From the NCBI RefSeq assembly GCF_900114495.1, contig NZ_FOZI01000003.1, positions 434,001 to 498,000 on the forward strand: a stretch of 64,000 nt of DNA, read 5' to 3'. The position numbers were made by a program, and so were the translations under genes. Below, in pieces: positions 1 to 64,000 of this stretch. The DNA comes from Dyella sp. OK004. Its GTDB lineage: Bacteria; Pseudomonadota; Gammaproteobacteria; Xanthomonadales; Rhodanobacteraceae. The notes under the pieces were generated by a model that had not been told where the DNA came from, ran no database searches, and saw nothing but the letters and a program-made list of their open reading frames with translations. How positions within the stretch are numbered: the stretch's first letter is position 1; every line of letters begins with the position of its first letter.

Positions 1-1
1 C

Positions 2-3000
2 GTGCTGCGCGCGAAGGTCGCCGGCACCTTGTGCCTGGACGAGGCGAGTAGCGAACTCGCCCTCGACGCTTTTATTGTGTTCTCGTCCCTCGCCGGCGCG
101 ATCGGTAATGTGGGGCAGGCCGACTATGCAGCGGCGAATGCGTTCATTGACGCCTTCGCTCACCAACGCAACACGCTGGTCGCGCAAGGCCAACGCCATG
201 GCCGCACGCTGTCGGTGAACTGGCCGTTGTGGGAGCAGGGCGGCATGCGGGTCGATGCCGCCACGCGGCGCCACCTGTTGCAGGAAAAGGGCATGACGCC
301 CCTGGCGACGGCTGACGGCTGCGACGCCCTGGCCCGGGCCTGGTCGCTGGATTCGCCGCAGGTGCTCGTCGTGGCGGGTGACCCGGAACGGCTTAGGGCG
401 GAAGTCCTGGGTGTGGCGCCGATGGTTGAGGCGCGCACACCGGATCGCATCGAACACCGCAGCGCGCCTGCGCCGGAACGACAAGCGGAAAGCCTCGACG
501 CAACGGCGGGGGATCTGCGCGAACGCAGCGTGCGCTACCTGGTGCGCATGCTGTCGGCCACGCTGAAGCTGCCGCCGCAGCGGATCGATGCCGAGGCACG
601 GCTGGAGGCCTATGGCATCGATTCGGTGATGACGCTGGATCTCACTGCGCGGCTCGAGCAGGCCTTCGGGCCACTGCCGAAGACGTTGTTCTTCGAATAC
701 CAGACGATCGCCGCGCTGGCGGATTATTTCCTGCAACACCATCGTGCGGCGCTCGCCAAGCTGCTGGGGGAAAGCTCCGCCGTCACTGCGCCTACATCCA
801 CTGGCACGGTGCCTGCGCCGGTCGCACCAGTCGCCGCGAGCCGTCTGCGCACGCGCTTCGCCGCACGGGCCGACGCACCTGAGGACGGCATCGCCATCAT
901 CGGCGTCGCCGGCCGTTACCCGCAGGCGCGCAACCTCGAGGAGTTCTGGACCAACCTCAGCCAGGGGCGCGATAGCATCACCGAGATCCCGGCCGACCGC
1001 TGGGATCACAGCCTTTACTTCGACGAGGATCGCAACGCGCCGGGTAAGACTTACGGCAAGTGGGGCGGTTTCATCGACGGCGTGGACCGCTTCGATGCGC
1101 GCTTCTTCAACATCTCGCCGCGCGAAGCGGCACTGATGGATCCGCAGGAGCGCCTGTTTCTCGAATGCGTGCACGCCACGCTGGAAGATGCGGGCTACAC
1201 GCGCGAGAACGTCGCCGAGGATGGCGACGTCGGTGTCTTCGCCGGTGTGATGTATGAGGAATACCAGCTCTACGGCGCGCAGGAACAGGCGCGCGGCCGT
1301 TTCGTCGCCGCGCCGGGCAGCCCGGCGTCGATCGCCAATCGGATCTCGTATTTCTGTGACTTCCACGGTCCGAGCCTGGCGCTGGACACCATGTGCTCAT
1401 CGTCGTTGACGGCGATCCATCTGGCCTGCGAAAGCCTGGCGCGCGGCGGTTGCGTCGTGGCCATCGCCGGTGGCGTGAACGTCTCGATCCACCCGAACAA
1501 GTACCTCGTGCTGGCCCAGGGCAAGTTCATTTCCGCCAAGGGCCGCTGCGAGAGCTTCGGCGAGGGTGGCGAAGGTTACGTGCCGGGCGAGGGTGTGGGT
1601 GCGGTGCTGTTGAAGCCGCTGGCGCAGGCGCGGGCTGACGGCGACCACATTTACGGTGTCATCAAGGCCACTGCGGTCAATCACGGCGGCAAGACCAACG
1701 GCTACACGGTGCCGAATCCGAACGCGCAGGCGAAGGTCATCGAGCGCGCCCTGCGCGCTGGTGGCGTGGATGCGCGCCACATCAGCTACATCGAAGCGCA
1801 TGGCACGGGCACAAGCCTTGGCGATCCCATCGAGATCGCTGGTTTGTCGAAGGCATTCGGTCATTGGACGCAGGACAGAGGCTACTGCGCGATCGGTTCG
1901 GCGAAGTCGAACATCGGCCATGCCGAAAGCGCGGCGGGCATTGCGGGGCTGACCAAGGTGCTGCTGCAGCTCAAGCATCGGCAGTTGGCACCCAGCCTGC
2001 ACTCGGCCGTGCTGAATCCGAACATCGACTTCCATGCCACGCCATTCGTAGTGCAGCAGGAACTCGCTGAGTGGCCGCGACCGGTGATCGACGGTCGCGA
2101 GCGGCCGCGTATCGCGGGCATCTCCTCGTTCGGCGCGGGTGGGGCGAACGCCCATGTCGTGGTCGAGGAGTACGTGTCGCCCGCCGTGACGCCGGTATCG
2201 GCCGGTCCGTCGATGGTGCCGCTCTCCGCCCGCGACAAGGAACGCCTGCGCGAGCGGGCGCGCGAACTGCTCGCGTGTTTGGCGACGCCGGACATCACAT
2301 TGGCGGACCTCGCGTATACCTTGCAGGTCGGGCGCGAAGCCATGGACGAACGCCTGGCGCTGCTCGTGCACTCGCTGGACGAACTGCGCGACAAGCTGAC
2401 CGCCTGGCTTGCCGGCGAGACCGCCGTCGAGGGCCTCTACCTTGGGCAGGCGCGGCGCAGCGCCGGTGCGCTCGCTGCGCTGGCGAGCGACGACGATATG
2501 GCGGGCACGGTGGCGACCTGGTTCGCGCGGGGCAAATACGACCGCCTGCTCGACCTGTGGACGAAGGGGCTCCATCTCGACTGGCGACGCCTTCGTGGCG
2601 ACGACGTACACCCGCGCCGCGTCAGCTTGCCGACCTATCCTTTCGCGGGCGAGCGTCACTGGCTCCCGGCGGGCACGGCACAGCTTCCATCGAGCGTCGA
2701 CCACGCGAGCATGCCGGAGGCATCCGCCGGCCCGATCGAGACACTGATGTTCCGGCCGGCGTGGGCGGCTCGCCCGATCGCCGCCAGCGACGGCGACAAC
2801 TTCGCCTCGCGTCTCGTGCTGTTGTGCGGACTGGAAGACGGGCAAGCAGCGCGCATCCAGGAGCGGTTCCCGGAGGCGACGTGTCTTGTCGCGCCCACCG
2901 CAGCAGATCTTGCCGCGTCTTTCGAAGCGGCGGCGGCGATGTTGCTCGAAAAGCTGCAAGGATTGACTGCCCAGGCGGGCCGCCACTTGATCCAGATTGT

Positions 3001-6000
3001 CGTGCCGCGTGAAGGCGAGCGGCAGGCGCTGGCGGGACTGGATGGCATGCTGCGCACAGCGCGGCTGGAGAGTCCGCGCCTGATCGGCCAGCTGATCGCT
3101 GTGGATGTTGGACAGGACGTGGTCCGCGCGCTGCAGGACGACGGCGAAGCGCCGCGCGTGCGCCACCTGCGCGGCGAGCGGCAAGTTATCCATTGGATGG
3201 AAGCGCGCCCCGCGACGCATCCCGCCTCACCATGGAAGGACCGTGGCGTCTACCTGATCACCGGCGGCGCTGGCGGGCTGGGCCTGATCTTCGCTCGCGC
3301 GATCGCCAGCGAAGTGCACAACCCGGTGCTGGTGTTGACCGGCCGTTCGGCGCCGGACGAGACCATCCGGGAACAGCTGCGCCAGCTCGAGGCACTGGGT
3401 GCTGTCGTGCGGTACCACGCGGTGGATGTCGCCGACGCCGAATCTGTCGCTGCGCTGGTGCGCGGCATCCCGGAGGAATTCGAAAGCCTCGACGGCATCG
3501 TGCACAGCGCCGGCGTGGTGCGCGACAGCTTCCTTGTCGCGAAGACGCACGAGGAATTGCGTCAGGTGCTGCGCGCCAAGGTGGCGGGCACGTTGAACCT
3601 CGACCGGGCAAGCCACGACATGGCGTTGGATGCCTTCATCTGCTTCTCGTCCATTGCTGGCGCGATAGGCAGCGTGGGGCAGGCCGACTACGCAGCAGCG
3701 AACGCGTTCGTGGATGCCTTCGTGCACGAGCGCGCAGAGCGGGTGGTCCGCGGCGAACGCCGTGGGCGCACGCTGTCGATCAATTGGCCGCTATGGGCCG
3801 AGGGAGGCATGCGGGTGGATGCCGCCACGCGGACGATGATGCGCCAGCAGTTGGGCATGCATCCGCTGTCCTCGGAAGAGGGCGTGCGGATCTTGCGCGA
3901 CGCGTGGACGAGCGATGCCCATCAGCTGCTGGTGGTAGCTGGCGAACCGGAGCGCATCCGCGATGCCGTGCTGGGCACGGCATCGCCGACGACGGTGGAA
4001 CGGCCCCTTGCAGTGGCGGAGGACGAAGAAATCGCGGTGACGGCAGCATCGTCGCGCGAGGCGCTATGGCAGTCATTGGCGAACCTCGTGTCGTCGCTGA
4101 TTAAAGTGAAGCCCGAGGACCTCGACGGCGAGACGACCTTCAGCGAATACGGCTTCGATTCCGTTTCGCTGACCGAATTCGGCAACGCCTTGAATCAGCA
4201 TTACCAGCTCAGGCTGACGCCGACGGTGTTCTTCGAACATCCCACGCTGAACGGTTTGGCCGATCACCTCATGCGCGATCACGGTGTTGTGGTCGCTTCG
4301 TCGCCGGTGCGCACTCGCGCCGTGGCGAACGCTTCCGTTGCATCGGTGAGTGCGCCGTCGCCGAGAGCAACGCAGGAGCCTGAGCCCGCGCCAGTCATCG
4401 ACGAACCCATCGCCGGCGAATCCATTGCGATCGTCGGCATGAGCGGCCGCTTCCCCCACGCAGCGGACATCGACGCGTTCTGGCAGAACCTGCGCGACGG
4501 CCGCGACTGCATCGACGAGATCCCGCCCGCACGCTGGGACTGGCGCAGCCTTCACGGCGATCCGGGCCGCGAAGCGCACCGGACCAACATCATCTGGGGC
4601 GGCTTCATTGATGGTGTCGACGAGTTCGATCCCATGTTCTTCGGCATCTCGCCGAAGGAAGCCGAGCTGATGGATCCGCAACAGCGGCTGGTAATGATCC
4701 ACGTGTGGAAGGCGTTGGAAGACGCCGGTTACGCCAGTGCCGCGCTGGCGGGCAGCGATACGGCGGTCTACATCGGCACCGGTGCCACGGGCTACGGCAG
4801 GCTGATCGATCGCGCGGGGCTGGGTGGCGAGGCCTATGCCTCGACCGGCGGCGTGCCTTCGGTTGGGCCCAATCGGATCAGCTTTTTGTTCGACTGGCAT
4901 GGTCCGAGCGAGCCGGTGGAAACGGCCTGCTCCAGCTCGCTGATCGCGATCGCGCGCGGTGTCGCCGCCATCCGACGAGGGGATGCGTCGGTCGCGGTAG
5001 TCGGCGGCGTAAACACCATCGTGACGCCAGAAGCGCACATCAGCTTCAGTAAGGCGGGCATGCTGAGCGCGGACGGCCGCTGCAAGACCTTCGCTGCCGA
5101 GGCCGACGGCTACGTGCGCGGCGAAGGCGTGGCGATGCTGGTATTGAAGAAGCTCGCCGACGCCGAGCGCGACGGCGACCATATCTACGGTCTCGTACGC
5201 GGCGTCGCGGAAAACCACGGCGGCCACGCCAATTCGCTGACGGCACCCAATCCCACGGCGCAGGCCGAGGTGATCCGCAAGGCGCAGCGGCAGGCCGGTG
5301 TCGATCCGCGCACGGTGACCTACGTCGAAGCGCATGGCACCGGCACGCGACTGGGCGATCCGGTCGAGGTGCAAGGGCTGAAGGCGGCGTTCGGCGATGA
5401 GGCGGTCGCTGCGCCGTATTGCGGGCTCGGTTCGGTGAAAACCAACATCGGCCACCTTGAACTGGCGGCGGGCGTCGCCGGTGTGGTCAAGGTGCTGTTG
5501 CAGATGAAGCACCGCATGCTGGTGAAGAGCCTGCACAGCGACCGGCTCAATCCGTATCTCGAACTCGACGGCAGCCCGTTCTACGTGGTGCGCGATGCAG
5601 GCGAATGGGCGCCATTGCGTGATGCGCGTGGCCAGGTGCTGCCGCGTCGCGCGGGCGTCAGTTCGTTCGGCTTCGGCGGGGTGAATGCGCACGTCGTGCT
5701 GGAGGAGTACCTGGCGCCGGTGACGGCCAGGGCATCGAGCGAAGGGCCGGTGGCAGTGCTCCTTTCAGCGCGCGACGAGGAACGGCTGCGCGAGCAGATT
5801 CGCCTGCTGCTGGATTTCGTCACGAGCGACGTGGTCGATCTGGCCGACCTCGCCTATACGTTGCAGGTGGGACGTGAGGCGATGGAGACGCGGCTTGCGC
5901 TGGTCGTGACGTCCATGGACGAGCTGCGCAACCAGTTGCGCTTGATCGTCTCCGGCGGCAAAGAGGCTGGGCGCGTCCATCGCGGCACAGCATCGCGCGG

Positions 6001-9000
6001 ACGCCGAGATGCCACGCACGATGCGCGGACGGTCGCTGCTTGGGTCGAGGCTCACGATTTCGATCAGCTCCTCGATGCATGGGTACAAGGCCTGGTGTTC
6101 GACTGGCGCAGTCTCTACGGGGCACGCACGCCGCGCCGCATCAGCCTGCCCACGTACCCGTTCGCGCGAGGCCGTTACTGGGTGCCGGATGCAACGATGC
6201 CGAGCCGTGGTGGAGTGGCGGAGCCCGCAGCGAGTGGTCACGAATGGCTGCTGCTGCCGACCTGGCAGGTCGTCGAGCCGAAGCTCGCACCGTCTGCGCA
6301 GGAAGGACGCAGCCTGATCGTTGGCGGCTCACCCACGCAACGGGCCGCGCTGCTCGCCGCGTTGCCGGATGCGGCGGCGCTCGAATGGCCCGCGCTGGCC
6401 GATATCGCAGCGATCGAGTATCGCTTGCGCGCATCCGGCTCCTTTGACCGGCTGGTCTGGCTGGTGGATATCAACGAGGCCGGCGCGTCCAATGACGACG
6501 AGTCACTGGTCGACGCGCAGGGACGCGGCGTCATTGCCGGCTTCCGTCTCATCAAGGCGCTGCTTGCACTTGGCTTCGACAAGCGTGCGCTCGATTGGAC
6601 CATCGTGACCGTGCAGACGCAGGCCGTGCACGGGTCCGACGCCATCGCGCCGCGGCATGCCGCCGTGCACGGTTTCGCAGGTGCGGTGGCGAAGGAATTC
6701 GCGCACTGGCGCCTGCGCCTGCTCGACCTGGCGCGCGAAGGCGCGTGGCCCGTCGACACGATGTGCCGGCTGGTCGATGAGCCGCGTGGCGCCACGCTGG
6801 CGTGGCGCGGCGGCCAGTGGTTCAGGCAAGTGCTGTCGCCCATCGATGCGGCCTCCGTTGAGGGCGCATCACCGTATCGCGAGGGCGGCGTCTACATCGT
6901 CATCGGCGGTGCGGGCGGCATCGGCCAGGCCTGGAGCGAACACATGATCCGCACGTACCGCGCGCGGATCGTCTGGATCGGGCGTCGGCCCGAAGACGAC
7001 ACCATCGCGCAGGCGCGGGCCCGATTGGGCGCGTTCGGCCCGATGCCGCTCTACATTGCGGCCGACGCTTCCGACCGCGCGGCGCTGGAGCGCGTCCGCG
7101 AGGAGGTGCTCGCGTGCCATGGAGCGATCCATGGCGTGGTGCATGCGGCGATCGATTTGCTCGACAAGAGCGTGGCCCAGATGGACGAGGAACGTCTGCG
7201 CGCGGGACTGTCGGCGAAGGTCGATGCGAGCGTGAGGATCGCTCAGGTGTACAGCGCCTTGCCGCTGGATTTTATGTTGTTCTTGTCGTCGCTGGCTGGT
7301 TTCGTGCGCGCGGCGGGGCAGGGCAGCTACGCGGCAGGCTGTACCTTCAAGGACGCTTACGCGCTGCATCTGGCCAAGCGCCTGCCGTATCCCGTGAAGG
7401 TGATGAACTGGGGTTACTGGGGCAGTATCGGCGCGGTCGCTTCGGACGATTATCGCGAGCGCATGGCGCGGCAGGGCATCGGCTCGATCGAGCCTGGGGA
7501 AGGTATGCGGGCGCTCGACCGGCTGTTGCGTTCGCCCATGCCGCAGCTCGGGTTCCTGAAGGCGACGCGGGAGGATGTCTGCGGCGGCGTGTTCGACTTG
7601 GTCGGCGATGCACGAGTCAGCCTGCATCCGGCCCGCTTCGACTCGCTGGCGCAGACGCTGGCCCAGGGCGCCGCGCCGGTTTTCCCGGGCGATGCCGCAC
7701 AGCTTGCGGCGGAGGGCAGGGAGATCGACCGTCTCGCGCTCGCGATCCTGCGTGGTGAACTGCAGGCGCACGGCTTGACGGATCCGGCGCTCGTCGCGTC
7801 GCGGCATGCGCGCTGGCTGCGCCACAGTCTGCGCTGGATCGCAGAGGCCGAGTTCACCGCCGCACCGTCGCTCGAGCGCGCATGGGCCGCATGGAACGAG
7901 CGCAAGGCGGCCTGGTTGGGCGCGGGCAACGTACGTCAGGCCCAGGTGGCGCTGGTAGACACAATGCTGCGCGCGTTGCCCTCGATTCTGCAGGGGCGTG
8001 TTGAGGCTACGGCGGTGATGTTCCCGGACTCGTCCATGCGGCTGGTCGAGGGCGTGTACCAGGGCAATGCCGTGGCCGATCACTTCAACGACGTGCTGTG
8101 CGATGCCGTGCTCGCCTTCGTGGCGGCACGCGTCGCGCGCGATCCGGCGGCGCGGATCCGCATCGTCGAGATCGGCGCCGGTACCGGCGGCACCAGTGCA
8201 CGGGTCATGGCTCGGCTGGCGCCCTACGCGGAGCACATCGGGGAGTACTGCTACACCGACCTGTCGCGTGCGTTCCTGCTGCATGCCGAAGGCAAATATG
8301 GCCCGCATTACCCGTATCTCGCGTACCGGCTGCTCGACATCGGCAGCCCGCTGGAAGGGCAGGACATCAAAGTCGGGGCCTACGACCTCGCCATCGCCAC
8401 CAACGTACTGCACGCCACCAGGGACATCCGCGAAAGCCTGCGCAACACCAAGGCCCTGCTCGGCGCGAACGGCCTGCTCATGCTCAACGAACTGGCCAGC
8501 TGCGAGCTGTGGTCGCACCTGACATTCGGCCTGCTCGACGGCTGGTGGCTGTATGAGGACGAGGCGCTGCGCATATCGGGTTGTCCGAGCCTGTCGCCGG
8601 CGCGCTGGGATGCGGTGTTGCGCGAGGAAGGCTATCGCCACGTGCATTTCCCGGCCGAGCCGGCGCATGGCCTGGGGCAGCAGGTGATCGTGGCCGAGAG
8701 CGACGGCGTGAGCTTGCAGAAGCGGCTCCTGAAGGCAGGTGCGGCTGCGAGTGTGTCTGCGCGCGTGGATATCGCCACTGTCTCGCATCCCGCCGCAGCG
8801 GCGCCGGTGCGTTCGAGCGCCGATGCAGCGTCGCTGCGCGAACGCTGCCGTGCGCGGCTGGCGAAGCTGGTCGGCAAGGCGTTGAAGATCCCGGCCAGCG
8901 AGATCGACACCGCGACGGGGCTGGACCGTTACGGCATGGATTCGATTCTCGTGCTGGAACTGACTCATGCCCTACGCGCGGCGTTCGAAGACATCGGCAT

Positions 9001-12000
9001 TGAGGACCGGGTCACTTCGACGCTGTTCTTCGAACACCCGACGATCGACGCGCTGGCCGATCATTTCGTCACGACCGAGTCGGACGCGATGGCGCGTTGG
9101 ACGGGAACGGAGGCACGCGTCACGCCGTCGGTCCGCCCACACCCGATGCTCCATCGCGACACCTCTGACGCATCGGCGCGGCGCTATGCCAGCCATTTCG
9201 ATGGCGAAGAGTTCTTCCTCGCCGACCATCGCGTGCAGGGACGCCGCGTGCTGCCCGGCGTGGCGCAGCTGGAAATGGTGCGCGCGGCCGCTCAGGCGGC
9301 GATGCCCGGTTCGGCGCGCGTTCGTCTCGGGAAGGTCACGTGGGTGCGGCCGGCGGTCGCGGATGAGGCGGGACTGTCGCTCAACCTTACGCTGATGCCG
9401 GAGCAGGACGGCGCATTCCGCTTCGCCTTGCGCGGTGATGGCGGGGCCGTCTACAGCCAGGGCATCGCGTCGTCGGACGCTATCCCGGCGGAATCGGCGG
9501 ACCGCCACGACTTCGCTTCATTGCGCGCCCGCTGTGCCATGGCCCACGTCGACCATGAACGCTGCTATGCCGTCTTCGAACGTAAGGGCTTGCAGTACGG
9601 GGCAGCCTTCCGTGGCGTGGACGAATTGTTCGTGGGCAAGGGCGAGGTGCTGGCGAAAATCTCGCTGCCGGCCTCGGTCGCCTCTTCGCTGCCCGACTAC
9701 GTACTGCATCCCAGCTTGCTGGACGCCGCCCTGCAGTCCTCGCTGGGCTTGCACCTGGCGGCGCATGGCGAGGATGGCATCGCGCTGGCCCTGCCGTTCG
9801 CGGTCGACGCCGTACAGGTGTTCGCGCCGTGCGTGGCCCAGATGTGGGCCTACGTTCGCCATGCCGAAGCTGCGGCGACCGGCAGCAACATCAGCCAACT
9901 CGACATCGATCTCTGCAATGCGAACGGCGAGGTCTGCGTCCGTCTCGAAAAGCTCAGCCTGCGTACCGTCAATCCCAAGCTGCCACGTGAAACGAACAAC
10001 GAACGGAACTCACCCGACATGAACGATTCAATGGGCATCACCTCGCACCATAGCCATGCCGACACGCTGCCTTCCGCCGCCGTCCTGCGCGAGAAGAGCA
10101 CCCTGCAATTCCGCAAACTGATCAGCCGGCGCGTGTCGTTGCCGCTGGAGGTGATCGAGGCGGGGGTTGGCTTCGACGAATACGGCCTCGACTCGATCGT
10201 CGTCATGGAACTAACCGAGGCCTTGCGTGAGGTGTTCGGCGCACAAAACATCGGCGCGACGCTGTTCTTCGAACACCGCGACATCGAAGGCCTGGTCGAG
10301 CATTTCATGCAGGCCGATCCTGCGGCGCTGGCCCGCTGGGCGGGTCTCGATACCGCGGCTCCCGCGGCACCGCCGGTCCACGCGAGCGGCGCACAGGCGA
10401 GGGACGTGCTGCCGGTGGAGGCCACCATTCCCAGTGTTCCCGCCAACGCCGCGCCGTTCGACGTGGCGATCGTCGGCATGTCGGGCCGCTATCCGGGCGC
10501 GAACGATGTTCACCAGTTCTGGGAAAACCTCGCCGCCGGTCGCCACAGCGTGACGGAAGTGCCACCGGAGCGCTGGGACCACAGCCGCTTCTTCGACGAG
10601 CATAAAGGCAAACCTGGCAAGACCTACGCGCGCTGGGCCGGACTGCTCGACGACGTGCAGGGCTTCGACCGTCTGTTCTTCAACATCGCGCCGGGCGAGG
10701 CGCGCCTGATGAGCCCGCAGGAGCGGTTGTTCATGCAGGAGGTGCACGCGAGCGTCGAGGACGCGGGCTACACCGCCGCCAACCTCAGCGTGGGCCGCAA
10801 GATCGGTGTCTTCGTCGGTGTCAGCAATGAGCATTACGCCACTGGTGCACGCTTCTGGTCTATCGCCAACCGCATCTCGCACCTCTGCAACTTCCAGGGT
10901 CCGAGCTTGGCGGTGGACACCGCGTGCTCGTCGTCGCTGACCGCGATCCACCTCGCGTTGGAGAGCCTGCGCAGCGGCGACAGCGAGGTCGCTATCGCCG
11001 GCGGCGTGAACTTGATCGTGGCGCCCACGCAGCTGATCGATCTGGCCTCGATGACCATGCTGTCCGCCGACGACAAGTGCAAATCGTTCGCCGCCGGCGC
11101 CGACGGTTTCGTCGATGCCGAGGCGGTGGGCGCCTTTGTGCTCAAGCCGCTGCATCGCGCCGTGGCCGATGGCGACCACATCTACGGTGTGATCAAGGGC
11201 AGTGCGATCAACTCCGGCGGCAAGACCAATGCCTATCTGGTGCCTAATCCGAATATGCAGGCGCAGCTGGTGACCGACGCGCTGCGCCGTGCCGGCATCG
11301 ATGCACGCACCGTGAGCTATGTGGAGGCGCAGGGCACGGGTAGCCATCTGGGTGATCCCATCGAGGTGGCTGGCCTGGCGAAGGCGTTCCGCCATTGGAC
11401 ACAGGAGCGGCAGTTCTGCGCGCTCGGCTCGGCCAAGTCGAACGTGGGTCATAGCGAAAGCGCGAGCGGCTTCGTCGCGGTGAGCAAGGTGCTGATGCAG
11501 ATGAAACACGCGATGCTGGCGCCGAGCCTGCACGCTGCGACGCCCAATCCGGAAATTCGTTTCGCTGATACGCCATTCTTCGTGCAGCAGGCACTGGCAC
11601 CGTGGCCGCGTCCACAGCTCGACGTTGACGGCCACCGTCGTGAGTTCCCGCGGCGCGCGGGCGTCTCCTCGTTCGGCGCGGGCGGGGCGAATGCCCATCT
11701 GCTGATCGAGGAATACGTCGAGCCGGCGATGCCAGGTCGCGCGGGTCAGCCGTCCGGTCCGGCCATGATCGTGCTCTCGGCGCGCGATGCCGAGCGCCTC
11801 AAGGCAAGAGCCGAACGGTTGCTGGCGGCGCTCGCCCCCGAGCGCCACGCCGTGGATCTCACGCTGATGGACGTCGCATACACCTTGCAGGTGGGTCGCG
11901 AAGCGATGGAGGAGCGGCTCGCTCTGCTGGCGCAATCACTCGACGACCTGCGCGTGAAGCTGGCGGCGTTCGTGGCGGGGAGCAGGGAAGTCGACGACTT

Positions 12001-15000
12001 GTACATGGGGCAAGCAAAACGTAGCGCCTTCTCCGCGCTCGCCGATGACGAGGACATGCAGACCGCCGTGCAGGCCTGGGTGGCCAAGGGCAAGTACGGC
12101 AAGTTGCTGGATCTGTGGGTGAAGGGGTTCGCGTTCGACTGGAACGCGCTCTACGCGGGTGGGGCACGTCCGCGTCGCGTCAGCCTGCCCACGTATCCGT
12201 TCGCGCGCGAGCTTTGCTGGACGGATGTACGCTATCCCGACGCCGCCGAAGCGCTACCCGTCTCGGGTGCCGTGCGAGCAGACAGCGCGACGGTCGCCGC
12301 CGCGGCGCCCGTGGTCAGGATGGCTGATCCTGCGCATACGATGATGCGCATCTGGTGCGAGCTGCTTGGCCGTCCATCGGTCGCCCTCGACGACGATTTC
12401 TTCGAACTTGGCGGCCATTCCTTGTTGGCGACGCAGCTGGCCGTGCGAATCCGCGACGAGTTCGGTGTGGACGTGCCGGTGGGCACGATCCTGGAAGCAC
12501 CCACCGTGGCCGCGCTAGTCCAGCGCCTGCCCATGTCCGCGCCGACGCTGGATGGACTGGAGATTCCGCCGCAGCCGATACCGGTCGCGGCACAGGACGC
12601 GGCGTTTCCGCTGTCGTTCGCGCAGCAGCGGCTGTGGTTCCTCGACCAGCTTGAAGGGCACAGTCCCACCTACAACATTCCCGCCGCGGTCCGTCTGAAA
12701 GGCCGATTGGACGCCGGCGCGCTGGAGGGTGCGCTCAACGACGTAGTCGCTCGCCATGACGCCTTGCGCGCCCGCTTTGGCAGTGCGGACGACACGCCAG
12801 TGCAGTACATCGCCGCGCATCTGGATCTGCCGTTGGTGCTGCACGACCTGCGTGGCATCGCGTCGAAGGAACGCGACGCGAAGACGCGCTGGCTGATGCT
12901 CGACGAAGCGCGCACACCGTTCGACCTGCAAGGCGGCCCGCTTGTGCGCGCCAGCCTGCTGCGGCTGGCCGACGAAGAGCATCTGTTGCTGTTGACCATG
13001 CACCACATCGTCTCCGACGGCTGGTCCATGGGTATTCTCGTGCGCGAACTCGGCACGCTGTATGCCAACCGCAGTTTTTCAGCAGGCGCGAGCTTGCCGG
13101 AGCTGCCGATGCGCTACGTCGACTTTGCCCGCTGGCAGCGCGAATGGCTGAGCGGCGAGGTGCTGGAGCGGCAATTGGCTTATTGGAAGCAGCAGCTCGC
13201 CGGCAGCCCGACACTGCTGACCCTGCCGACCGATCGTCCGCGTCCGTCCACGCAGGGTCAGGATGGTGCCGCGCTGGCCTACGCCCTCCCGGCCGAGCTC
13301 GGTGCGAAGCTGCATGCGCTGAGCCGGAAGTCGCAGGGCACCTTGTTCATGACGCTCTGTGCCGCCTTCAATGTGCTGCTGGCCCGTTATTCCGGCCAGA
13401 GCGATATCTGCATCGGCACGCCGATCGCCAACCGCAACCGCAGCGAGATCGAGGACCTGATCGGCTTCTTCGTCAACACGCTGGTGCTGCGCACTCAGGT
13501 GGATCTGCGCGCCGGGTTTACTGATCTGCTCAAACAGGTGCGCGCCACCACGCTCGACGCCTATGCACACCAGGACGTGCAGTTCGAACAGCTGGTGGGC
13601 GCGGTGCAGCCCGAGCGCCATACCAGTTACTCGCCGCTGTTTCAGGTGATGCTCGTGTTGCAGAACGCACCGCTCAACCTGGCGTTGCCGGGGCTGGAAC
13701 TGGAGCTGGTGCCGCACGAAACGGTGACGGCCAAGTTCGACATCACGCTGACGCTGAGCGAAGGCCCGCAAGGACTGTACGGCAGCTTTGAATACAACAC
13801 CGACCTGTTCGATCACGCCACGATGGAACGGATGGCTGGTCATTTCAGCCATTTGCTGCAGGCGATTGTGGCCGAGCCGGAGCGGCCCGTGGGCGAGCTG
13901 AGCATGATGGGCGAGGCCGAGCGCCGGCATCTCGTCTACGGTTTCAACGACACTGCGAAGGTCTATCCGCGGGTAGGGCCGGACACGCACACGCTGCACC
14001 AGTTGTTCGAGGCGCAGGTGGTGCGCAGCCCCGACCATGCAGCAGTAGTGTATGAGGGCGTGTCACTGAGCTATGCCGAACTCAATGCGCGAGCCAACCG
14101 CCTGGCGCGTCACCTGCGCCGTCTCGGCGTGGGGCCCGACGTGCTGGTCGGTCTGTGCACCGAGCGCTCGATCGAAATGATCGTGGGCCTGTACGCGATC
14201 GTGAAGGCCGGCGGCGCCTACGTGCCACTGGACCCGACCTATCCGGCCGACCGTCTGGCAACCATCGTGGAGGACGCGGCTCCCGCCGCGATCCTCACTC
14301 AGCAACACCTGCGCCACGCGGCGCCGTCGGTGTCAGGCGTGCCGGTGCTCTGCCTCGACGGCGACGCCGGGACGTGGGCCGGCGAAGACGCGGGCAATCC
14401 CGCCAACGCCACGCAGCCGGGCCACCTGGCCTACGTGATCTACACCTCGGGTTCCACCGGCAAGCCCAAGGGCGTCGGTATCGATCACCGCGGCATCGTC
14501 AACCGTCTGCAATGGATGCAGGAAGCCTATCCGCTGACCAGCGCCGACCGCGTGCTGCAGAAGACGCCCTTCAGCTTCGATGTCTCGGTGTGGGAGTTCT
14601 TCTGGCCGCTGCTGGAAGGTGCCACGTTGGTCGTTGCCAGGCCCGGCGGTCATCAGGACGTAGCCTACCTGGCCGGCCTGATCGACGCCGAAGGCATCAC
14701 CACCACGCACTTCGTGCCACCGATGCTGGAGGTCTTCCTCAACGAGGTGGAGCCCGGTAGCGGGCGTTCGCTGCGCCAGGTGATGTGCAGCGGGCAGGCG
14801 TTGCCGATGGATCTGCAGCAGCGCTTCTTTGCTACCTGGGACCATGTGGAGCTGCACAACCTGTATGGCCCGACGGAAGCCTCAGTCGACGTCACTTACT
14901 GGCAGTGCCGCAAGGACAGCGCGCTGAACTGCGTGCCGATCGGCAAACCGATCGCCAACATCCAGATCCACATCCTCGATGACTTCCTCAATCCTGTGCC

Positions 15001-16600
15001 GGTAGGCGTGGTGGGCCACCTGTTTATCGCGGGCATCGGCCTGGCGCGCGGCTACGTCAATCGCCCGGACCTGACCGCGCAGGCCTTCATCCCCAATCCG
15101 TTCAGTGCGACGGCTGGCGCGCGTATGTATCTGTCGGGCGACCTTGCACGCTACCTGCCGGACGGCACCATCGAGTATCTCGGCCGCAGCGATCACCAGG
15201 TGAAGATCCGCGGCCTGCGCATCGAGCTCGGCGAGATCGAATCGACGCTGGCAGCGATGGACGCTGTGCGCGATGTGGTGGTGCTGGCTCGGCCAGACGA
15301 GCGTGGCATCCCGCGCCTGGTGGCCTACCTGGTGGCTCGCGATGGCCAGGCATTGCCGGACCCGGCCGTATTGCGCCGGACCCTGACGCAGACGCTGCCC
15401 GACTATATGGTGCCGGAGTACTTCGTGCCGCTCCCGGTGATGCCGCTCACCTCCAACGGCAAGGTCGACCGCAAGGCGCTGCCCGCGCCGGAGATGGCGC
15501 ACGACGAAGCCGAGCACATCGCACCGCGTACCGCCATGGAGAAAGCGATCGCGGTGGTGTGGTCGGATCTGCTGAAGGTGGAGAACGTCGGCCTCACCGA
15601 CGACTTCTTCGAACTGGGCGGCCATTCGCTGCTGGCAACGCAGCTGGTCTCGCAGCTGCGCAAGCGCCACGTTGCCGAGATCGAGCTGCGCGACCTGTTC
15701 TCGCATGCCACGCTGGGTGCGCTGGCGGCGTTTGTCGATTCGCGCAAGCAGGGCAGCCTGCATCCGAACCTGGTGCCGATCCGCGCAAAGGGCTCGGCCG
15801 CGCCGCTGTTTCTGATCCACCCCATCGGCGGTGGCGTGCAGTACGCCTTCGACTTGTCGCAGCACCTGGATGCCAACCAGCCCGTGTATGGCCTGGCGGT
15901 GGGCGAAACGCCGCAGGCGAGCATCGATGGCATGGCGTCGACCTATCTGGATGCTATCCGCGAAGTGCGGCCGTCCGGTCCCTACTTGCTGGCCGGCTGG
16001 TCGCTGGGCGGCATGGTCGCCTATGAGATCGCCCACCGGCTGCTGGCGGCGGGCGAGGATGTGCAATTCGTGGGCATGATCGACACCAGCGGCCCGTCGG
16101 TGCGCGCGAAGCAGCGCGACGAGCATCCGGTCAAGCACGATGGCTGCCGTGCGCTGCTGAACTGGCTGCTCGATCTGAACTTGGTCGGTGATTGGCGCCG
16201 CCATCCCGCGTACCCCGAACTGATGGCGCGGGCTCTGCGTGGCGACCTCGAAGGCATGATCGCGCTGTGCTTCGACGCTGCGCTGGTGCCGCCCGGACTG
16301 GACGCTGGGGAGGTGCGGAGCACCGTGGCGCTGTACGAAGCGTGCGGCCGCGCGGCCGACGATTATCGGCCGCCCGCGGCACAGCTGCCGGTGACGTACT
16401 TCGCGGCGGATCGGCGCGACGGCGAGGACGTTGCGTTGGGCTGGCGCGAGTTGCTGGGCCGGCATCTGGAGGTGTCGAGGATCGGCGGTTCGCACCTGTC
16501 GATGGTCAAGGCGCCGCTGGTCGAAAAGCTCGCGCGGGATATCTCGGAGCGGATCGGACGTTACGCGTCGAACCTCTCTTTCACTGCTGCCAACCCCTGA
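2..16600 (+). CDS. trans-AT PKS/NRPS hybrid megasynthase, 3' part (5' end outside window)
   Basis: Multidomain assembly-line enzyme that extends a polyketide, adds one amino acid and releases the product. Approximate residues of the visible part: KR end 1-140; ACP (Ser208); KS1 296-727 (Cys465, His600); KR 914-1334 (TGGAGGLG); ACP (Ser1387); KS2 1474-1905 (Cys1643, His1778); KR 2080-2530; C-methyltransferase 2580-2900 (EIGAGTGGT); ACP (Ser2981); DH 3047-3330 (His3076, Asp3241); ACP (Ser3398); KS3 3486-3905; PCP (Ser4140); C 4200-4633 (HHIVSDG); A 4667-5167; PCP (Ser5209); TE 5257-5520 (GWSLGG, Ser5334). No AT domain follows any KS, only the post-KS linker ending in LPTYPF, so malonyl loading must be in trans. 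KS3 has Cys3642 but Gln3777 in place of the HGTGT histidine, so it is probably non-elongating. My reading of the A-domain pocket is DVWHMSLVDK, serine-like. The frame is open at the left edge, inside a KR, so the true start lies upstream. Stop TGA is 34 bases before the P450 gene. Confidence 0.97.
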   Translation: MLRAKVAGTLCLDEASSELALDAFIVFSSLAGAIGNVGQADYAAANAFIDAFAHQRNTLVAQGQRHGRTLSVNWPLWEQGGMRVDAATRRHLLQEKGMTPLATADGCDALARAWSLDSPQVLVVAGDPERLRAEVLGVAPMVEARTPDRIEHRSAPAPERQAESLDATAGDLRERSVRYLVRMLSATLKLPPQRIDAEARLEAYGIDSVMTLDLTARLEQAFGPLPKTLFFEYQTIAALADYFLQHHRAALAKLLGESSAVTAPTSTGTVPAPVAPVAASRLRTRFAARADAPEDGIAIIGVAGRYPQARNLEEFWTNLSQGRDSITEIPADRWDHSLYFDEDRNAPGKTYGKWGGFIDGVDRFDARFFNISPREAALMDPQERLFLECVHATLEDAGYTRENVAEDGDVGVFAGVMYEEYQLYGAQEQARGRFVAAPGSPASIANRISYFCDFHGPSLALDTMCSSSLTAIHLACESLARGGCVVAIAGGVNVSIHPNKYLVLAQGKFISAKGRCESFGEGGEGYVPGEGVGAVLLKPLAQARADGDHIYGVIKATAVNHGGKTNGYTVPNPNAQAKVIERALRAGGVDARHISYIEAHGTGTSLGDPIEIAGLSKAFGHWTQDRGYCAIGSAKSNIGHAESAAGIAGLTKVLLQLKHRQLAPSLHSAVLNPNIDFHATPFVVQQELAEWPRPVIDGRERPRIAGISSFGAGGANAHVVVEEYVSPAVTPVSAGPSMVPLSARDKERLRERARELLACLATPDITLADLAYTLQVGREAMDERLALLVHSLDELRDKLTAWLAGETAVEGLYLGQARRSAGALAALASDDDMAGTVATWFARGKYDRLLDLWTKGLHLDWRRLRGDDVHPRRVSLPTYPFAGERHWLPAGTAQLPSSVDHASMPEASAGPIETLMFRPAWAARPIAASDGDNFASRLVLLCGLEDGQAARIQERFPEATCLVAPTAADLAASFEAAAAMLLEKLQGLTAQAGRHLIQIVVPREGERQALAGLDGMLRTARLESPRLIGQLIAVDVGQDVVRALQDDGEAPRVRHLRGERQVIHWMEARPATHPASPWKDRGVYLITGGAGGLGLIFARAIASEVHNPVLVLTGRSAPDETIREQLRQLEALGAVVRYHAVDVADAESVAALVRGIPEEFESLDGIVHSAGVVRDSFLVAKTHEELRQVLRAKVAGTLNLDRASHDMALDAFICFSSIAGAIGSVGQADYAAANAFVDAFVHERAERVVRGERRGRTLSINWPLWAEGGMRVDAATRTMMRQQLGMHPLSSEEGVRILRDAWTSDAHQLLVVAGEPERIRDAVLGTASPTTVERPLAVAEDEEIAVTAASSREALWQSLANLVSSLIKVKPEDLDGETTFSEYGFDSVSLTEFGNALNQHYQLRLTPTVFFEHPTLNGLADHLMRDHGVVVASSPVRTRAVANASVASVSAPSPRATQEPEPAPVIDEPIAGESIAIVGMSGRFPHAADIDAFWQNLRDGRDCIDEIPPARWDWRSLHGDPGREAHRTNIIWGGFIDGVDEFDPMFFGISPKEAELMDPQQRLVMIHVWKALEDAGYASAALAGSDTAVYIGTGATGYGRLIDRAGLGGEAYASTGGVPSVGPNRISFLFDWHGPSEPVETACSSSLIAIARGVAAIRRGDASVAVVGGVNTIVTPEAHISFSKAGMLSADGRCKTFAAEADGYVRGEGVAMLVLKKLADAERDGDHIYGLVRGVAENHGGHANSLTAPNPTAQAEVIRKAQRQAGVDPRTVTYVEAHGTGTRLGDPVEVQGLKAAFGDEAVAAPYCGLGSVKTNIGHLELAAGVAGVVKVLLQMKHRMLVKSLHSDRLNPYLELDGSPFYVVRDAGEWAPLRDARGQVLPRRAGVSSFGFGGVNAHVVLEEYLAPVTARASSEGPVAVLLSARDEERLREQIRLLLDFVTSDVVDLADLAYTLQVGREAMETRLALVVTSMDELRNQLRLIVSGGKEAGRVHRGTASRGRRDATHDARTVAAWVEAHDFDQLLDAWVQGLVFDWRSLYGARTPRRISLPTYPFARGRYWVPDATMPSRGGVAEPAASGHEWLLLPTWQVVEPKLAPSAQEGRSLIVGGSPTQRAALLAALPDAAALEWPALADIAAIEYRLRASGSFDRLVWLVDINEAGASNDDESLVDAQGRGVIAGFRLIKALLALGFDKRALDWTIVTVQTQAVHGSDAIAPRHAAVHGFAGAVAKEFAHWRLRLLDLAREGAWPVDTMCRLVDEPRGATLAWRGGQWFRQVLSPIDAASVEGASPYREGGVYIVIGGAGGIGQAWSEHMIRTYRARIVWIGRRPEDDTIAQARARLGAFGPMPLYIAADASDRAALERVREEVLACHGAIHGVVHAAIDLLDKSVAQMDEERLRAGLSAKVDASVRIAQVYSALPLDFMLFLSSLAGFVRAAGQGSYAAGCTFKDAYALHLAKRLPYPVKVMNWGYWGSIGAVASDDYRERMARQGIGSIEPGEGMRALDRLLRSPMPQLGFLKATREDVCGGVFDLVGDARVSLHPARFDSLAQTLAQGAAPVFPGDAAQLAAEGREIDRLALAILRGELQAHGLTDPALVASRHARWLRHSLRWIAEAEFTAAPSLERAWAAWNERKAAWLGAGNVRQAQVALVDTMLRALPSILQGRVEATAVMFPDSSMRLVEGVYQGNAVADHFNDVLCDAVLAFVAARVARDPAARIRIVEIGAGTGGTSARVMARLAPYAEHIGEYCYTDLSRAFLLHAEGKYGPHYPYLAYRLLDIGSPLEGQDIKVGAYDLAIATNVLHATRDIRESLRNTKALLGANGLLMLNELASCELWSHLTFGLLDGWWLYEDEALRISGCPSLSPARWDAVLREEGYRHVHFPAEPAHGLGQQVIVAESDGVSLQKRLLKAGAAASVSARVDIATVSHPAAAAPVRSSADAASLRERCRARLAKLVGKALKIPASEIDTATGLDRYGMDSILVLELTHALRAAFEDIGIEDRVTSTLFFEHPTIDALADHFVTTESDAMARWTGTEARVTPSVRPHPMLHRDTSDASARRYASHFDGEEFFLADHRVQGRRVLPGVAQLEMVRAAAQAAMPGSARVRLGKVTWVRPAVADEAGLSLNLTLMPEQDGAFRFALRGDGGAVYSQGIASSDAIPAESADRHDFASLRARCAMAHVDHERCYAVFERKGLQYGAAFRGVDELFVGKGEVLAKISLPASVASSLPDYVLHPSLLDAALQSSLGLHLAAHGEDGIALALPFAVDAVQVFAPCVAQMWAYVRHAEAAATGSNISQLDIDLCNANGEVCVRLEKLSLRTVNPKLPRETNNERNSPDMNDSMGITSHHSHADTLPSAAVLREKSTLQFRKLISRRVSLPLEVIEAGVGFDEYGLDSIVVMELTEALREVFGAQNIGATLFFEHRDIEGLVEHFMQADPAALARWAGLDTAAPAAPPVHASGAQARDVLPVEATIPSVPANAAPFDVAIVGMSGRYPGANDVHQFWENLAAGRHSVTEVPPERWDHSRFFDEHKGKPGKTYARWAGLLDDVQGFDRLFFNIAPGEARLMSPQERLFMQEVHASVEDAGYTAANLSVGRKIGVFVGVSNEHYATGARFWSIANRISHLCNFQGPSLAVDTACSSSLTAIHLALESLRSGDSEVAIAGGVNLIVAPTQLIDLASMTMLSADDKCKSFAAGADGFVDAEAVGAFVLKPLHRAVADGDHIYGVIKGSAINSGGKTNAYLVPNPNMQAQLVTDALRRAGIDARTVSYVEAQGTGSHLGDPIEVAGLAKAFRHWTQERQFCALGSAKSNVGHSESASGFVAVSKVLMQMKHAMLAPSLHAATPNPEIRFADTPFFVQQALAPWPRPQLDVDGHRREFPRRAGVSSFGAGGANAHLLIEEYVEPAMPGRAGQPSGPAMIVLSARDAERLKARAERLLAALAPERHAVDLTLMDVAYTLQVGREAMEERLALLAQSLDDLRVKLAAFVAGSREVDDLYMGQAKRSAFSALADDEDMQTAVQAWVAKGKYGKLLDLWVKGFAFDWNALYAGGARPRRVSLPTYPFARELCWTDVRYPDAAEALPVSGAVRADSATVAAAAPVVRMADPAHTMMRIWCELLGRPSVALDDDFFELGGHSLLATQLAVRIRDEFGVDVPVGTILEAPTVAALVQRLPMSAPTLDGLEIPPQPIPVAAQDAAFPLSFAQQRLWFLDQLEGHSPTYNIPAAVRLKGRLDAGALEGALNDVVARHDALRARFGSADDTPVQYIAAHLDLPLVLHDLRGIASKERDAKTRWLMLDEARTPFDLQGGPLVRASLLRLADEEHLLLLTMHHIVSDGWSMGILVRELGTLYANRSFSAGASLPELPMRYVDFARWQREWLSGEVLERQLAYWKQQLAGSPTLLTLPTDRPRPSTQGQDGAALAYALPAELGAKLHALSRKSQGTLFMTLCAAFNVLLARYSGQSDICIGTPIANRNRSEIEDLIGFFVNTLVLRTQVDLRAGFTDLLKQVRATTLDAYAHQDVQFEQLVGAVQPERHTSYSPLFQVMLVLQNAPLNLALPGLELELVPHETVTAKFDITLTLSEGPQGLYGSFEYNTDLFDHATMERMAGHFSHLLQAIVAEPERPVGELSMMGEAERRHLVYGFNDTAKVYPRVGPDTHTLHQLFEAQVVRSPDHAAVVYEGVSLSYAELNARANRLARHLRRLGVGPDVLVGLCTERSIEMIVGLYAIVKAGGAYVPLDPTYPADRLATIVEDAAPAAILTQQHLRHAAPSVSGVPVLCLDGDAGTWAGEDAGNPANATQPGHLAYVIYTSGSTGKPKGVGIDHRGIVNRLQWMQEAYPLTSADRVLQKTPFSFDVSVWEFFWPLLEGATLVVARPGGHQDVAYLAGLIDAEGITTTHFVPPMLEVFLNEVEPGSGRSLRQVMCSGQALPMDLQQRFFATWDHVELHNLYGPTEASVDVTYWQCRKDSALNCVPIGKPIANIQIHILDDFLNPVPVGVVGHLFIAGIGLARGYVNRPDLTAQAFIPNPFSATAGARMYLSGDLARYLPDGTIEYLGRSDHQVKIRGLRIELGEIESTLAAMDAVRDVVVLARPDERGIPRLVAYLVARDGQALPDPAVLRRTLTQTLPDYMVPEYFVPLPVMPLTSNGKVDRKALPAPEMAHDEAEHIAPRTAMEKAIAVVWSDLLKVENVGLTDDFFELGGHSLLATQLVSQLRKRHVAEIELRDLFSHATLGALAAFVDSRKQGSLHPNLVPIRAKGSAAPLFLIHPIGGGVQYAFDLSQHLDANQPVYGLAVGETPQASIDGMASTYLDAIREVRPSGPYLLAGWSLGGMVAYEIAHRLLAAGEDVQFVGMIDTSGPSVRAKQRDEHPVKHDGCRALLNWLLDLNLVGDWRRHPAYPELMARALRGDLEGMIALCFDAALVPPGLDAGEVRSTVALYEACGRAADDYRPPAAQLPVTYFAADRRDGEDVALGWRELLGRHLEVSRIGGSHLSMVKAPLVEKLARDISERIGRYASNLSFTAANP

Positions 16601-16634
16601 TTGATCAAACATGACCGCCCAAGAGGGGAATGCC

Positions 16635-18122
16635 ATGAACGAAACGATCGCCTCGGACGAACTCGGCCTGGCTGCGGAAGCACCGGCCGAGTTGAGTTAC
16701 ACGCGCCGCATCGAAGATCTGCCCGGCCCAAAAGGCCAGCCCTTCGTCGGCAATGCGCTGCAGCTCAGCGGCCGGCAGATGCACCAGAAGTTCACTGCCT
16801 GGGTGCGCGAGTTCGGGCCGATGTTCCGGCTGCAGGTGTTCGGCCACACCATCGTGATCGTCTCTGACGCTGCCACCGCGCATGGCGTGATGCGCGAACG
16901 CCCCGATGGGTTCCGGCGCAACGGCGGCCTGAAGCAGGTCATGAATGAGCTGCACATCGGTGGCGTGTTCACTGCCGAGGGTGCTGCGTGGCGAAAGCAG
17001 CGCAAACTGGTGATGAGCGGACTCAATGCGGAGGTCATCCGCAACTTCTTTCCGAAGATGGTCACTTTGACCGAGCGGATGCTGGAGCGCTGGAAAGCGG
17101 CGGTGGCCGAAGGTCGCGCCGTGGACCTGCGCCGCGACCTCAAGGCGATGGCGCTGGATACTATCGTCGGCATCGCTATGGGCCACGACATCGATGCGGT
17201 GAACCACGACGGCGACCCGCTGCAGCGCGATATCGACAATATGTTCCAGCGCCTGGGCAACCGCACCACCGCGGCGTTCCCGTACTGGCGCTACTTCAAG
17301 CTACCGGTGGATCGTGCGGCCGAGCGCTCGTTTGCCGATATCGAGGGGAGGGTGGTGGAGTTCATCCGCCACACGCGCGAGCGCATGGAGCAGCAGCGGG
17401 AGCTGCAGCGCAAGCCCGCCAATATGCTGGAGGCAATGATTGCGGCCAGCGAGGATCCCGAATCCGAGTTCACAGACGAGGAGCTGGTCGCCAACGCGAT
17501 CCTCAGCGTGATCGGCGGCGAGGACACGACGGCCAACTCGATCGCCTGGATGCTCTGCCTGTTGGCACAGAACCCGGCGGCTGCCACCGCGCTAGCCGCC
17601 GAGGTGGATCAGGTGCTCGGCACCGCGCCGCTGCCGCGCGAGTGGGAGCAGATGAAGGCGTTCTCTTACCTGGAGGCGGCGCACAGCGAGACGCAGCGGC
17701 TGAAAGCGGTCGCTCCGTATCTCGGGCTCACGGCCAATGCCGATTGCGTCGTCGCTGATACCTTCATTCCAAAGAACACGGCCATCATTGTTGCGACGGC
17801 AGGCGAGGGGCGCGACGAGGCGCAGTTCCCCGGACACGAGCGATTCCGACCCGAGCGTTGGATCGCGGAGATGCGCGACCCGGAGGAGGAGGATCCCAGC
17901 CGCAAGCTGTTCCCGTTCGGCGGCGGCGCACGATTGTGCCCGGGACGCTTCCTGGCGCTGACCGAGATCAAAGTTGTGGTCGCGATGATCATGCGCAACT
18001 TCGAACTCGAGCCCGATCCCAAGGCGCCGCCGGCGAAGGAGCTGCTGAATTTCTTCATGGCGCCCAGCTCGGTGCCGGTGCGTCTGAAGTTGCGCGTGCC
18101 GCCAGTAGGGGAGGGCCATTGA
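16635..18122 (+). CDS. cytochrome P450
   Basis: Haem-thiolate monooxygenase, likely a tailoring oxidase for the polyketide-peptide. The protein is 495 residues. It shows the I-helix GGEDTTAN, the ExxR motif (ETQR), the PERW segment and the haem loop FGGGARLCPGRF with Cys435 as the expected iron ligand. I chose the ATG at 16635 because AAGAGGGG lies six bases upstream; an in-frame ATG at 16611 would place that site inside the gene. There is no fused reductase, so ferredoxin partners must come from elsewhere. Its final codons overlap the TTG start of the MATE gene (TTGA), which points to co-translation. Role in this pathway is inferred from position; the family call is secure. Confidence 0.95.
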   Translation: MNETIASDELGLAAEAPAELSYTRRIEDLPGPKGQPFVGNALQLSGRQMHQKFTAWVREFGPMFRLQVFGHTIVIVSDAATAHGVMRERPDGFRRNGGLKQVMNELHIGGVFTAEGAAWRKQRKLVMSGLNAEVIRNFFPKMVTLTERMLERWKAAVAEGRAVDLRRDLKAMALDTIVGIAMGHDIDAVNHDGDPLQRDIDNMFQRLGNRTTAAFPYWRYFKLPVDRAAERSFADIEGRVVEFIRHTRERMEQQRELQRKPANMLEAMIAASEDPESEFTDEELVANAILSVIGGEDTTANSIAWMLCLLAQNPAAATALAAEVDQVLGTAPLPREWEQMKAFSYLEAAHSETQRLKAVAPYLGLTANADCVVADTFIPKNTAIIVATAGEGRDEAQFPGHERFRPERWIAEMRDPEEEDPSRKLFPFGGGARLCPGRFLALTEIKVVVAMIMRNFELEPDPKAPPAKELLNFFMAPSSVPVRLKLRVPPVGEGH

Positions 18123-19510
18123 ACGCCGTCGTGCCCGCATCCAGCGTGCAGATTGCCAGGCGGATCTTGCATGTCTCGCTGCCCTTGATGGGTTCCATGA
18201 TCGGCAACCTGATCATGATGCTGGTCGACCGGATCTGCCTGGCGAGATATTCCAGCGATACGCTGGCCGCCTCTGGCCCCGCGGTCTACACGGCGATGGC
18301 GATCGTTGGCTTCTTCGTGGCGGTGGTCGGCTTCTCGCGCTCCTGCGTCGCGCAGGCCTACGGCCGCTCGGGCCATGCGGATGCCGCCTGGCAAGCCGCC
18401 ATCGGCATCGTCGTTGGTGTGGTCTTCGCGGTGCTGCTGTTGTTATTGGCGCCGTTGATGGCGTGGATTCCCGCGCTGAGCGACCGGCCGCTCGCGCTCA
18501 CCCGGCTGGAGTCCCAGTTCCTCTACTGGGCGGCGTACTTCGGCGCGGCGATGACCTTCAACATGGCCTTGTCGTCGTACTTCAACGGCATCGGCAAAAC
18601 CCGCATCACCTTGGTGGCCGGGCTGGTCGGGCAGGCCGTGGGCATCGTGGCGACCATCGGCCTGGTGTTCGGCCGCTTCGGCCTGCCGGAACTGGGCATG
18701 CGCGGCTCGGCGCTCGGCACGTTGGCCGGCACGCTGGCGATCACGCTGATCTACGTGGCCTACCTGCCGAAGGAGGTGTGGAGCGACGTGCGGCGGCTGG
18801 TGGCGGCGCGCGGAATTCATCGTGGCGACCTGGCGCCGCGGATCAGGAAGGGCATCGCGCTGGGCGTGACAGCGGGGATCGGCAATTTCGGCAATGCCGC
18901 CTTTATCTGGATCATCGCTGGGCTCGGCGCAATCGCGTTGGCCGCCAACAACGTCAACCTCACCGTCAGCTATATCGGTGTGATCCCGCTGCTGGGCCTG
19001 GGTATCGGCTGCAGCGTGCTGTGCGGAAATGCATTGGGGCAGGGTGAGTTCGAGCAGGTGCCGAGGATTCTGCTGGTCACGCTTGCTCTCGAGCTGGTCT
19101 ACGTGGCGTTTACCGCCTACCTGCAGATTGTCACGCCCGGCGTGCTGCTCGATCCGTTCGGGCTTGCCGACAAGCCGCAGGAGATTCGCCACGCGGCGGT
19201 CGCGACCTCGAAGGTGCTGTGGACGTATTCGCTGGCCTTCGCGTTCTCGATGACCGGGCAGGCGGTGCTGGAGGCGTTCGGTCTTACGCGGTTTCTGTTC
19301 GCGGTGCGCTTCGTGATGATGTGGGTGCTGAGCATTCCCACGATCTACCTGATGACGCTGGGGCATGTCGGTGATGCCGAATATCTGCCCGTGGCCTGGG
19401 TGGTCGGCTCCTCATTCGAGGCGGGCATCGGGATTCTGTATTTCTGGCGGATCTGGGTGGCGGTGAGGCACCGGCAGAACGAGATCGTGCTGACGCAAGT
19501 GAGGGCCTGA
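18119..19510 (+). CDS. MATE-family multidrug/product efflux transporter
   Basis: Inner-membrane cation-coupled antiporter of about 463 residues. The translation is a succession of hydrophobic helices with the MATE-type beginning (ILHVSLPLMGSMIGNLIMMLVDRICLA) and a second homologous half. The proposed start is TTG at 18119, sharing bases with the P450 stop and preceded by AGGGGAGG four bases upstream; GTG at 18131 is the alternative. The open frame continues far upstream inside the P450 gene, but that part is a shadow. Wedged between the P450 and the phosphopantetheinyl transferase in a gapless operon, it most likely exports the product or gives self-protection. Confidence 0.9.
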   Translation: MNAVVPASSVQIARRILHVSLPLMGSMIGNLIMMLVDRICLARYSSDTLAASGPAVYTAMAIVGFFVAVVGFSRSCVAQAYGRSGHADAAWQAAIGIVVGVVFAVLLLLLAPLMAWIPALSDRPLALTRLESQFLYWAAYFGAAMTFNMALSSYFNGIGKTRITLVAGLVGQAVGIVATIGLVFGRFGLPELGMRGSALGTLAGTLAITLIYVAYLPKEVWSDVRRLVAARGIHRGDLAPRIRKGIALGVTAGIGNFGNAAFIWIIAGLGAIALAANNVNLTVSYIGVIPLLGLGIGCSVLCGNALGQGEFEQVPRILLVTLALELVYVAFTAYLQIVTPGVLLDPFGLADKPQEIRHAAVATSKVLWTYSLAFAFSMTGQAVLEAFGLTRFLFAVRFVMMWVLSIPTIYLMTLGHVGDAEYLPVAWVVGSSFEAGIGILYFWRIWVAVRHRQNEIVLTQVRA

Positions 19511-19511
19511 T

Positions 19512-20210
19512 TTGCGACGCCTGTCGCTGGCGCGGCATCCGGGAGGCCTGCCCGATGCGTTCCTGTTGGCGTTCGATGCCGACGAAAGCGACGACGCGCA
19601 CTTTTCCCGTTTTGGCATCGCCTGTCCGCCATCCTTGGCCCGCAGCGTGCCCAAGCGCAGGGCCGAATACCTCGCTGGCCGGCGTACCGCCATCGCCGCG
19701 CTCGCCGAAGCTGGCGCCGGTGCGGTGATCGATCTCGCCATCGGACCTTCCCGCGCACCGGTATGGCCGGCGGGCTTCATCGGCAGCATCACACATGCCC
19801 CCCGCATCGCGGCAGCTGTGGCCTTGCGCGATGGCGCGGTGCAGGGCGTCGGCATCGATGTCGAACGAGTAGTCTCGGCAAGCGCCCTCGACGCGATTGT
19901 CCAGTCGGTAGTTGATGTCTCCGAACGACGCGCGTTGGATGAGCTCGCGCGCAGCCTCGGCTTGCCGATGGCGCTGACGATCGCTTTCTCCGCCAAGGAA
20001 AGCTTCTACAAGGCCACGGCGGCAATGGTTGGTCGGATCTTCGATTTCGGTGCGTTGAAAATCATTGGGGCTCAGGGGGGTGCGGGCACGATCGAGGCTG
20101 AAACGGCCGAGCCGCTCGCTCCCAGCCTGCCGGTGGGCATGCGTTTTCGGCTGGGCTTCTCTTTGATCGACGACGTATCGGCGATCACGAGCTGTGTGTG
20201 GATGCGTTGA
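19512..20210 (+). CDS. 4'-phosphopantetheinyl transferase (EntD/Sfp type)
   Basis: Transfers the phosphopantetheine arm of CoA to the active serines of ACP and PCP domains, so it would activate the upstream synthase. 232 residues. Visible hallmarks: an N-terminal basic stretch (KRRAEYLAGR), the GSITHAP segment, the magnesium-binding GIDVE and the FSAKESFYK motif. The layout resembles the EntD-like subfamily. The start is a TTG one base after the MATE stop; no ATG fits the conserved N-terminus. Spacing places it in the same operon as the P450 and MATE genes. Confidence 0.93.
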   Translation: MRRLSLARHPGGLPDAFLLAFDADESDDAHFSRFGIACPPSLARSVPKRRAEYLAGRRTAIAALAEAGAGAVIDLAIGPSRAPVWPAGFIGSITHAPRIAAAVALRDGAVQGVGIDVERVVSASALDAIVQSVVDVSERRALDELARSLGLPMALTIAFSAKESFYKATAAMVGRIFDFGALKIIGAQGGAGTIEAETAEPLAPSLPVGMRFRLGFSLIDDVSAITSCVWMR

Positions 20211-20253
20211 TGGTGCTCAATGCACTCGGTCTATCAACTTGGAGATTTGCGGG

Positions 20254-20805
20254 ATGAGCAAGCAGATCCTGTTCGTTCAAGGCGGCGGCGAGGGAGTGCA
20301 TGACGCGTGGGACGACAGGCTGGTCCGAAGTCTCGAGCGCGAGCTTGGTCGCGAGTACACCATTCTTTATCCCCGCATGCCGGATGAAGCCGATCCGCGC
20401 TACTCGAGTTGGAAGGCCGCGCTGCTGGACGAGTTCGATGATCTGGATGATGGCACGATCCTCATCGGCCATTCCCTTGGTGGCGCCATCCTTATCCATG
20501 TTCTCGTGGAGCAGCGGCCGAAGCGAATGCTGGGCGCCATTTCGCTCATCGCGGCACCCTTCTTCGGCGGGGGCGGATGGCAGAGCGACGAAATCGAACC
20601 GCTCACTGTCACCGCCCAACGTTTACCTGCTGACGTTCCCGTGCACCTCTATCACGGCACGGCAGATGATATTGTTCCGATCGAACATCTACAGCTCTAC
20701 GCAAAGGCGATTCCGCAGGCGACGATCCACGTCCTCGCCAATCGCGATCATCAGCTCAACAACGGCCTGAGTGATGTTGCACGGGATATCCGAGATGTCT
20801 TTTAA
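20254..20805 (+). CDS. RBBP9/YdeN-like small alpha/beta serine hydrolase
   Basis: 183-residue cytosolic alpha/beta hydrolase without signal peptide. It begins with the strand-turn ILFVQGGGEGVHDAW, carries the nucleophile elbow GHSLGG, and ends with an acid/His pair region (HGTADDIVP and NRDHQLNN). This fits the RBBP9/YdeN serine hydrolase family, whose substrates are mostly unknown. Start ATG at 20254, 44 bases after the transferase gene; an in-frame ATG at 20194 would overlap that gene and has no better ribosome site. It could act as an editing or processing hydrolase for the cluster, but its final codons overlap a methyltransferase remnant, so it may belong to an unrelated gene pair. Confidence 0.85.
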   Translation: MSKQILFVQGGGEGVHDAWDDRLVRSLERELGREYTILYPRMPDEADPRYSSWKAALLDEFDDLDDGTILIGHSLGGAILIHVLVEQRPKRMLGAISLIAAPFFGGGGWQSDEIEPLTVTAQRLPADVPVHLYHGTADDIVPIEHLQLYAKAIPQATIHVLANRDHQLNNGLSDVARDIRDVF

Positions 20806-20917
20806 TCGCGCTGAGTTCTACGACGCCGAACTGCGGCGGTACAACGAACACTTCCGAGCTGCCCTCAACGTCGGCGCACGGGATCGCGTGCTTGATATCG
20901 TCACGGTGCTTCCGTGA
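20795..20917 (+). pseudogene. truncated SAM-dependent methyltransferase (N-terminal 40 residues)
   Basis: An ATG overlapping the end of the hydrolase gene opens a 40-residue frame that reads like the start of a class I methyltransferase: FNRAEFYDAELRRYNEHF, then a hydrophobic strand RVLDI. In the family that strand is followed by a glycine-rich SAM-binding loop (GCGTG). Here it runs into VTVLP and a stop, and those bases coincide with the 3' end of the AraC-type gene on the other strand. I infer a deletion or rearrangement junction near 20900 that removed the rest of the gene. The homology call rests on pattern recognition of a short segment. Confidence 0.65.
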
Positions 20918-21443
20918 TGAGCGGGCCGCGCCACTCGCGCCGCCAGAGTCCAGGAGCGCATCCCATTTCGCGACGAAAGGCTCTTGAGAAATGCGCTTGA
21001 TCAGCGAAGCCACAAGCCACGGCGATCTGGCTCATCTGCTCATCGCTTCCCGATAGCAGTTCGCACGCACGCGCGAGCCGGAGGGTGAGAACGTAAGCGT
21101 GTGGAGATATGCTGAAACTGAGTTTGAAGGCCCGAAAGAAATAACTCGTACTCAGCCGCGTCAGGCTCGCCATGTCCTCGACCCGAATCGGCGTTTCCAT
21201 ATTTGCATGAATGTGGTCGATCACCCGTCGCGCTTGCCAAGGTGCGAGTCCTTGAATACGGGGGTGAACATGCCTTGGCTGGATCTCCGTCTTAACCGCG
21301 TTATCCAGGAGCAGCTCCAAAGCCTTCTGGATTTCCCGCCTCGCACCATGGGCATCCCTCTCGAGGGCTAGACATGCGCGCTGGAGAAGGTGGGTGACAA
21401 TCGAAACGACCTTCTCTTTTTCCACTGACTCGCGCATGGTCAT
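20901..21443 (-). CDS. AraC-family transcriptional regulator
   Basis: 180-residue DNA-binding protein. The C-terminal ~100 residues hold two helix-turn-helix units: VEDMASLTRLSTSYFFRAFKLSFSISPHAYVLTLRL and SQIAVACGFADQAHFSRAFRREMG, the standard AraC/XylS signature. The N-terminal ~75 residues are short and helical, not a full cupin effector domain, so this resembles the compact AraC forms. Two start codons are six bases apart (21443 and 21437); CGAGG lies just upstream. Its stop sits exactly where the methyltransferase remnant breaks off. Target genes are not evident. Confidence 0.92.
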   Translation of the reverse strand: MTMRESVEKEKVVSIVTHLLQRACLALERDAHGARREIQKALELLLDNAVKTEIQPRHVHPRIQGLAPWQARRVIDHIHANMETPIRVEDMASLTRLSTSYFFRAFKLSFSISPHAYVLTLRLARACELLSGSDEQMSQIAVACGFADQAHFSRAFRREMGCAPGLWRREWRGPLITEAP

Positions 21444-21595
21444 GAATCCTCGAAGTCGGATTTCACCTCCGTGGAGTCAAACTATCGCGCTTATTGAGCC
21501 AGTGATCTATTGATCAGTTGGCGGACGCCTTCACAGCGCGAATGGACGATGCAAAACTCATCCGTTCAGAGGAGACGCCCGCGGAAACGCCAGAT

Positions 21596-22252
21596 CTACA
21601 AATGGATGAGGCCGCGTCGGCTCGCCACCGTGATTGCTTCCGTGCGGCTCAAGACCTGTAATTTGCTGAAGATACTGCGCAGATGAGACTTGACGGTGGT
21701 TTCCCCGATACTCAGTCGCGCGCCGATGTCCTTGTTGCTGTGCCCCCGCGCCAGCAAGGTCAGGACCTCCAGCTCGCGGCTCGTGAGCATCTCGCCACTG
21801 ACACCCGCGGCGAGCTTCGCCACAAGCAATGGCGAGATACGTGTTTCGCCAGCATGGACGCCACGGATGCAATCCAGCAGTTCCTCCCGCTGGGCATCCT
21901 TGAGCATGTACCCCTTAGCGCCAGCCGTGATGGCCCTAGAGATATCGTGGTCGGTGTCGAAAGTGGTCAGGACGATAAGGAGGGCTGAGGGGTCCTCGCG
22001 CCGGATTGCCTGGATGGCGCCGACTCCGTCGAGGATCGGCATGCGCAGATCGAGCAGGGCCACGTCGGGGCGGCATTCGAGCCAGCGATCGACGCAGTCC
22101 TGGCCATTGGCGGCTTCCGCGATCACGACCATGTCCGACTGCCGTCCAATAATCGCTGCCAGACCCTCCCGCACCGTGACATGGTCGTCGGCGATCAGGA
22201 CCCTTATCACTGTGGGCGATGACTGTTTCGTATTAGACATCGGCGATTCCAT
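21596..22252 (-). CDS. NarL/FixJ-family response regulator
   Basis: 218-residue two-component output protein. The receiver domain (residues 15-135) has the acidic pair Asp22/Asp23, phosphoacceptor Asp68 in LLDLRMP and the conserved lysine in GYMLKDA. The C-terminal LuxR-type helix-turn-helix reads LTSRELEVLTLLARGHSNKDIGARLSIGETTVKSHL. Its ATG shares a base with the kinase stop (TAATG), so the two are translationally coupled; MSNTK at 22240 is an alternative start. It is expected to be phosphorylated by the adjacent kinase and to activate transcription. Confidence 0.95.
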   Translation of the reverse strand: MESPMSNTKQSSPTVIRVLIADDHVTVREGLAAIIGRQSDMVVIAEAANGQDCVDRWLECRPDVALLDLRMPILDGVGAIQAIRREDPSALLIVLTTFDTDHDISRAITAGAKGYMLKDAQREELLDCIRGVHAGETRISPLLVAKLAAGVSGEMLTSRELEVLTLLARGHSNKDIGARLSIGETTVKSHLRSIFSKLQVLSRTEAITVASRRGLIHL

Positions 22253-23877
22253 TATCTTTGTCCCGATGCATCGGGCGAAGCTGCCGGCAAGCGGATTGAA
22301 ACCTCCGTGCCGCCACCCTTCGAGCTTCTGACTTCCATTTGGCCATTCATGGCATCGACTCGCTCGCGCATGCCCAAAAGGCCATAGCCTTCGCTTCTCG
22401 CAGCCGGATCGAAACCACGGCCGTCATCGATAAATTCCAGCCGAACATCATCGGAGCCGAAGGCGATGGTGGCGACGATGTGGGATGCCTGAGCATGGCG
22501 AAGCGCATTGGTCAGGACCTCCTGGGCGATCCGGAATAAATTCGCCTCCCACTCGGGCGGCAACGCGTGGGGTATGCCCAAGAGCCTGAACTCGGCTTGG
22601 AGCGCCACGCCCGCGGTCAACTTCTCAAACAAGACTCTCAGTGCGTTCGTAATGCCTCCTTCTTCTAAGGGTTGTGGTCGCAGGGCCTGCACAGAGCGCC
22701 GAGCCTCGCTCAGACTCTCGCGCGCCAGATTTCGGGCCGTGATGACATGCTGCTCTGCCTCACGCCCAAGGCCTCGCCGACTGGCGTCTTCAGCGGCTTC
22801 CAGCTGGACGATGACGCCGGTGAAACCCTGCGCCAGGGTGTCGTGGATGTCGCGCGCGATACGATTGCGCTCGCCCACCACGGCGGCTTCGCGGCTCTGC
22901 GCCGACAGCTCGGCCAGCCGGATCATCAGCATGGCCTGGTTGGTCAGTGCCTGAGCCAACTCCACCTGCTCAGTCTGAAAGATGCGCTGCTGTTTGAAGC
23001 GAAGTCCAATGGCGCCTTCCAGCCTTCCAGCGATCATCATGGGCACCAGGAGAACCGTGATGATGCCTAACGGCAGCAGCCGGTCGCGCAAGGGGAATGG
23101 CGGAACGGTGCGGATGTCTTCGATCACGCTCGGCTCCCCGGAGCGAAAAACTTCGGGCCAAGGCCAGATGTCTTCCATGGGAAGCACGAGATCGAGCCCC
23201 GCGAACCTGGGATCGGTCTTCGGTACCAGCAGGTCGTCCTCGAAAACGAATTCGATGCCTACCGTGCCGTCGGCCAGGCCGCGGCGCCAGACACTGGCAC
23301 TGTGCGCCCCGAACTGTGCGGTAAGCGTGCGCAGGATATGTGCGACCAGCTGATTAGGGTCCGACTCCATCGCCAGAGTATCTAGAGCGCTCTTGAGAGC
23401 GTTGACTTGCCCCCGTGCCAGTTGCTCGGACGCCAGCAGCGCCCTCTCGGCGTGTTTGCGCGCCTCGATGTCGATGTTGGATCCATACCATTTGAGGACC
23501 TGACCCGCATCGTCCAGAAGCGGGGCATAGCGAAAAAGGAACCAACGATACTCGCCGTCGAATCCGCGGACTCGGGCTTCGAGTTCGCCCGGCGCGCCGT
23601 GCTCCATCGCCCCGCGCCACTCCTTCTCAAGGCCGGGCAGGTCGTCGGGATGGATGGTGGCTGTCCATCCCCATCCCAGCGCGTCGTCCATCGGTATCCC
23701 CGTGTACTCGCACCACTGTCTATTCAAGAATTCGACAGGCCCATCGGCGCTACCAAACCAGGCCAACCCCGGGATAGTGTCGATCGCAATGCGGAAACTC
23801 TTTTCCCAGGACTGAAGGTCGCCGGAGAGTGTGGCGCCCCTATGTTCCGCGTGTTGCCCGGGGACCTCGGTCACCAT
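22252..23877 (-). CDS. PAS-GAF sensor histidine kinase (NarL-partner, HisKA_3 type)
   Basis: 541-residue kinase without predicted membrane segments. Residues 22-145 form a PAS fold (WEKSFRIAIDTIPGLAWF ... IHPDDLPGLEKEW, ending DIEARKHAE). About 165-325 looks like a GAF domain. The dimerisation/phosphoacceptor helix contains ERNRIARDIHDTLAQGF with His345. The HATPase domain has an N box (FRIAQEVLTNALRHA), DDGRGFD and GYGLLGMRERV. This is the NarX/DesK-type HPK7 layout, which pairs with NarL-type regulators. Start ATG at 23877 has GAGGA upstream. The signal is probably cytosolic (redox, ligand or light); the sequence does not say which. Confidence 0.95.
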   Translation of the reverse strand: MVTEVPGQHAEHRGATLSGDLQSWEKSFRIAIDTIPGLAWFGSADGPVEFLNRQWCEYTGIPMDDALGWGWTATIHPDDLPGLEKEWRGAMEHGAPGELEARVRGFDGEYRWFLFRYAPLLDDAGQVLKWYGSNIDIEARKHAERALLASEQLARGQVNALKSALDTLAMESDPNQLVAHILRTLTAQFGAHSASVWRRGLADGTVGIEFVFEDDLLVPKTDPRFAGLDLVLPMEDIWPWPEVFRSGEPSVIEDIRTVPPFPLRDRLLPLGIITVLLVPMMIAGRLEGAIGLRFKQQRIFQTEQVELAQALTNQAMLMIRLAELSAQSREAAVVGERNRIARDIHDTLAQGFTGVIVQLEAAEDASRRGLGREAEQHVITARNLARESLSEARRSVQALRPQPLEEGGITNALRVLFEKLTAGVALQAEFRLLGIPHALPPEWEANLFRIAQEVLTNALRHAQASHIVATIAFGSDDVRLEFIDDGRGFDPAARSEGYGLLGMRERVDAMNGQMEVRSSKGGGTEVSIRLPAASPDASGQR

Positions 23878-24254
23878 GCATGCCGTCCTCGTAGTACGTC
23901 CGCCGATCGGTCGGTCAACGCGATCTCGGAAATAAAGTCGACGAGAGGTTCAGGGCACCGCGTCGTTCCTGGTTGCTTTGTCATGGGTCACTTGCTCCAC
24001 GCAACACGCAGTTTGTTTTCGGCTGTCGGACCACGCAACGCAATGGCGAAGCCACAGCGTGTGGCTCCAGAACCGGTCTGAGGGTGGTCATCCTAGCCTC
24101 CTGCTTATGACGCGCCTTGAATGAATCTACCCCATGACACTCATGCAAGCGTCATAGCAGAGCATGGATAGACAAGTCCGGCATTCCCGATCAAGCCATG
24201 CATCCGACCAGCGCCTATGTTCGCAGCTCCAGGCAATGCCAAAGGAGCTCTACG
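23878..24254 (+). other. divergent intergenic region, no gene seen
   Basis: The space between the kinase gene (minus) and the exported hydrolase gene (plus) must hold both promoters. Reading frames that cross it are shadows of the kinase gene. I see no convincing sigma-70 pair, repeat or RNA. Confidence 0.6.
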
Positions 24255-25169
24255 ATGTTTCGAACGCTTACGTCCTTAATCGCATGCGGCCTTATTCTTG
24301 CCGCCTCCCCCTGCGCGGCGAGGGTCGAGCCGTACCCGGCCGACTTCAAGACCGAAACGATCGCCGTCAATGGAACGCGGATCTTCGTCCGTGTCGGTGG
24401 CCACGGTCCGGCGGTGGTCATGCTGCACGGCTATGGCGAAACCGGCGACATGTGGCAACCGCTCGCCGCCACGCTCGCCAAGACGCACACCGTTATCGTG
24501 CCCGATCTTCGGGGTATGGGCTTGTCCGCCCACCCAGATGGAGGCTACGACAAGAAGAACCAGGGTCGCGATGTCGCTGGCGTGCTGGACGCCTTGCATG
24601 TGGACAAGGTCGACGTGGTCGCCCACGACATCGGCAACATGGTCGCCTATGCCTTTGTAGCCGAACAACCACAGCGGGTGACACATTTGGTCTTGATGGA
24701 CGCTCCCATCCCTGGCATCGGCCCTTGGGAGCAGGTTCTGAAGAACCCACTGCTCTGGCACTTCCACTTCTACGGGCCGGACATGGAGCGGCTGGTGAAG
24801 GGACGCGAACGGATCTACCTCGACCGCTTCTGGAACGAGTTCTCAGCCAACCCCAAGAACTTTGACGAAGCGAGCCGAGTGCATTACGCCAAGCTCTACG
24901 CTCTGCCGAACGCGATGCACGATGGCTTCGAGCAGTTCCATGCCTTCGACCAGGACGCCGTCGACAATCAGAAATTCGTGGCCGCCGGCCCGCTGTCGGT
25001 GCCAGTCCTGGCCATCGGTGGCGATAAGTCCTTCGGTACACAGATGGTAGTAGTGGCCAAAGCTGCCTTCAGCAACGTTCAGGGCGCTGTGATTCCCAAC
25101 GCAGGCCACTGGTTGATGGAGGAGAACCCGGAGGCCACCATCGCCGTAGTCCAGGAGTTCATTCGATGA
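24255..25169 (+). CDS. exported epoxide hydrolase/dehalogenase-like alpha/beta hydrolase
   Basis: 304 residues with a Sec signal peptide (FRTLTSLIACGLILAASPCAA). The fold shows the oxyanion HGYG at 58-61 and a nucleophile elbow VAHDIGN in which the nucleophile is Asp125 rather than Ser. This is the hallmark of epoxide hydrolases and haloalkane/fluoroacetate dehalogenases. The catalytic His lies in NAGHWLMEENP near the C-terminus. Secretion plus HDIG recalls the Cif-type epoxide hydrolases. Start at 24255, with AAAGGAG seven bases upstream. The stop overlaps the start of the cupin gene (ATGA). Substrate unknown. Confidence 0.9.
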   Translation: MFRTLTSLIACGLILAASPCAARVEPYPADFKTETIAVNGTRIFVRVGGHGPAVVMLHGYGETGDMWQPLAATLAKTHTVIVPDLRGMGLSAHPDGGYDKKNQGRDVAGVLDALHVDKVDVVAHDIGNMVAYAFVAEQPQRVTHLVLMDAPIPGIGPWEQVLKNPLLWHFHFYGPDMERLVKGRERIYLDRFWNEFSANPKNFDEASRVHYAKLYALPNAMHDGFEQFHAFDQDAVDNQKFVAAGPLSVPVLAIGGDKSFGTQMVVVAKAAFSNVQGAVIPNAGHWLMEENPEATIAVVQEFIR

Positions 25170-25672
25170 GCGCCTCCGGCAAGATCCAGTCCTGCAGAGC
25201 AAGAAGCGTTGCTTTCTTGATGCTAGTTGCGACGTCGATTGCCGTGGCCGCTTCTCCCGGTGACCAACTGCGACTGGACCCAAAGGATATTGCGGCCCTC
25301 TCAAAGGGCAATGCAGGGGCAGGCACCTCTGGGGTGGCCGGCATTCAGACCACCATTCTATTTGGCGACCCTGCGGCCCCTGGGCCTTACACCATCGCAC
25401 TTCGGGTGCCGGCCCACACAACCATCGCCGCTCATACGCACCGCGACAATCGCTCCGCGGTCGTGGTCTCCGGTACGTGGTGGTTCGGCTATGGCTCGGT
25501 TAACACCAAAGACAAGCTCAAGGCTCTTGCTCCGGGCAGTTTCTACACCGAACCCGGTGACCAGGCCCACTTTGCCCGGACGGAGGACCAGCCCGCGGTC
25601 GTCTACATCACAGGCGTTGGCCCCACGGACACCCACTACCTCGACGCCTCTGCCGATCCGCGGCGGCCATAG
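25166..25672 (+). CDS. exported cupin-domain protein
   Basis: 168 residues: a signal peptide (residues 1-29, hydrophobic AFLMLVATSIAVAA), then a single small beta-barrel cupin. The first motif reads VPAHTTIAAHTHRDNRSAVVVSGTWWFGYG and the second FYTEPGDQAHFART, supplying the histidines typical of a metal site. It overlaps the preceding hydrolase by four bases (ATGA), so the pair is co-translated. Enzymatic activity (dioxygenase, isomerase) or binding cannot be told from sequence. Confidence 0.85.
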   Translation: MSASGKIQSCRARSVAFLMLVATSIAVAASPGDQLRLDPKDIAALSKGNAGAGTSGVAGIQTTILFGDPAAPGPYTIALRVPAHTTIAAHTHRDNRSAVVVSGTWWFGYGSVNTKDKLKALAPGSFYTEPGDQAHFARTEDQPAVVYITGVGPTDTHYLDASADPRRP

Positions 25673-25714
25673 CCACGCCCGTACCCAAACAATTTCGCTC
25701 AAAGGTTTATCGCC

Positions 25715-26326
25715 ATGACGTCCTACGCGACCATCCGAGATCCGATCGCCGATCACCTTCTCACGCCGCAGAACGCCGCTGTCCTAATCATCGACTTCCA
25801 GCCGGTGCAGGTGAGTTCCATTGCCTCGCGCGACAAGCGCCAGTTGGTTGCCAATGTCACCGCGCTTGCCCGCATCGCAAAGCTCTACGACCTACCGGTC
25901 GTGCTCGCGACGGTAAACGTGTCCACGGGGCGCAACCAGGCAACCATCCATCAGATCACCGAGGTCCTCGACGGCGTTCCGATCATCGACCGCACTTCAA
26001 TCAACGCCTGGGAAGATCAGGATTTCGTGGCCGCGGTGAAAGCGACGGGCCGAAAGAAGCTGATCATGGCGGCGCTCTGGACTGAAGTGTGCCTCGTCCA
26101 TCCCGCACTGGATGCTATCGCTGATGGCTTTGAGGTCTACCCGGTTGTTGATGCCTGCGGCGGCACCTCGCTCGAAGCTCACAATGCCGCGCTCGACCGA
26201 CTCTTACAGGCGGGTGCCAAGCCAACGAGCTGGGTGCAACTTATCTGCGAACTGCAGCGAGACTGGAATCGCGAAACCACCTTGTCCGGCTTTGCTGAGA
26301 TCCTTTTCGCCATCGAAGGTCATTGA
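25715..26326 (+). CDS. isochorismatase-like cysteine hydrolase (YcaC family)
   Basis: 203-residue cytosolic hydrolase. The catalytic triad of the family is visible: Asp in VLIIDFQ, Lys in GRKKLIMAAL and Cys in LWTEVCLVHPAL. The family hydrolyses isochorismate, nicotinamide-like amides or other small amides; members closest to this layout (YcaC) have no settled substrate. Start ATG 25715 follows AAAGG about ten bases upstream. It lies in the same direction as the exported hydrolase and cupin, 42 bases after the latter. Confidence 0.9.
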   Translation: MTSYATIRDPIADHLLTPQNAAVLIIDFQPVQVSSIASRDKRQLVANVTALARIAKLYDLPVVLATVNVSTGRNQATIHQITEVLDGVPIIDRTSINAWEDQDFVAAVKATGRKKLIMAALWTEVCLVHPALDAIADGFEVYPVVDACGGTSLEAHNAALDRLLQAGAKPTSWVQLICELQRDWNRETTLSGFAEILFAIEGH

Positions 26327-26337
26327 CCTGAGATCCC

Positions 26338-26610
26338 ATGATGATCTTGAGGCTTTCAATCAGCGGCCTCACCGCGGTCCAAGTCGCCATCAGCCTGCTG
26401 GTGATTGTTAGCGGCCAAGTAGCAGTGGCCGGACTTTTGCGCACTCAACGATCAGGGCCTTGGATCGCGATCTTTCTCGCGACCACCATTGCCACAAGCG
26501 TCACTGGCTTCCTCTTCCACTCAAAAGCCATCGGTGCGCCGCTGACCACTGAAACCTTAGTTGTCCCATTACCCGGTCTGATCTGGCTTTTGATCCGGCC
26601 CAATCACTAA
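26338..26610 (+). CDS. small membrane protein, unknown function
   Basis: 90 residues with three or so hydrophobic helices (GLTAVQVAISLLVIVSGQVAVAGLL; WIAIFLATTIATSVTGFLF; a C-terminal PGLIWLLIR). It begins 11 bases after the isochorismatase-like gene and ends 11 bases before the next hydrolase, filling the operon spacing neatly, which supports it being real. I do not recognise a characterised family. Confidence 0.7.
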   Translation: MMILRLSISGLTAVQVAISLLVIVSGQVAVAGLLRTQRSGPWIAIFLATTIATSVTGFLFHSKAIGAPLTTETLVVPLPGLIWLLIRPNH

Positions 26611-26621
26611 GGAAATCCAAG

Positions 26622-27407
26622 ATGAAAAAGATACTCGCCGGGCTGGTGCTGGCGGCGGTCACTCTCATCGGCTCGAATGCGTTTGCGCAAATGCAGAAGC
26701 CCAGCAAGCCCTGCATCGTGCTGGTACATGGCGCGTTTGCCGATGCCTCGAGCTGGGCCGGCGTTATCAAGATTCTGCGCAAGGACGGCTATGTCGTCAT
26801 CGCTGCCGCCAATCCGCTGCGCGGCGTGAAGAGCGATGGCCAGTACATTGGGAGCCTGGTGGGTAGTCTCAAGGAACCGGTGGTGCTGGTCGGGCACTCC
26901 TACGGCGGCAGCGTTATCACCGAAGCGGCTAACGATCATCCAAACGTCAAGGCGCTGGTGTATGTCGCCGCTTTCGCTCCGGTAACGGGCGAGAGCGCCG
27001 CTGATCTGGCCAATAAATTTCCGGGCAGCACGCTCGGCCCGACCCTTGCTCCGCCGGTTCCGCTTTCGGATGGCGGCAAGGATCTCTACATCTTGCAGGA
27101 CAAGTTCCATGCGCAGTTTGCAGCCGATGTGCCAGTGGCGCAGGCGGCTCTGATGGCAGCCACCCAACGTCCAATCACCGAAGCTGCGCTCAATGAAAAG
27201 AGCGGCAAAGCCGCATGGCAAGCCGTTCCTTCATGGCACATATACGGCGCTGCGGACAAGAACATCCCGCAGGAGGCGATGGCTTTTATGGCCAAGCGCG
27301 CCAACGCGAAAGACGTCAAGGTGGTGAAGGGCGCGTCCCATGTCGTCATGGTGTCGCATGCGGAAGAAGTCGCGCACTTGATCGAGGAAGCGGCTGCGGC
27401 GAAGTAA
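26622..27407 (+). CDS. exported alpha/beta hydrolase
   Basis: 261 residues with a clear Sec signal peptide ([22 protein letters not shown]). The mature part has the oxyanion loop [11 protein letters not shown], nucleophile elbow GHSYGG, and late His in [14 protein letters not shown]. The short lid-less form with HGAFAD is typical of the salicylate-esterase/EstC-like branch often annotated simply as alpha/beta hydrolase. TAAGGAA upstream supports the ATG at 26622. It sits third in a run of exported hydrolases. Confidence 0.9.
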
Positions 27408-27513
27408 AGCGCCAGCTTCCGCAGCACTGGCATTGCCCGTGGCTGGATTTGCAGCCAGCTCTTCCAGTCACGGCGCTGCCACACCTACCTCACCTCGGCC
27501 AGGACACTCTGAC

Positions 27514-28335
27514 ATGACCACGATTACCGCTAAAGACGGAACGCAGATCTACTACAAGGATTGGGGCAAGGGTCAGCCCGTCGTGTTTTCGCACGGCTGG
27601 CCGCTGACCGCCGATGCCTGGGATGCCCAGATGCTGTTCCTGAGCTCGCACGGCTATCGCACCATCGCTCACGATCGTCGCGGTCACGGCCGGTCGGGCC
27701 AGCCATGGAACGGCAATGACATGGATACCTATGCCGACGACCTCGCTACGCTGATCGAGAAGCTGGACCTGAAGAGCGTGGTGCTGGTCGGTCACTCCAC
27801 CGGTGGCGGCGAAGTCGCCCATTACATCGGCCGCCATGGCAATGCACGCGTGGCCAAGCTGGTGTTGATCGGGGCCGTGCCGCCGATCATGGTCAAGACC
27901 GCCGGCAACCCCGGTGGACTGCCGATTGACGTGTTCAACGACATCCGCCAGAAGACCCTGGCCGACCGTTCCCAATTCTTCAAGGATCTCTCCGGGCCAT
28001 TCTTCGGCGCGAATCGCGCGGGATCCAAGGCGACGCAGGGTATGCGCGACTCCTTTTGGATGCAGGGCATGATGGGCGGCCTCAAGGGGCAGTACGACTG
28101 CATCAAGGAGTTCTCCGAAGTCGACTACACGCCGGACCTGAAGAAGGTCGAGGTGCCGACGCTGGTCATTCACGGCGACGACGACCAGATCGTGCCGATC
28201 GACGATTCAGGTCGCCTGTCGGCCAAGATCGTTAAGCACGCCACGCTGAAGGTCTACCCGGGAGCGCCGCATGGCCTGACCGCCACCCATCAGGAGCAGG
28301 TCAATAAGGACTTGCTCGAGTTCATTCGCTCCTAA
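27514..28335 (+). CDS. alpha/beta hydrolase, cofactor-free chloroperoxidase type
   Basis: 273-residue cytosolic alpha/beta hydrolase. The N-terminus [36 protein letters not shown], the DRRGHGRS turn, elbow [17 protein letters not shown] and C-terminal His in [10 protein letters not shown] match the non-haem chloroperoxidase/perhydrolase subfamily. Those enzymes are esterases that can form peracids; halogenation is a side reaction. The start is the ATG at 27514; an upstream in-frame ATG at 27433 adds a low-complexity Ser/Pro leader with no export pattern. Confidence 0.93.
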
Positions 28336-28697
28336 GTCACTCCGTGCGCCGGTCGTGGTTTCCTACGCCGGCACCACGTCGAGAACGCTTTGCGTTTTCG
28401 ATGCTTGTCGCACTTTGGATAATGCCGCTTGCCACCCAAGCCCTCGCCTCGCCGCATCCATCGCCGCAACGAGCGACGGGGCAGGGGCGATTGGCTCGTG
28501 TTATCGGGGGTAGGGCCAGCGTCTGCTTTTCGACCCTGAGGTGTCATTCGACGTCTTGATTTGGCTGCTACAAAGCCGCCGGTCGGAACTTTGCCTGCGC
28601 TCGGCATGCGCAGTTTGGGCTCTGTGCGGCAGAGGAGCTAGGTGCGATTTGTGCCCATGGGGCATCCGCTTGTAAATCACCCATGTGCGCCTTACAG
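28336..28697 (+). other. intergenic stretch with one dispersed repeat
   Basis: No plausible gene. It contains one copy of the dispersed intergenic repeat (28481-28530) and, at its right end, the promoter region of the ArsR-type gene. Confidence 0.6.
28481..28530 (+). repeat. dispersed intergenic repeat, copy 1
   Basis: Shares the core GTTATCGGGGGTAGG and a GCGTCTGCTT tail with the copy at 34268. It lies between a hydrolase gene and the ArsR-type gene. Confidence 0.75.
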
Positions 28698-28713
28698 TGA
28701 ACCATATGGTTCA
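28698..28713 (+). promoter_or_regulatory. perfect 16-bp palindrome over ArsR start codon (autoregulatory operator)
   Basis: TGAACCATATGGTTCA is its own reverse complement and contains the proposed ATG (28706). ArsR-type dimers bind such inverted repeats. Position over the start codon suggests repression of its own transcript and of the downstream SRPBCC gene. Confidence 0.75.
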
Positions 28714-29068
28714 GTATAAAATCCGCCTCGACACAACGTTCGCTGCGCTCGCCGATGTCACCCGACGCGGCGTGCTGGAGCAGCTCGGGGGTTCAGACGC
28801 CTCAATCACCGACCTTGCCCAAAGGTTTGACATGACCCTCACGGGCATGAAGAAGCACGTCAGCATCTTGGAGCAGGCGGGACTCGTGACCACGGAGAAG
28901 GTCGGGCGCGTACGAACCTGCAAGCTCGGACTGCGCCGGCTGGAAGAGGAGGCCGCGTGGATCGAGCGGCACCGCGAACTCTGGAGCGCACGCTTCGACG
29001 CGCTGGACGAAATTGTCGATCACTTGAAACGCAAGGAGAGGGCAGATGCTCACCGAAAAAGAAGGTAG
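28706..29068 (+). CDS. ArsR-family winged-helix repressor
   Basis: 120 residues. The winged helix runs FAALADVTRRGVLEQLGGSDASITDLAQRFDMTLTGMKKHVSILEQAGLVTTEKVGRVRTCKL. There is no arsenic-type CxC motif in the recognition helix, so it belongs to the metal-independent branch usually paired with an SRPBCC protein. I prefer ATG 28706 over 28685 because family members begin with MVQY-like sequence and the operator palindrome sits there. Its 3' end overlaps the SRPBCC gene by 23 bases. Confidence 0.93.
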   Translation: MVQYKIRLDTTFAALADVTRRGVLEQLGGSDASITDLAQRFDMTLTGMKKHVSILEQAGLVTTEKVGRVRTCKLGLRRLEEEAAWIERHRELWSARFDALDEIVDHLKRKERADAHRKRR

Positions 29069-29546
29069 TCCCGCCGCCACGAACCGCACCGTCGTGAAAC
29101 GCAAAGCCGACTGCGAACTCGTCGTGACGCGAACGTTCGATGCCCCGGCGCACATCGTCTTCGAAGCGTGGAGCAAACCCGAATTGTTCAAGCTTTGGTG
29201 GGTTCCGAAATCGGTGGGGATGTCGCTGGTCTCGTGCGACATGGATATTCGCACCGGAGGCACCTATCGCCTCGTGTTCCGCCATCCGGCCTTCGATCAA
29301 CCGATGGCGTTCTTCGGCACGTACAAAGAAGTGACGCCGAACAAACGCCTCGTGTGGATGAACGAGGAAAGCGACCAGGGCGCGGTGACCACGGTGACGT
29401 TCGAAGAACACGCCGGCAAGACGCTGGTCACCCTGCACGAACTCTACCCCACGGAAGCGGCCCGCGACGAAGCCATCGCTGGTTCGGCGGAAGGCCTGCC
29501 CGAACAGTTTGCGCAACTGGATGAGTTGCTCGCAGACAGATCGTGA
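29046..29546 (+). CDS. SRPBCC (AHSA1-like) domain protein
   Basis: 166 residues of a START-like helix-grip fold: ELVVTRTFDAPAHIVFEAWSKPELFKLWW ... GGTYRLVF ... VTFEEHAGKTLVTLHE. Proteins of this AHSA1 branch bind hydrophobic ligands and are very often encoded after an ArsR-type repressor, as here. AAGGAGAG six bases upstream of the ATG at 29046 is a strong ribosome site inside the regulator's last codons. The ligand is unknown. Confidence 0.92.
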   Translation: MLTEKEGSPAATNRTVVKRKADCELVVTRTFDAPAHIVFEAWSKPELFKLWWVPKSVGMSLVSCDMDIRTGGTYRLVFRHPAFDQPMAFFGTYKEVTPNKRLVWMNEESDQGAVTTVTFEEHAGKTLVTLHELYPTEAARDEAIAGSAEGLPEQFAQLDELLADRS

Positions 29547-29640
29547 TCACACCGCGGTCACCGGCGTATGGAAGGGAAGGGATGACGATGAACACACGAT
29601 CACCGCCGCGCTGGCCAGTTCGGCGCCACGTGAGGACGAT

Positions 29641-30525
29641 ATGCTCAGGCGCGATTTCCTGAAGACTGCCATAGCGACCGCAGTGCTGACTGCGGTCCTT
29701 CCTGTTCAAGCCAAGAAGACTCTCGCCATGTCGAACGAGCATTTTGCCGACGTCAATGGCCAGCATCTCTTTTACAGCGTGCATGGCGCCGGCAAGCCGC
29801 TCATTCTTCTCCACGGTGGCATCAACCCAGACAGCTTCGGGAACAATGTGGCCGAACTGGCCAAGGGCCGGAGGGTGATCGCCGTCCATCTCCAGGCACA
29901 TGGGCGCACGCCGGACACTGACAGGCCACTGCGCAGTGAAACGATGGGCGATGACGTTGCCGCCCTGATCGGCCATCTGAATCTCGGCAAGGCCGACGTC
30001 ATGGGCTACTCGCTTGGCTCCAGCGTCGCGCTGCAGACCGCCATCCGCCATCCGGATGTGGTCGACCGGCTCGTGCTCGTGTCCGCGGCGATGAGGCAGG
30101 ACGGCTTTTATCCGGATGTGGTGGCGGCCTTCAAACAGTTGGAGGCCAACGCTGCCACGCTCGGCCCTGGCGTCAAGGCATCGCCGTTAGGGAAGGCCTA
30201 TTCCGATGTCGATTGGACCAACCTCTTCAGGAAGGTCGGTGACCTGACCAAACGCCCCTTCGACTGGAGCGCCGACGTCGCCAAGCTTCAGGCCCGCATA
30301 CTGCTGGTCTTTGCCGACGCTGACGCCATCCGGCCCGAACACATGGTCGAATTCTGGAAGGCGCTGGGAGGCGGCCAGCGCGATGCCGGGATCGATGGCT
30401 CCCTGCGACCCGCAAACGAGCTTGCCATCTTGCCGAACACCACCCACTACACGCTCCCCGTCGAGCCGATGCTGCCGGAGATCGTCGAACGCTTCCTCGG
30501 AGCTGCATTAAAGGCAGTAGGTTAG
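29641..30525 (+). CDS. Tat-exported alpha/beta hydrolase
   Basis: 294 residues beginning LRRDFLKTAIATAVLTAVLPVQA, a twin-arginine signal (RRDFLK). The mature domain has HGGINPDSFGNN for the oxyanion loop, AHGRTPDTDR, elbow GYSLGSS and C-terminal His in NTTHYTLPVEP. Start ATG 29641 places the twin arginines at residues 3-4, preceded by GAGGA; earlier in-frame codons would bury the Tat signal. It is the fourth alpha/beta hydrolase between 24 and 31 kb. Substrate unknown. Confidence 0.9.
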   Translation: MLRRDFLKTAIATAVLTAVLPVQAKKTLAMSNEHFADVNGQHLFYSVHGAGKPLILLHGGINPDSFGNNVAELAKGRRVIAVHLQAHGRTPDTDRPLRSETMGDDVAALIGHLNLGKADVMGYSLGSSVALQTAIRHPDVVDRLVLVSAAMRQDGFYPDVVAAFKQLEANAATLGPGVKASPLGKAYSDVDWTNLFRKVGDLTKRPFDWSADVAKLQARILLVFADADAIRPEHMVEFWKALGGGQRDAGIDGSLRPANELAILPNTTHYTLPVEPMLPEIVERFLGAALKAVG

Positions 30526-30711
30526 GGGCCCGCGAAGCGCTCACGGAGCTATCAGGGCGCGGGAGAGTTGCGTGTGTCCTTTGATGTTTTGAACGAACGG
30601 ACACGCCGCCGCGGACACGTGATGGTTCATGGGTGAGGGTGGTTGTGATGTGCAGTGCCTAGCTCGGCGGCAGGCACCATCCGCACAGCTCTAAGTAGCT
30701 TTTCCCGCGGC

Positions 30712-33537
30712 TTAACTCCGACGTTCGAGCAGCAGCGGCGAAGCCAGCCTACAGTCTGGGTGCATCCGGTTAAGGCTGTGGATCGCGCCAGCCAGACCAG
30801 TCATCAGACCCGGCGTAAAGGCGGCGCGAGTCATCCCGCCGATCACGCCGTGATGCTCCTCAATGGCCGAAATGACCTGGGCGGTCGGCTCGTCCGGGTC
30901 GATGGTGGAGACGTCGGGATCCAATGCCGCGGCGCGTACGAACAACTCCCATAGCGACAGGTCACCGTGGCAAAGCGTATGGCTTGAGCCCCACTGGCCA
31001 TGCGAGGCCGCAACGGCGCGACGCAGGGTGCGCAGATGACGCGGATCGCGCGTGCGCGCGTACAGGTCGCTTGCGGCCAAGCCGATCCCGACACTGCCGT
31101 TGCACCAGGTGTGGAAGGTTTCGGTGGCGCCCAGTTGACGCATATCGAGCCAATTGCCCAATGTCTCGTCGTAGAGCGAATCCTGGAACGCGAACGCAGC
31201 GTCGGCGAGCGCGCTCCAGCGCATACGGTCAGCCTCGTCGCCGGCATCGGTCAACGCCAGCCGCGCCAGTGACCAGCCGATGCCGACGGCGCCGTGGGCG
31301 AATCCGCCGATCGGCTCGGCGAACACGGGTGTCCGCCAGCGTGCGCCACGCGCATCGACGATAGCTGCGGCTTCCAAGTGCCGTGCCGCCCGCGCAGCGA
31401 GCGCGAGCCATCGCGCGTCGTCGGTGGCTTCGGCCAGTTGTAGCAGTGGCACGATGGCGCCGCTGGCCCCGTCGATGATGTCAAAGTAGAGATCGTTGTC
31501 GAAGCCTTCGTGCGCCAAAGCCTCGGCACATGTCACGGCGTTCGCGATCAACTCAGGACGCCGCAACAGATCATGCAAAGTCAGCCAGGTCCAGATCTGC
31601 GCACCGTAGCCGCTAAAGCCGCCGATCGTCCTGGGTTTGTCGGCCGCTACCAATGTCTGCAGGATGTGCAGGGCGCCGTCGAGTGTCTCTTCGATACCGG
31701 GCACCATGTCTGCGCGACCGCATTCGACCTCGCATACGTAGCCAGCCAGTGCGATCACCACACCACCGAGGCCGAAGTAGACATCGGCTTGCAGCGGTTG
31801 GACCAGCCAGCCACTTTGGGTAGTTTCCGGGGTAATCCAGGTCACCGAGCCATCGTCACCGCGCACCGCAAGCCGCAGCAGGCGCTCGACCGCTTCCAGG
31901 GCAAGCTTGCGGCGGCGTGCATCGAGACGATCAGTATGCGGATGACGAGCGAAGTAATGGCGCCTGTTATCTACGGGCTCGTCAACGCTTCGATTGAGTT
32001 TTGTCGCGACCAGCGCACTGCGAATGGTCAGTTCTTCCAGATCGATACGCATCGCCCGCCAGTCGGCCACGGCCGCATCGATCCGCGCGCGCGTCAGCGG
32101 CGCCGCGAATACCGGCACATCGCCGTAGCGCAGATCGTCGATCTCGGCCGCTATCTCCTGCGCAGCCGATGGCGCGATCGATACCACGAGAGCATTGCGT
32201 GCGAGTAAGTCTCGGGCGCGCTCGATCGCCTTGGCTTCATCGTGCAGCGAAGCGGGGTGCCACAGCATGCGCCCGATTTCCATATAGGCCTGGGTCGGTC
32301 GGCGGATGTCGCGGGCCTGGCAGTGCTCGAATGCGGCCAGCAACGGCATCAATTGACCATCGGTGTCGACTTTGCGCAGTTGCGCTGTGGCGGCGAGAAA
32401 CCCTTCGCTTATCTGGTCCCAGTACAACGATACGTCCGGATTCGAGCCGGGATGATTCCGGGCCGGGGTCACGTCGACATTGATGACCTTTAATCGCGCC
32501 TCCGTCGTGCCTTCGCCAACGATAATCGGCGCATGCACTTGTGGTTGCTGGTTCGGCAACGCGCCGGCTGCAGAAATGTCGACGCCATCAAAGCCTAGCG
32601 CCGGCGCGCGGTATGGGACGATGCCGGTACGCAACACTGAGCTGCGAATCAGCACCTGGGCAAGATCGTAAGCTTGACCGTATGGCGATGGCATGCCTTT
32701 GTCGATGACGGCGAATAGACTCTCGACGTCGATCACCACCGGTACCGGACCTGCGGCGATCAGATTCTCTAAATGTATGTCTGTGCCACCGAGCAAACGC
32801 AACACCGCCAGCCAATGTCCCAGGCCGCGATAAAAGATCCGCAGCTCGTCTTCGCTTTCGCAGTGGCGCTGGACAACGTAGGCGGCCCAGCCATAGTCGC
32901 CGCGGTCGATCACCTCGGGCACGCGGATGCGATCCGCGGTGGCGCCGAAAACGCCGGCAAGAAATGCATCGAGCACGCTGTCGATGCGTAGTGAGCGCGG
33001 CTTGTACATTACCTCGCCACCTTCCAGCGACAACCGCGCCACGGCTTGTCCGCCTGCGTGCAGGTCGCCTTGCCCCAGGGTCAGCGCAGTCAGACGTCCA
33101 GCGGGTCGGCCAAGCAGGCGCGCCAACGCGCTACGGTCGGCGATAAACCGCATCAGTAGCGTCTCGATGGATGTTCGCTGCTGGCTGAGTGCGCGCTGCA
33201 GGCGTTTGCGCAATGGCGGGTAGCGACGATCCAGATGCTCGGCGAATTCCGGTTGCAGTGAGCGCTCGACGAATTGGGCGAAGCGACCGGCGTCGTCTTC
33301 GGCTGTCAGTTCGCCCGCTCGCTTGGCCGCATGCAGCTCCAGCAGTAGTACGCGATTGAGCTTGAGTCGCGCTGTATTGTGCACGGCCTCTTCGGCCGCC
33401 GAGCGGATCGATGCTGCTTCGCCTAGGTCGAGCTCTGTTGATAGTTCCGCGAGGCGGGCAGCGAACGCTGCGCGTGTAGAGGCGGTGAAATGCTCAATGA
33501 TGCGGGCGAAAGCATCGGGTGTGCTTGTCTCGACCAT
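30712..33537 (-). CDS. lanM: class II lanthipeptide synthetase (LanM)
   Basis: Bifunctional enzyme that dehydrates Ser/Thr of a precursor peptide and forms (methyl)lanthionine rings. 941 residues from ATG 33537. The N-terminal ~550 residues carry LanM dehydratase (DUF4135) features such as VMYKPRSLRIDSV, HLENLI and PVVIDVESLF. The C-terminal LanC-like cyclase has an FGLGG segment (about 600) and the three zinc ligands: Cys812 in TWCNGSVGIGL and Cys856/His857 in CHGDLSLWE. The open frame extends to a TTG at 33594, but that codon lies in the hairpin between the two genes; GGAAGGA about 13 bases before 33537 is a weak site. It lies downstream of the precursor gene on the same strand. No LanT transporter/protease is adjacent. 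Confidence 0.95.
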   Translation of the reverse strand: MVETSTPDAFARIIEHFTASTRAAFAARLAELSTELDLGEAASIRSAAEEAVHNTARLKLNRVLLLELHAAKRAGELTAEDDAGRFAQFVERSLQPEFAEHLDRRYPPLRKRLQRALSQQRTSIETLLMRFIADRSALARLLGRPAGRLTALTLGQGDLHAGGQAVARLSLEGGEVMYKPRSLRIDSVLDAFLAGVFGATADRIRVPEVIDRGDYGWAAYVVQRHCESEDELRIFYRGLGHWLAVLRLLGGTDIHLENLIAAGPVPVVIDVESLFAVIDKGMPSPYGQAYDLAQVLIRSSVLRTGIVPYRAPALGFDGVDISAAGALPNQQPQVHAPIIVGEGTTEARLKVINVDVTPARNHPGSNPDVSLYWDQISEGFLAATAQLRKVDTDGQLMPLLAAFEHCQARDIRRPTQAYMEIGRMLWHPASLHDEAKAIERARDLLARNALVVSIAPSAAQEIAAEIDDLRYGDVPVFAAPLTRARIDAAVADWRAMRIDLEELTIRSALVATKLNRSVDEPVDNRRHYFARHPHTDRLDARRRKLALEAVERLLRLAVRGDDGSVTWITPETTQSGWLVQPLQADVYFGLGGVVIALAGYVCEVECGRADMVPGIEETLDGALHILQTLVAADKPRTIGGFSGYGAQIWTWLTLHDLLRRPELIANAVTCAEALAHEGFDNDLYFDIIDGASGAIVPLLQLAEATDDARWLALAARAARHLEAAAIVDARGARWRTPVFAEPIGGFAHGAVGIGWSLARLALTDAGDEADRMRWSALADAAFAFQDSLYDETLGNWLDMRQLGATETFHTWCNGSVGIGLAASDLYARTRDPRHLRTLRRAVAASHGQWGSSHTLCHGDLSLWELFVRAAALDPDVSTIDPDEPTAQVISAIEEHHGVIGGMTRAAFTPGLMTGLAGAIHSLNRMHPDCRLASPLLLERRS

Positions 33538-33589
33538 CGTTTGCTTGGAATCCTTCCAGTGCAGGAGGCAGTTCGCAAAACTGTCGATG

Positions 33590-33624
33590 ATCAACGCGCA
33601 GCCATCATCGGGCTGCGCGTTGAT
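33590..33624 (-). terminator. hairpin between lanthipeptide precursor and synthetase genes (attenuator)
   Basis: A 14-bp perfect stem (ATCAACGCGCAGCC with its complement) closes a 7-base loop, directly after the precursor stop and before the synthetase. There is no following T-run, so partial attenuation or transcript stabilisation is likelier than full termination. This would make precursor mRNA exceed synthetase mRNA. Confidence 0.75.
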
Positions 33625-33635
33625 AGAAACTTAGT

Positions 33636-33839
33636 TCAACAACAATCACACCCGCCGAAGCCACCGCATGAAACGGTCGTGGCGCTGGTAAACATGTTCA
33701 TCCCAGCGGTCGAGCCGGTCAGTGCCGCCTCGGTCGCCGCTGCACCTTCGATGTAGAGTGGGCCGGCCGGATTCTCCATGCCGTCAATGCTGTCCGAACC
33801 ACTAAGCCAGCCCGAAACAATATCGTCAGTCTGTTGCAT
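33636..33839 (-). CDS. lanA: class II lanthipeptide precursor peptide (LanA)
   Basis: 67-residue peptide just upstream of the LanM gene. The leader (DDIVSGWLSGSDSIDGMENPAG) resembles the mersacidin/lichenicidin-type leaders in its acidic residues and ENPAG segment. The C-terminal FTSATTVSCGGFGGCDCC has five Ser/Thr and four Cys, enough for up to four thioether rings. Cleavage could follow STAG (a GG/AG-like site) about 20 residues from the end; this is a guess. AGGAG seven bases before the ATG is a strong ribosome site. The ring pattern, and whether the peptide is antibacterial, cannot be read from sequence. Confidence 0.87.
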   Translation of the reverse strand: MQQTDDIVSGWLSGSDSIDGMENPAGPLYIEGAAATEAALTGSTAGMNMFTSATTVSCGGFGGCDCC

Positions 33840-34486
33840 AGCGTTACTCCTGAGCTATTGAGTTGGATTTGAATGGCAGCCAATCCCACTCGTTCGGGAT
33901 TGAGGCCACTTCCGAACATTGCTCTTCAAGACGTATGCGGGAGTCCTTAGCCAGGCCGACTTGGCAGCGTGTCGAAGCCCTCCGTGGAAACACCGCGCCA
34001 TACGTTGGGCGCACTGGGGCGCGATTGTCAACGTGAGTGGCGGCCCTGCGCTGCTTTTGTTTGGCGACCTGCATCACCTGCATAGAGGCAAAGGCGCGCA
34101 GGCGTGGAGGGCGCCGGGGATCGCCCCCCCTCACTGGTTGCTATTCGGACCGGCTGCTATCTGACAGATAGCGGACTTGCGGCTAAGGCCAGTCATCGGC
34201 GAGCTGGGAATGTCCGCCTACCAGGGTGGACATTGGCAAGCCAGAGCTAGTCTGTGGCGGCCAAAAGGAGCAGGGGGATTAGGTCAAGTTATCGGGGGGT
34301 AGGGGTGGGCGTCTGCTTCCCATCCGTTGCCGCCATAGGCTTGCATGGAAGCAAACGGCAACCAGCTAGTACATCGCCAGCGCCAGCATCGATTGTGGCC
34401 AGCTAGAATTGAGCACATAGCGTGAGCACGACTCGTCGGTGGGGATCTTGTCGCAGACCTGGCCGCTTCATCTAGGAGGCACTGGC
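33840..34486 (+). other. intergenic region between lanthipeptide locus and helicase gene
   Basis: Holds the promoter of the precursor gene (minus), one dispersed repeat (34268-34321) and the helicase leader. A 96-codon minus-strand frame ending at 33844 is open but lacks a ribosome site and a recognisable family. No lanT-, lanI- or regulator-like gene is present. Confidence 0.6.
34268..34321 (+). repeat. dispersed intergenic repeat, copy 2
   Basis: Contains GATTAGG, then AGTTATCGGGGGGTAGG and GCGTCTGCTT, closely matching copy 1 in order and spacing. Confidence 0.8.
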
Positions 34487-37180
34487 ATGGCGTTGGTTGC
34501 AGAGCAAATCCGGAGTGCAAACGCAGCGATCTGCCAGAACATCGACGCGCTCGGCGAGCAACGCCCGCTACTGTCTCAGAACGTGCTCGCGCAGCTTCGC
34601 AACCTGGTCGAAGGCGTCCTAGTGCGCCTGCATCTTGGCACAGGCGACGCTGAGTTCGGGTACGACGCCGTCAAGCCGGCGCTGGCGTACGTGCGGAGCC
34701 AGGGAAAGCTGAACTTCCTCAGCCGTTTCCATAGCTTGCTGCAAGTCAGCAGCTCGCACTACACCCTCGACGGCGATGCCTCCGAGCGGCTGATGCTCAA
34801 ATACTGCGAATACATGTACCGTCTGCGCAGCCTGGTCCGGACTGCCTGCGCCATGGACGTACTGGGCAACCTGGAATTATTCCCAATCGACCTGGATCCG
34901 TCGCTGCGCGAGTATCACCTGAAAATCGCACGACGGATCGAGGCAGTGCGTGGCACGAAGCTGGATCGGGAGGCTGGTGCGCGCTACTACATCCACAGGA
35001 TCCGACCCTTCTTCGTAGAGGGTCACATCTATTACGAGGTGACCTTTTATCGCGCTGTGAACCGGGTGAGCAAGTTCGATCGCGCCATCGCATTCACCGA
35101 CATTGACATGACCGACAAATACTCGGCCTACCTGGTTCTGCAACGCGACGCGATCCGCGTGCTCGACCAGACGATGCCCATCACGCTCATCCGCGCATGG
35201 GACGTATCGATACGACCGTGCGAACTGGACAATTTCGCGCGACTGCTCGGCATCCGGACCAAGGTCCGTAGTAGCTCGGCCGAGTTCCACTACCTGATGC
35301 AGGGGCTGACAGCGACCTCAGGAAGCTTGTTGGATCTAATGGACATGGAAGAGAAGGATTATCGATCGGCCCGCTTCGTTCCCAAGGCCGGTGACGCCCC
35401 CATCATCTTCTCGATACTGGATGAAGCGCGGCGGATCATCCGCTCCCGAGCCAACGGCTACAACCTAATTCGTTACTTGATGCTCCGCATGCACAACCAT
35501 GTGCTCAAGTCGCAATATGCCGCCGACCCATGCCGGTGGCTGTCGAACCTGCGCTTGCAGCTGGGCTGCATTCCATTCGAGAAGATGCCGTTTTGCACCT
35601 CGCCCCGCGACCACAACCCGCGCTTTTCGGACCTTATCGAAGCATTGGATGCGGGCCAACGGCGGCACGAATTGCTGGCGCGGCGGCTGCAAATCAATGT
35701 CGAGCAACACGGCATGCTTTACACCCCGGTTGAAGACTTGGAAGCCTTTGGCGACCCGAAGGCGTTGATCGCGGCATTCAACGGCAATCTTTACCATAAG
35801 CACGGACACAGAACGCTCGAGCAGGACAAGGACCACGTCTTCATTCGCGGCTACGAAGATGAGACAGCCGCCATCGTCTCGACTTTACAAGCGGCAGCGG
35901 CTGACGGTATCGCTGGCTACACTCAAGCAGTGGCGCGCTGGCTGGAACATACGCTCCGTGAGATCGACGACCCGGCAAAAAAGGATGCGCTCGAGCGCCT
36001 TTTCAGCGACTCCAAAGTCGCTTTGATTTATGGTGCCGCGGGCACAGGCAAGTCGACCATGGTCGATCACATCGCCAATTATTTTAACGACAAGTCGAAG
36101 CTTTTCCTGGCGCACACCAATCCGGCCGTCGACAACCTCAAGCGCAAGGTCAATACCCAGAACGCCACGTTTCGGACCATTAGCAGCCACATTTATCGGA
36201 CAGGCTTCGATCCGGAATACGACTTGCTGATCATCGACGAGTGCAGCACGGTCGGCAACTCAGACCTGCTCAAAGTGCTCCAGAAGACCTCGTTCAAGCT
36301 GCTAGTGCTTGTGGGGGATGTATATCAGATTGAGTCCATCCAGTTCGGCAACTGGTTTTCTATCATCCGCGCGTTCCTGGCCGACAGCGCGATCTTCGAG
36401 CTGACAACACCCTTCCGGACGAAGAGTCCTGCGCTGCTGCTGTTCTGGAACAAGGTTCGTAACATTGACGACGATATCGACGAAGTGATTGCGAAGAATG
36501 GCTATTCCGGAGTTCTGGACAAGACCCTCTTCGAGCACGTCGGCGACGACGAGATCATCCTGTGCCTGAACTACGACGGCCTGTATGGCATCAACAATGT
36601 CAATCGCTTCCTTCAGAGCAGCAACCCCAACCCCGCTATTCTCTGGCGCGAGGCGACCTATAAGGTCGGTGACCCGATTCTTTTCAACGAGTCCGAGCGT
36701 TTTCGATCGGTCCTATACAACAATCTTAAAGGTCATATCGTGGCCATCGAGCAGGGGCAGGGTTCGTTGCGCTTCGATGTCGAGGTCGATCGCTCGCTCA
36801 GTGCCTTCGACGTCGTTGGCACCGAGTTAGAGTGGGTGGCCGGATCGACGGTGCGGTTTACCGTTGTCGACCAGGACACAAGCGATGACGACGATGACGC
36901 GTTGTATACCGTGGTGCCTTTCCAAGTCGCCTATGCGGTCTCCATCCATAAGGCACAAGGCCTGGAGTACGATGCGGTAAAGATCGTAGTGACCAACGCC
37001 AACGAGGAAGATCTGACACATAGCATTTTCTACACGGCGATCACCCGGGCGCGGCAGCACTTGCGGATCTTCTGGACGCCGGAAACCCAGCGGAAGGTAT
37101 TGGCGAATCTTCGCCGCACGATCAATCCCAAAGACGTCGCGCTACTTGCGGCTCGTCGTGGATTCACGCCCGCGCGCTAG
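34487..37180 (+). CDS. SF1 (RecD-like) helicase/ATPase with long unassigned N-terminal region
   Basis: 897 residues. Residues ~510-880 are a superfamily 1 helicase: motif I GAAGTGKST (Lys522), motif II LLIIDECSTV (Asp584, Glu585), motif III VGDVYQIESIQFGNW, motif IV-like TTPFRTKS, motif V/VI SIHKAQGLEYDAVKIVVT and YTAITRARQHL. These fit the RecD2/TraA branch with a UvrD_C_2-like end. The first ~500 residues have no motif I recognise; they are mostly helical and contain no obvious nuclease signature. Start ATG 34487 has AGGAGG seven bases upstream. It is convergent with the ABC-3C operon and lies in the same accessory island, so a role in nucleic-acid conflict is plausible but inferred. Confidence 0.88.
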   Translation: MALVAEQIRSANAAICQNIDALGEQRPLLSQNVLAQLRNLVEGVLVRLHLGTGDAEFGYDAVKPALAYVRSQGKLNFLSRFHSLLQVSSSHYTLDGDASERLMLKYCEYMYRLRSLVRTACAMDVLGNLELFPIDLDPSLREYHLKIARRIEAVRGTKLDREAGARYYIHRIRPFFVEGHIYYEVTFYRAVNRVSKFDRAIAFTDIDMTDKYSAYLVLQRDAIRVLDQTMPITLIRAWDVSIRPCELDNFARLLGIRTKVRSSSAEFHYLMQGLTATSGSLLDLMDMEEKDYRSARFVPKAGDAPIIFSILDEARRIIRSRANGYNLIRYLMLRMHNHVLKSQYAADPCRWLSNLRLQLGCIPFEKMPFCTSPRDHNPRFSDLIEALDAGQRRHELLARRLQINVEQHGMLYTPVEDLEAFGDPKALIAAFNGNLYHKHGHRTLEQDKDHVFIRGYEDETAAIVSTLQAAAADGIAGYTQAVARWLEHTLREIDDPAKKDALERLFSDSKVALIYGAAGTGKSTMVDHIANYFNDKSKLFLAHTNPAVDNLKRKVNTQNATFRTISSHIYRTGFDPEYDLLIIDECSTVGNSDLLKVLQKTSFKLLVLVGDVYQIESIQFGNWFSIIRAFLADSAIFELTTPFRTKSPALLLFWNKVRNIDDDIDEVIAKNGYSGVLDKTLFEHVGDDEIILCLNYDGLYGINNVNRFLQSSNPNPAILWREATYKVGDPILFNESERFRSVLYNNLKGHIVAIEQGQGSLRFDVEVDRSLSAFDVVGTELEWVAGSTVRFTVVDQDTSDDDDDALYTVVPFQVAYAVSIHKAQGLEYDAVKIVVTNANEEDLTHSIFYTAITRARQHLRIFWTPETQRKVLANLRRTINPKDVALLAARRGFTPAR

Positions 37181-37250
37181 TCTTTTGAGCAGCAAAACGT
37201 GCGTCAGAATCGAGCTTCCTGGATTTCCGCTTCTGGCCGATTTCGGACGC

Positions 37251-37290
37251 TAGGGGAGGGCAATTAGCCCATGCTGTCGGGGGTAGGCTA
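37251..37290 (+). repeat. dispersed intergenic repeat, copy 3
   Basis: Divergent copy (GCAATTAG then TGTCGGGGGTAGG) in the short gap between the convergent helicase and ABC-3C genes. It runs to the last codon of the DUF3732 gene. Confidence 0.6.
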
Positions 37291-39237
37291 CGATTCTAAT
37301 CCGCGCTCCTCATCCCATTCGAAGGGAACGAGAGCCACCCCATTTCGCCAGCGCTCGACGATAGTCTCTTGATACCATGGCTCCATTATGTCCGCGTGTT
37401 CAGTGATGATGACCTGCATGCGAGGAGACAAATCCTGGACGACATCCTTTATGAGCTGAAAGATCCGAATCACGGCCAATCTGTCCTCATCGTGCACGTC
37501 GACCTCGTTCACATCTCTCCCTTTCTCAGCAGGGAAATAAACCTGCGATGGCTGATCGAGAAAGAGGAAGCGAGGCACGGGACGGACCTTACGTGCGAAG
37601 AAGTCATGAAGCGAAAGCAGTGCAATAAGGTGGCAACCAAGCCAGGTGGCGCCGCTGCCCATGCGATTCATCGGAACCGGACCTTCATCAGCGTCTGCAA
37701 CGACTAGTAACTTCTTAGGATCGAGCCGAAAAGGAATGCCGCTGTGTTCCAACTCAAGATGTTTTGCCCAACGAGTCATCAGGTTGCCGAGTCGGCTCAT
37801 AATCGAGGCAGTGCGTTCTCGAACACTATCATCGCTCAGCAACGAATCGAGTTGGGCGATTCGTTCACGCAATGCACCAATTTCAGCGGCAAGCTTATCG
37901 TTATCCTGAGCGGTAGGCAGGGATTCTAGCGTGAGACTAATGCGCCCGAGGACATGAGCCCTCCGGGATGCTGCATCGCGCATCGATTGGAGACGCGCGT
38001 CGGAAGCACGAATCGATTCGAGAGCAGACCAGTTGTTACGAAGTGACCCTTTTAAGTCGTTTAGCTCTTTAGTCTTTTCAGAGATCAAGGTGTCTAGGCC
38101 GGGGGTATGCCTAAGCACGTTCTGCAGTTGGCTTCTCGCCATCTCGAGTTCGGAGCGTAGCTCTTCCACCAGCGGCATCGTTGCTGGTAAAGGCTGGATA
38201 CAAATCGGGCAGGTGTGCTTGTCGTCACCTAGCAGGCCTATGCTTTCGAGCCTAGCGACCTGTTCGCCGGTTTCGTTAGCAAAACTGCCCTCATCCTTCC
38301 GAAGCCCGGTCATCGCCTGCAACTCGTCGTTGATGAAATGCAGCCTTTCTCGTAGCTTGATCCGTTCACTACTGAGGCGCACCAACTCTGCTTGATCGAC
38401 CTCTGATGCAACCATTTCCAGATGCTCCGCGGTTGGAGCATTGCCAGCTGCACGCAGCGACTCTATGGCATTGCTATAAGAGGCTGCTGAGAAGTCCGGT
38501 GCAATCAAACCTACGTTTTTTGCCTCGGCAACAAGGCCGTCCACCCTCCCTTCACTTGTGAGCGATAGTGAACGCGCCAGCTCGGATTCCTTCATGCGAA
38601 GGTCTCGTCGTAGCGTCCTTAGCTGAGCGGAAAGCTCGACGTGGTCGTCTTCGACGGCTCCGATAAAGTAGGGGAAAGTGTCCTTGATCCCCTGAGCAAT
38701 CCAGTGATCACTTTGGCCATGAAACAGGAACCCAGGCTGCGAGATCTCCGTCTGCTTTTGGAACGCGTAGGCCAGCGCGTGCCGAATGCCCGCCGAGAGC
38801 TCGCGGCGGGTCTGACCTTCAGGTGGCGTATGACGATGCGCGCCTATGCCTATGGCCAGCTCAATTCGAGCCATCACTGCGTCAATATTCGCGGTGACTG
38901 ATAGCTGTTGGAAAGTGGGAATAGTGAGCGCCGAGCCCGTGACATAGTATGCGTCCGATGTCGTTGTCTTACCCCGGTCCGGCGCGCGGCGAGCGACGAA
39001 GTGTTCGGAACTGCCGTCGGTTAGGCGCAGTCCATACCAGTCAATAGTCCGAGCCATGATGCCGTGTGGAATGTTGCACGTTGAGCTGCCGAGGCAATAG
39101 TCAACAATATCGATCAGGGATGATTTTCCTGTGCCGGACTCGCCTGTGATGATGTTTACCTTGCCGGGCTTCAACGGAACGATCCGTGGGGAACGTCCGG
39201 CGGAGTAGATGACGATGTCGAGAATTTGAATGCTCAT
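37288..39237 (-). CDS. ABC-3C system SMC/Rad50-like ATPase (DUF3732)
   Basis: 649-residue ATPase, the ABC component of a three-component conflict system. Walker A is GESGTGKSS near residue 33. A central coiled coil carries a CPIC pair (DKHTCPICIQPLP) like the Rad50 zinc hook. The C-terminal half has MGSGATWLG in place of the ABC signature, Walker B FLFLDQPSQ and the switch His in IITEHAD. These features match DUF3732 proteins. Start ATG 39237 overlaps the stop of the middle-component gene (ATGA). It would sense altered DNA or nucleoprotein and license the effector; that role is inferred from the family. Confidence 0.9.
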   Translation of the reverse strand: MSIQILDIVIYSAGRSPRIVPLKPGKVNIITGESGTGKSSLIDIVDYCLGSSTCNIPHGIMARTIDWYGLRLTDGSSEHFVARRAPDRGKTTTSDAYYVTGSALTIPTFQQLSVTANIDAVMARIELAIGIGAHRHTPPEGQTRRELSAGIRHALAYAFQKQTEISQPGFLFHGQSDHWIAQGIKDTFPYFIGAVEDDHVELSAQLRTLRRDLRMKESELARSLSLTSEGRVDGLVAEAKNVGLIAPDFSAASYSNAIESLRAAGNAPTAEHLEMVASEVDQAELVRLSSERIKLRERLHFINDELQAMTGLRKDEGSFANETGEQVARLESIGLLGDDKHTCPICIQPLPATMPLVEELRSELEMARSQLQNVLRHTPGLDTLISEKTKELNDLKGSLRNNWSALESIRASDARLQSMRDAASRRAHVLGRISLTLESLPTAQDNDKLAAEIGALRERIAQLDSLLSDDSVRERTASIMSRLGNLMTRWAKHLELEHSGIPFRLDPKKLLVVADADEGPVPMNRMGSGATWLGCHLIALLSLHDFFARKVRPVPRFLFLDQPSQVYFPAEKGRDVNEVDVHDEDRLAVIRIFQLIKDVVQDLSPRMQVIITEHADIMEPWYQETIVERWRNGVALVPFEWDEERGLES

Positions 39238-39767
39238 GGACGAACGCCCCATAGGGCCATAACAGTGGAATAGTCGCCTGAAGCCGCGAACCAACGACCC
39301 ACGAAGTGGGCCATCTTTGCGCAGTCGATCACTTCTGCGGTCGCAAACCCTGCACCATATTTATTGACCCGCCTCTGTGACGCGAGCGGTGCGATATGCG
39401 TGCCCTGAAGTTGAATGAGGCCTCCGGCCGATGAAATGGCGATCGCTTGTCGAACCAGCGGAGCAAGGGCGCGAGCCCTATCGGGAAACCCCACCTGCGC
39501 GAAGGGGTTAACGCTCAGCCACGCCACAAGGCTCGTATTGATACGCCGAGGGAGCGCCTCACGTGTCACTTTCTGCAATACAACCGGAAGTACGACGAAG
39601 GCGAGCGCGTATGGTAGTCCCTGCTCATCGTCTTGCTCCTCCTGGTGCCCCTTTGCGGCCATGTAAAGCAGGGTGCCCAGGAACGATGGATTCAGCAGGC
39701 GGATCTGCTCTATCGGCTGGCGGTGCCAGGATGCGTCCTTTTTTCGGAGCCCAATGGTCTCATTCAT
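39234..39767 (-). CDS. ABC-3C system middle component
   Basis: 177 residues, no catalytic motif. The opening segment (EQIRLLNPSFLGTLLYMAAKG) and the length agree with the middle component (MC) of ABC-three-component systems, a small alpha-helical adaptor between effector and ATPase. Start ATG 39767 overlaps the effector stop, and its own stop overlaps the ATPase start, both by four bases (ATGA). This double coupling is strong evidence for a three-protein complex made in fixed ratio. Confidence 0.85.
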   Translation of the reverse strand: MNETIGLRKKDASWHRQPIEQIRLLNPSFLGTLLYMAAKGHQEEQDDEQGLPYALAFVVLPVVLQKVTREALPRRINTSLVAWLSVNPFAQVGFPDRARALAPLVRQAIAISSAGGLIQLQGTHIAPLASQRRVNKYGAGFATAEVIDCAKMAHFVGRWFAASGDYSTVMALWGVRP

Positions 39768-40978
39768 GCGGCTTGCGTCCGGCTTTCCAGCAAATGCTGC
39801 AGCTTGGACATGAAGTGGGGATGCCAACCCACTCTCAGATCATTAGCCAGCATATGAAGCGAGCCACGAGAGATGCTGGGATTGTCCACGTTCTTATGGA
39901 TGGGAAAGCAAGAAGTCTCCACCCACTCATAGATCCTCTTAGCCATCTGCTCCTGTTCTACCTCTGCCAGCTCCCGCCCAATATCGTCAAGTGCGCGCTG
40001 GAAAATGAGATCCCATTCCTCACAAAGTTTCTGCTCATACTTATCAAGGTCGCCTACCATCACTAGGCTCTCTCGCACCCAGCGCGATCGCTGTTCAAAA
40101 GCGCGGTAGTAATCGCGCACGGCAGCAAGTACGCGGCGATCATTGATGCCAACTAGCTTGGCCTGATGAACGAATATTTCATTTTCATAAGCAGTCATGT
40201 CGACCACGTGATCGAGGATGTCGTTGTCAACGGGAAGAGCGCTGACCAACTGCTCACGAATATCATCCATCTGCGCCTGGAGATCGACGCTCCTGATGGG
40301 AAACTTCGAGCCCGCTATCAAATGTCTAAGGGAGGCGGTCAACCACCAGCCCTCAAGCCGGGATAGGAAGGACTCAACGTGATCTCGCCTCACGGTGAAG
40401 CGTATCTCGTGACGAATATCGTGCCCAACCTGCTCGATGTTCGACGCTCCCGGAGCGATGACGATCGATGACACTAAAGCAGCTTGCTCCTTTTCAGGCA
40501 TCGCGAGGAAGAGAGTGTATGCGGGGATATTCGTGGAGTTCGTCGAAGTCTGAGCAGTGATGCGCATCGCGGAGAGCGCGCCAGCCTCATCTCGGGACGC
40601 GGCTAGGAGGCGGCTGGCTATCGACCCTGATGCAACGCCATGCGTTGTCATTAGGATCAGGCGATCGCCGGAAGCAATTGCCCCGGATGCACGGCCTTCA
40701 ATCCAGATACGAAGTGACTTCCAAATGTCTGGAGATGCGTCCGTCAGATTGGCCAAGCTGTTGGTGTGGTGCTTGAGCTGGAATAGCTCCAAGGGCGTGC
40801 CAATGGATTCGAAGACGACGTCGTCCAAGGTCTCTAGATAAACGGAGAAGCCGTCGTCAGAACTGGTGTCTATACGACGAAGGGCTGTCAGCAACGCGAC
40901 GCGTATCTGATATAGGTACCCCAGTGCAGAATCGCCTGCTCCGAAAGCAGAGCTTCCGCTCGCGATTGACGTTGTCAT
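39764..40978 (-). CDS. ABC-3C system effector with restriction-endonuclease-like N-terminus
   Basis: 404 residues, first gene of the operon. The N-terminus reads SALGYLYQIRVALLTALRR, then acidic YLETLDDVVFE, then LELFQLKHH. This is the GYxYQ ... E49/D53 ... Q67-x-K69 pattern of the Cap4/DUF4297-like branch of the PD-(D/E)xK nuclease fold. The remainder (100-404) is helical and should contain the ABC-3C C-terminal domain that docks to the middle component. ATG 40978 is preceded by an AGGGGGG run; an upstream in-frame ATG at 41047 is less supported. I infer a DNA nuclease killed or armed by phage or plasmid invasion; no assay-level evidence exists in sequence. Confidence 0.85.
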   Translation of the reverse strand: MTTSIASGSSAFGAGDSALGYLYQIRVALLTALRRIDTSSDDGFSVYLETLDDVVFESIGTPLELFQLKHHTNSLANLTDASPDIWKSLRIWIEGRASGAIASGDRLILMTTHGVASGSIASRLLAASRDEAGALSAMRITAQTSTNSTNIPAYTLFLAMPEKEQAALVSSIVIAPGASNIEQVGHDIRHEIRFTVRRDHVESFLSRLEGWWLTASLRHLIAGSKFPIRSVDLQAQMDDIREQLVSALPVDNDILDHVVDMTAYENEIFVHQAKLVGINDRRVLAAVRDYYRAFEQRSRWVRESLVMVGDLDKYEQKLCEEWDLIFQRALDDIGRELAEVEQEQMAKRIYEWVETSCFPIHKNVDNPSISRGSLHMLANDLRVGWHPHFMSKLQHLLESRTQAA

Positions 40979-41139
40979 CCGTCCCCCCTGTCCCTTGATC
41001 GCTTCGATAAAGCGCACCAGCGATTCGACTGCCGGCTTTCCTGCCAACGGCGCGATGGTCGCATGGATGAGGCGGGCGCTCCACTATGCGTCCAGCTCAG
41101 TCATTACCGCATAACCCGCACAACTGCAGCCTGTCGTTT

Positions 41140-42120
41140 CTAATCCTCAAGCAAACGAGCTGCCGGATTGTCTGCCGCGCCACCCGTTTGGAAATACCCC
41201 ATCACGCTGGACACCGCGCGGTGCTCGGTCATCGCCATGATCGCCGGTAGCGCCCCCCCCCTGACGGCTCGCCTCGGTCACGAAGCCCGAGCGCAAGCTA
41301 TGCCCACGAGAGGGCGGGGCCCACGCGCTGCTTCCAGAGCCGCCGAAAAATCGCCCCTTCAGTGATGCCAGCGGCCACCAACCAAGCCTCCAGCGCTTGC
41401 GTGGCCCGATCAAGAACGGGCTTGTCGGGCGTCGACGATGCTGTCACGCCCGCCTGCTGCGTCTTGCTGTGCTCCAAGCGATAAATGAAGCCCTGCGGGC
41501 CAATGCGGCGCAGGTCGCGCAGATCCGCGGCCGCGACCTCGCTGCGCCGACGGCCACCGCTGGCAAAGCCAAAGCAGAGCAGGGCGCGATCAGGCAAGCC
41601 TTCCAGACTCTCATCGCAGGTCGCCAGCATCGCCTCGAGCTCGGTCAGGGTGATCGCGGTTTTCTTGCGCGGGCGGACGCCGCGCTTGACCGCCGCCCGC
41701 GCAGCGCGACTCAGCACCGTGCGGATCGCCGGCTGTTCGCACGGGTTGGCCGCATGCTTGAGGCGATGTGCCGTCGACAGCACGGCCACCCGGTGGCGGA
41801 CCGTTGCCAGGGTCCACGGTCCGAGCTTGGCCTTGAGGCCGGCGGCCACCAGCGCCTGGTCGACGACCGGCGGCAATTCCCAAGCCAGTTCGCCATCGAC
41901 GGATCGGCGGGCCACGTGATCGACCACAAACTGCAGCACAGTGGCTTCCGCCACCGGCAACGCCGGTCGACGCCGTAACGGGCTGCATGCCAACCAGCCC
42001 AGTAGCGCAGGGCGCTGGCGTAACTCCGCGTGGTGTTCGCGGCGGCCGCTTCGGCGAGCAATTCGCGCACCGCGAAATAGGGCGTATACCCACGATAATC
42101 ATCACTTATCGCGAGTACGT
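41140..42120 (-). pseudogene. site-specific tyrosine recombinase (integrase), multiply frameshifted
   Basis: A tyrosine recombinase is readable only by joining frames. An N-terminal SAM-like part (FAVRELLAEAAAANTTRSYASALRYW) is followed by a shift near 41970. The central part (LPVAEATVLQFVVDHVARR ... FASGGRRRSEVAAADL, with the first catalytic Arg) runs to an in-frame stop at 41298. GHSLRSGFVTEASRQG (the HxxR box) is in a second frame. After a G9 tract at 41252-41260, MTEHRAVSSVMGYFQTGG with the Tyr is in a third frame. Stop TAG ends at 41140. At least three frame breaks make it non-functional, unless one reflects slippage. It marks an old integration next to the ABC-3C operon. Confidence 0.85.
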
Positions 42121-42158
42121 CAAGGCAAGGGCAGGGCACCGATCGAGGAGACCATTGC

Positions 42159-42604
42159 ATGGCTCGTGGCATCACCCAAGAGCAGGTCAACACGGCCGCC
42201 GACACCATTTTGGGCGCCGGCGAAACCCGGGCCCAGGCAGCCCGAGATCTGGCCGAACACGCCTGCGCCACCCTGGATGGCCAATTGCAGGACAGTCATG
42301 CTCTTCGGGCGGACCTTGTACAGCAATGCGATCGCCTGAAGACGCGAAGCAGTGGCAGCAGCGCAACGAAGTGGCCGAACGAACACACCGAGAGGCTGTC
42401 ACCACCATGCAGAATTCGAACCGCGATGCCAGCATGCGGGTACGTCACTTGGAACAGGGGATCGCGCGCCAAGCAGGCCAGGTTACCGCCTTAGAAAAGG
42501 CGCTTTCCGTGGCTTCAGTTAAGCAAAATCCACCGGCAACGACTGCCACAACCTCCGCGAAACGCAGCCCACGGAAGAAGGGCCCAGCTCGCCCGGCCAA
42601 GTGA
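42159..42604 (+). pseudogene. KfrA-like DNA-binding protein, deleted and frameshifted
   Basis: The start ARGITQEQVNTAADTILGAGE matches the N-terminus of KfrA_N-type proteins, which are usually followed by a helix-turn-helix (…PTVERIRAHLG…). That part is absent and the frame continues into ETRAQAARDLAEHACATL, as if the DNA-binding region were deleted. After about 42330 the coiled-coil tail (QWQQRNEVAERTHREAVTTMQ ... RHLEQGIARQAGQVTALEKAL) and a basic end (RSPRKKGPARPAK) are in another frame. GAGGAG upstream supports the start. Its divergent position to the integrase relic fits a shared mobile element. Confidence 0.7.
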
Positions 42605-42646
42605 CCCCTCGACTACATCCCTAGGCCGATCCAGATAAGGATGGAA

Positions 42647-43369
42647 ATGCTTCGTCAAAGAGTTATGGTCAGCATCAAGGTTTTTCTTGAGGAACACTTC
42701 GGGCACTTCAGCAAGGACGACTTTGGGTCGAAATCATCATTACAAGCCGGCCTGGCCATCTCATCGGCATGGGCTGTTACATCATCTGCAGTAGTGATTG
42801 CTTGCCAGATATGGCCTGACAGCTCGTACTTGAGCTACATAAGAACTGCGATTCCCGAAGCAATAGGGCCGCACCTGTGGAATGTCATCGGCACGATCGC
42901 AGCCATGGCTGTCGGCTGGGCGCTGCTATTCCCCCGAGTGGAGCACTTCGCAAGGTTTGCGAACTATCTACTGCTAACCACCTTTGGCATTGGCATCCTT
43001 ATGTTCGGAACCCTTGCCGGCAAGCTTTTCAGCACCTCACCCCCAGAGAATCTTTCTGCCTTATCACGGGCAGGCCTTTATATCTTGGTCGCCGCGCTGA
43101 TGATGATTTGTTTCGCCCTTAACTTTGCTCTGTGGATTGCCGCATCGCTCCTGGATGGCACACCAAAACACGCAAGGTTCGCGCAAAAGTGGCGCCAGAC
43201 CACCTTGTGGCTGAGGCTGGCGATTGCCATCGCGATGATCGCGCTCCCTGGCTACTTACTCGTCACAAGCAAAGCCGCACCGTCAGGAGATGCAACCTGT
43301 ACAGCGGCCACAGGAACAAGCCAACAACACAGCCCAGGGACTTCGACAGCAGCACGAGACACAGCTTGA
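42647..43369 (+). CDS. multi-pass membrane protein, unknown function
   Basis: About 240 residues with four to five hydrophobic segments (LAISSAWAVTSSAVVIACQIW; LWNVIGTIAAMAVGWALLF; YLLLTTFGIGILMFGTLAG; AGLYILVAALMMICFALNFALWIAASLL; LRLAIAIAMIALPGYLL) and a polar Ser/Thr tail. ATG 42647 has AAGGA five bases upstream; ATG 42641 overlaps that site. Base composition is lower in GC than the flanking core genes, in line with the island. I recognise no family. Confidence 0.7.
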   Translation: MLRQRVMVSIKVFLEEHFGHFSKDDFGSKSSLQAGLAISSAWAVTSSAVVIACQIWPDSSYLSYIRTAIPEAIGPHLWNVIGTIAAMAVGWALLFPRVEHFARFANYLLLTTFGIGILMFGTLAGKLFSTSPPENLSALSRAGLYILVAALMMICFALNFALWIAASLLDGTPKHARFAQKWRQTTLWLRLAIAIAMIALPGYLLVTSKAAPSGDATCTAATGTSQQHSPGTSTAARDTA

Positions 43370-43471
43370 CGCCAAAAGATGACCGGGTAAGCGGGACATG
43401 ACACGGTTAGCGGGACACGCGACCGAATTAAGAGGACTGCGACAACGGCGCACCACATGATCGACCACGAT

Positions 43472-43491
43472 TTGACATAATATACATTATG
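43472..43491 (+). promoter_or_regulatory. palindromic promoter-like site
   Basis: TTGACA is immediately overlapped by CATAAT-ATAC-ATTATG, an AT-rich inverted repeat in a GC-rich background. This resembles toxin-antitoxin operator/promoters, but no toxin or antitoxin gene follows, so it may be a relic. Confidence 0.4.
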
Positions 43492-43657
43492 CGCAATTGC
43501 AGATGTATCCGGCGCTGGGCCGACACGCTCCGTGCATTCCTGCGTTCCCTGCTGCATGGAACGCGCGAATGCCACGTAAGCGCCATCGACTTCGAAGTCC
43601 CGCGCACCGTGCCGGACAGCCGGCGCCGAATTAGCCAACTCTTGAAGTGCCCGGACA

Positions 43658-43701
43658 AAAGTCAGGCTCGCTCATCAATGACTCGAGGTGAGCCTGACTT
43701 T
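43658..43701 (-). terminator. bidirectional rho-independent terminator
   Basis: A 12-bp perfect stem (AAAGTCAGGCTC with its complement) closes a 20-base loop 12 bases beyond the enol-lactonase-like gene. T-runs are present on both exits (ACTTTT on minus, CTTTATTTTTG on plus). Confidence 0.75.
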
Positions 43702-43712
43702 ATTTTTGCCCC

Positions 43713-44534
43713 TCAGGCAGCTTCGCCTTCCAGCAGGAAATCCAGCACCGTACATACGTACGTGTCCGGATGCTCAACGTTGGGCAAATGGACGGCCGGC
43801 AGGATCACCAGGCGCGCCCCTGGCACGGTCGCAGCGATGTGCTCACCATAACTTGCCAGCGTGACGGTATCGTCCTTGCCCGCGATCACCAGCGTGGGGC
43901 GATTGATAAGTGCGATCGTTCGCCGCATGTCGTTGTCGCGCACTGCGGCGTAGGAGCCCGCCAAACCCCGTGGGGAGGTGGAAAGCAGCATGTCGCGGAA
44001 TGGCTCAATGGCGGGGTGCTTTGCTTCAAGCATGTGGGCCGGGAACCATTTGGCCAGGAACGCCTGTGCTACGGCGGCCATGTCGGGCGCTGTCTGCAAT
44101 GCTGCGATACGTGCATCGAACTCGTTGGCAGGACCCAGGTGGGCTGACGTATTGCTCAGGATGAGCAGGTCGATGCGATCCGGTGTATGGATGCCCAGCC
44201 ATTGCCCCACCAGGCCGCCGAGCGACAGGCCAAGAAAGTGCGCACGTTCAATGCCGAGCGCATCGAGCAGCTCGATCACGTCGCGACCAAGTCGATCCAT
44301 CGAATAGGCCCCTCCGGGAGCGTCCGATTCACCGTGGCCGCGGGCGTCGTAGCGCAGCACGCGAAAGTGCGGGGTCAGTGCGGCTATTTGACCATCCCAC
44401 ATGTGCAACGTCGTGCCGATGGAGTTTGACAGGACGAGCACGGGCTTGTTCTCGTTGCCATCGACGCGGTAAGCCATGCGGTATCCGTCGCCGGTGGTGA
44501 TGAAGCCGGTGATGATGAAAGTGGCGTCATTCAT
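43713..44534 (-). CDS. alpha/beta hydrolase, 3-oxoadipate enol-lactonase-like
   Basis: 273 residues. The layout GDGYRMAYRVDG, LVLSNSIGTTLHMWDGQIAAL, YDARGHGESDAP, nucleophile elbow GLSLGGLVGQWLGIHTPDRI and LANTSAHLG-like segment are typical of PcaD, which opens the enol-lactone to 3-oxoadipate in the beta-ketoadipate pathway. The C-terminal His is in VHLPNVEHPD. AAGGAG eight bases before ATG 44534 sets the start. No other pca genes are near, so the substrate could differ; related enzymes act on other lactones or esters. A terminator follows the gene. Confidence 0.85.
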   Translation of the reverse strand: MNDATFIITGFITTGDGYRMAYRVDGNENKPVLVLSNSIGTTLHMWDGQIAALTPHFRVLRYDARGHGESDAPGGAYSMDRLGRDVIELLDALGIERAHFLGLSLGGLVGQWLGIHTPDRIDLLILSNTSAHLGPANEFDARIAALQTAPDMAAVAQAFLAKWFPAHMLEAKHPAIEPFRDMLLSTSPRGLAGSYAAVRDNDMRRTIALINRPTLVIAGKDDTVTLASYGEHIAATVPGARLVILPAVHLPNVEHPDTYVCTVLDFLLEGEAA

Positions 44535-44746
44535 AACGCTTTGCTCCTTGGGGTGGGGTCGGAGCCTGTGCGGGTGGAGATGCTAGACGCCACCGACTCA
44601 GGCAAAAATACAAAGGTTGGAAAAATTCAGTAGTAATGCAGGGCCTGAGCGCCCTCCCCTGCACGACCTCCAATGCTTCGGAGTCGTGGTCAAGGCGAGC
44701 AGCTTTCAAACCGCAGCTCAGGATCGATTTCCAGTCCGAATCCGCG

Positions 44747-45955
44747 TTACGGCTTGTCGACCTTGACGGTTGCCGTAGTCGACGGGACGACGGGTAGATC
44801 CTCGCTGGTGTACTTGTAGATGTCTGAGCCGATGGCATAGGCAGTGAAGTGCTCGCCATCGGGCAGCACGCGGATCTTGTTGGTCACGCGCCCCATCTCC
44901 ACGTGTTCCCAGTGCTTGCCACCATCCCTGGTTTCGAAACCGCCCTTGGTGGTGCCGACCCAGCCAAGATCCGCATTGGCGAAGCCCACGCCGAACTCGG
45001 TGACTTCCTTGTCGTCGACTAGTGGTAGCTCCTTCCATGTCTTACCGCCATCGGTAGTTTTCGCTACACGGCGCTGAATGGACTTCGGATCGGTGTCGTA
45101 GCTCTGGATGGTGGCGTAACCCACGTGCCGTGTCGGGAAGGCGCCCTTCCAAATCAGTTCCGCAGGCCGTTTGGATTCGTACGCACGCGTCCAGTGCGCA
45201 CCGCCATCGTGGGTGGTGATGATGACGGCATGCGATTTCGACAGGTCTGTGTCCGAGCCGCCGTAGATCACGCCGTTCCTGGCATCGAAGAATTTGACGT
45301 CCACGATCATGGCGATCCATGGCGTCATGTCGGTGTTGGTCCAGGTCTTCCCGCCGTCCAGCGAGCTGAGCAGTCGGGCGGGGCCGCTTACTCGTCCGGC
45401 CGCGTGGATCACCGTGGCAGAGCTGTTGTGCGAGGCGTTATCGGGGTGAAGGATGTCGATGCCACAGACGCCCTTCATCGGTTCGCCGGGAATGTTTGTC
45501 ACGGCATGCCAGTGGTCACCGCCATCATCCGTCTCGTAGAGCGGCGTGCTGTCCGTGACGCCAGGGTAATAACCGGTGCCGATGTTTCCCGCATAACCGT
45601 GCTGCGCATCGATCATGCCGATGGAGCGGAAGTAGGTTCCTGGCTGCTTGAGTACGTTCTGCCAATGCTGGCCGCCATCGGTGCTGCGCCAGATGTTGCC
45701 CTTGCCATTGACATAGAAGCCGATGTCCTGGTTCACAAAATAGATATCGTCCTGTTTTCCTTTGTATGGCTCGGTCGGGAGCTTCTGCCAATGACTCCCC
45801 GCTTGTGGTGTTAACGAGGCGTCGTTGGCTAAGGCGACACCTTGAGAGCATGCAAGTGCCAGCGCCGCAAATGGCAATGCCTTGCGGGCAAGCATGATCG
45901 ATCGGAAAAAGAATGCATCGTTAGGCATGATTGGGTTGTCTCGATCCTTTTTCAT
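44747..45955 (-). CDS. exported BNR/YCF48-type beta-propeller protein
   Basis: 402 residues. A long N-region precedes a hydrophobic signal core (ALPFAALALACSQGVALA). The mature part is built of repeated sialidase-like Asp boxes: STDGGQHW, TDDGGDHW, SLDGGKTW, THDGGAHW, TTDGGKTW, TRDGGKHW, predicting a beta-propeller as in YCF48/HCF136-like and sialidase-fold proteins. No sialidase active-site arginines are evident, so it is more likely a binding or assembly protein. ATG 45955 has AGAGGG seven bases upstream. It is divergent from the MarR-type gene, which may control it. Confidence 0.8.
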   Translation of the reverse strand: MKKDRDNPIMPNDAFFFRSIMLARKALPFAALALACSQGVALANDASLTPQAGSHWQKLPTEPYKGKQDDIYFVNQDIGFYVNGKGNIWRSTDGGQHWQNVLKQPGTYFRSIGMIDAQHGYAGNIGTGYYPGVTDSTPLYETDDGGDHWHAVTNIPGEPMKGVCGIDILHPDNASHNSSATVIHAAGRVSGPARLLSSLDGGKTWTNTDMTPWIAMIVDVKFFDARNGVIYGGSDTDLSKSHAVIITTHDGGAHWTRAYESKRPAELIWKGAFPTRHVGYATIQSYDTDPKSIQRRVAKTTDGGKTWKELPLVDDKEVTEFGVGFANADLGWVGTTKGGFETRDGGKHWEHVEMGRVTNKIRVLPDGEHFTAYAIGSDIYKYTSEDLPVVPSTTATVKVDKP

Positions 45956-46150
45956 ACTCATACCCTCTGGAGGGTGCGCATTTTTGTAAACGAAATTCTC
46001 TTTGCGGCAGAAAAGTGCGGCCAACGAATTGAGTGGGTGATCACAAGCTAGAAGCCGCCATCGTTTGCTTGACTACGCAAAATTTGTAGCCGCCCACCCT
46101 CTCGAAGCCATGTTTGACATCATTGCATAAGCACTTATATATTTGTCTAC

Positions 46151-46708
46151 ATGACGCCTGGGCTAGGAACGAAATTACGCCATTTGATTGAGCTGCTCGA
46201 TGGAGCGGTGGAGGAAGCCTATGCCTCGGCGGGACTGCGTTATCGACCTCGGTTCACGCCGGTAATGCGTGCCTTGATGGTGTGCGAGCCTTCCACGATC
46301 GGACAGATTGCGGAGGCCGCAAAGATCACTCAACCTGCGGCAACGCAGACGGTTGCCTTGATGATCAAGGAAGGGCTGCTCGCCTCCGAACCCGGGCCGG
46401 TTGATGGTCGCCAGCGATTGATCCGCCTATCACCGCGAGGTCGCGCGATGCTGCCGCGACTGCGCGAATGCTGGCAGATAACGCAAATGGCTGCCGATAG
46501 CCTCGATGCATCGCTATCGCGCCCTCTATCGCAGTTACTCGACGAGGCGATCGCGGCACTGGACGCGAAATCGTTCTGCAACCGGATAGCGAAAGCACGC
46601 ACGCAACTATCCAGTGCGGAACCTCTATCTAGTAAGAGTGCTGTGAGGAAGCGCAATACAGGCGCAGGCAAGGACGCCGCGAAAAAGAAACGGACGAGCG
46701 ATGCGTGA
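46151..46708 (+). CDS. MarR-type winged-helix regulator
   Basis: 185 residues. The winged helix reads RALMVCEPSTIGQIAEAAKITQPAATQTVALMIKEGLLASEPGPVDGRQRLIRLSPRGRAML, characteristic of MarR (DGRQRLIRLSPRG in the wing). The C-terminal tail is lysine-rich (KRNTGAGKDAAKKKRTSDA), unusual for the family and possibly a DNA-affinity tail. The gap to the divergent BNR gene contains AT-rich promoter sequence (ACTTATATATTTG just before the ATG). It may regulate that gene. Confidence 0.9.
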   Translation: MTPGLGTKLRHLIELLDGAVEEAYASAGLRYRPRFTPVMRALMVCEPSTIGQIAEAAKITQPAATQTVALMIKEGLLASEPGPVDGRQRLIRLSPRGRAMLPRLRECWQITQMAADSLDASLSRPLSQLLDEAIAALDAKSFCNRIAKARTQLSSAEPLSSKSAVRKRNTGAGKDAAKKKRTSDA

Positions 46709-46816
46709 CTGCCAGCCTTGTGCAAGCACGAAACCTCGCGAGCGACGGCAATAGATACGCGACCACCACTCCATTCCGTCGGCAGATCCCCAATTGAGTT
46801 CACAGGATCTCGCTGT

Positions 46817-46895
46817 GAACTACCGCTACTCCCATGCAAATGGGCACGGCGCCCATGCATATCTTTTAATCAACGTGCAGAAGTACTTGGCGTAG
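46817..46895 (+). promoter_or_regulatory. 79-bp duplicated upstream block, copy A
   Basis: Aligns without gaps to 49063-49141 with 59 of 79 bases identical by hand count; conserved parts include GAACTACCGC, CCCATGC, ATCAAC and TGCAGAA. It ends seven bases before the S41 protease start. I infer a shared regulatory region, possibly for the LysR-type protein encoded between the two copies. Confidence 0.6.
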
Positions 46896-46902
46896 CCCCT
46901 CT

Positions 46903-47919
46903 ATGAAACACATCCTGCTGACCATGTCATTGGCACTCTGCTCCTGCTGCGCAGCCGCCGCCGACCTCGACGCTTCGGTGATCACAGCGAACCATCAACG
47001 CGAAGTGATCGAACAGGCCGCCGAGGTGATCCAGGCCCGCTATGTGGATCCGGCGCTCGGGCGCAAAGTCGCCCAAGCGATTCGCCAGCAGGCCAACACC
47101 GATGCGTTCAAGCACGACCGCGAGCCCGAAGCGTTCGCCCAGGCGCTGACCGTCGAGCTGCGCAAGCTTTCCGGTGATGGGCACTTTCGCATCAACTACA
47201 GTGCGCAGCCGGTGCCCGAGCCCAACGCGCAAACCGCCGATCAATACGAAGAAGACGACGACAGCTGGGCTGGCCCCGCGGTCAACCATGGCTTCGAGAG
47301 TGTGCGGCGCCTGAATGGCGACATTGGTTACCTCGACCTGCGCGTATTCGCACCACCGCGCGTGGCGGCCGACATGCTGCAATCCGCGATGACCTTGCTG
47401 GCACAGTCCAAGGTCCTGATCATCGACTTGCGCAACAACGGCGGCGGCGACAGCAGCATGGACATGCTGATGGCCGCCTACCTACTGGACCAGCCGGCAG
47501 AGATGAGCTCCATCTACGATCGCCCAAGCAACCGGCTTACTCGTGCCACCTCACCGGTATGGGTGCCCGGCCGCCGATTCGGCGGCACCAAGCCGGTCTA
47601 TGTGCTTATCTCGCACAAGACCTTTTCCGCGGCGGAAGCGTTCACTTACGACCTGCAGGCCATGAAGCGCATCACCGTGGTCGGCGAAGCCAGTGGCGGC
47701 GGCGCGCATCCCTATGAGCGTCGGCGCCTCACCGATCATTTCCTGATCAAGTTACCGGAAATGCGCTCGATCAATCCCATCACCGGCACCGACTGGCAGG
47801 GCGTGGGCGTGAAGCCGGATGTGCCGACCCCGCCCGAGCTTGCGCTCGACAAGGCGCTCGAACTGGCACACGCGGCGCTAGCCGAAGCAGCCAGGCCGAG
47901 TGAAAAGTCAACGCACTGA
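46903..47919 (+). CDS. exported S41-family (C-terminal processing/IRBP-like) peptidase
   Basis: 338 residues with a signal peptide (HILLTMSLALCSCCAAAA). An N-terminal helical region (VIEQAAEVIQARYVDPALGRKVAQAI) and core strands GDIGYLDLRVF and VLIIDLRNNGGGDSSM lead to the catalytic serine in SHKTFSAAEAF (Ser242), as in S41 tail-specific proteases and the IRBP-like branch. No PDZ domain is seen, which fits the IRBP-like branch. It may process periplasmic peptides; the substrate is unknown. The start lies directly behind the 79-bp block shared with the LysR region. Confidence 0.9.
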   Translation: MKHILLTMSLALCSCCAAAADLDASVITANHQREVIEQAAEVIQARYVDPALGRKVAQAIRQQANTDAFKHDREPEAFAQALTVELRKLSGDGHFRINYSAQPVPEPNAQTADQYEEDDDSWAGPAVNHGFESVRRLNGDIGYLDLRVFAPPRVAADMLQSAMTLLAQSKVLIIDLRNNGGGDSSMDMLMAAYLLDQPAEMSSIYDRPSNRLTRATSPVWVPGRRFGGTKPVYVLISHKTFSAAEAFTYDLQAMKRITVVGEASGGGAHPYERRRLTDHFLIKLPEMRSINPITGTDWQGVGVKPDVPTPPELALDKALELAHAALAEAARPSEKSTH

Positions 47920-48039
47920 CATTCCGCACTTGCAGGGCCGCCTGTAACAGCCCGCTGCCGCCGCCAGGCGGCAGCCATCTACCCCGTACCATCGCGCCCT
48001 ACTGGCAATAACACGGGCATCGCCTTGCGGCGAGCCGCC

Positions 48040-48145
48040 TTACCCACCAGCCCCCAGGTACTTCGCGAACCAATCCAGCGAACGCTGCAGCATGTCACGC
48101 ACGTGCTTCGAGTCGGCGAATTGATGCCCCTCGTTTCCATTTTTC
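48040..48145 (-). pseudogene. C-terminal remnant of a prolyl-oligopeptidase-like (S9) hydrolase
   Basis: The minus frame reads EGHQFADSKHVRDMLQRSLDWFAKYLGAGG before a stop at 48040. This is the catalytic-His helix typical of the end of S9/dienelactone-hydrolase-type alpha/beta hydrolases (EGH followed by an amphipathic DWF helix). Nothing upstream in this frame belongs to the fold; it runs into the LysR gene. I infer a deletion that left only the last ~32 codons. Confidence 0.65.
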
Positions 48146-48169
48146 CCGGAAACACTCCTGCGTCCGCCG

Positions 48170-49021
48170 TCAATTGGCCAGCTGGTTGACGACCATATCC
48201 AACAGCACCCTGAGTCTTGCGAGCCGACGCATGTCACGGTGATAGCCCATCCAAATATCACGCACAGGCGGCTCTTCGCCTAGATCGATGCGATGGAGTT
48301 GCCCGATGGCGTCGCCCAACGGCCGCGGCAACACGGCAATCCCTACGCCCTCGACACACATACGTGCCTGTACTGAGCGCGAGTTGCTACGAAAGACGAC
48401 GCGCGCGTTCGGGAGTATGCGCTGCAGCCAGGTGACTTCCGGCATGCCGCCAAACGCAAGATTCATCACCAGTAACGATGCGCCTTCCCCATCGCCGAGC
48501 ACTGGGCGCGGATGGTCCATCGACGCATAGACGCCGTAAGGCATGCGAAGCAGTTTGCGGGAAACGACATCCGGCTCGTCGAACGGCTGGATGCGGAACG
48601 CCAGGTCAGCCTCCTGCCGTGACAGGCTGAAAAGCCGCGAATCGGTCAGCAGCTCGACGCTCACGCGCGGATACTGCCTGGAGAACTGGGCGGTGACAGG
48701 TGTCAACACATACTCGGCAAACCAGTCCGCCGATGTGATGCGCAACATGCCATCGAGCTGCCGTCCCTTTCCGGCGAGCTGACGCTGAAAGGCGAGCGCC
48801 TCTTCTTCCATGCGCTCGGCATGGCCGAGCACGAGCGAGCCTTCGTCGGTCAGAACGAAACCATCCTTGGTGCGCTGTAGCAGTTGCTGTCCGAGCGCCT
48901 GTTCAAGTGCCTGCAATCGCCGCCCCATGGTGGGCTGGCTCTGCCCTAATTTGCGCGCGGCACCACCCAGCGTTCCCTCACGGGTAATGGCAAGAAACAC
49001 GCGCAGATCACCCCATTCCAT
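48170..49021 (-). CDS. LysR-family transcriptional regulator
   Basis: 283 residues. The N-terminal helix-turn-helix reads WGDLRVFLAITREGTLGGAARKLGQSQPTMGRRLQALEQALGQQLLQRTKDGFVLT, diagnostic of LysR. The effector domain follows (GMLRITSADWFAEYVLTPVTAQFSRQYPRVSVELLT). ATG 49021 is chosen since the fold begins there; codons up to 49081 add a non-conserved extension. It is divergent from the secreted protein gene at 49255, and the gap carries copy B of the duplicated 79-bp block, a natural binding region. Confidence 0.94.
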   Translation of the reverse strand: MEWGDLRVFLAITREGTLGGAARKLGQSQPTMGRRLQALEQALGQQLLQRTKDGFVLTDEGSLVLGHAERMEEEALAFQRQLAGKGRQLDGMLRITSADWFAEYVLTPVTAQFSRQYPRVSVELLTDSRLFSLSRQEADLAFRIQPFDEPDVVSRKLLRMPYGVYASMDHPRPVLGDGEGASLLVMNLAFGGMPEVTWLQRILPNARVVFRSNSRSVQARMCVEGVGIAVLPRPLGDAIGQLHRIDLGEEPPVRDIWMGYHRDMRRLARLRVLLDMVVNQLAN

Positions 49022-49062
49022 CAACGCCCACCCCTGGTCGAACCCCACGAATTTGTCGCCAT

Positions 49063-49141
49063 GAACTACCGCGCAACCCATTCAATTATGCATGGAACCC
49101 ATGCGCATCTTTCGATCAACATGCAGAAATTTTTGTCGTAG
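49063..49141 (+). promoter_or_regulatory. 79-bp duplicated upstream block, copy B
   Basis: Partner of 46817-46895 (same length, about three quarters identical). It lies in the divergent space between the LysR-type gene and the exported protein gene. Confidence 0.6.
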
Positions 49142-49254
49142 CGTACGCACTCACTCGCCTCCCCAGCGAGCCCGCCCCACCCGTTCGATGAGTTCGATAG
49201 CACGCTTGCGATCCGTACCGATCCAGCTGTTCCACCCCATCCCAAGGAAACGCA

Positions 49255-50760
49255 ATGAAAGCCATGATGCGCAGGACGCTTCCCCTTTGTCTGATGCTCT
49301 CGTTGATGGCTTCATATGGCAGTACTGCAGCTGCTGCAACTCACTCGTTGCACGTAAGTGTGTTGCCGTCGGCGAAAACAAAGATTGCTACCAAGGCTTC
49401 CTTGGCGATGGTCATGCTTCCCGTCGGCGTCACCTTGCGTGACATTGATGGCGGCCCTCAGTACTTCTCCAATAAAGATCCCCGCAGTGCATGGATGGAT
49501 AGCCACATCATGCTGGGCGCATGGATGGAACAGCCGGCTGATGCCACTCAGGTGGGTTATGCCGTGGCGATGGGCAACAACATCTATTGGAACCTCGGCG
49601 GCAAGGCCGGCGATCCGGAGCAGTGGCGCGCTGACTATGACCTGATCCGCGCGGCAGGCATGCACGTTTCCGCACCGGACACCACGCCCAACAGCGGCAC
49701 CGAAACGGTGGCATACGACGGCTGGGACGAGGCGGATATGCAATACGGCGCAGGCGCCAATGGCTGGAACCCCGCTGCGCCCAATGCCAATCTCGACGAC
49801 TGCCTGCCGGCCGGAAGCGAGTGCGGCTACACCGTGGCGAAATGGTCCTACACAGGTCAGCCCACCGGTTATGGTTCGCCGGGTTACCCCATCAACAACA
49901 TGGCCAAGCACCAGGGCTACGGCAAAGGCGTGCTGTTCTGGATGTGGGATTCCGAGGCCGCAGTATTTTTGGGCTACTCGGACATCCTTTCGGCCGACAG
50001 CTATTGGATGACCGATCCCGACCTGGAAGCGAATTCCCAGGGCGGCTGCGCGTTTTTCCCCCATAGCGAAAACATTTGCTATGGCGCGAATCCCGTCGGA
50101 CTGACCCGCATCCAGCGCGCCCTGCCTGCCAACTATGCGTTCAACGTGACGCGACTGCAGACGCTGTCCAGCACGCTCAACCACCAGTCGAAGCCGGTGG
50201 TGGTCGATGTCGAGACGGGCTGCCCCATCTATGGCGGAACGGAGTGCATCACTCCTCCGGCGATGAAGGCGGCGGCCATGCACGGCCTGATCGCCGGTGC
50301 GCGCGGCATCTTGTGGTTCCAGCACAACTTCAGCGGGCCTTGCACCGACTACACCACGCTGATCGACGGCTCGGATCCCAGCACCGGCGATTACAACTGC
50401 CAGCAGACCCCGGGCGTCACCATTCATGACGTGGTGTTGAACATCAAGGCGTTCAACCAGCAGGTGAGCAGCGTGAACAATGCCCTGTTGTCGCCATTCG
50501 CCGATAGCTACGTAAGCCACACGGGCAATGTCGCTGCGATGGCGAAGTACGACGGCAGCCATTTCTACGTCTTCGCCGCCTCCGGCACGCCAGCGACCCC
50601 GCCGCCGGCGAATCAATCGGTGACGTTTACGGTAAAGAGCTCCGGCGCGACCAAGGTCACCGTCGTCAATGAGGGACGTACCATTCCCTTGGTCAATGGC
50701 ACGACGTTTACCGATACCTTCGCCGACGCCAATGCGTATCACGTCTACCGCATGGATTGA
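49255..50760 (+). CDS. exported protein, TIM-barrel glycoside-hydrolase-like, family unassigned
   Basis: 501 residues with a signal peptide (LPLCLMLSLMASYGSTAAA). The body suggests an alpha/beta barrel: GVLFWMWDSEA, VDVETGCP, and GARGILWFQHNF, with acidic residues at strand ends (KPVVVDVE) that could be catalytic. Many Cys pairs (CLPAGSEC, CAFFPHSENIC, CPIYGGTEC, CTDYTTL..NC) hint at disulphides. A C-terminal Ig-like beta domain (SVTFTVKSSGATKVTVVNEGR) ends the protein. AAGGAAA precedes ATG 49255. I cannot name a GH family. It is likely controlled by the divergent LysR-type gene. Confidence 0.75.
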   Translation: MKAMMRRTLPLCLMLSLMASYGSTAAAATHSLHVSVLPSAKTKIATKASLAMVMLPVGVTLRDIDGGPQYFSNKDPRSAWMDSHIMLGAWMEQPADATQVGYAVAMGNNIYWNLGGKAGDPEQWRADYDLIRAAGMHVSAPDTTPNSGTETVAYDGWDEADMQYGAGANGWNPAAPNANLDDCLPAGSECGYTVAKWSYTGQPTGYGSPGYPINNMAKHQGYGKGVLFWMWDSEAAVFLGYSDILSADSYWMTDPDLEANSQGGCAFFPHSENICYGANPVGLTRIQRALPANYAFNVTRLQTLSSTLNHQSKPVVVDVETGCPIYGGTECITPPAMKAAAMHGLIAGARGILWFQHNFSGPCTDYTTLIDGSDPSTGDYNCQQTPGVTIHDVVLNIKAFNQQVSSVNNALLSPFADSYVSHTGNVAAMAKYDGSHFYVFAASGTPATPPPANQSVTFTVKSSGATKVTVVNEGRTIPLVNGTTFTDTFADANAYHVYRMD

Positions 50761-50924
50761 CCGCTCCGCCGCAACCGCGCAGCGCTGCCATCGGGTAGGT
50801 GGCGACCCAGTAATTGCAGATGCATCCGGTCCCGAATTCACGACCGGCTAGGTGGGTGTTGTCGATCAGCTAGCGGTATCCCCTGCCCGTTATCCCATAT
50901 CTCCATCAACAAACGAGACAATCC

Positions 50925-51860
50925 ATGTCGACCAGCAAGACCACGCATTTCCTGGCACGAACCCTTTCGTTGGCTCTGATCGGTGCCTGGGCGGGACCGG
51001 CCCTGAGTGAACAAGGCATCGTCGACCATGTGAATGCGGAGGCCGCCAAAGGGGCCGTCATCACGCATCCACTGCGCGCCAACGTATCGGAGCTGGAAGG
51101 GTCCGGCGGCAACATCACCGTGCTTAGCGGCCCGGACGGTAAGTTTCTGGTCGATGCCGGCATCGCTTTGTCCAAGGCCGCCATGCAGGCGAGTCTGTCC
51201 AAGCTTGGCCCGGCGCCCGTCAAGTATGTCGCGAACACACATTGGCATTGGGATCACTCGGACGGCGATGCGTGGCTTCACGAGGCGGGCGCCACAATCA
51301 TCGCCACACCGCAAACCGTCAGCCATCTCACCAAGGCATCGCGCGTCTCGGATTGGGACCATACCTTCCCCGCCGTCACCGCGGACGGCGTGCCGTCGGT
51401 CCGATTAACAACGGACAAGACTTACACGATGAATGGTGAGTCTGTCGTGGTGCATCCGCTTATGGCGAGCCACACCGACGGCGACATCTCCGTCTACTTC
51501 AAGCATGCCGATGTCCTGGCGACGGGCGACACGTTCTGGAACGGCATTTACCCGTTCATCGATCATGAACACGGCGGCGGCATTAATGGAACCATCGCCG
51601 CGGTCGACTCCTATCTGAAATTCGTTACCGACAAGACGATCATCGTTCCAGGGCATGGCGCGGTGGCGGATCGAAAACAGCTACTTGAGTATCGCGACAT
51701 GCTAATCGCCGTCCGCGATCGCGTCGCGGCACTCAAACATCAGGGTATGACAGTAGCCGAGGTTGTCGCGACCAAACCCACCGAGCCGTTTGACGCCAAG
51801 TGGGGGAAGTTCATCGTTACGCCGGAGCTGTTCACGAGGCTCGTCTACGACGGCGTATGA
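50925..51860 (+). CDS. exported metallo-beta-lactamase-fold hydrolase
   Basis: 311 residues with a signal peptide (LARTLSLALIGAWAGPALS). The zinc site is complete: THWHWDHSDGD (His106, His108, Asp110, His111), a later His in MASHTDGD, Asp in LATGDTFW and His in VPGHGAVAD. The fold begins with GGNITVLSGPDGKFLVDAG. This is a general periplasmic MBL-fold hydrolase; it is not clearly a beta-lactamase, since the family includes lactonases and thioesterases. It stands alone between intergenic gaps. Confidence 0.9.
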   Translation: MSTSKTTHFLARTLSLALIGAWAGPALSEQGIVDHVNAEAAKGAVITHPLRANVSELEGSGGNITVLSGPDGKFLVDAGIALSKAAMQASLSKLGPAPVKYVANTHWHWDHSDGDAWLHEAGATIIATPQTVSHLTKASRVSDWDHTFPAVTADGVPSVRLTTDKTYTMNGESVVVHPLMASHTDGDISVYFKHADVLATGDTFWNGIYPFIDHEHGGGINGTIAAVDSYLKFVTDKTIIVPGHGAVADRKQLLEYRDMLIAVRDRVAALKHQGMTVAEVVATKPTEPFDAKWGKFIVTPELFTRLVYDGV

Positions 51861-51873
51861 GCGACTGTTGATG

Positions 51874-51908
51874 AATAGCCGTCCGTCGTTCGGATGCAGA
51901 CGGCTATT
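51874..51908 (+). terminator. hairpin downstream of MBL-fold hydrolase gene
   Basis: A 10-bp perfect stem (AATAGCCGTC with its complement) and 15-base loop start 13 bases after the stop. No long T-run follows, so its strength is uncertain. Confidence 0.5.
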
Positions 51909-51968
51909 TGAAGCTACGCCCTCTAAACTAGCGATTTCGGCCGCCCGGCGTCGGGCGTCACCGGCGAA

Positions 51969-52955
51969 TCAAGACTTCCATTCCTCGGTGTAGGCAAAGC
52001 GCGTTGGTCGCAGTGACATGTATTGCACGACGCGTGGTCGCTGTGCACGGTTCGGACTGCTGCCATGCGGCAGCAGGTGATGCCAGATAATCATGTCGCC
52101 GCGCTTTGCGGCAACTGGCTTCATCGTCAAGGTGCGCCGCGCATAGTCATGCACATTCACGCCTGAGGGAATGCTTTTCAGCCACTGCTTCAGTGTGTGA
52201 TGAAAGCCCGGTACGCAGCTGAAAGCTCCCTGGTCCTCATCAACGTCGGCGAGATACAGGATGCCCTGCAATTCAAGGCAGTGCGGTTCGGCGAGCGTGG
52301 AATCCCAGTGCAAATGCGGTCCGGGAAACGGCCAGTTTTCGCGCTCCGGTGGATTAAGCCCGCCTTGGTCGATGGTTACCCAAAGATCCTCGCGCCCCCA
52401 CAATTGTGCATGAGCCTTATGAATACGTGGCGCGCGACGATTGGCGACCAGAGCCGGATGCCGCAGTAGCGGCACCCAAATGGAATGGCCCAGCGATTCG
52501 CGATACCAGGACTCCGGGTTGTCGCGGTCCATCCCTAAAAAATCGTAGATGGCCATCTCTGCGATTTCCGCCGCCTCCGAGCTGATCGCGTTGCGCAGGA
52601 TGACGTAGCCATGCTCGTGCCAGTGCACGAGGTCGTCGGCGGTCAGGCCTTCGACATGCTCGAGACTACCGACTTCGGCGCCGACGGCTTCGCCTGCTAG
52701 TGCACGCCGCAAGCGATTCAACGAGACTTCTTTCAGTTCGCCGCCATTGCGCTCCCATACCCAGGCTTCGAATTGCGCATAACTCGGCTGCTGCTGATGC
52801 AAGTAGCGCAGGGTTTCCAGCACATTAAGACGCAAGCCGGCCAGCAACGTCTTCACGACATCCTGCGGTAGCGGCGCAGCAGATCCTGGCGCGCACACGC
52901 GAGCCCAGTAAGTGTGCAGCTCATCGATACCAAGACTTGTCGCCGTCTCGCTCAT
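51969..52955 (-). CDS. phytanoyl-CoA dioxygenase (PhyH) family protein
   Basis: 328 residues. Non-haem Fe(II)/2-oxoglutarate oxygenase fold: HEHGYVILRNAISSEAAEIAE, the HxD pair in PGPHLHWDSTL, the distal His in HHLLPHGSSPNRA, and Arg in RPRVVQYMSL. Residues 1-95 form a helical extension rather than catalytic core. ATG 52955 is set by AAGGAG four bases upstream; the open frame continues to 53126 across a dispersed repeat and is not coding there. Possible substrates are lipids or secondary metabolites; no pathway genes are adjacent. Confidence 0.9.
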   Translation of the reverse strand: MSETATSLGIDELHTYWARVCAPGSAAPLPQDVVKTLLAGLRLNVLETLRYLHQQQPSYAQFEAWVWERNGGELKEVSLNRLRRALAGEAVGAEVGSLEHVEGLTADDLVHWHEHGYVILRNAISSEAAEIAEMAIYDFLGMDRDNPESWYRESLGHSIWVPLLRHPALVANRRAPRIHKAHAQLWGREDLWVTIDQGGLNPPERENWPFPGPHLHWDSTLAEPHCLELQGILYLADVDEDQGAFSCVPGFHHTLKQWLKSIPSGVNVHDYARRTLTMKPVAAKRGDMIIWHHLLPHGSSPNRAQRPRVVQYMSLRPTRFAYTEEWKS

Positions 52956-53269
52956 CGTGCTCCTTACTGCTTCAAAATTTCTTCCAGCCCCTGACGTCTC
53001 GGCGACGCTGCATGGAATCATGAGGCGTTTCGTGTCTGCGGGGAAGGCTGGCTTGGAGCACTCCTTATGCATATGGGTCGCTTGTAGTTTTGGGCCAAAA
53101 GCCCCCTCCCCTACCCGCGATAACACCGACTAATCGAGCAGGGTTTCGATTGTCCACTCAGCTCCTCATCAGGTCTTACCCGCCGGCATACGGCCGTACC
53201 CGGCTCATGGCGAGCAGAAGATCACGACGTGTCGATCGCCCGCGCGGAATATGGGGTTGTCTTGTTGTT
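52956..53269 (+). other. intergenic region with dispersed repeat
   Basis: Contains the PhyH promoter and repeat copy 4 (53102-53144). I see no gene. Confidence 0.6.
53102..53144 (-). repeat. dispersed intergenic repeat, copy 4
   Basis: On the minus strand it reads GATTAGTCGGTGTTATCGCG then GGTAGGGGAGGG, and is followed by a TTTTGGCC-like segment also seen beside copy 5. Confidence 0.75.
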
Positions 53270-54853
53270 TTAGAGGGCCCACCCTTCGCGATACTCGCGA
53301 CGCAGAAACGTGCTGGCGCCCGGCATGTTGGTGATGCGCATGTTCGCCGCGTCGTACTCGATCCTGCCGCCCGCGCGAAGGGACACGACGCCCAGCAGCA
53401 TGACCTCCGTCAGCCGTGCGGCGTACGAGAACGGCGACGACGCTTCCGCCTTCCCCATGCAGGCGTCCACCCAGTTCATCTCGTGCGAGGTCTTGATGCG
53501 CGCGAACGTTTGAGGAGGCGTGCCCACCGAATCATGCAACGACTGCGGCAGCAGGCGCGGGTTCGCGCCGTAGGTCTCGTGGATCAGCTCGCCCTTGTCC
53601 CCAACGTACAGGACACCACCGTCCTTGCTCATCTGCCCGGCTCCCAACGCTTTCAGCCCCGGCGGCAGCAATGCGCCGTCATACCAGGTGAGCTTCACCG
53701 GCGGCCTGTTGCCGCGTGCGGGGAAGTCGTAATGCGTCATCGTCGCCATGGGGTACGACTCCTTGTTGAATGGCGTCGAGACGGTCTCCACGGACGTCGG
53801 AAAACCCAGGTCCAGCGACCAGAACGGGGAATCGATCAGGTGCGCCCCCATGTCGCCGATGGCACCCACACCCCAATCCACCCAGCCGCGCCAGTTGAAC
53901 GGGTGATACAGGGGGTGGTAGTCGATGAGGGGGCCGGGGCCAAGGAAGAGATCCCATGCCAGCCCTTCCGGCTTCGGATAGTTGCCGACCATGGCATTGG
54001 CGAGCCGATCCATCACCGCGTCCTCGTTCCAGCTCGCGTCGTCCGGCCGTGACCTGGCTTGCGGACGTGGAATTCCCTGCGGCCAGTAGGCAAGTGGGCG
54101 ATTCGTCCAGGCGTGGACCTCGCGAACATCGCCGATCGCCCCAGCCGCGATGTACTCGTTGATTAACCGGGCATCGTCGGTTGAGTGCCCCTGGTTTCCC
54201 ATCTGCGTGACGAGCCTGGGATTGTCTTTCGCTTTCCTGGACAGTTCGCGAGCTTCATAAATCGACCAGGTGAGTGGCTTCTGCAGATACACGTGCTTGC
54301 CATGGCTCATCGCCGCGCTGGCGATCACCGCATGCAGGTGATCCGGCGTCGCAATGACCACCGCGTCGATGTCCTTCTGCTGTTCGAGCATCCGGCGGTA
54401 GTCGGTATAGCGCTTGATCGAATTGAACTTGCTGGAAAGCAGCCTTGTCTGCTCGATCTCGTCCTGCAGCTCCCGGCGTTCTTTAGCGGTCTGGGCCTTG
54501 TCGAGGCGTGCCTGCGCTTTCCCCAGCCCGTCGACCATTCCGCGAAAGGACTTCTCCGTATAGCGCCAGTCCACATCGCACAGGGCGACGATGTTCTCGC
54601 CAGCCAGCGCGCGCATGTTGTGCATGCCCATGCCACCGACACCGATGCCGGCAATGTTCAATCGATCGCTGGGCGGCGTATAGCCGGGCCCGCCCAGGAC
54701 GTGGCGGGGCACGATCATCAGCCCGGCCGCGGCGATGGCCGTGCCCGTGAGGAATTCGCGGCGGGAGAGCTTGCCGCTCGCCTCCGTATCCCCGGAGGCT
54801 CCACTGGCGCAATGGCTCTGCTTCTCTTTCGCGATTTTCGATTCATCCGTCAT
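53270..54853 (-). CDS. Tat-exported Gfo/Idh/MocA-family oxidoreductase
   Basis: 527 residues. A twin-arginine signal (SRREFLTGTAIAAAG) follows a polar 30-residue lead. The Rossmann fold opens NIAGIGVGGMGMHNMRALAG, then VALCDVD; the EKP-like box is VYLQKPLTWS, and the catalytic-domain motif GNQGHS plus GVGAIGDMGAHLID are typical of the large secreted Gfo/Idh/MocA proteins. These bind NAD(P) tightly and act on sugars or inositols; some are GH109 glycosidases. Start ATG 54853 is the codon nearest upstream of the Tat motif. It opens the carbohydrate region. Confidence 0.9.
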   Translation of the reverse strand: MTDESKIAKEKQSHCASGASGDTEASGKLSRREFLTGTAIAAAGLMIVPRHVLGGPGYTPPSDRLNIAGIGVGGMGMHNMRALAGENIVALCDVDWRYTEKSFRGMVDGLGKAQARLDKAQTAKERRELQDEIEQTRLLSSKFNSIKRYTDYRRMLEQQKDIDAVVIATPDHLHAVIASAAMSHGKHVYLQKPLTWSIYEARELSRKAKDNPRLVTQMGNQGHSTDDARLINEYIAAGAIGDVREVHAWTNRPLAYWPQGIPRPQARSRPDDASWNEDAVMDRLANAMVGNYPKPEGLAWDLFLGPGPLIDYHPLYHPFNWRGWVDWGVGAIGDMGAHLIDSPFWSLDLGFPTSVETVSTPFNKESYPMATMTHYDFPARGNRPPVKLTWYDGALLPPGLKALGAGQMSKDGGVLYVGDKGELIHETYGANPRLLPQSLHDSVGTPPQTFARIKTSHEMNWVDACMGKAEASSPFSYAARLTEVMLLGVVSLRAGGRIEYDAANMRITNMPGASTFLRREYREGWAL

Positions 54854-55054
54854 GGGCGCTGCAACCCCGGGTTGGATATCGATATCCGATGCGCAGCATT
54901 CTGGCCGCAACGAGATCAGGGGATCAAGGTGACCCGTTCGGGACGTCACGCGGACTGAGGACAGCCACTGGCCGATGTCTGTCGCCGCTATATGCAACTG
55001 GCGGCCGCGGACATCCGCGTACGGGGCCGTGTCCGCAATAGATCGGAAGTTGAC

Positions 55055-55120
55055 CTCTCCTACCCTTGATAACTTGCCCTAATCGCCCTGCCCTCGTTCG
55101 CTTCCGGCCAAAAGCAGCCC
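55055..55120 (-). repeat. dispersed intergenic repeat, copy 5
   Basis: Longest version: on the minus strand CTGCTTTTGGCCGGAAGCGA, then GAGGGCAGGGCGATTAGGGC and AAGTTATCAAGGGTAGG. Confidence 0.8.
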
Positions 55121-55464
55121 TTGGTATCGAGGTTTTTCGACGATGCGTAAATCCAATCCAATTTGTCATTAGGTGAATGACGGAACGCGCGTTCGAATAC
55201 CTTACGTCCACTACGTGTGAGCCACAAAGATTCGCATCTCTGGATTGATCGTGCGCAGCTCATCGAGGTTCGCGTGGCCTGGCAAGGAGCCCTTGTTCGC
55301 CGGCGCGGACAGCTTCACGCGGATTCTGGCGCGTGGCGACTCAGTCCTTTTGCAATGCAACAAGCATCACGCCGCGAAAGCGGGTTACAGTTGAACGCAG
55401 GCATTGATCGCTGAGCATCCGGACATCGGGTCCATTACGTCATGGCCTTTTTTTAGATATTGAA

Positions 55465-55480
55465 TTTAGATCGATCTAAA
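55465..55480 (+). promoter_or_regulatory. perfect 16-bp palindromic operator-like site
   Basis: TTTAGATCGATCTAAA is self-complementary and AT-rich against the background, as in TetR-type operators. No TetR gene lies in the window; the nearest plus-strand gene is the GH76 gene 340 bases on. Confidence 0.5.
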
Positions 55481-55597
55481 GCTCAGGACCGCAACATGCC
55501 GGCTGGGGAGCGCGAGGCCATGGTGCAGTGCTTGTCGGTAACCCGGGGGTATGCCGCGCGCTGGTCATGGTGCTGACGTGCGAGATGACCATGGCGG

Positions 55598-55622
55598 ACG
55601 CAACGCAACGCAACGCAACGCA
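55598..55622 (+). repeat. tandem repeat, 5 x ACGCA
   Basis: Five exact head-to-tail copies of a 5-mer, a candidate slippage-variable tract in the GH76 upstream region. Confidence 0.85.
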
Positions 55623-55817
55623 AGGTAAGGGTTTGGGCATGTGGGGCGGGTTCGGCTCCGCCAGGGTGCCTGTGTAGGTTCGCGTGGATGTAGCCGTCTA
55701 AACGGCTATATGCGTGCACGTTTCCGTGCCGGATCACCGCCCACGGTCCGGCCTGGGGTTGGTGAGGAGACGTAGTCTCCATCCCTTCGTGGGCATCCGA
55801 GAGGAGCGCTTCTGATC

Positions 55818-57731
55818 ATGAATCTCGAAGCCATACGCATACGAGTTCAGACACTATTGGCCGTGGCCAGTCTGATTGCTCTGGCCGTCGTCTTTCCTTC
55901 GACGGCAGCCGAACAAGCCTACCCAACCAGCCCGCGAGCCGACGGCTCGACAGCCGTCGCCCGTGCCCGGGTGGCAGCAGATGTATTGATGAGTTCCTAC
56001 GACCCCGGCAAGGCCTGGTTTCCGTCCAGCTGGTGGAACTCAGCAGTCTCCCTGCAGACCATCGGGGATTACATGCAACGCACCGGCGACGGCCGCTATC
56101 TCGGGCCATTGGACAACACTTTCGAAAAAGACAAAGGCGTGTTTCCAGCCGGGGTATTGTCGGGTGACCCCTTGCTGGGCAACTTCACCAGCCGAGCCAT
56201 CGACGACTCCGAATGGTGGGGCCTGACCTGGCTGCAAGCCTATGATCTGACCAGGAACCCGAAGTACCTGGACATGGCGGTCACCATTGCCAATTACGTG
56301 AACGGTTACTGGGACACCAGCACCTGCGGCGGTGGCGTCTGGTGGAATGCCGAGCGCACCTACAAGAATGCTGTCACCAACGGATTATGGATTCGGCTCA
56401 CCGCCGAATTGCATAACCGGATCCCTGGCGACCAGTTGTGGTTGGCTCGATCCAGTACCGCCTGGGAGTGGCTCCAGAGCAGCGGCATGATCAATGCCAA
56501 CGGCCTGGTCAACGACGGCCTCACCGACACCTGCACCAACAATGGCCAGACCGTGTGGTCCTACAACCAGGGCTTGGCGATAGGTGGCGGCCTGGAGTTG
56601 TGGCGCGCTACCGGAGACCCACGCATCCTCGCGAGCGTGCGGCGCCTGGCTGACGCCGCGATCGGTCCGAACGCTCTGGTGACTAATGGCATTCTGACGG
56701 AAACCTGTGACGCCACGGACCAGACCTGCGACGACAACGGCAAGCAGTTCAAGGGCATCTTCATGCGCTACTGGACTGACCTTGTCGACACCACCCATGA
56801 TCGCCGGTACGCAGCCTTCCTCGATCAGCAAGCCGAAAGCATCTGGGAAAACGACCGCGACGCTGCCGGCCGACTTGGCACCCGTTGGTCCGGTGCCACC
56901 AGCAACGAACACCCCAACGTTTTCGACTGGCGCACCCAGGCTAGCGCGCTCAGTGCCCTGATCGGCGACGTACCCACTACGACACCGCAGGAGTCGCTGG
57001 CTGCGACCATGTCCCCGGCGCAACCGGTGATCATGCCGCCCGCGTCGGGTGCCACATCCATCGCTATCGATCTCGGTGTCTCGGCAACCGGATTCTTCCC
57101 GCTGCAAGCGCGCGCCTCCATCGATGCGCCCTCCGGGTGGAGCGTGTCCCCGCCAACCACCCGAGTGCGCTTGCAGCCCCGCGGCATCGCCGTACCGGTC
57201 AGCAGCACCGTTCCACTGATAGTCACCGTACCGAGCACGGCGACGAATGGACATCAGATGGTCACCGCGGACGTGACAGCGGCGGGGCTGCACTTCACCA
57301 CCCAGGCTGACGTATTGGTCGCGCACAAGATCGACTTCGATACCGGCACCGCCGACGAAAACCCGTGGCTGTTCGATCCTGATGGCTCGCAGAGCAACGG
57401 TGTGCAGAACCGCTTTGCCGACGGCAACGCCCACTTCACCTATCGATTCCCCTTCCCCGCCGATACCACCTCGGCGCAGGTCACCCTGACCATCGACAAC
57501 GAATTCCTGGTGCTAGTCAGCGTCGACAATGAGCACTGGACGACCGTGCTGCAAGAGACCCAGCCAGTCACCGACGGCTCAAACAAGGCCGGCCGCAACA
57601 TCGACCTGACACCGTACCTCGGCGCCGCCACCCATGGCTCCAAGCCGATTTACCTGAAGGTGTCAGATGCCTTCCCCAATGACGGCTGGGGTGGGCGCGT
57701 ATATCACGTTACGGCGAACATCGTCGAATAG
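55818..57731 (+). CDS. exported GH76-family glycoside hydrolase (alpha-1,6-mannanase type)
   Basis: 637 residues with a signal peptide (LLAVASLIALAVVFPSTAAE). The (alpha/alpha)6 domain (residues ~45-390) shows GH76 hallmarks: the paired catalytic aspartates in RAIDDSEWWGLTWLQAYDLT, GGGVWWNAERTYKNAVTNGLWIRL, and TVWSYNQGLAIGGGLELW. The C-terminal ~230 residues are beta-rich: a linker/Ig-like part and a module like those that bind sugar (VSATGFFPLQARASIDAPSGWSVSP; DFDTGTADENPW). Known GH76 enzymes cut alpha-1,6-mannan. A strong hairpin follows the stop. The ribosome site GAGGAG is about ten bases from the ATG. Confidence 0.92.
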   Translation: MNLEAIRIRVQTLLAVASLIALAVVFPSTAAEQAYPTSPRADGSTAVARARVAADVLMSSYDPGKAWFPSSWWNSAVSLQTIGDYMQRTGDGRYLGPLDNTFEKDKGVFPAGVLSGDPLLGNFTSRAIDDSEWWGLTWLQAYDLTRNPKYLDMAVTIANYVNGYWDTSTCGGGVWWNAERTYKNAVTNGLWIRLTAELHNRIPGDQLWLARSSTAWEWLQSSGMINANGLVNDGLTDTCTNNGQTVWSYNQGLAIGGGLELWRATGDPRILASVRRLADAAIGPNALVTNGILTETCDATDQTCDDNGKQFKGIFMRYWTDLVDTTHDRRYAAFLDQQAESIWENDRDAAGRLGTRWSGATSNEHPNVFDWRTQASALSALIGDVPTTTPQESLAATMSPAQPVIMPPASGATSIAIDLGVSATGFFPLQARASIDAPSGWSVSPPTTRVRLQPRGIAVPVSSTVPLIVTVPSTATNGHQMVTADVTAAGLHFTTQADVLVAHKIDFDTGTADENPWLFDPDGSQSNGVQNRFADGNAHFTYRFPFPADTTSAQVTLTIDNEFLVLVSVDNEHWTTVLQETQPVTDGSNKAGRNIDLTPYLGAATHGSKPIYLKVSDAFPNDGWGGRVYHVTANIVE

Positions 57732-57738
57732 CCTTATG

Positions 57739-57774
57739 GTGCCTCCGTCCTCGATCATGCGAGGACGGAGGCAC
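57739..57774 (+). terminator. strong hairpin terminator after GH76 gene
   Basis: A 15-bp perfect stem (GTGCCTCCGTCCTCG with its complement) closes a 6-base loop eight bases after the stop. It lacks a T-run but sits between convergent genes. Confidence 0.7.
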
Positions 57775-57945
57775 TAACAGTCGCTAAAGGACGATAGCGC
57801 CGCGCGTAAGGGCCTCGGGCTGTCGCTTAGTAATCCGCCGACGCGTACAGATTTTGATGGTGGCTTAGCGGAACTGGGCACTCCAACAGTCGCCCGCACC
57901 TTCGCAGGATGATCAACCAACTTCATTCCCTTCCTGATGGTCGAA

Positions 57946-57980
57946 ACACCCCCGATAACCTGCCCTAATCACACCGCCCA
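57946..57980 (-). repeat. dispersed intergenic repeat, copy 6
   Basis: Minus strand: GTGTGATTAGGGCAGGTTAT then CGGGGGTG, with the same order of GATTAG and TTATCGGGGGT as the other copies. Confidence 0.75.
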
Positions 57981-58071
57981 TGTCCCTTAGGTCTAGGCGG
58001 CCATTGGTGGCGAAGCCTGTTCAGATGGGACGAGTCGACATCGAATGGATCAGCTTGTTGGTCCACTCCCC

Positions 58072-60414
58072 TTACCTGCCCACGACCTTGGCAAGTTCCG
58101 AGACCTTGTTGTTGAACGCCGCATCGCCGCCGGTGGCACTCAATACACCGGACGCGTTGTTCCAATGCAGTTGGGTCGTGACGCTCTTGCCCTCCTCATA
58201 GCCGTACGACGTACCATCGTCGTCATAGAGCGCAAAGTTGGCATCTTTACCTGGATAGACACGGATCTCAGTGACCGACTGCTTCGACGCGGTCGACTGA
58301 ATGTCCGAACCCAGTGGCACGATGGAGCCAGCGCGAATGAAAACAGGAATCTGGTCGATGGGGGCGACTACCTTGATCCAGCGCCCGCCCGTCAGCTTTT
58401 CGTTGGTCCAGAAGTTGTACCAATCACTGCCGGCAGGAAGATAAACGTCTTTCTCCGTCTGGCCTTGCTCGGTAATCGGCGCCACCAGGAAGGCCGGTCC
58501 GAACATATATTCCGTACCCAGGTTGGCGACTTGGGCGTCGCCCGGGAAATCCATCCACAACGGCCGCATGAAGGGCGCGCCCGTGTCATAGGTTTTCTTG
58601 GCCTGGCTGTAGATATATGGAATCAGGCGGTAACGAAGTTTGTCGTACTTCGCCATGATCGCTTCGGCTTGATGGCCGAATGCCCAGATTTCTGTGTGCT
58701 TGCGATCGCCGTGCAAACGCAAGGTCGGCAGAAAGGTGCCGTATTCGAACCAACGCGTGAGCAACTCCGGATAGTCGTTGTTCTGTCCCACCGTGTCGCG
58801 TGCATCGGAAGGGTCAAGCAGCGGGGGCTTGGTGGCGCTGGTGGTCTGCGGCAAGTATTGCCAGCCGCCGATGTCGTTGCCCCAGTACGCAATGCCGGAG
58901 GCGGTCATGTTGAGACCGGTGGGAATCTGGCGCTGTAGTGCCTCCCAGGTGGGGTCGATATCTGACGACCAGAACAGCGCGCCGGTGCGTTGCGAACCCA
59001 AGTAGGCCGCGCGAGAGAGAATCAATACACGTTCGTCCGGCTTCCAGGTGCGCATCCCCTGCGCAACGCCCTCCACGTGCACTAGCGGAAAGACGTTGTG
59101 GTAGCGATCACCAGAGCCGATCGAGAAGAAGTAGCTGTCCGGCACGAGATCCGGCTCGGTTTCGTCAAGCCATGGATAATCGAAGCCATGCGAGAGAATG
59201 TTGTCGCGGGCGTGTTCCCAGAACCACTGACGAGCTGCGGGGTTGGTCGAGTCGATCAACGCGCCGGCGCGATCCGAACGGAACGCTAGGCCATCGACTG
59301 TCTTGCCATTCTTGTCCTTCAGAAAATAACCCTTGGCATCAAGCTCGCTGAAGTAACGTCCGGATCGTTCGAGCCGCGGCCAGATGGATATGATCGACTT
59401 CATGCCCGCATCATGAAGCTGCTTGTTCATGCCATCGGGGTCGGGAAATTCCGCCGGATTGATGTCCAGCTGCCCCATGTGGGTCCAATAGAACCAGTCG
59501 ACAACCATCACGTCGAGCGGATAGTTCTTTTTGCGATACGTATGCGCGACGCGCAACACTTCGGCTTGGCTGTCGTAGCGCGCCTTGGACTGGATCAAAC
59601 CGAAGGCAGCCTTAGGCGGGATCGGTGTCTTGCCCGTCACCCGTGCGTAGGCCGAATAAATCGCCTCGGGCGTGTCGCCCGTCACGACAAAGAAGCTGAT
59701 GCGCTCCCCTACTTTCGACTGGAAGCTCGTGTGGCCGCGAACGCCGGCGACAAATCGTGTATCCGACGGGTTGTCCCAGATGATGCCGTAACCCTTGGAC
59801 GACACCATGAAGGGCACGCAGACGGTTTCCCCACTCGGTGCGTCGTACCAGTGCTGGCAATCGATGACGCGACCGCGCAGATCGAGAGGGCCAAGGCTGT
59901 CCTGATTCTGACCCATGCCGTAGTAGTGTTCGTCAACAGGAGCCGAGAATGTGGCGCCCACCTGATAGGTGTCTTCGCCGGCGACCTCATGCGGGGACAT
60001 CTCCCAACCCGTCATGTTGACGACAGTCGCACCCTTTGCGTTCTTCACTTGCAAGCGAACCGGTGCAAGGTCCGGCGCAAAGTACCGCTCCATGGTGCCT
60101 GGCGTGTGCGGTGCTGGCGCCGCATCGACATGCAAGGTCAGCTCGGGCGATGCAAAGGTATCACCGCTCGGGTCGTGCGTCTCATGGAGCGCCGAATGAT
60201 CGGCGTGGTCAGCAATAATCCCGTAGCCGGGTGCCTTCAATGCCTGGGTTTTATCGGCAGCAATCGTTATATGGACAACGTTCGGGCCATAAGCTTCGAT
60301 CCTTACCCATGCGCCATGGCGGTCAAGCGTAGCCGCCGACGCAGCGTTGACGGCGGTAACTGCAGTGACGAGGGACAAGGCCAGGCTAAGCAATGCAGTG
60401 TTTGAGGTTCGCAT
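58072..60414 (-). CDS. exported GH31-family glycoside hydrolase (alpha-xylosidase/alpha-glucosidase type)
   Basis: 780 residues with a signal peptide (LLSLALSLVTAVTAVNAASA). The GH31 barrel contains VMVVDWFYWTHMGQLDINPAEFPDP, the nucleophile region DYPWLDETEPD, SRAAYLGSQRTGALFWSSDI, and the acid/base region YWGNDIGGWQ. Beta domains flank it, and a C-terminal ALYDDDGTSYGYEEG is typical. The PDP and WLDETEPD context is closer to the alpha-xylosidase branch, which would release xylose from xyloglucan oligomers; alpha-glucosidase is possible. ATG 60414 is set by GGAAGG five bases upstream. It follows, by one base, a chimeric relic of a GH43 and a sugar porter, so the locus has lost genes. Confidence 0.92.
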   Translation of the reverse strand: MRTSNTALLSLALSLVTAVTAVNAASAATLDRHGAWVRIEAYGPNVVHITIAADKTQALKAPGYGIIADHADHSALHETHDPSGDTFASPELTLHVDAAPAPHTPGTMERYFAPDLAPVRLQVKNAKGATVVNMTGWEMSPHEVAGEDTYQVGATFSAPVDEHYYGMGQNQDSLGPLDLRGRVIDCQHWYDAPSGETVCVPFMVSSKGYGIIWDNPSDTRFVAGVRGHTSFQSKVGERISFFVVTGDTPEAIYSAYARVTGKTPIPPKAAFGLIQSKARYDSQAEVLRVAHTYRKKNYPLDVMVVDWFYWTHMGQLDINPAEFPDPDGMNKQLHDAGMKSIISIWPRLERSGRYFSELDAKGYFLKDKNGKTVDGLAFRSDRAGALIDSTNPAARQWFWEHARDNILSHGFDYPWLDETEPDLVPDSYFFSIGSGDRYHNVFPLVHVEGVAQGMRTWKPDERVLILSRAAYLGSQRTGALFWSSDIDPTWEALQRQIPTGLNMTASGIAYWGNDIGGWQYLPQTTSATKPPLLDPSDARDTVGQNNDYPELLTRWFEYGTFLPTLRLHGDRKHTEIWAFGHQAEAIMAKYDKLRYRLIPYIYSQAKKTYDTGAPFMRPLWMDFPGDAQVANLGTEYMFGPAFLVAPITEQGQTEKDVYLPAGSDWYNFWTNEKLTGGRWIKVVAPIDQIPVFIRAGSIVPLGSDIQSTASKQSVTEIRVYPGKDANFALYDDDGTSYGYEEGKSVTTQLHWNNASGVLSATGGDAAFNNKVSELAKVVGR

Positions 60415-60415
60415 G

Positions 60416-60700
60416 TCAGCCTTCCATCTCTTCGAGTTCCTTGCCGCGCGTCTCCTGCACATAACGCAGGTCGCGGCCATCCTTGAGGATGGTGGGATCG
60501 GGATGATCCCCGGTAACGATCGGGTTCACATAGGTGCCATCACCCAGGTCGGCCGTTCGTTGCCCTTCAATGCTCGGGCGCTGCTGGGGACACTTCCGGG
60601 CGGCTTGCGGGCCAGCCATGGCATCCCCGATGGAAAACGGCGCAGCGATCGCTCCTGCCAGCATCCACTTGATGACGTCTCGACGAGAACCATCCACCAT
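60416..60700 (-). pseudogene. deletion chimera: GH43 N-terminus joined to sugar-porter (MFS) C-terminus
   Basis: A 94-codon frame. It begins with a Tat signal (SRRDVIKWMLAGAIAAPFSIGDAMA) and the GH43 opening GDGTYVNPIVTGDHPDPTILKDG, where the catalytic base Asp of GH43 is in DHPDP. It then switches to RDLRYVQETRGKELEEMEG and stops. That tail matches the conserved C-terminus of MFS sugar porters (…ETKGxxLEE…). Neither product can be functional: GH43 lacks its propeller and the porter lacks its membrane helices. I infer one in-frame deletion that removed the rest of a GH43 gene and most of a transporter gene, possibly with genes between. Confidence 0.7.
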
Positions 60701-61181
60701 AACAACGCCCCACTTTGCTCAATCCACAAGCGCTGGATTGTGCATGGTGCGAGGACATGGTCAGCTTATGAAAGTCGCCGCGCGCGGTTGCTTTTTTTGC
60801 CGTAGGCGCTGGAATGCCGGGATACCAGCCGCTTTTGGCCAAGAAGGCCCTGGGATCGGACATCTCCAGCAGGAACTCGTTGCTCCTGCTGGAAACAACG
60901 CATGTCGTTTAACCAGGCGTTTGATTATGGCTCGCAAACTGCGCAGGGGCTTCCTGTCGCCCTCGCTTTCGCGCTCCAAAGGTCTGCAGAACGGGTTGCA
61001 TCGGCTGGATCGCAAAGTTTGCTGGGCACGACGTGCCCGCCTCAAGCGCGCAAACGCGCAAACGCGCAAAAGGCTGGGGCGGCTCTTCGCCGGAATAAAA
61101 CGGACCGTATCGTGGTTATGTTGATATCGCCTCGCATCGAATGGCTTGGCGTTGGGTTCATTCAACAAGGTCCTTGCGCAT
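60701..61181 (+). other. intergenic region with hairpin and tandem octamer
   Basis: Carries a 9-bp-stem hairpin (60866-60892, CCAGCAGGA with its complement) and three CGCGCAAA units (61047-61070). No gene is supported; frames here are short and out of character. Confidence 0.55.
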
Positions 61182-61733
61182 ATGTCGGCTCAAAAACTTT
61201 CTATCGCGAACTACACGCGCACCGCCAAAGTCCTGCATTGGCTGGTAGCGCTTTTCATCCTGACAAACTTCGTCATTGGCCTACGCATGGAGCATTTCCC
61301 CGGTTACGCTCATACGTCGCCGGAATGGAATGGCATCTTGTTCTGGCACGGCTCTATCGGCGCGTTGGTGTTATGGCTGGGCGTAGCGCGGATGATCTGG
61401 CGTGCCGGTCATCGTCCGCCACCGTTGCCGGGCAGCATCCCGGCGTGGCAAGTGTGGGTGGCGCACAGCGTCCATGGACTGCTTTATCTGGCCATGTTGG
61501 CGCTACCGCTTTCTGGTTACGCTCATCGTGTCGCGGGAAATCACGCGGTCAGTTTCTTCGGCTTGTGGCATTGGCCTGATCTCTTCGCGCCCAACGAGTC
61601 GCTGCGCGTTCTGTTCGGGCAAATCCATATCGGTCTCGTCGTCGGGCTGGGCCTCCTTTTGCTTCTCCATTTCGGCGCGGTACTAAAACATCTGGTGATC
61701 AACCGCGACGGAGTGGCCAAGCGCATGCTGTGA
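61182..61733 (+). CDS. cytochrome b561-family protein
   Basis: 183-residue inner-membrane di-haem protein with four transmembrane helices. Haem-ligand histidines are seen in KVLHWLVALFILTNFVIGL, ILFWHGSIGALVLWLG, VAHSVHGLLYLAMLALPLSGY and FGQIHIGLVVGLGLLLLLHFGAVLKH, the usual bacterial b561 positions. Proteins of this family pass electrons between quinol and periplasmic acceptors or scavenge superoxide. ATG 61182 begins just before the first helix; 61146 is an alternative. It has no close partner gene. Confidence 0.93.
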   Translation: MSAQKLSIANYTRTAKVLHWLVALFILTNFVIGLRMEHFPGYAHTSPEWNGILFWHGSIGALVLWLGVARMIWRAGHRPPPLPGSIPAWQVWVAHSVHGLLYLAMLALPLSGYAHRVAGNHAVSFFGLWHWPDLFAPNESLRVLFGQIHIGLVVGLGLLLLLHFGAVLKHLVINRDGVAKRML

Positions 61734-62433
61734 TTGAGGCGCACGCGGTACGAATTCGACTGCCGCAACTTTGGTGCCCTCGTAATCCTCCTTTGCGTCG
61801 CCGATGGTTAATGGCATTGCCAGTGCCGCTTCGGCTCGAAAGCTGACCGCCCTACCCCCGATGGTGCTCTTTAATCACGCAATGATTCGGTGCGCGGTCG
61901 CACTATTCCCTCAGCTCGCGCGTACCGAACTACAGCGATGCCACCCACGATGACCGCTTGCGCGCGCGATGGGGCGAGTCCGCGACGCGAGAAATTGCGC
62001 CAAGCGGAACGTCTTCACCTTCGACCGGTGATGCTCATCACATTGTCTTCGCGAGTACAAGGATTGCTGTTGCGCAGTTTCAATTTTCGCAATTGCGATT
62101 GATGTTCTTCGCAATGCCGCGTGCTGCGCAATGAGCATAAAGTGCCTATGCGTGAGAGAGCCGTGATGCATGCACAGGATCCTTCATCAGCTTCATGCAG
62201 GTGCATGGCGTGCGGCATCTCTCGCTGTCACCCGATGTCGTTCGTTCGTCACCATGCGGACAGGGGAATGAAATGCGGCGCGGCATAACGTGCCGCCTCT
62301 TTCGCGAAGCACATGGCGAGAGATTTCTTTCGCTGCATTCAAAGCGACGCAATGGTTCGCCGGCATGCGCCCCGCCCTGATGGACCAGCGGCGGCGGAGC
62401 ACCGCGGCGAGCCGATATCAACCTGGAGGAATC
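61734..62433 (+). other. intergenic region upstream of GH74 gene
   Basis: Contains repeat copy 7 (61849-61880) and the GH74 promoter. A short GCGGCA-TAACG-TGCCGC hairpin lies near 62280. I see no gene or recognisable riboswitch in these 700 bases. Confidence 0.55.
61849..61880 (-). repeat. dispersed intergenic repeat, copy 7
   Basis: Degenerate copy: minus strand GTGATTAAAGAGCACCATCG then GGGGTAGGGCGG. Confidence 0.5.
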
Positions 62434-64000
62434 ATGCAGAAACTCATGTCGCGGGCCGTCGCCTGCGCTCTTGCCTGTGGCGCGCTCGCGCTGCCATCGA
62501 TCGCCGCGTTCGCGCAGTCATCGGCACCGGCCTACACCTGGAACAATGTGCAGATCGTGGCCGGCGGCTACGTCGACGGCATCATCGCGCATCCCAAGCA
62601 GCAGGGGCTGTTTTACGCGCGCACCGACGTTGGTGGGGCCTATCGCTACAACTCGCAGACCGCCACCTGGGTGCCTCTCAACGACGGCACGCCGCCGGAG
62701 AATGCGCAGTGGACGGGCATCAACAGCATCGCCATCGACCCTTCCAATCCGAACATGCTTTATCTGGCGACGGGTTTGTATACGTCATCCTGGGGCGCCA
62801 ATGGCGCGATGCTCGTGTCGTCCGACCAAGGTGCGCACTTCACTGCACACCCGCTCAGTTTCCGCATCGGTGGCAACGAGGACGGGCGCAATGTGGGCGA
62901 ACGTCTACAAGTGGATCCGAACAAGGGATCGATCCTGTTCTATGGAACCTCCAACGAGAGTAATCAGGCCAGCACGAACGGCTTGTGGACCAGCGCGGAC
63001 AGCGGCAGCACCTGGTCGAAGGTGAGCGGGTTCACTGCCCTATCGAACGATGGCACCGGAGCGGGCGTGGCGTTCCTCGCCTTCTACAAACCATCCGGCA
63101 CGAGCGGTTCGCCAACCAAGACCTTGTTTGCCGGCGTATCTACCGGTACGGCAGCCGCGACGCTCTACAAAAGCGCCGACGGTGGCGCGACCTGGGCACC
63201 GATAGCCGGCGGCCCGGTCGGCCTCATGCCACAGCGCGGCCTGATCGGCCCGGACGGCAGCCTGTACATCACTTATGGCAACGCCATCGGGCCCAACGGC
63301 ATGTCCGCGGGACAGGTCTGGAAATACAGCGTCGGCCTCGGCACCTGGCAGAACATCACGCCGACCGATCCCTACAACTATCCGTCAGGCTTCAGCGGTC
63401 TGGCAGTGGATCCGGCGCGGCCCAGCACGCTGGTGGTGATGACGATGGATCACTGGTGGCCAGACGACACCATGTACCGCAGCACCGACGGCGGTTCGAC
63501 CTGGAAGGAGGTGGGCAGCAGCGCGGTGCGCGACTCCAGCGTGTCGCCATGGATCGTGCCGCCAGGCAAGACCCAGGCGCCGTTCGGCAACTGGGGCGAG
63601 GTAGTCATCGATCCCTTCGATTCAGGGCATGCGATGTATGGCTTCGGCGGCGGCATCTGGAGCAGCTCCGACCTCACCGCGGCGGACGCCGGCAAGCCCA
63701 CCCACTGGAGTGTTGGCGCCAATGGCATCGAGGAAACGGCGGTACTGGGGCTGCTCTCGCCCACCGCCGGCGCACCCTTGATCAGCGCCCTGGGCGACGT
63801 CTGCGGTTTCGTGCATAACGATCTCAACACTGCCCCCGCCACCCAGGTCACCAACCCTCTCTGTGGCAATGGCACGGGTCTGGATTTCGCCAAGAACACG
63901 CCTCTGACGCTCGTGCGCGTAGGCAGCAGTGGCAACTCCAGCAACAACGTGTACGGCGCGTGGTCGACCGATGGCGGCAAGAGCTGGTCGCCGTTCGCCA
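62434..64000 (+). CDS. exported GH74-family xyloglucanase, 5' part (3' end outside window)
   Basis: 522 residues are visible and the frame is open at the window edge. Signal peptide LMSRAVACALACGALALPSIAAFAQ. The mature enzyme begins WNNVQIVAGGYVDGIIAHPKQQGLFYARTDVGGAYRY, where the Asp of RTDVGG is the first catalytic acid of GH74. The second is in LGDVCGFVH. Asp boxes (SADSGSTW, SADGGATW, STDGGSTW, STDGGKSW) mark the two seven-bladed propellers. GH74 enzymes cut the xyloglucan backbone. GGAGGA precedes ATG 62434. The neighbourhood with GH31 supports xyloglucan breakdown. Confidence 0.94.
   Translation, partial: MQKLMSRAVACALACGALALPSIAAFAQSSAPAYTWNNVQIVAGGYVDGIIAHPKQQGLFYARTDVGGAYRYNSQTATWVPLNDGTPPENAQWTGINSIAIDPSNPNMLYLATGLYTSSWGANGAMLVSSDQGAHFTAHPLSFRIGGNEDGRNVGERLQVDPNKGSILFYGTSNESNQASTNGLWTSADSGSTWSKVSGFTALSNDGTGAGVAFLAFYKPSGTSGSPTKTLFAGVSTGTAAATLYKSADGGATWAPIAGGPVGLMPQRGLIGPDGSLYITYGNAIGPNGMSAGQVWKYSVGLGTWQNITPTDPYNYPSGFSGLAVDPARPSTLVVMTMDHWWPDDTMYRSTDGGSTWKEVGSSAVRDSSVSPWIVPPGKTQAPFGNWGEVVIDPFDSGHAMYGFGGGIWSSSDLTAADAGKPTHWSVGANGIEETAVLGLLSPTAGAPLISALGDVCGFVHNDLNTAPATQVTNPLCGNGTGLDFAKNTPLTLVRVGSSGNSSNNVYGAWSTDGGKSWSPFA

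Follow-up and report, generated by a model that had tools for sequence, protein, structure and literature searches.

The window analysed here, a stretch of 64,000 nucleotides from Dyella sp. OK004, very probably carries a complete class II lanthipeptide cassette of two genes, which belongs to the DUF6229 family, is close to the rhodanocins and has a core type of its own. The whole cassette lies on the minus strand and consists of the precursor gene lanA (33636-33839), followed by a hairpin (33590..33624) and the synthetase gene lanM (30712..33537). The original prediction of a minimal class II locus made of these three elements is borne out by the scores of the two proteins against the DUF6229 and TIGR03897 models. 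The assignment to class II follows from the LanM encoded next to the precursor, which comprises a dehydratase and a LanC-like domain.

The lanA gene is preceded by an AGGAG ribosome site and encodes a DUF6229 class II lanthipeptide precursor of 67 aa, which matches the Pfam DUF6229 model (PF19740) over residues 1-67 with 83.1 bits (E 1.3e-23), membership being taken as a whole-protein score above the curated cut-off of 25 bits. Exactly as described before from the sequence, this 67-residue peptide has ENPAG in the leader and ends in CGGFGGCDCC. An alignment of 12 DUF6229 sequences (A1) displays a conserved leader and a variable core; in the window peptide the leader would comprise roughly residues 1-41, with the core after this putative boundary. 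The core has Ser/Thr at positions 43, 44, 51, 52, 54, 55 and 57, and Cys at positions 58, 64, 66 and 67. A linaridin-like RiPP (NF033403) was rejected as the identity of lanA, given the score of 16.2 bits against a curated cut-off of 40; this sub-threshold family is the sole NCBIfam match of the gene. The stretch 5' of lanA that is still shared with Dyella tabacisoli by blastn (33840..34036, minus strand) is the presumed promoter region.

The lanM product, a class II lanthionine synthetase, scores 491 bits against TIGR03897 (cut-off 304) and contains the domains PF13575 (290 bits) and PF05147 (112 bits). It aligns with LicM2 (6st5) over residues 44-876, and the alignment includes the catalytic and zinc motifs K-P-R, D-x-H-x-x-N, I-D-x-E and C / C-H. 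The open frame extends from 30712 to 33594 with a TTG start. Given that this TTG is located within the hairpin, and that the D. tabacisoli frame starts at the position corresponding to 33537, the ATG at 33537, behind GGAAGGA, is the likelier start of lanM and would yield a protein of 941 aa.

Comparison with related loci, obtained by searching for two leader patterns in 84,980 species genomes, places this organization in context. The patterns were derived from 12 sequences, groups with other leaders are under-represented among the 45 loci recovered, and each locus includes 6 kb of upstream sequence and about 3 kb beyond LanM. LanM is located 3' of the precursor in 45/45 loci (the match in L097 is in pieces, and L102 is cut by a contig end). 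It is also present in all 19 regions of the family sample, where it adjoins the precursor by coordinates and is, in one case (L052), split over two frames. Since the order is the same in all scanned loci, precursor-then-LanM is, judging by these sequences, the normal layout and the cassette is complete rather than a fragment; the partial locus considered in the original prediction was thus rejected. Several loci (G020, G021, G114, G142 and G192) possess, by coordinates, two tandem precursors, so that the two-gene layout is not universal. The cassette is immediately flanked on the left by an alpha/beta hydrolase and on the right by an SF1 helicase, which is followed by a Lamassu-type defence system. 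Neither a transporter nor a protease nor an immunity gene is an immediate neighbour, as had been noted for LanT, protease and immunity genes. A repeat at 28499 and 34287 was considered as marking the cassette borders and discarded, the exact 14-mer having a single occurrence in the genome, as many as a reversed control. Looser copies of this repeat were also seen, under a pattern lax enough for chance matches.

The family to which the cassette belongs is neither rare nor new. DUF6229 was detected in 38 of the 197 sampled genomes of the bacterial family, own genome included. The scanned loci come from Dyella, Luteibacter, Luteimonas, Lysobacter, Rhodanobacter, Rudaea and relatives, and also from Streptomyces, Amycolatopsis, Kitasatospora, Embleya and Wenjunlia. 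In the published work, the DUF6229 precursor of Dyella sp. 333MFSha, co-expressed with its LanM in Escherichia coli, is described as undergoing four dehydrations and forming three rings by NMR; the group was named rhodanocins, corresponds to LanII of the FAST-RiPPs study, and is reported to have orthologues in several genera of Rhodanobacteraceae (PMC9576775). The same report gives rhodanocin a weak activity, with an MIC of 126 uM against Klebsiella pneumoniae (PMC9576775), and the source strain is listed elsewhere under the Luteibacter mycovicinus strains (PMC11165876). In Lysobacter, 21 of 27 unique class II precursors are annotated as DUF6229, and the precursors fall into six families in a sequence network (PMC11451712); these peptides share with the window both the Pfam family and the class II loci. 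A further gammaproteobacterium, Wenzhouxiangella AB-CW3, is described as having a class II lanthipeptide locus beside a type I secretion system (PMC7691419). Thus, the suggestion that Gram-negative examples are few is not supported, considering both the 38 genomes and the published precursor family, and DUF6229 is of unknown function by name only, having already been published as lanthipeptide precursors.

The core of the window peptide sets it apart from rhodanocin, which shares with it a DUF6229 precursor and a class II LanM. The published rhodanocin core contains Cys8, Cys11 and Cys23 together with Thr12 and Ser14, and its rings connect positions 6-11, 8-14 and 12-23, one of them joining Cys8 to Ser14 (PMC9576775). 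The rhodanocin signature Cys-x2-Cys-[Thr/Ser]-x-Ser, in which Cys8, Cys11, Thr12 and Ser14 are spaced as in this core, is found in 22 of the 45 scanned precursors and is absent from the window core, which instead has four Cys and no Ser/Thr after the first of them. With this Cys pattern missing, the published ring topology is not transferable to the window. The possibility that the cassette encodes a rhodanocin proper, with the published rings, would fit the shared Pfam family and leader type and a LanM that is 53-57% identical to those of the rhodanocin-type Dyella/Luteibacter loci, but is scarcely credible, given that the published rings require a Ser after the first Cys. All seven core Ser/Thr of the window peptide are N-terminal to all four Cys; because these Cys (58, 64, 66 and 67) are crowded behind them, every ring, if rings form as we infer, would span the 57/58 junction, and the fully closed product would then have nested or overlapping C-terminal rings. 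The earlier remark that the four-Cys core is unfamiliar is thus upheld to the extent that this core differs from that of rhodanocin, the one solved relative.

A distinct core type is matched by a distinct branch of synthetases. In a tree of 56 LanM sequences, built without L052 (LanM split over two frames) and without regions that duplicate named loci, the window LanM falls in a clade of 18 members with support 1.0, although parts of the branch order among the window-type LanMs are weakly supported (0.42-0.92). The 18 members are 16 window-type LanMs and two from Lysobacter antibioticus, the precursors of which have the core CSSCSAS; this clade lies within a 31-member clade (0.96), and its sister group contains rhodanocin-type LanMs. 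Cys-x-Cys-Cys near the C-terminus is present in 14 of the 16 window-type precursors, the window counted. Cores ending in TTCS...GCACC are found in Luteimonas (L059, L060), Lysobacter sp. Root690 (L085), Rhodanobacter (L081, L082) and ZG21-1 (L063), which resemble the window in leader type, in the terminal Cys-x-Cys-Cys, in a LanM that is 67-71% identical and in the hairpin after lanA. They differ from it in having Ser after the Cys of TTC, where the window has Gly, and Ala within CxCC, where the window has Asp; the two Luteimonas precursors and that of Root690 also have one extra upstream Cys compared with the window.

The hairpin appears to be a conserved part of these cassettes. It has a perfect 14-bp stem with a 7-nt loop and begins 11 nt past the stop codon of lanA; together with its surroundings (91 nt), it folds with -36.2 kcal/mol (z -4.9), and none of 200 shuffles was equally good. 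With a second hairpin finder, a stem was found immediately 3' of the lanA stop codon in all 16 window-type loci, several of which, including that of D. tabacisoli, a simpler finder had overlooked. In 14 of the 16, at most one of 100 dinucleotide shuffles equalled the stem, and in the other two the numbers were 3 and 5 of 100. In an alignment of 11 of these loci (A2), compensated changes, i.e., both sides altered with pairing kept in at least one sequence, occur in 7 of the 11 consensus pairs, a count that is approximate because L061 and L068 are visibly misaligned in their 3' arms and five of the 16 loci are left out. Inverted repeats 3' of lanA genes in other lanthipeptide operons trim transcription. 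By analogy with these repeats, we propose that the hairpin is probably an attenuator or partial terminator between lanA and lanM.

The closest relative of the cassette is found in Dyella tabacisoli L4-6 (L058), where the precursor is identical to that of the window in 66 of 67 residues and fully identical from residue 43. By blastn (L037), the two cassettes share 88.3% DNA identity over 3334 bp (30703-34036), homology ends at 30703 and 34036, and the flanks are unrelated, the D. tabacisoli cassette being located at a different genomic site. The two lanM genes are 92.8% identical at the protein level, 88.2% in codons and 72.7% at four-fold sites, and the excess of protein over four-fold identity indicates purifying selection. 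For comparison with the 72.7% of lanM, eight genes from a single region are 45.6-65.9% identical between the two species at four-fold sites; one further row, with 48.1% identity in protein and 96.7% at four-fold sites, was excluded as resembling a non-coding frame. The raw DNA identity of gltA, 88%, is equal to that of the cassette. Taken together, these comparisons modestly favour a transfer of the cassette between species.

The genome of this strain (8 contigs, 99.99% complete) contains a second DUF6229 and LanM pair on another contig (G000:C8, ~178.8-181.8 kb). Known two-component lanthipeptide systems employ two precursors and two LanMs, and the presence of both pairs in one genome raises the possibility that the window peptide is one half of such a lanthipeptide. 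The two loci are, nevertheless, on different contigs, their LanMs are just 39.9% identical, and the single DUF6229 match in D. tabacisoli (G002) is of the window type, the other type being absent, so that we consider a joint product very improbable.

Export and leader removal are where the window differs most from rhodanocin-type loci. Neighbouring genes were compared in 20-kb stretches (20 in all) from 18 of the 38 DUF6229 genomes, own included; these stretches include the C39 gene of this genome and its second DUF6229 locus. Clustering of neighbour frames revealed a recurrent ABC exporter of about 550-580 aa, encoded directly 3' of lanM or divergently 5' of lanA. The two such exporters scanned score best against PRK10522, the model of YojI-type proteins, with 342 and 366 bits (below its cut-off of 604), and next best against TIGR01194, the model of cyclic peptide exporters, with 294 and 283 bits (cut-off 286). 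A C39 domain was not found in the one YojI-like exporter scanned with Pfam. This exporter adjoins 10 of the 10 rhodanocin-type Dyella/Luteibacter loci examined (there are 12 such precursors, and the count is without G047, G111 and G132), and adjoins none of the remaining 13 loci of the scan that have the rhodanocin signature, of which two have truncated flanks, and none of the 16 window-type loci. An adjacent exporter as a rhodanocin trait is an observation of this analysis and not a published criterion. Weak ABC-transporter frames of 49-55 bits, compared with at least 827 for the YojI-like exporters, were noticed 2-5 kb from the D. tabacisoli cassette (L058/L037) and that of L040, and two Embleya loci have an ABC-transporter frame of 63-64 bits beside LanM.

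A LanT peptidase-transporter is usual in class II lanthipeptides, albeit not obligatory. The search of this genome for a C39-peptidase transporter, proposed at the outset, returned a sole C39 protein (G000:C6), of 229 aa and FapD-like, which was rejected as a peptidase-transporter given that it matches FapD best (142.7 bits, cut-off 330) and has no ABC domain; relatives may have such a transporter. Matches to TIGR01194 were likewise rejected as a dedicated exporter, all 39 in this genome being below cut-off (best 101 bits), with no member at E 1e-40. Among 12 DUF6229 genomes examined, a C39 open frame of at least 700 aa, with ABC domains not checked, is present in eight, six of them window-type, and a TIGR01194 match at E 1e-40 in six; the two with neither are this genome and G167 (86% complete). 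A C39 frame of 727 aa is present in D. tabacisoli, whereas the present genome has none that long, and in two window-type genomes (G032, G052) a TIGR01194 exporter is encoded at a site separate from the cassette. Some relatives could therefore use C39 or TIGR01194 functions for export. Our literature search found no paper on an exporter of DUF6229 peptides, and LahT150, the peptidase tried in the published rhodanocin work, failed to cleave the peptide (PMC9576775). The idea that maturation relies on enzymes encoded elsewhere may be correct in general form, but not in the form of a C39-peptidase transporter, none having been found in this genome.

These observations could also be read as signs of decay, i.e., of a degraded or incomplete cluster from which the exporter and protease have been lost and the product of which is no longer made. 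Such a history would account for an exporter missing here and present at all ten rhodanocin-type Dyella/Luteibacter loci examined, and for a genome without a C39 transporter or a TIGR01194 protein above cut-off when, of eight window-type genomes, two have TIGR01194 elsewhere and six a C39 frame of at least 700 aa. We nevertheless regard degradation as improbable: both genes are open, lanM is under purifying selection, and the hairpin stem is maintained with compensated changes. Furthermore, given that none of the 16 window-type loci has an adjacent exporter, this gene was probably not lost from the window locus.

For the complete two-gene cassette, we propose the following scheme. LanM would bind the conserved leader of the LanA peptide, phosphorylate and then eliminate core Ser/Thr, and add the four C-terminal Cys thiols to the dehydrated residues. 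The hairpin would probably end most transcripts after lanA, yielding more substrate than enzyme, and leader removal and export would be performed by functions encoded elsewhere. A more speculative extension, which we rate as rather unlikely, is that precursor and LanM by themselves make up a complete mobile unit in the window-type cassettes, which would never have included an exporter or leader peptidase, the peptide being trimmed and released by the general machinery of the host or acting inside the cell. If so, the conserved leader and the LanM clade would form a platform for exchanging new Cys-rich cores between species.

The cassette is a genuine, intact and ordinary member of a published lanthipeptide family, and the missing export route is its most interesting point. 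Gram-negative bacteria with DUF6229 peptides are not rare, and precursor plus LanM is the rule rather than damage. Rhodanocin-type Dyella/Luteibacter loci have a peptidase-free YojI-like exporter; given that the search of the present genome yielded neither this exporter nor a C39 transporter, the strain is well suited for asking how such a peptide loses its leader and leaves the cell. The four-Cys core, in turn, would provide a further ring pattern within a family of which one member is reported to be weakly active.

The genome that carries the lanthipeptide cassette also encodes a second DUF6229 precursor, paired with a separate LanM, on the minus strand of another contig (C8, 178783-181818; loci L002 and L035), and this precursor, with the C-terminus CGTACTGSHTRYCC, belongs to a core group other than that of the window precursor. 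Other layouts occur in sampled genomes of the family: tandem DUF6229 precursor pairs precede a single LanM in L038 (G020:C11, 49906-50915) and L042 (G114:C1, 6939-7399), and in L052 (G084:C2), at 10482-13408, the LanM that adjoins the precursor is divided between two frames, possibly representing a broken or misassembled copy.

Next to the cassette, a gene for a 913-aa SF1 helicase (34439-37180, plus strand), which matches the PADLOC candidate defence family PDC-S53 almost end to end (1319 bits), is divergent from lanA and adjoins a Lamassu-type defence system (37288-41047, minus strand). The latter includes matches to LmuB (427 bits), LmuA (218 bits) and, on an overlapping frame (39234-39827), LmuC (43 bits), along with DUF3732 and ABC-3C CTD7 domains. 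Elsewhere in the window, a giant plus-strand frame of 5532 aa (2-18122), followed by a cytochrome P450, has polyketide synthase content, i.e., ketosynthase, KR and carrier domains, in the part covered by the domain scan (2-5002).

A YojI/TIGR01194-like ABC exporter adjoins all 10 examined rhodanocin-type loci of Dyella and Luteibacter (L045, L074, L075, L076, L077, L079, L083, L084, L087 and L088). DUF6229-like precursors with LanM are also present in Streptomyces, Amycolatopsis, Kitasatospora, Embleya and Wenjunlia (16 loci: L080, L086 and L089-L102), half of which (8 of 16) share the rhodanocin Cys signature.
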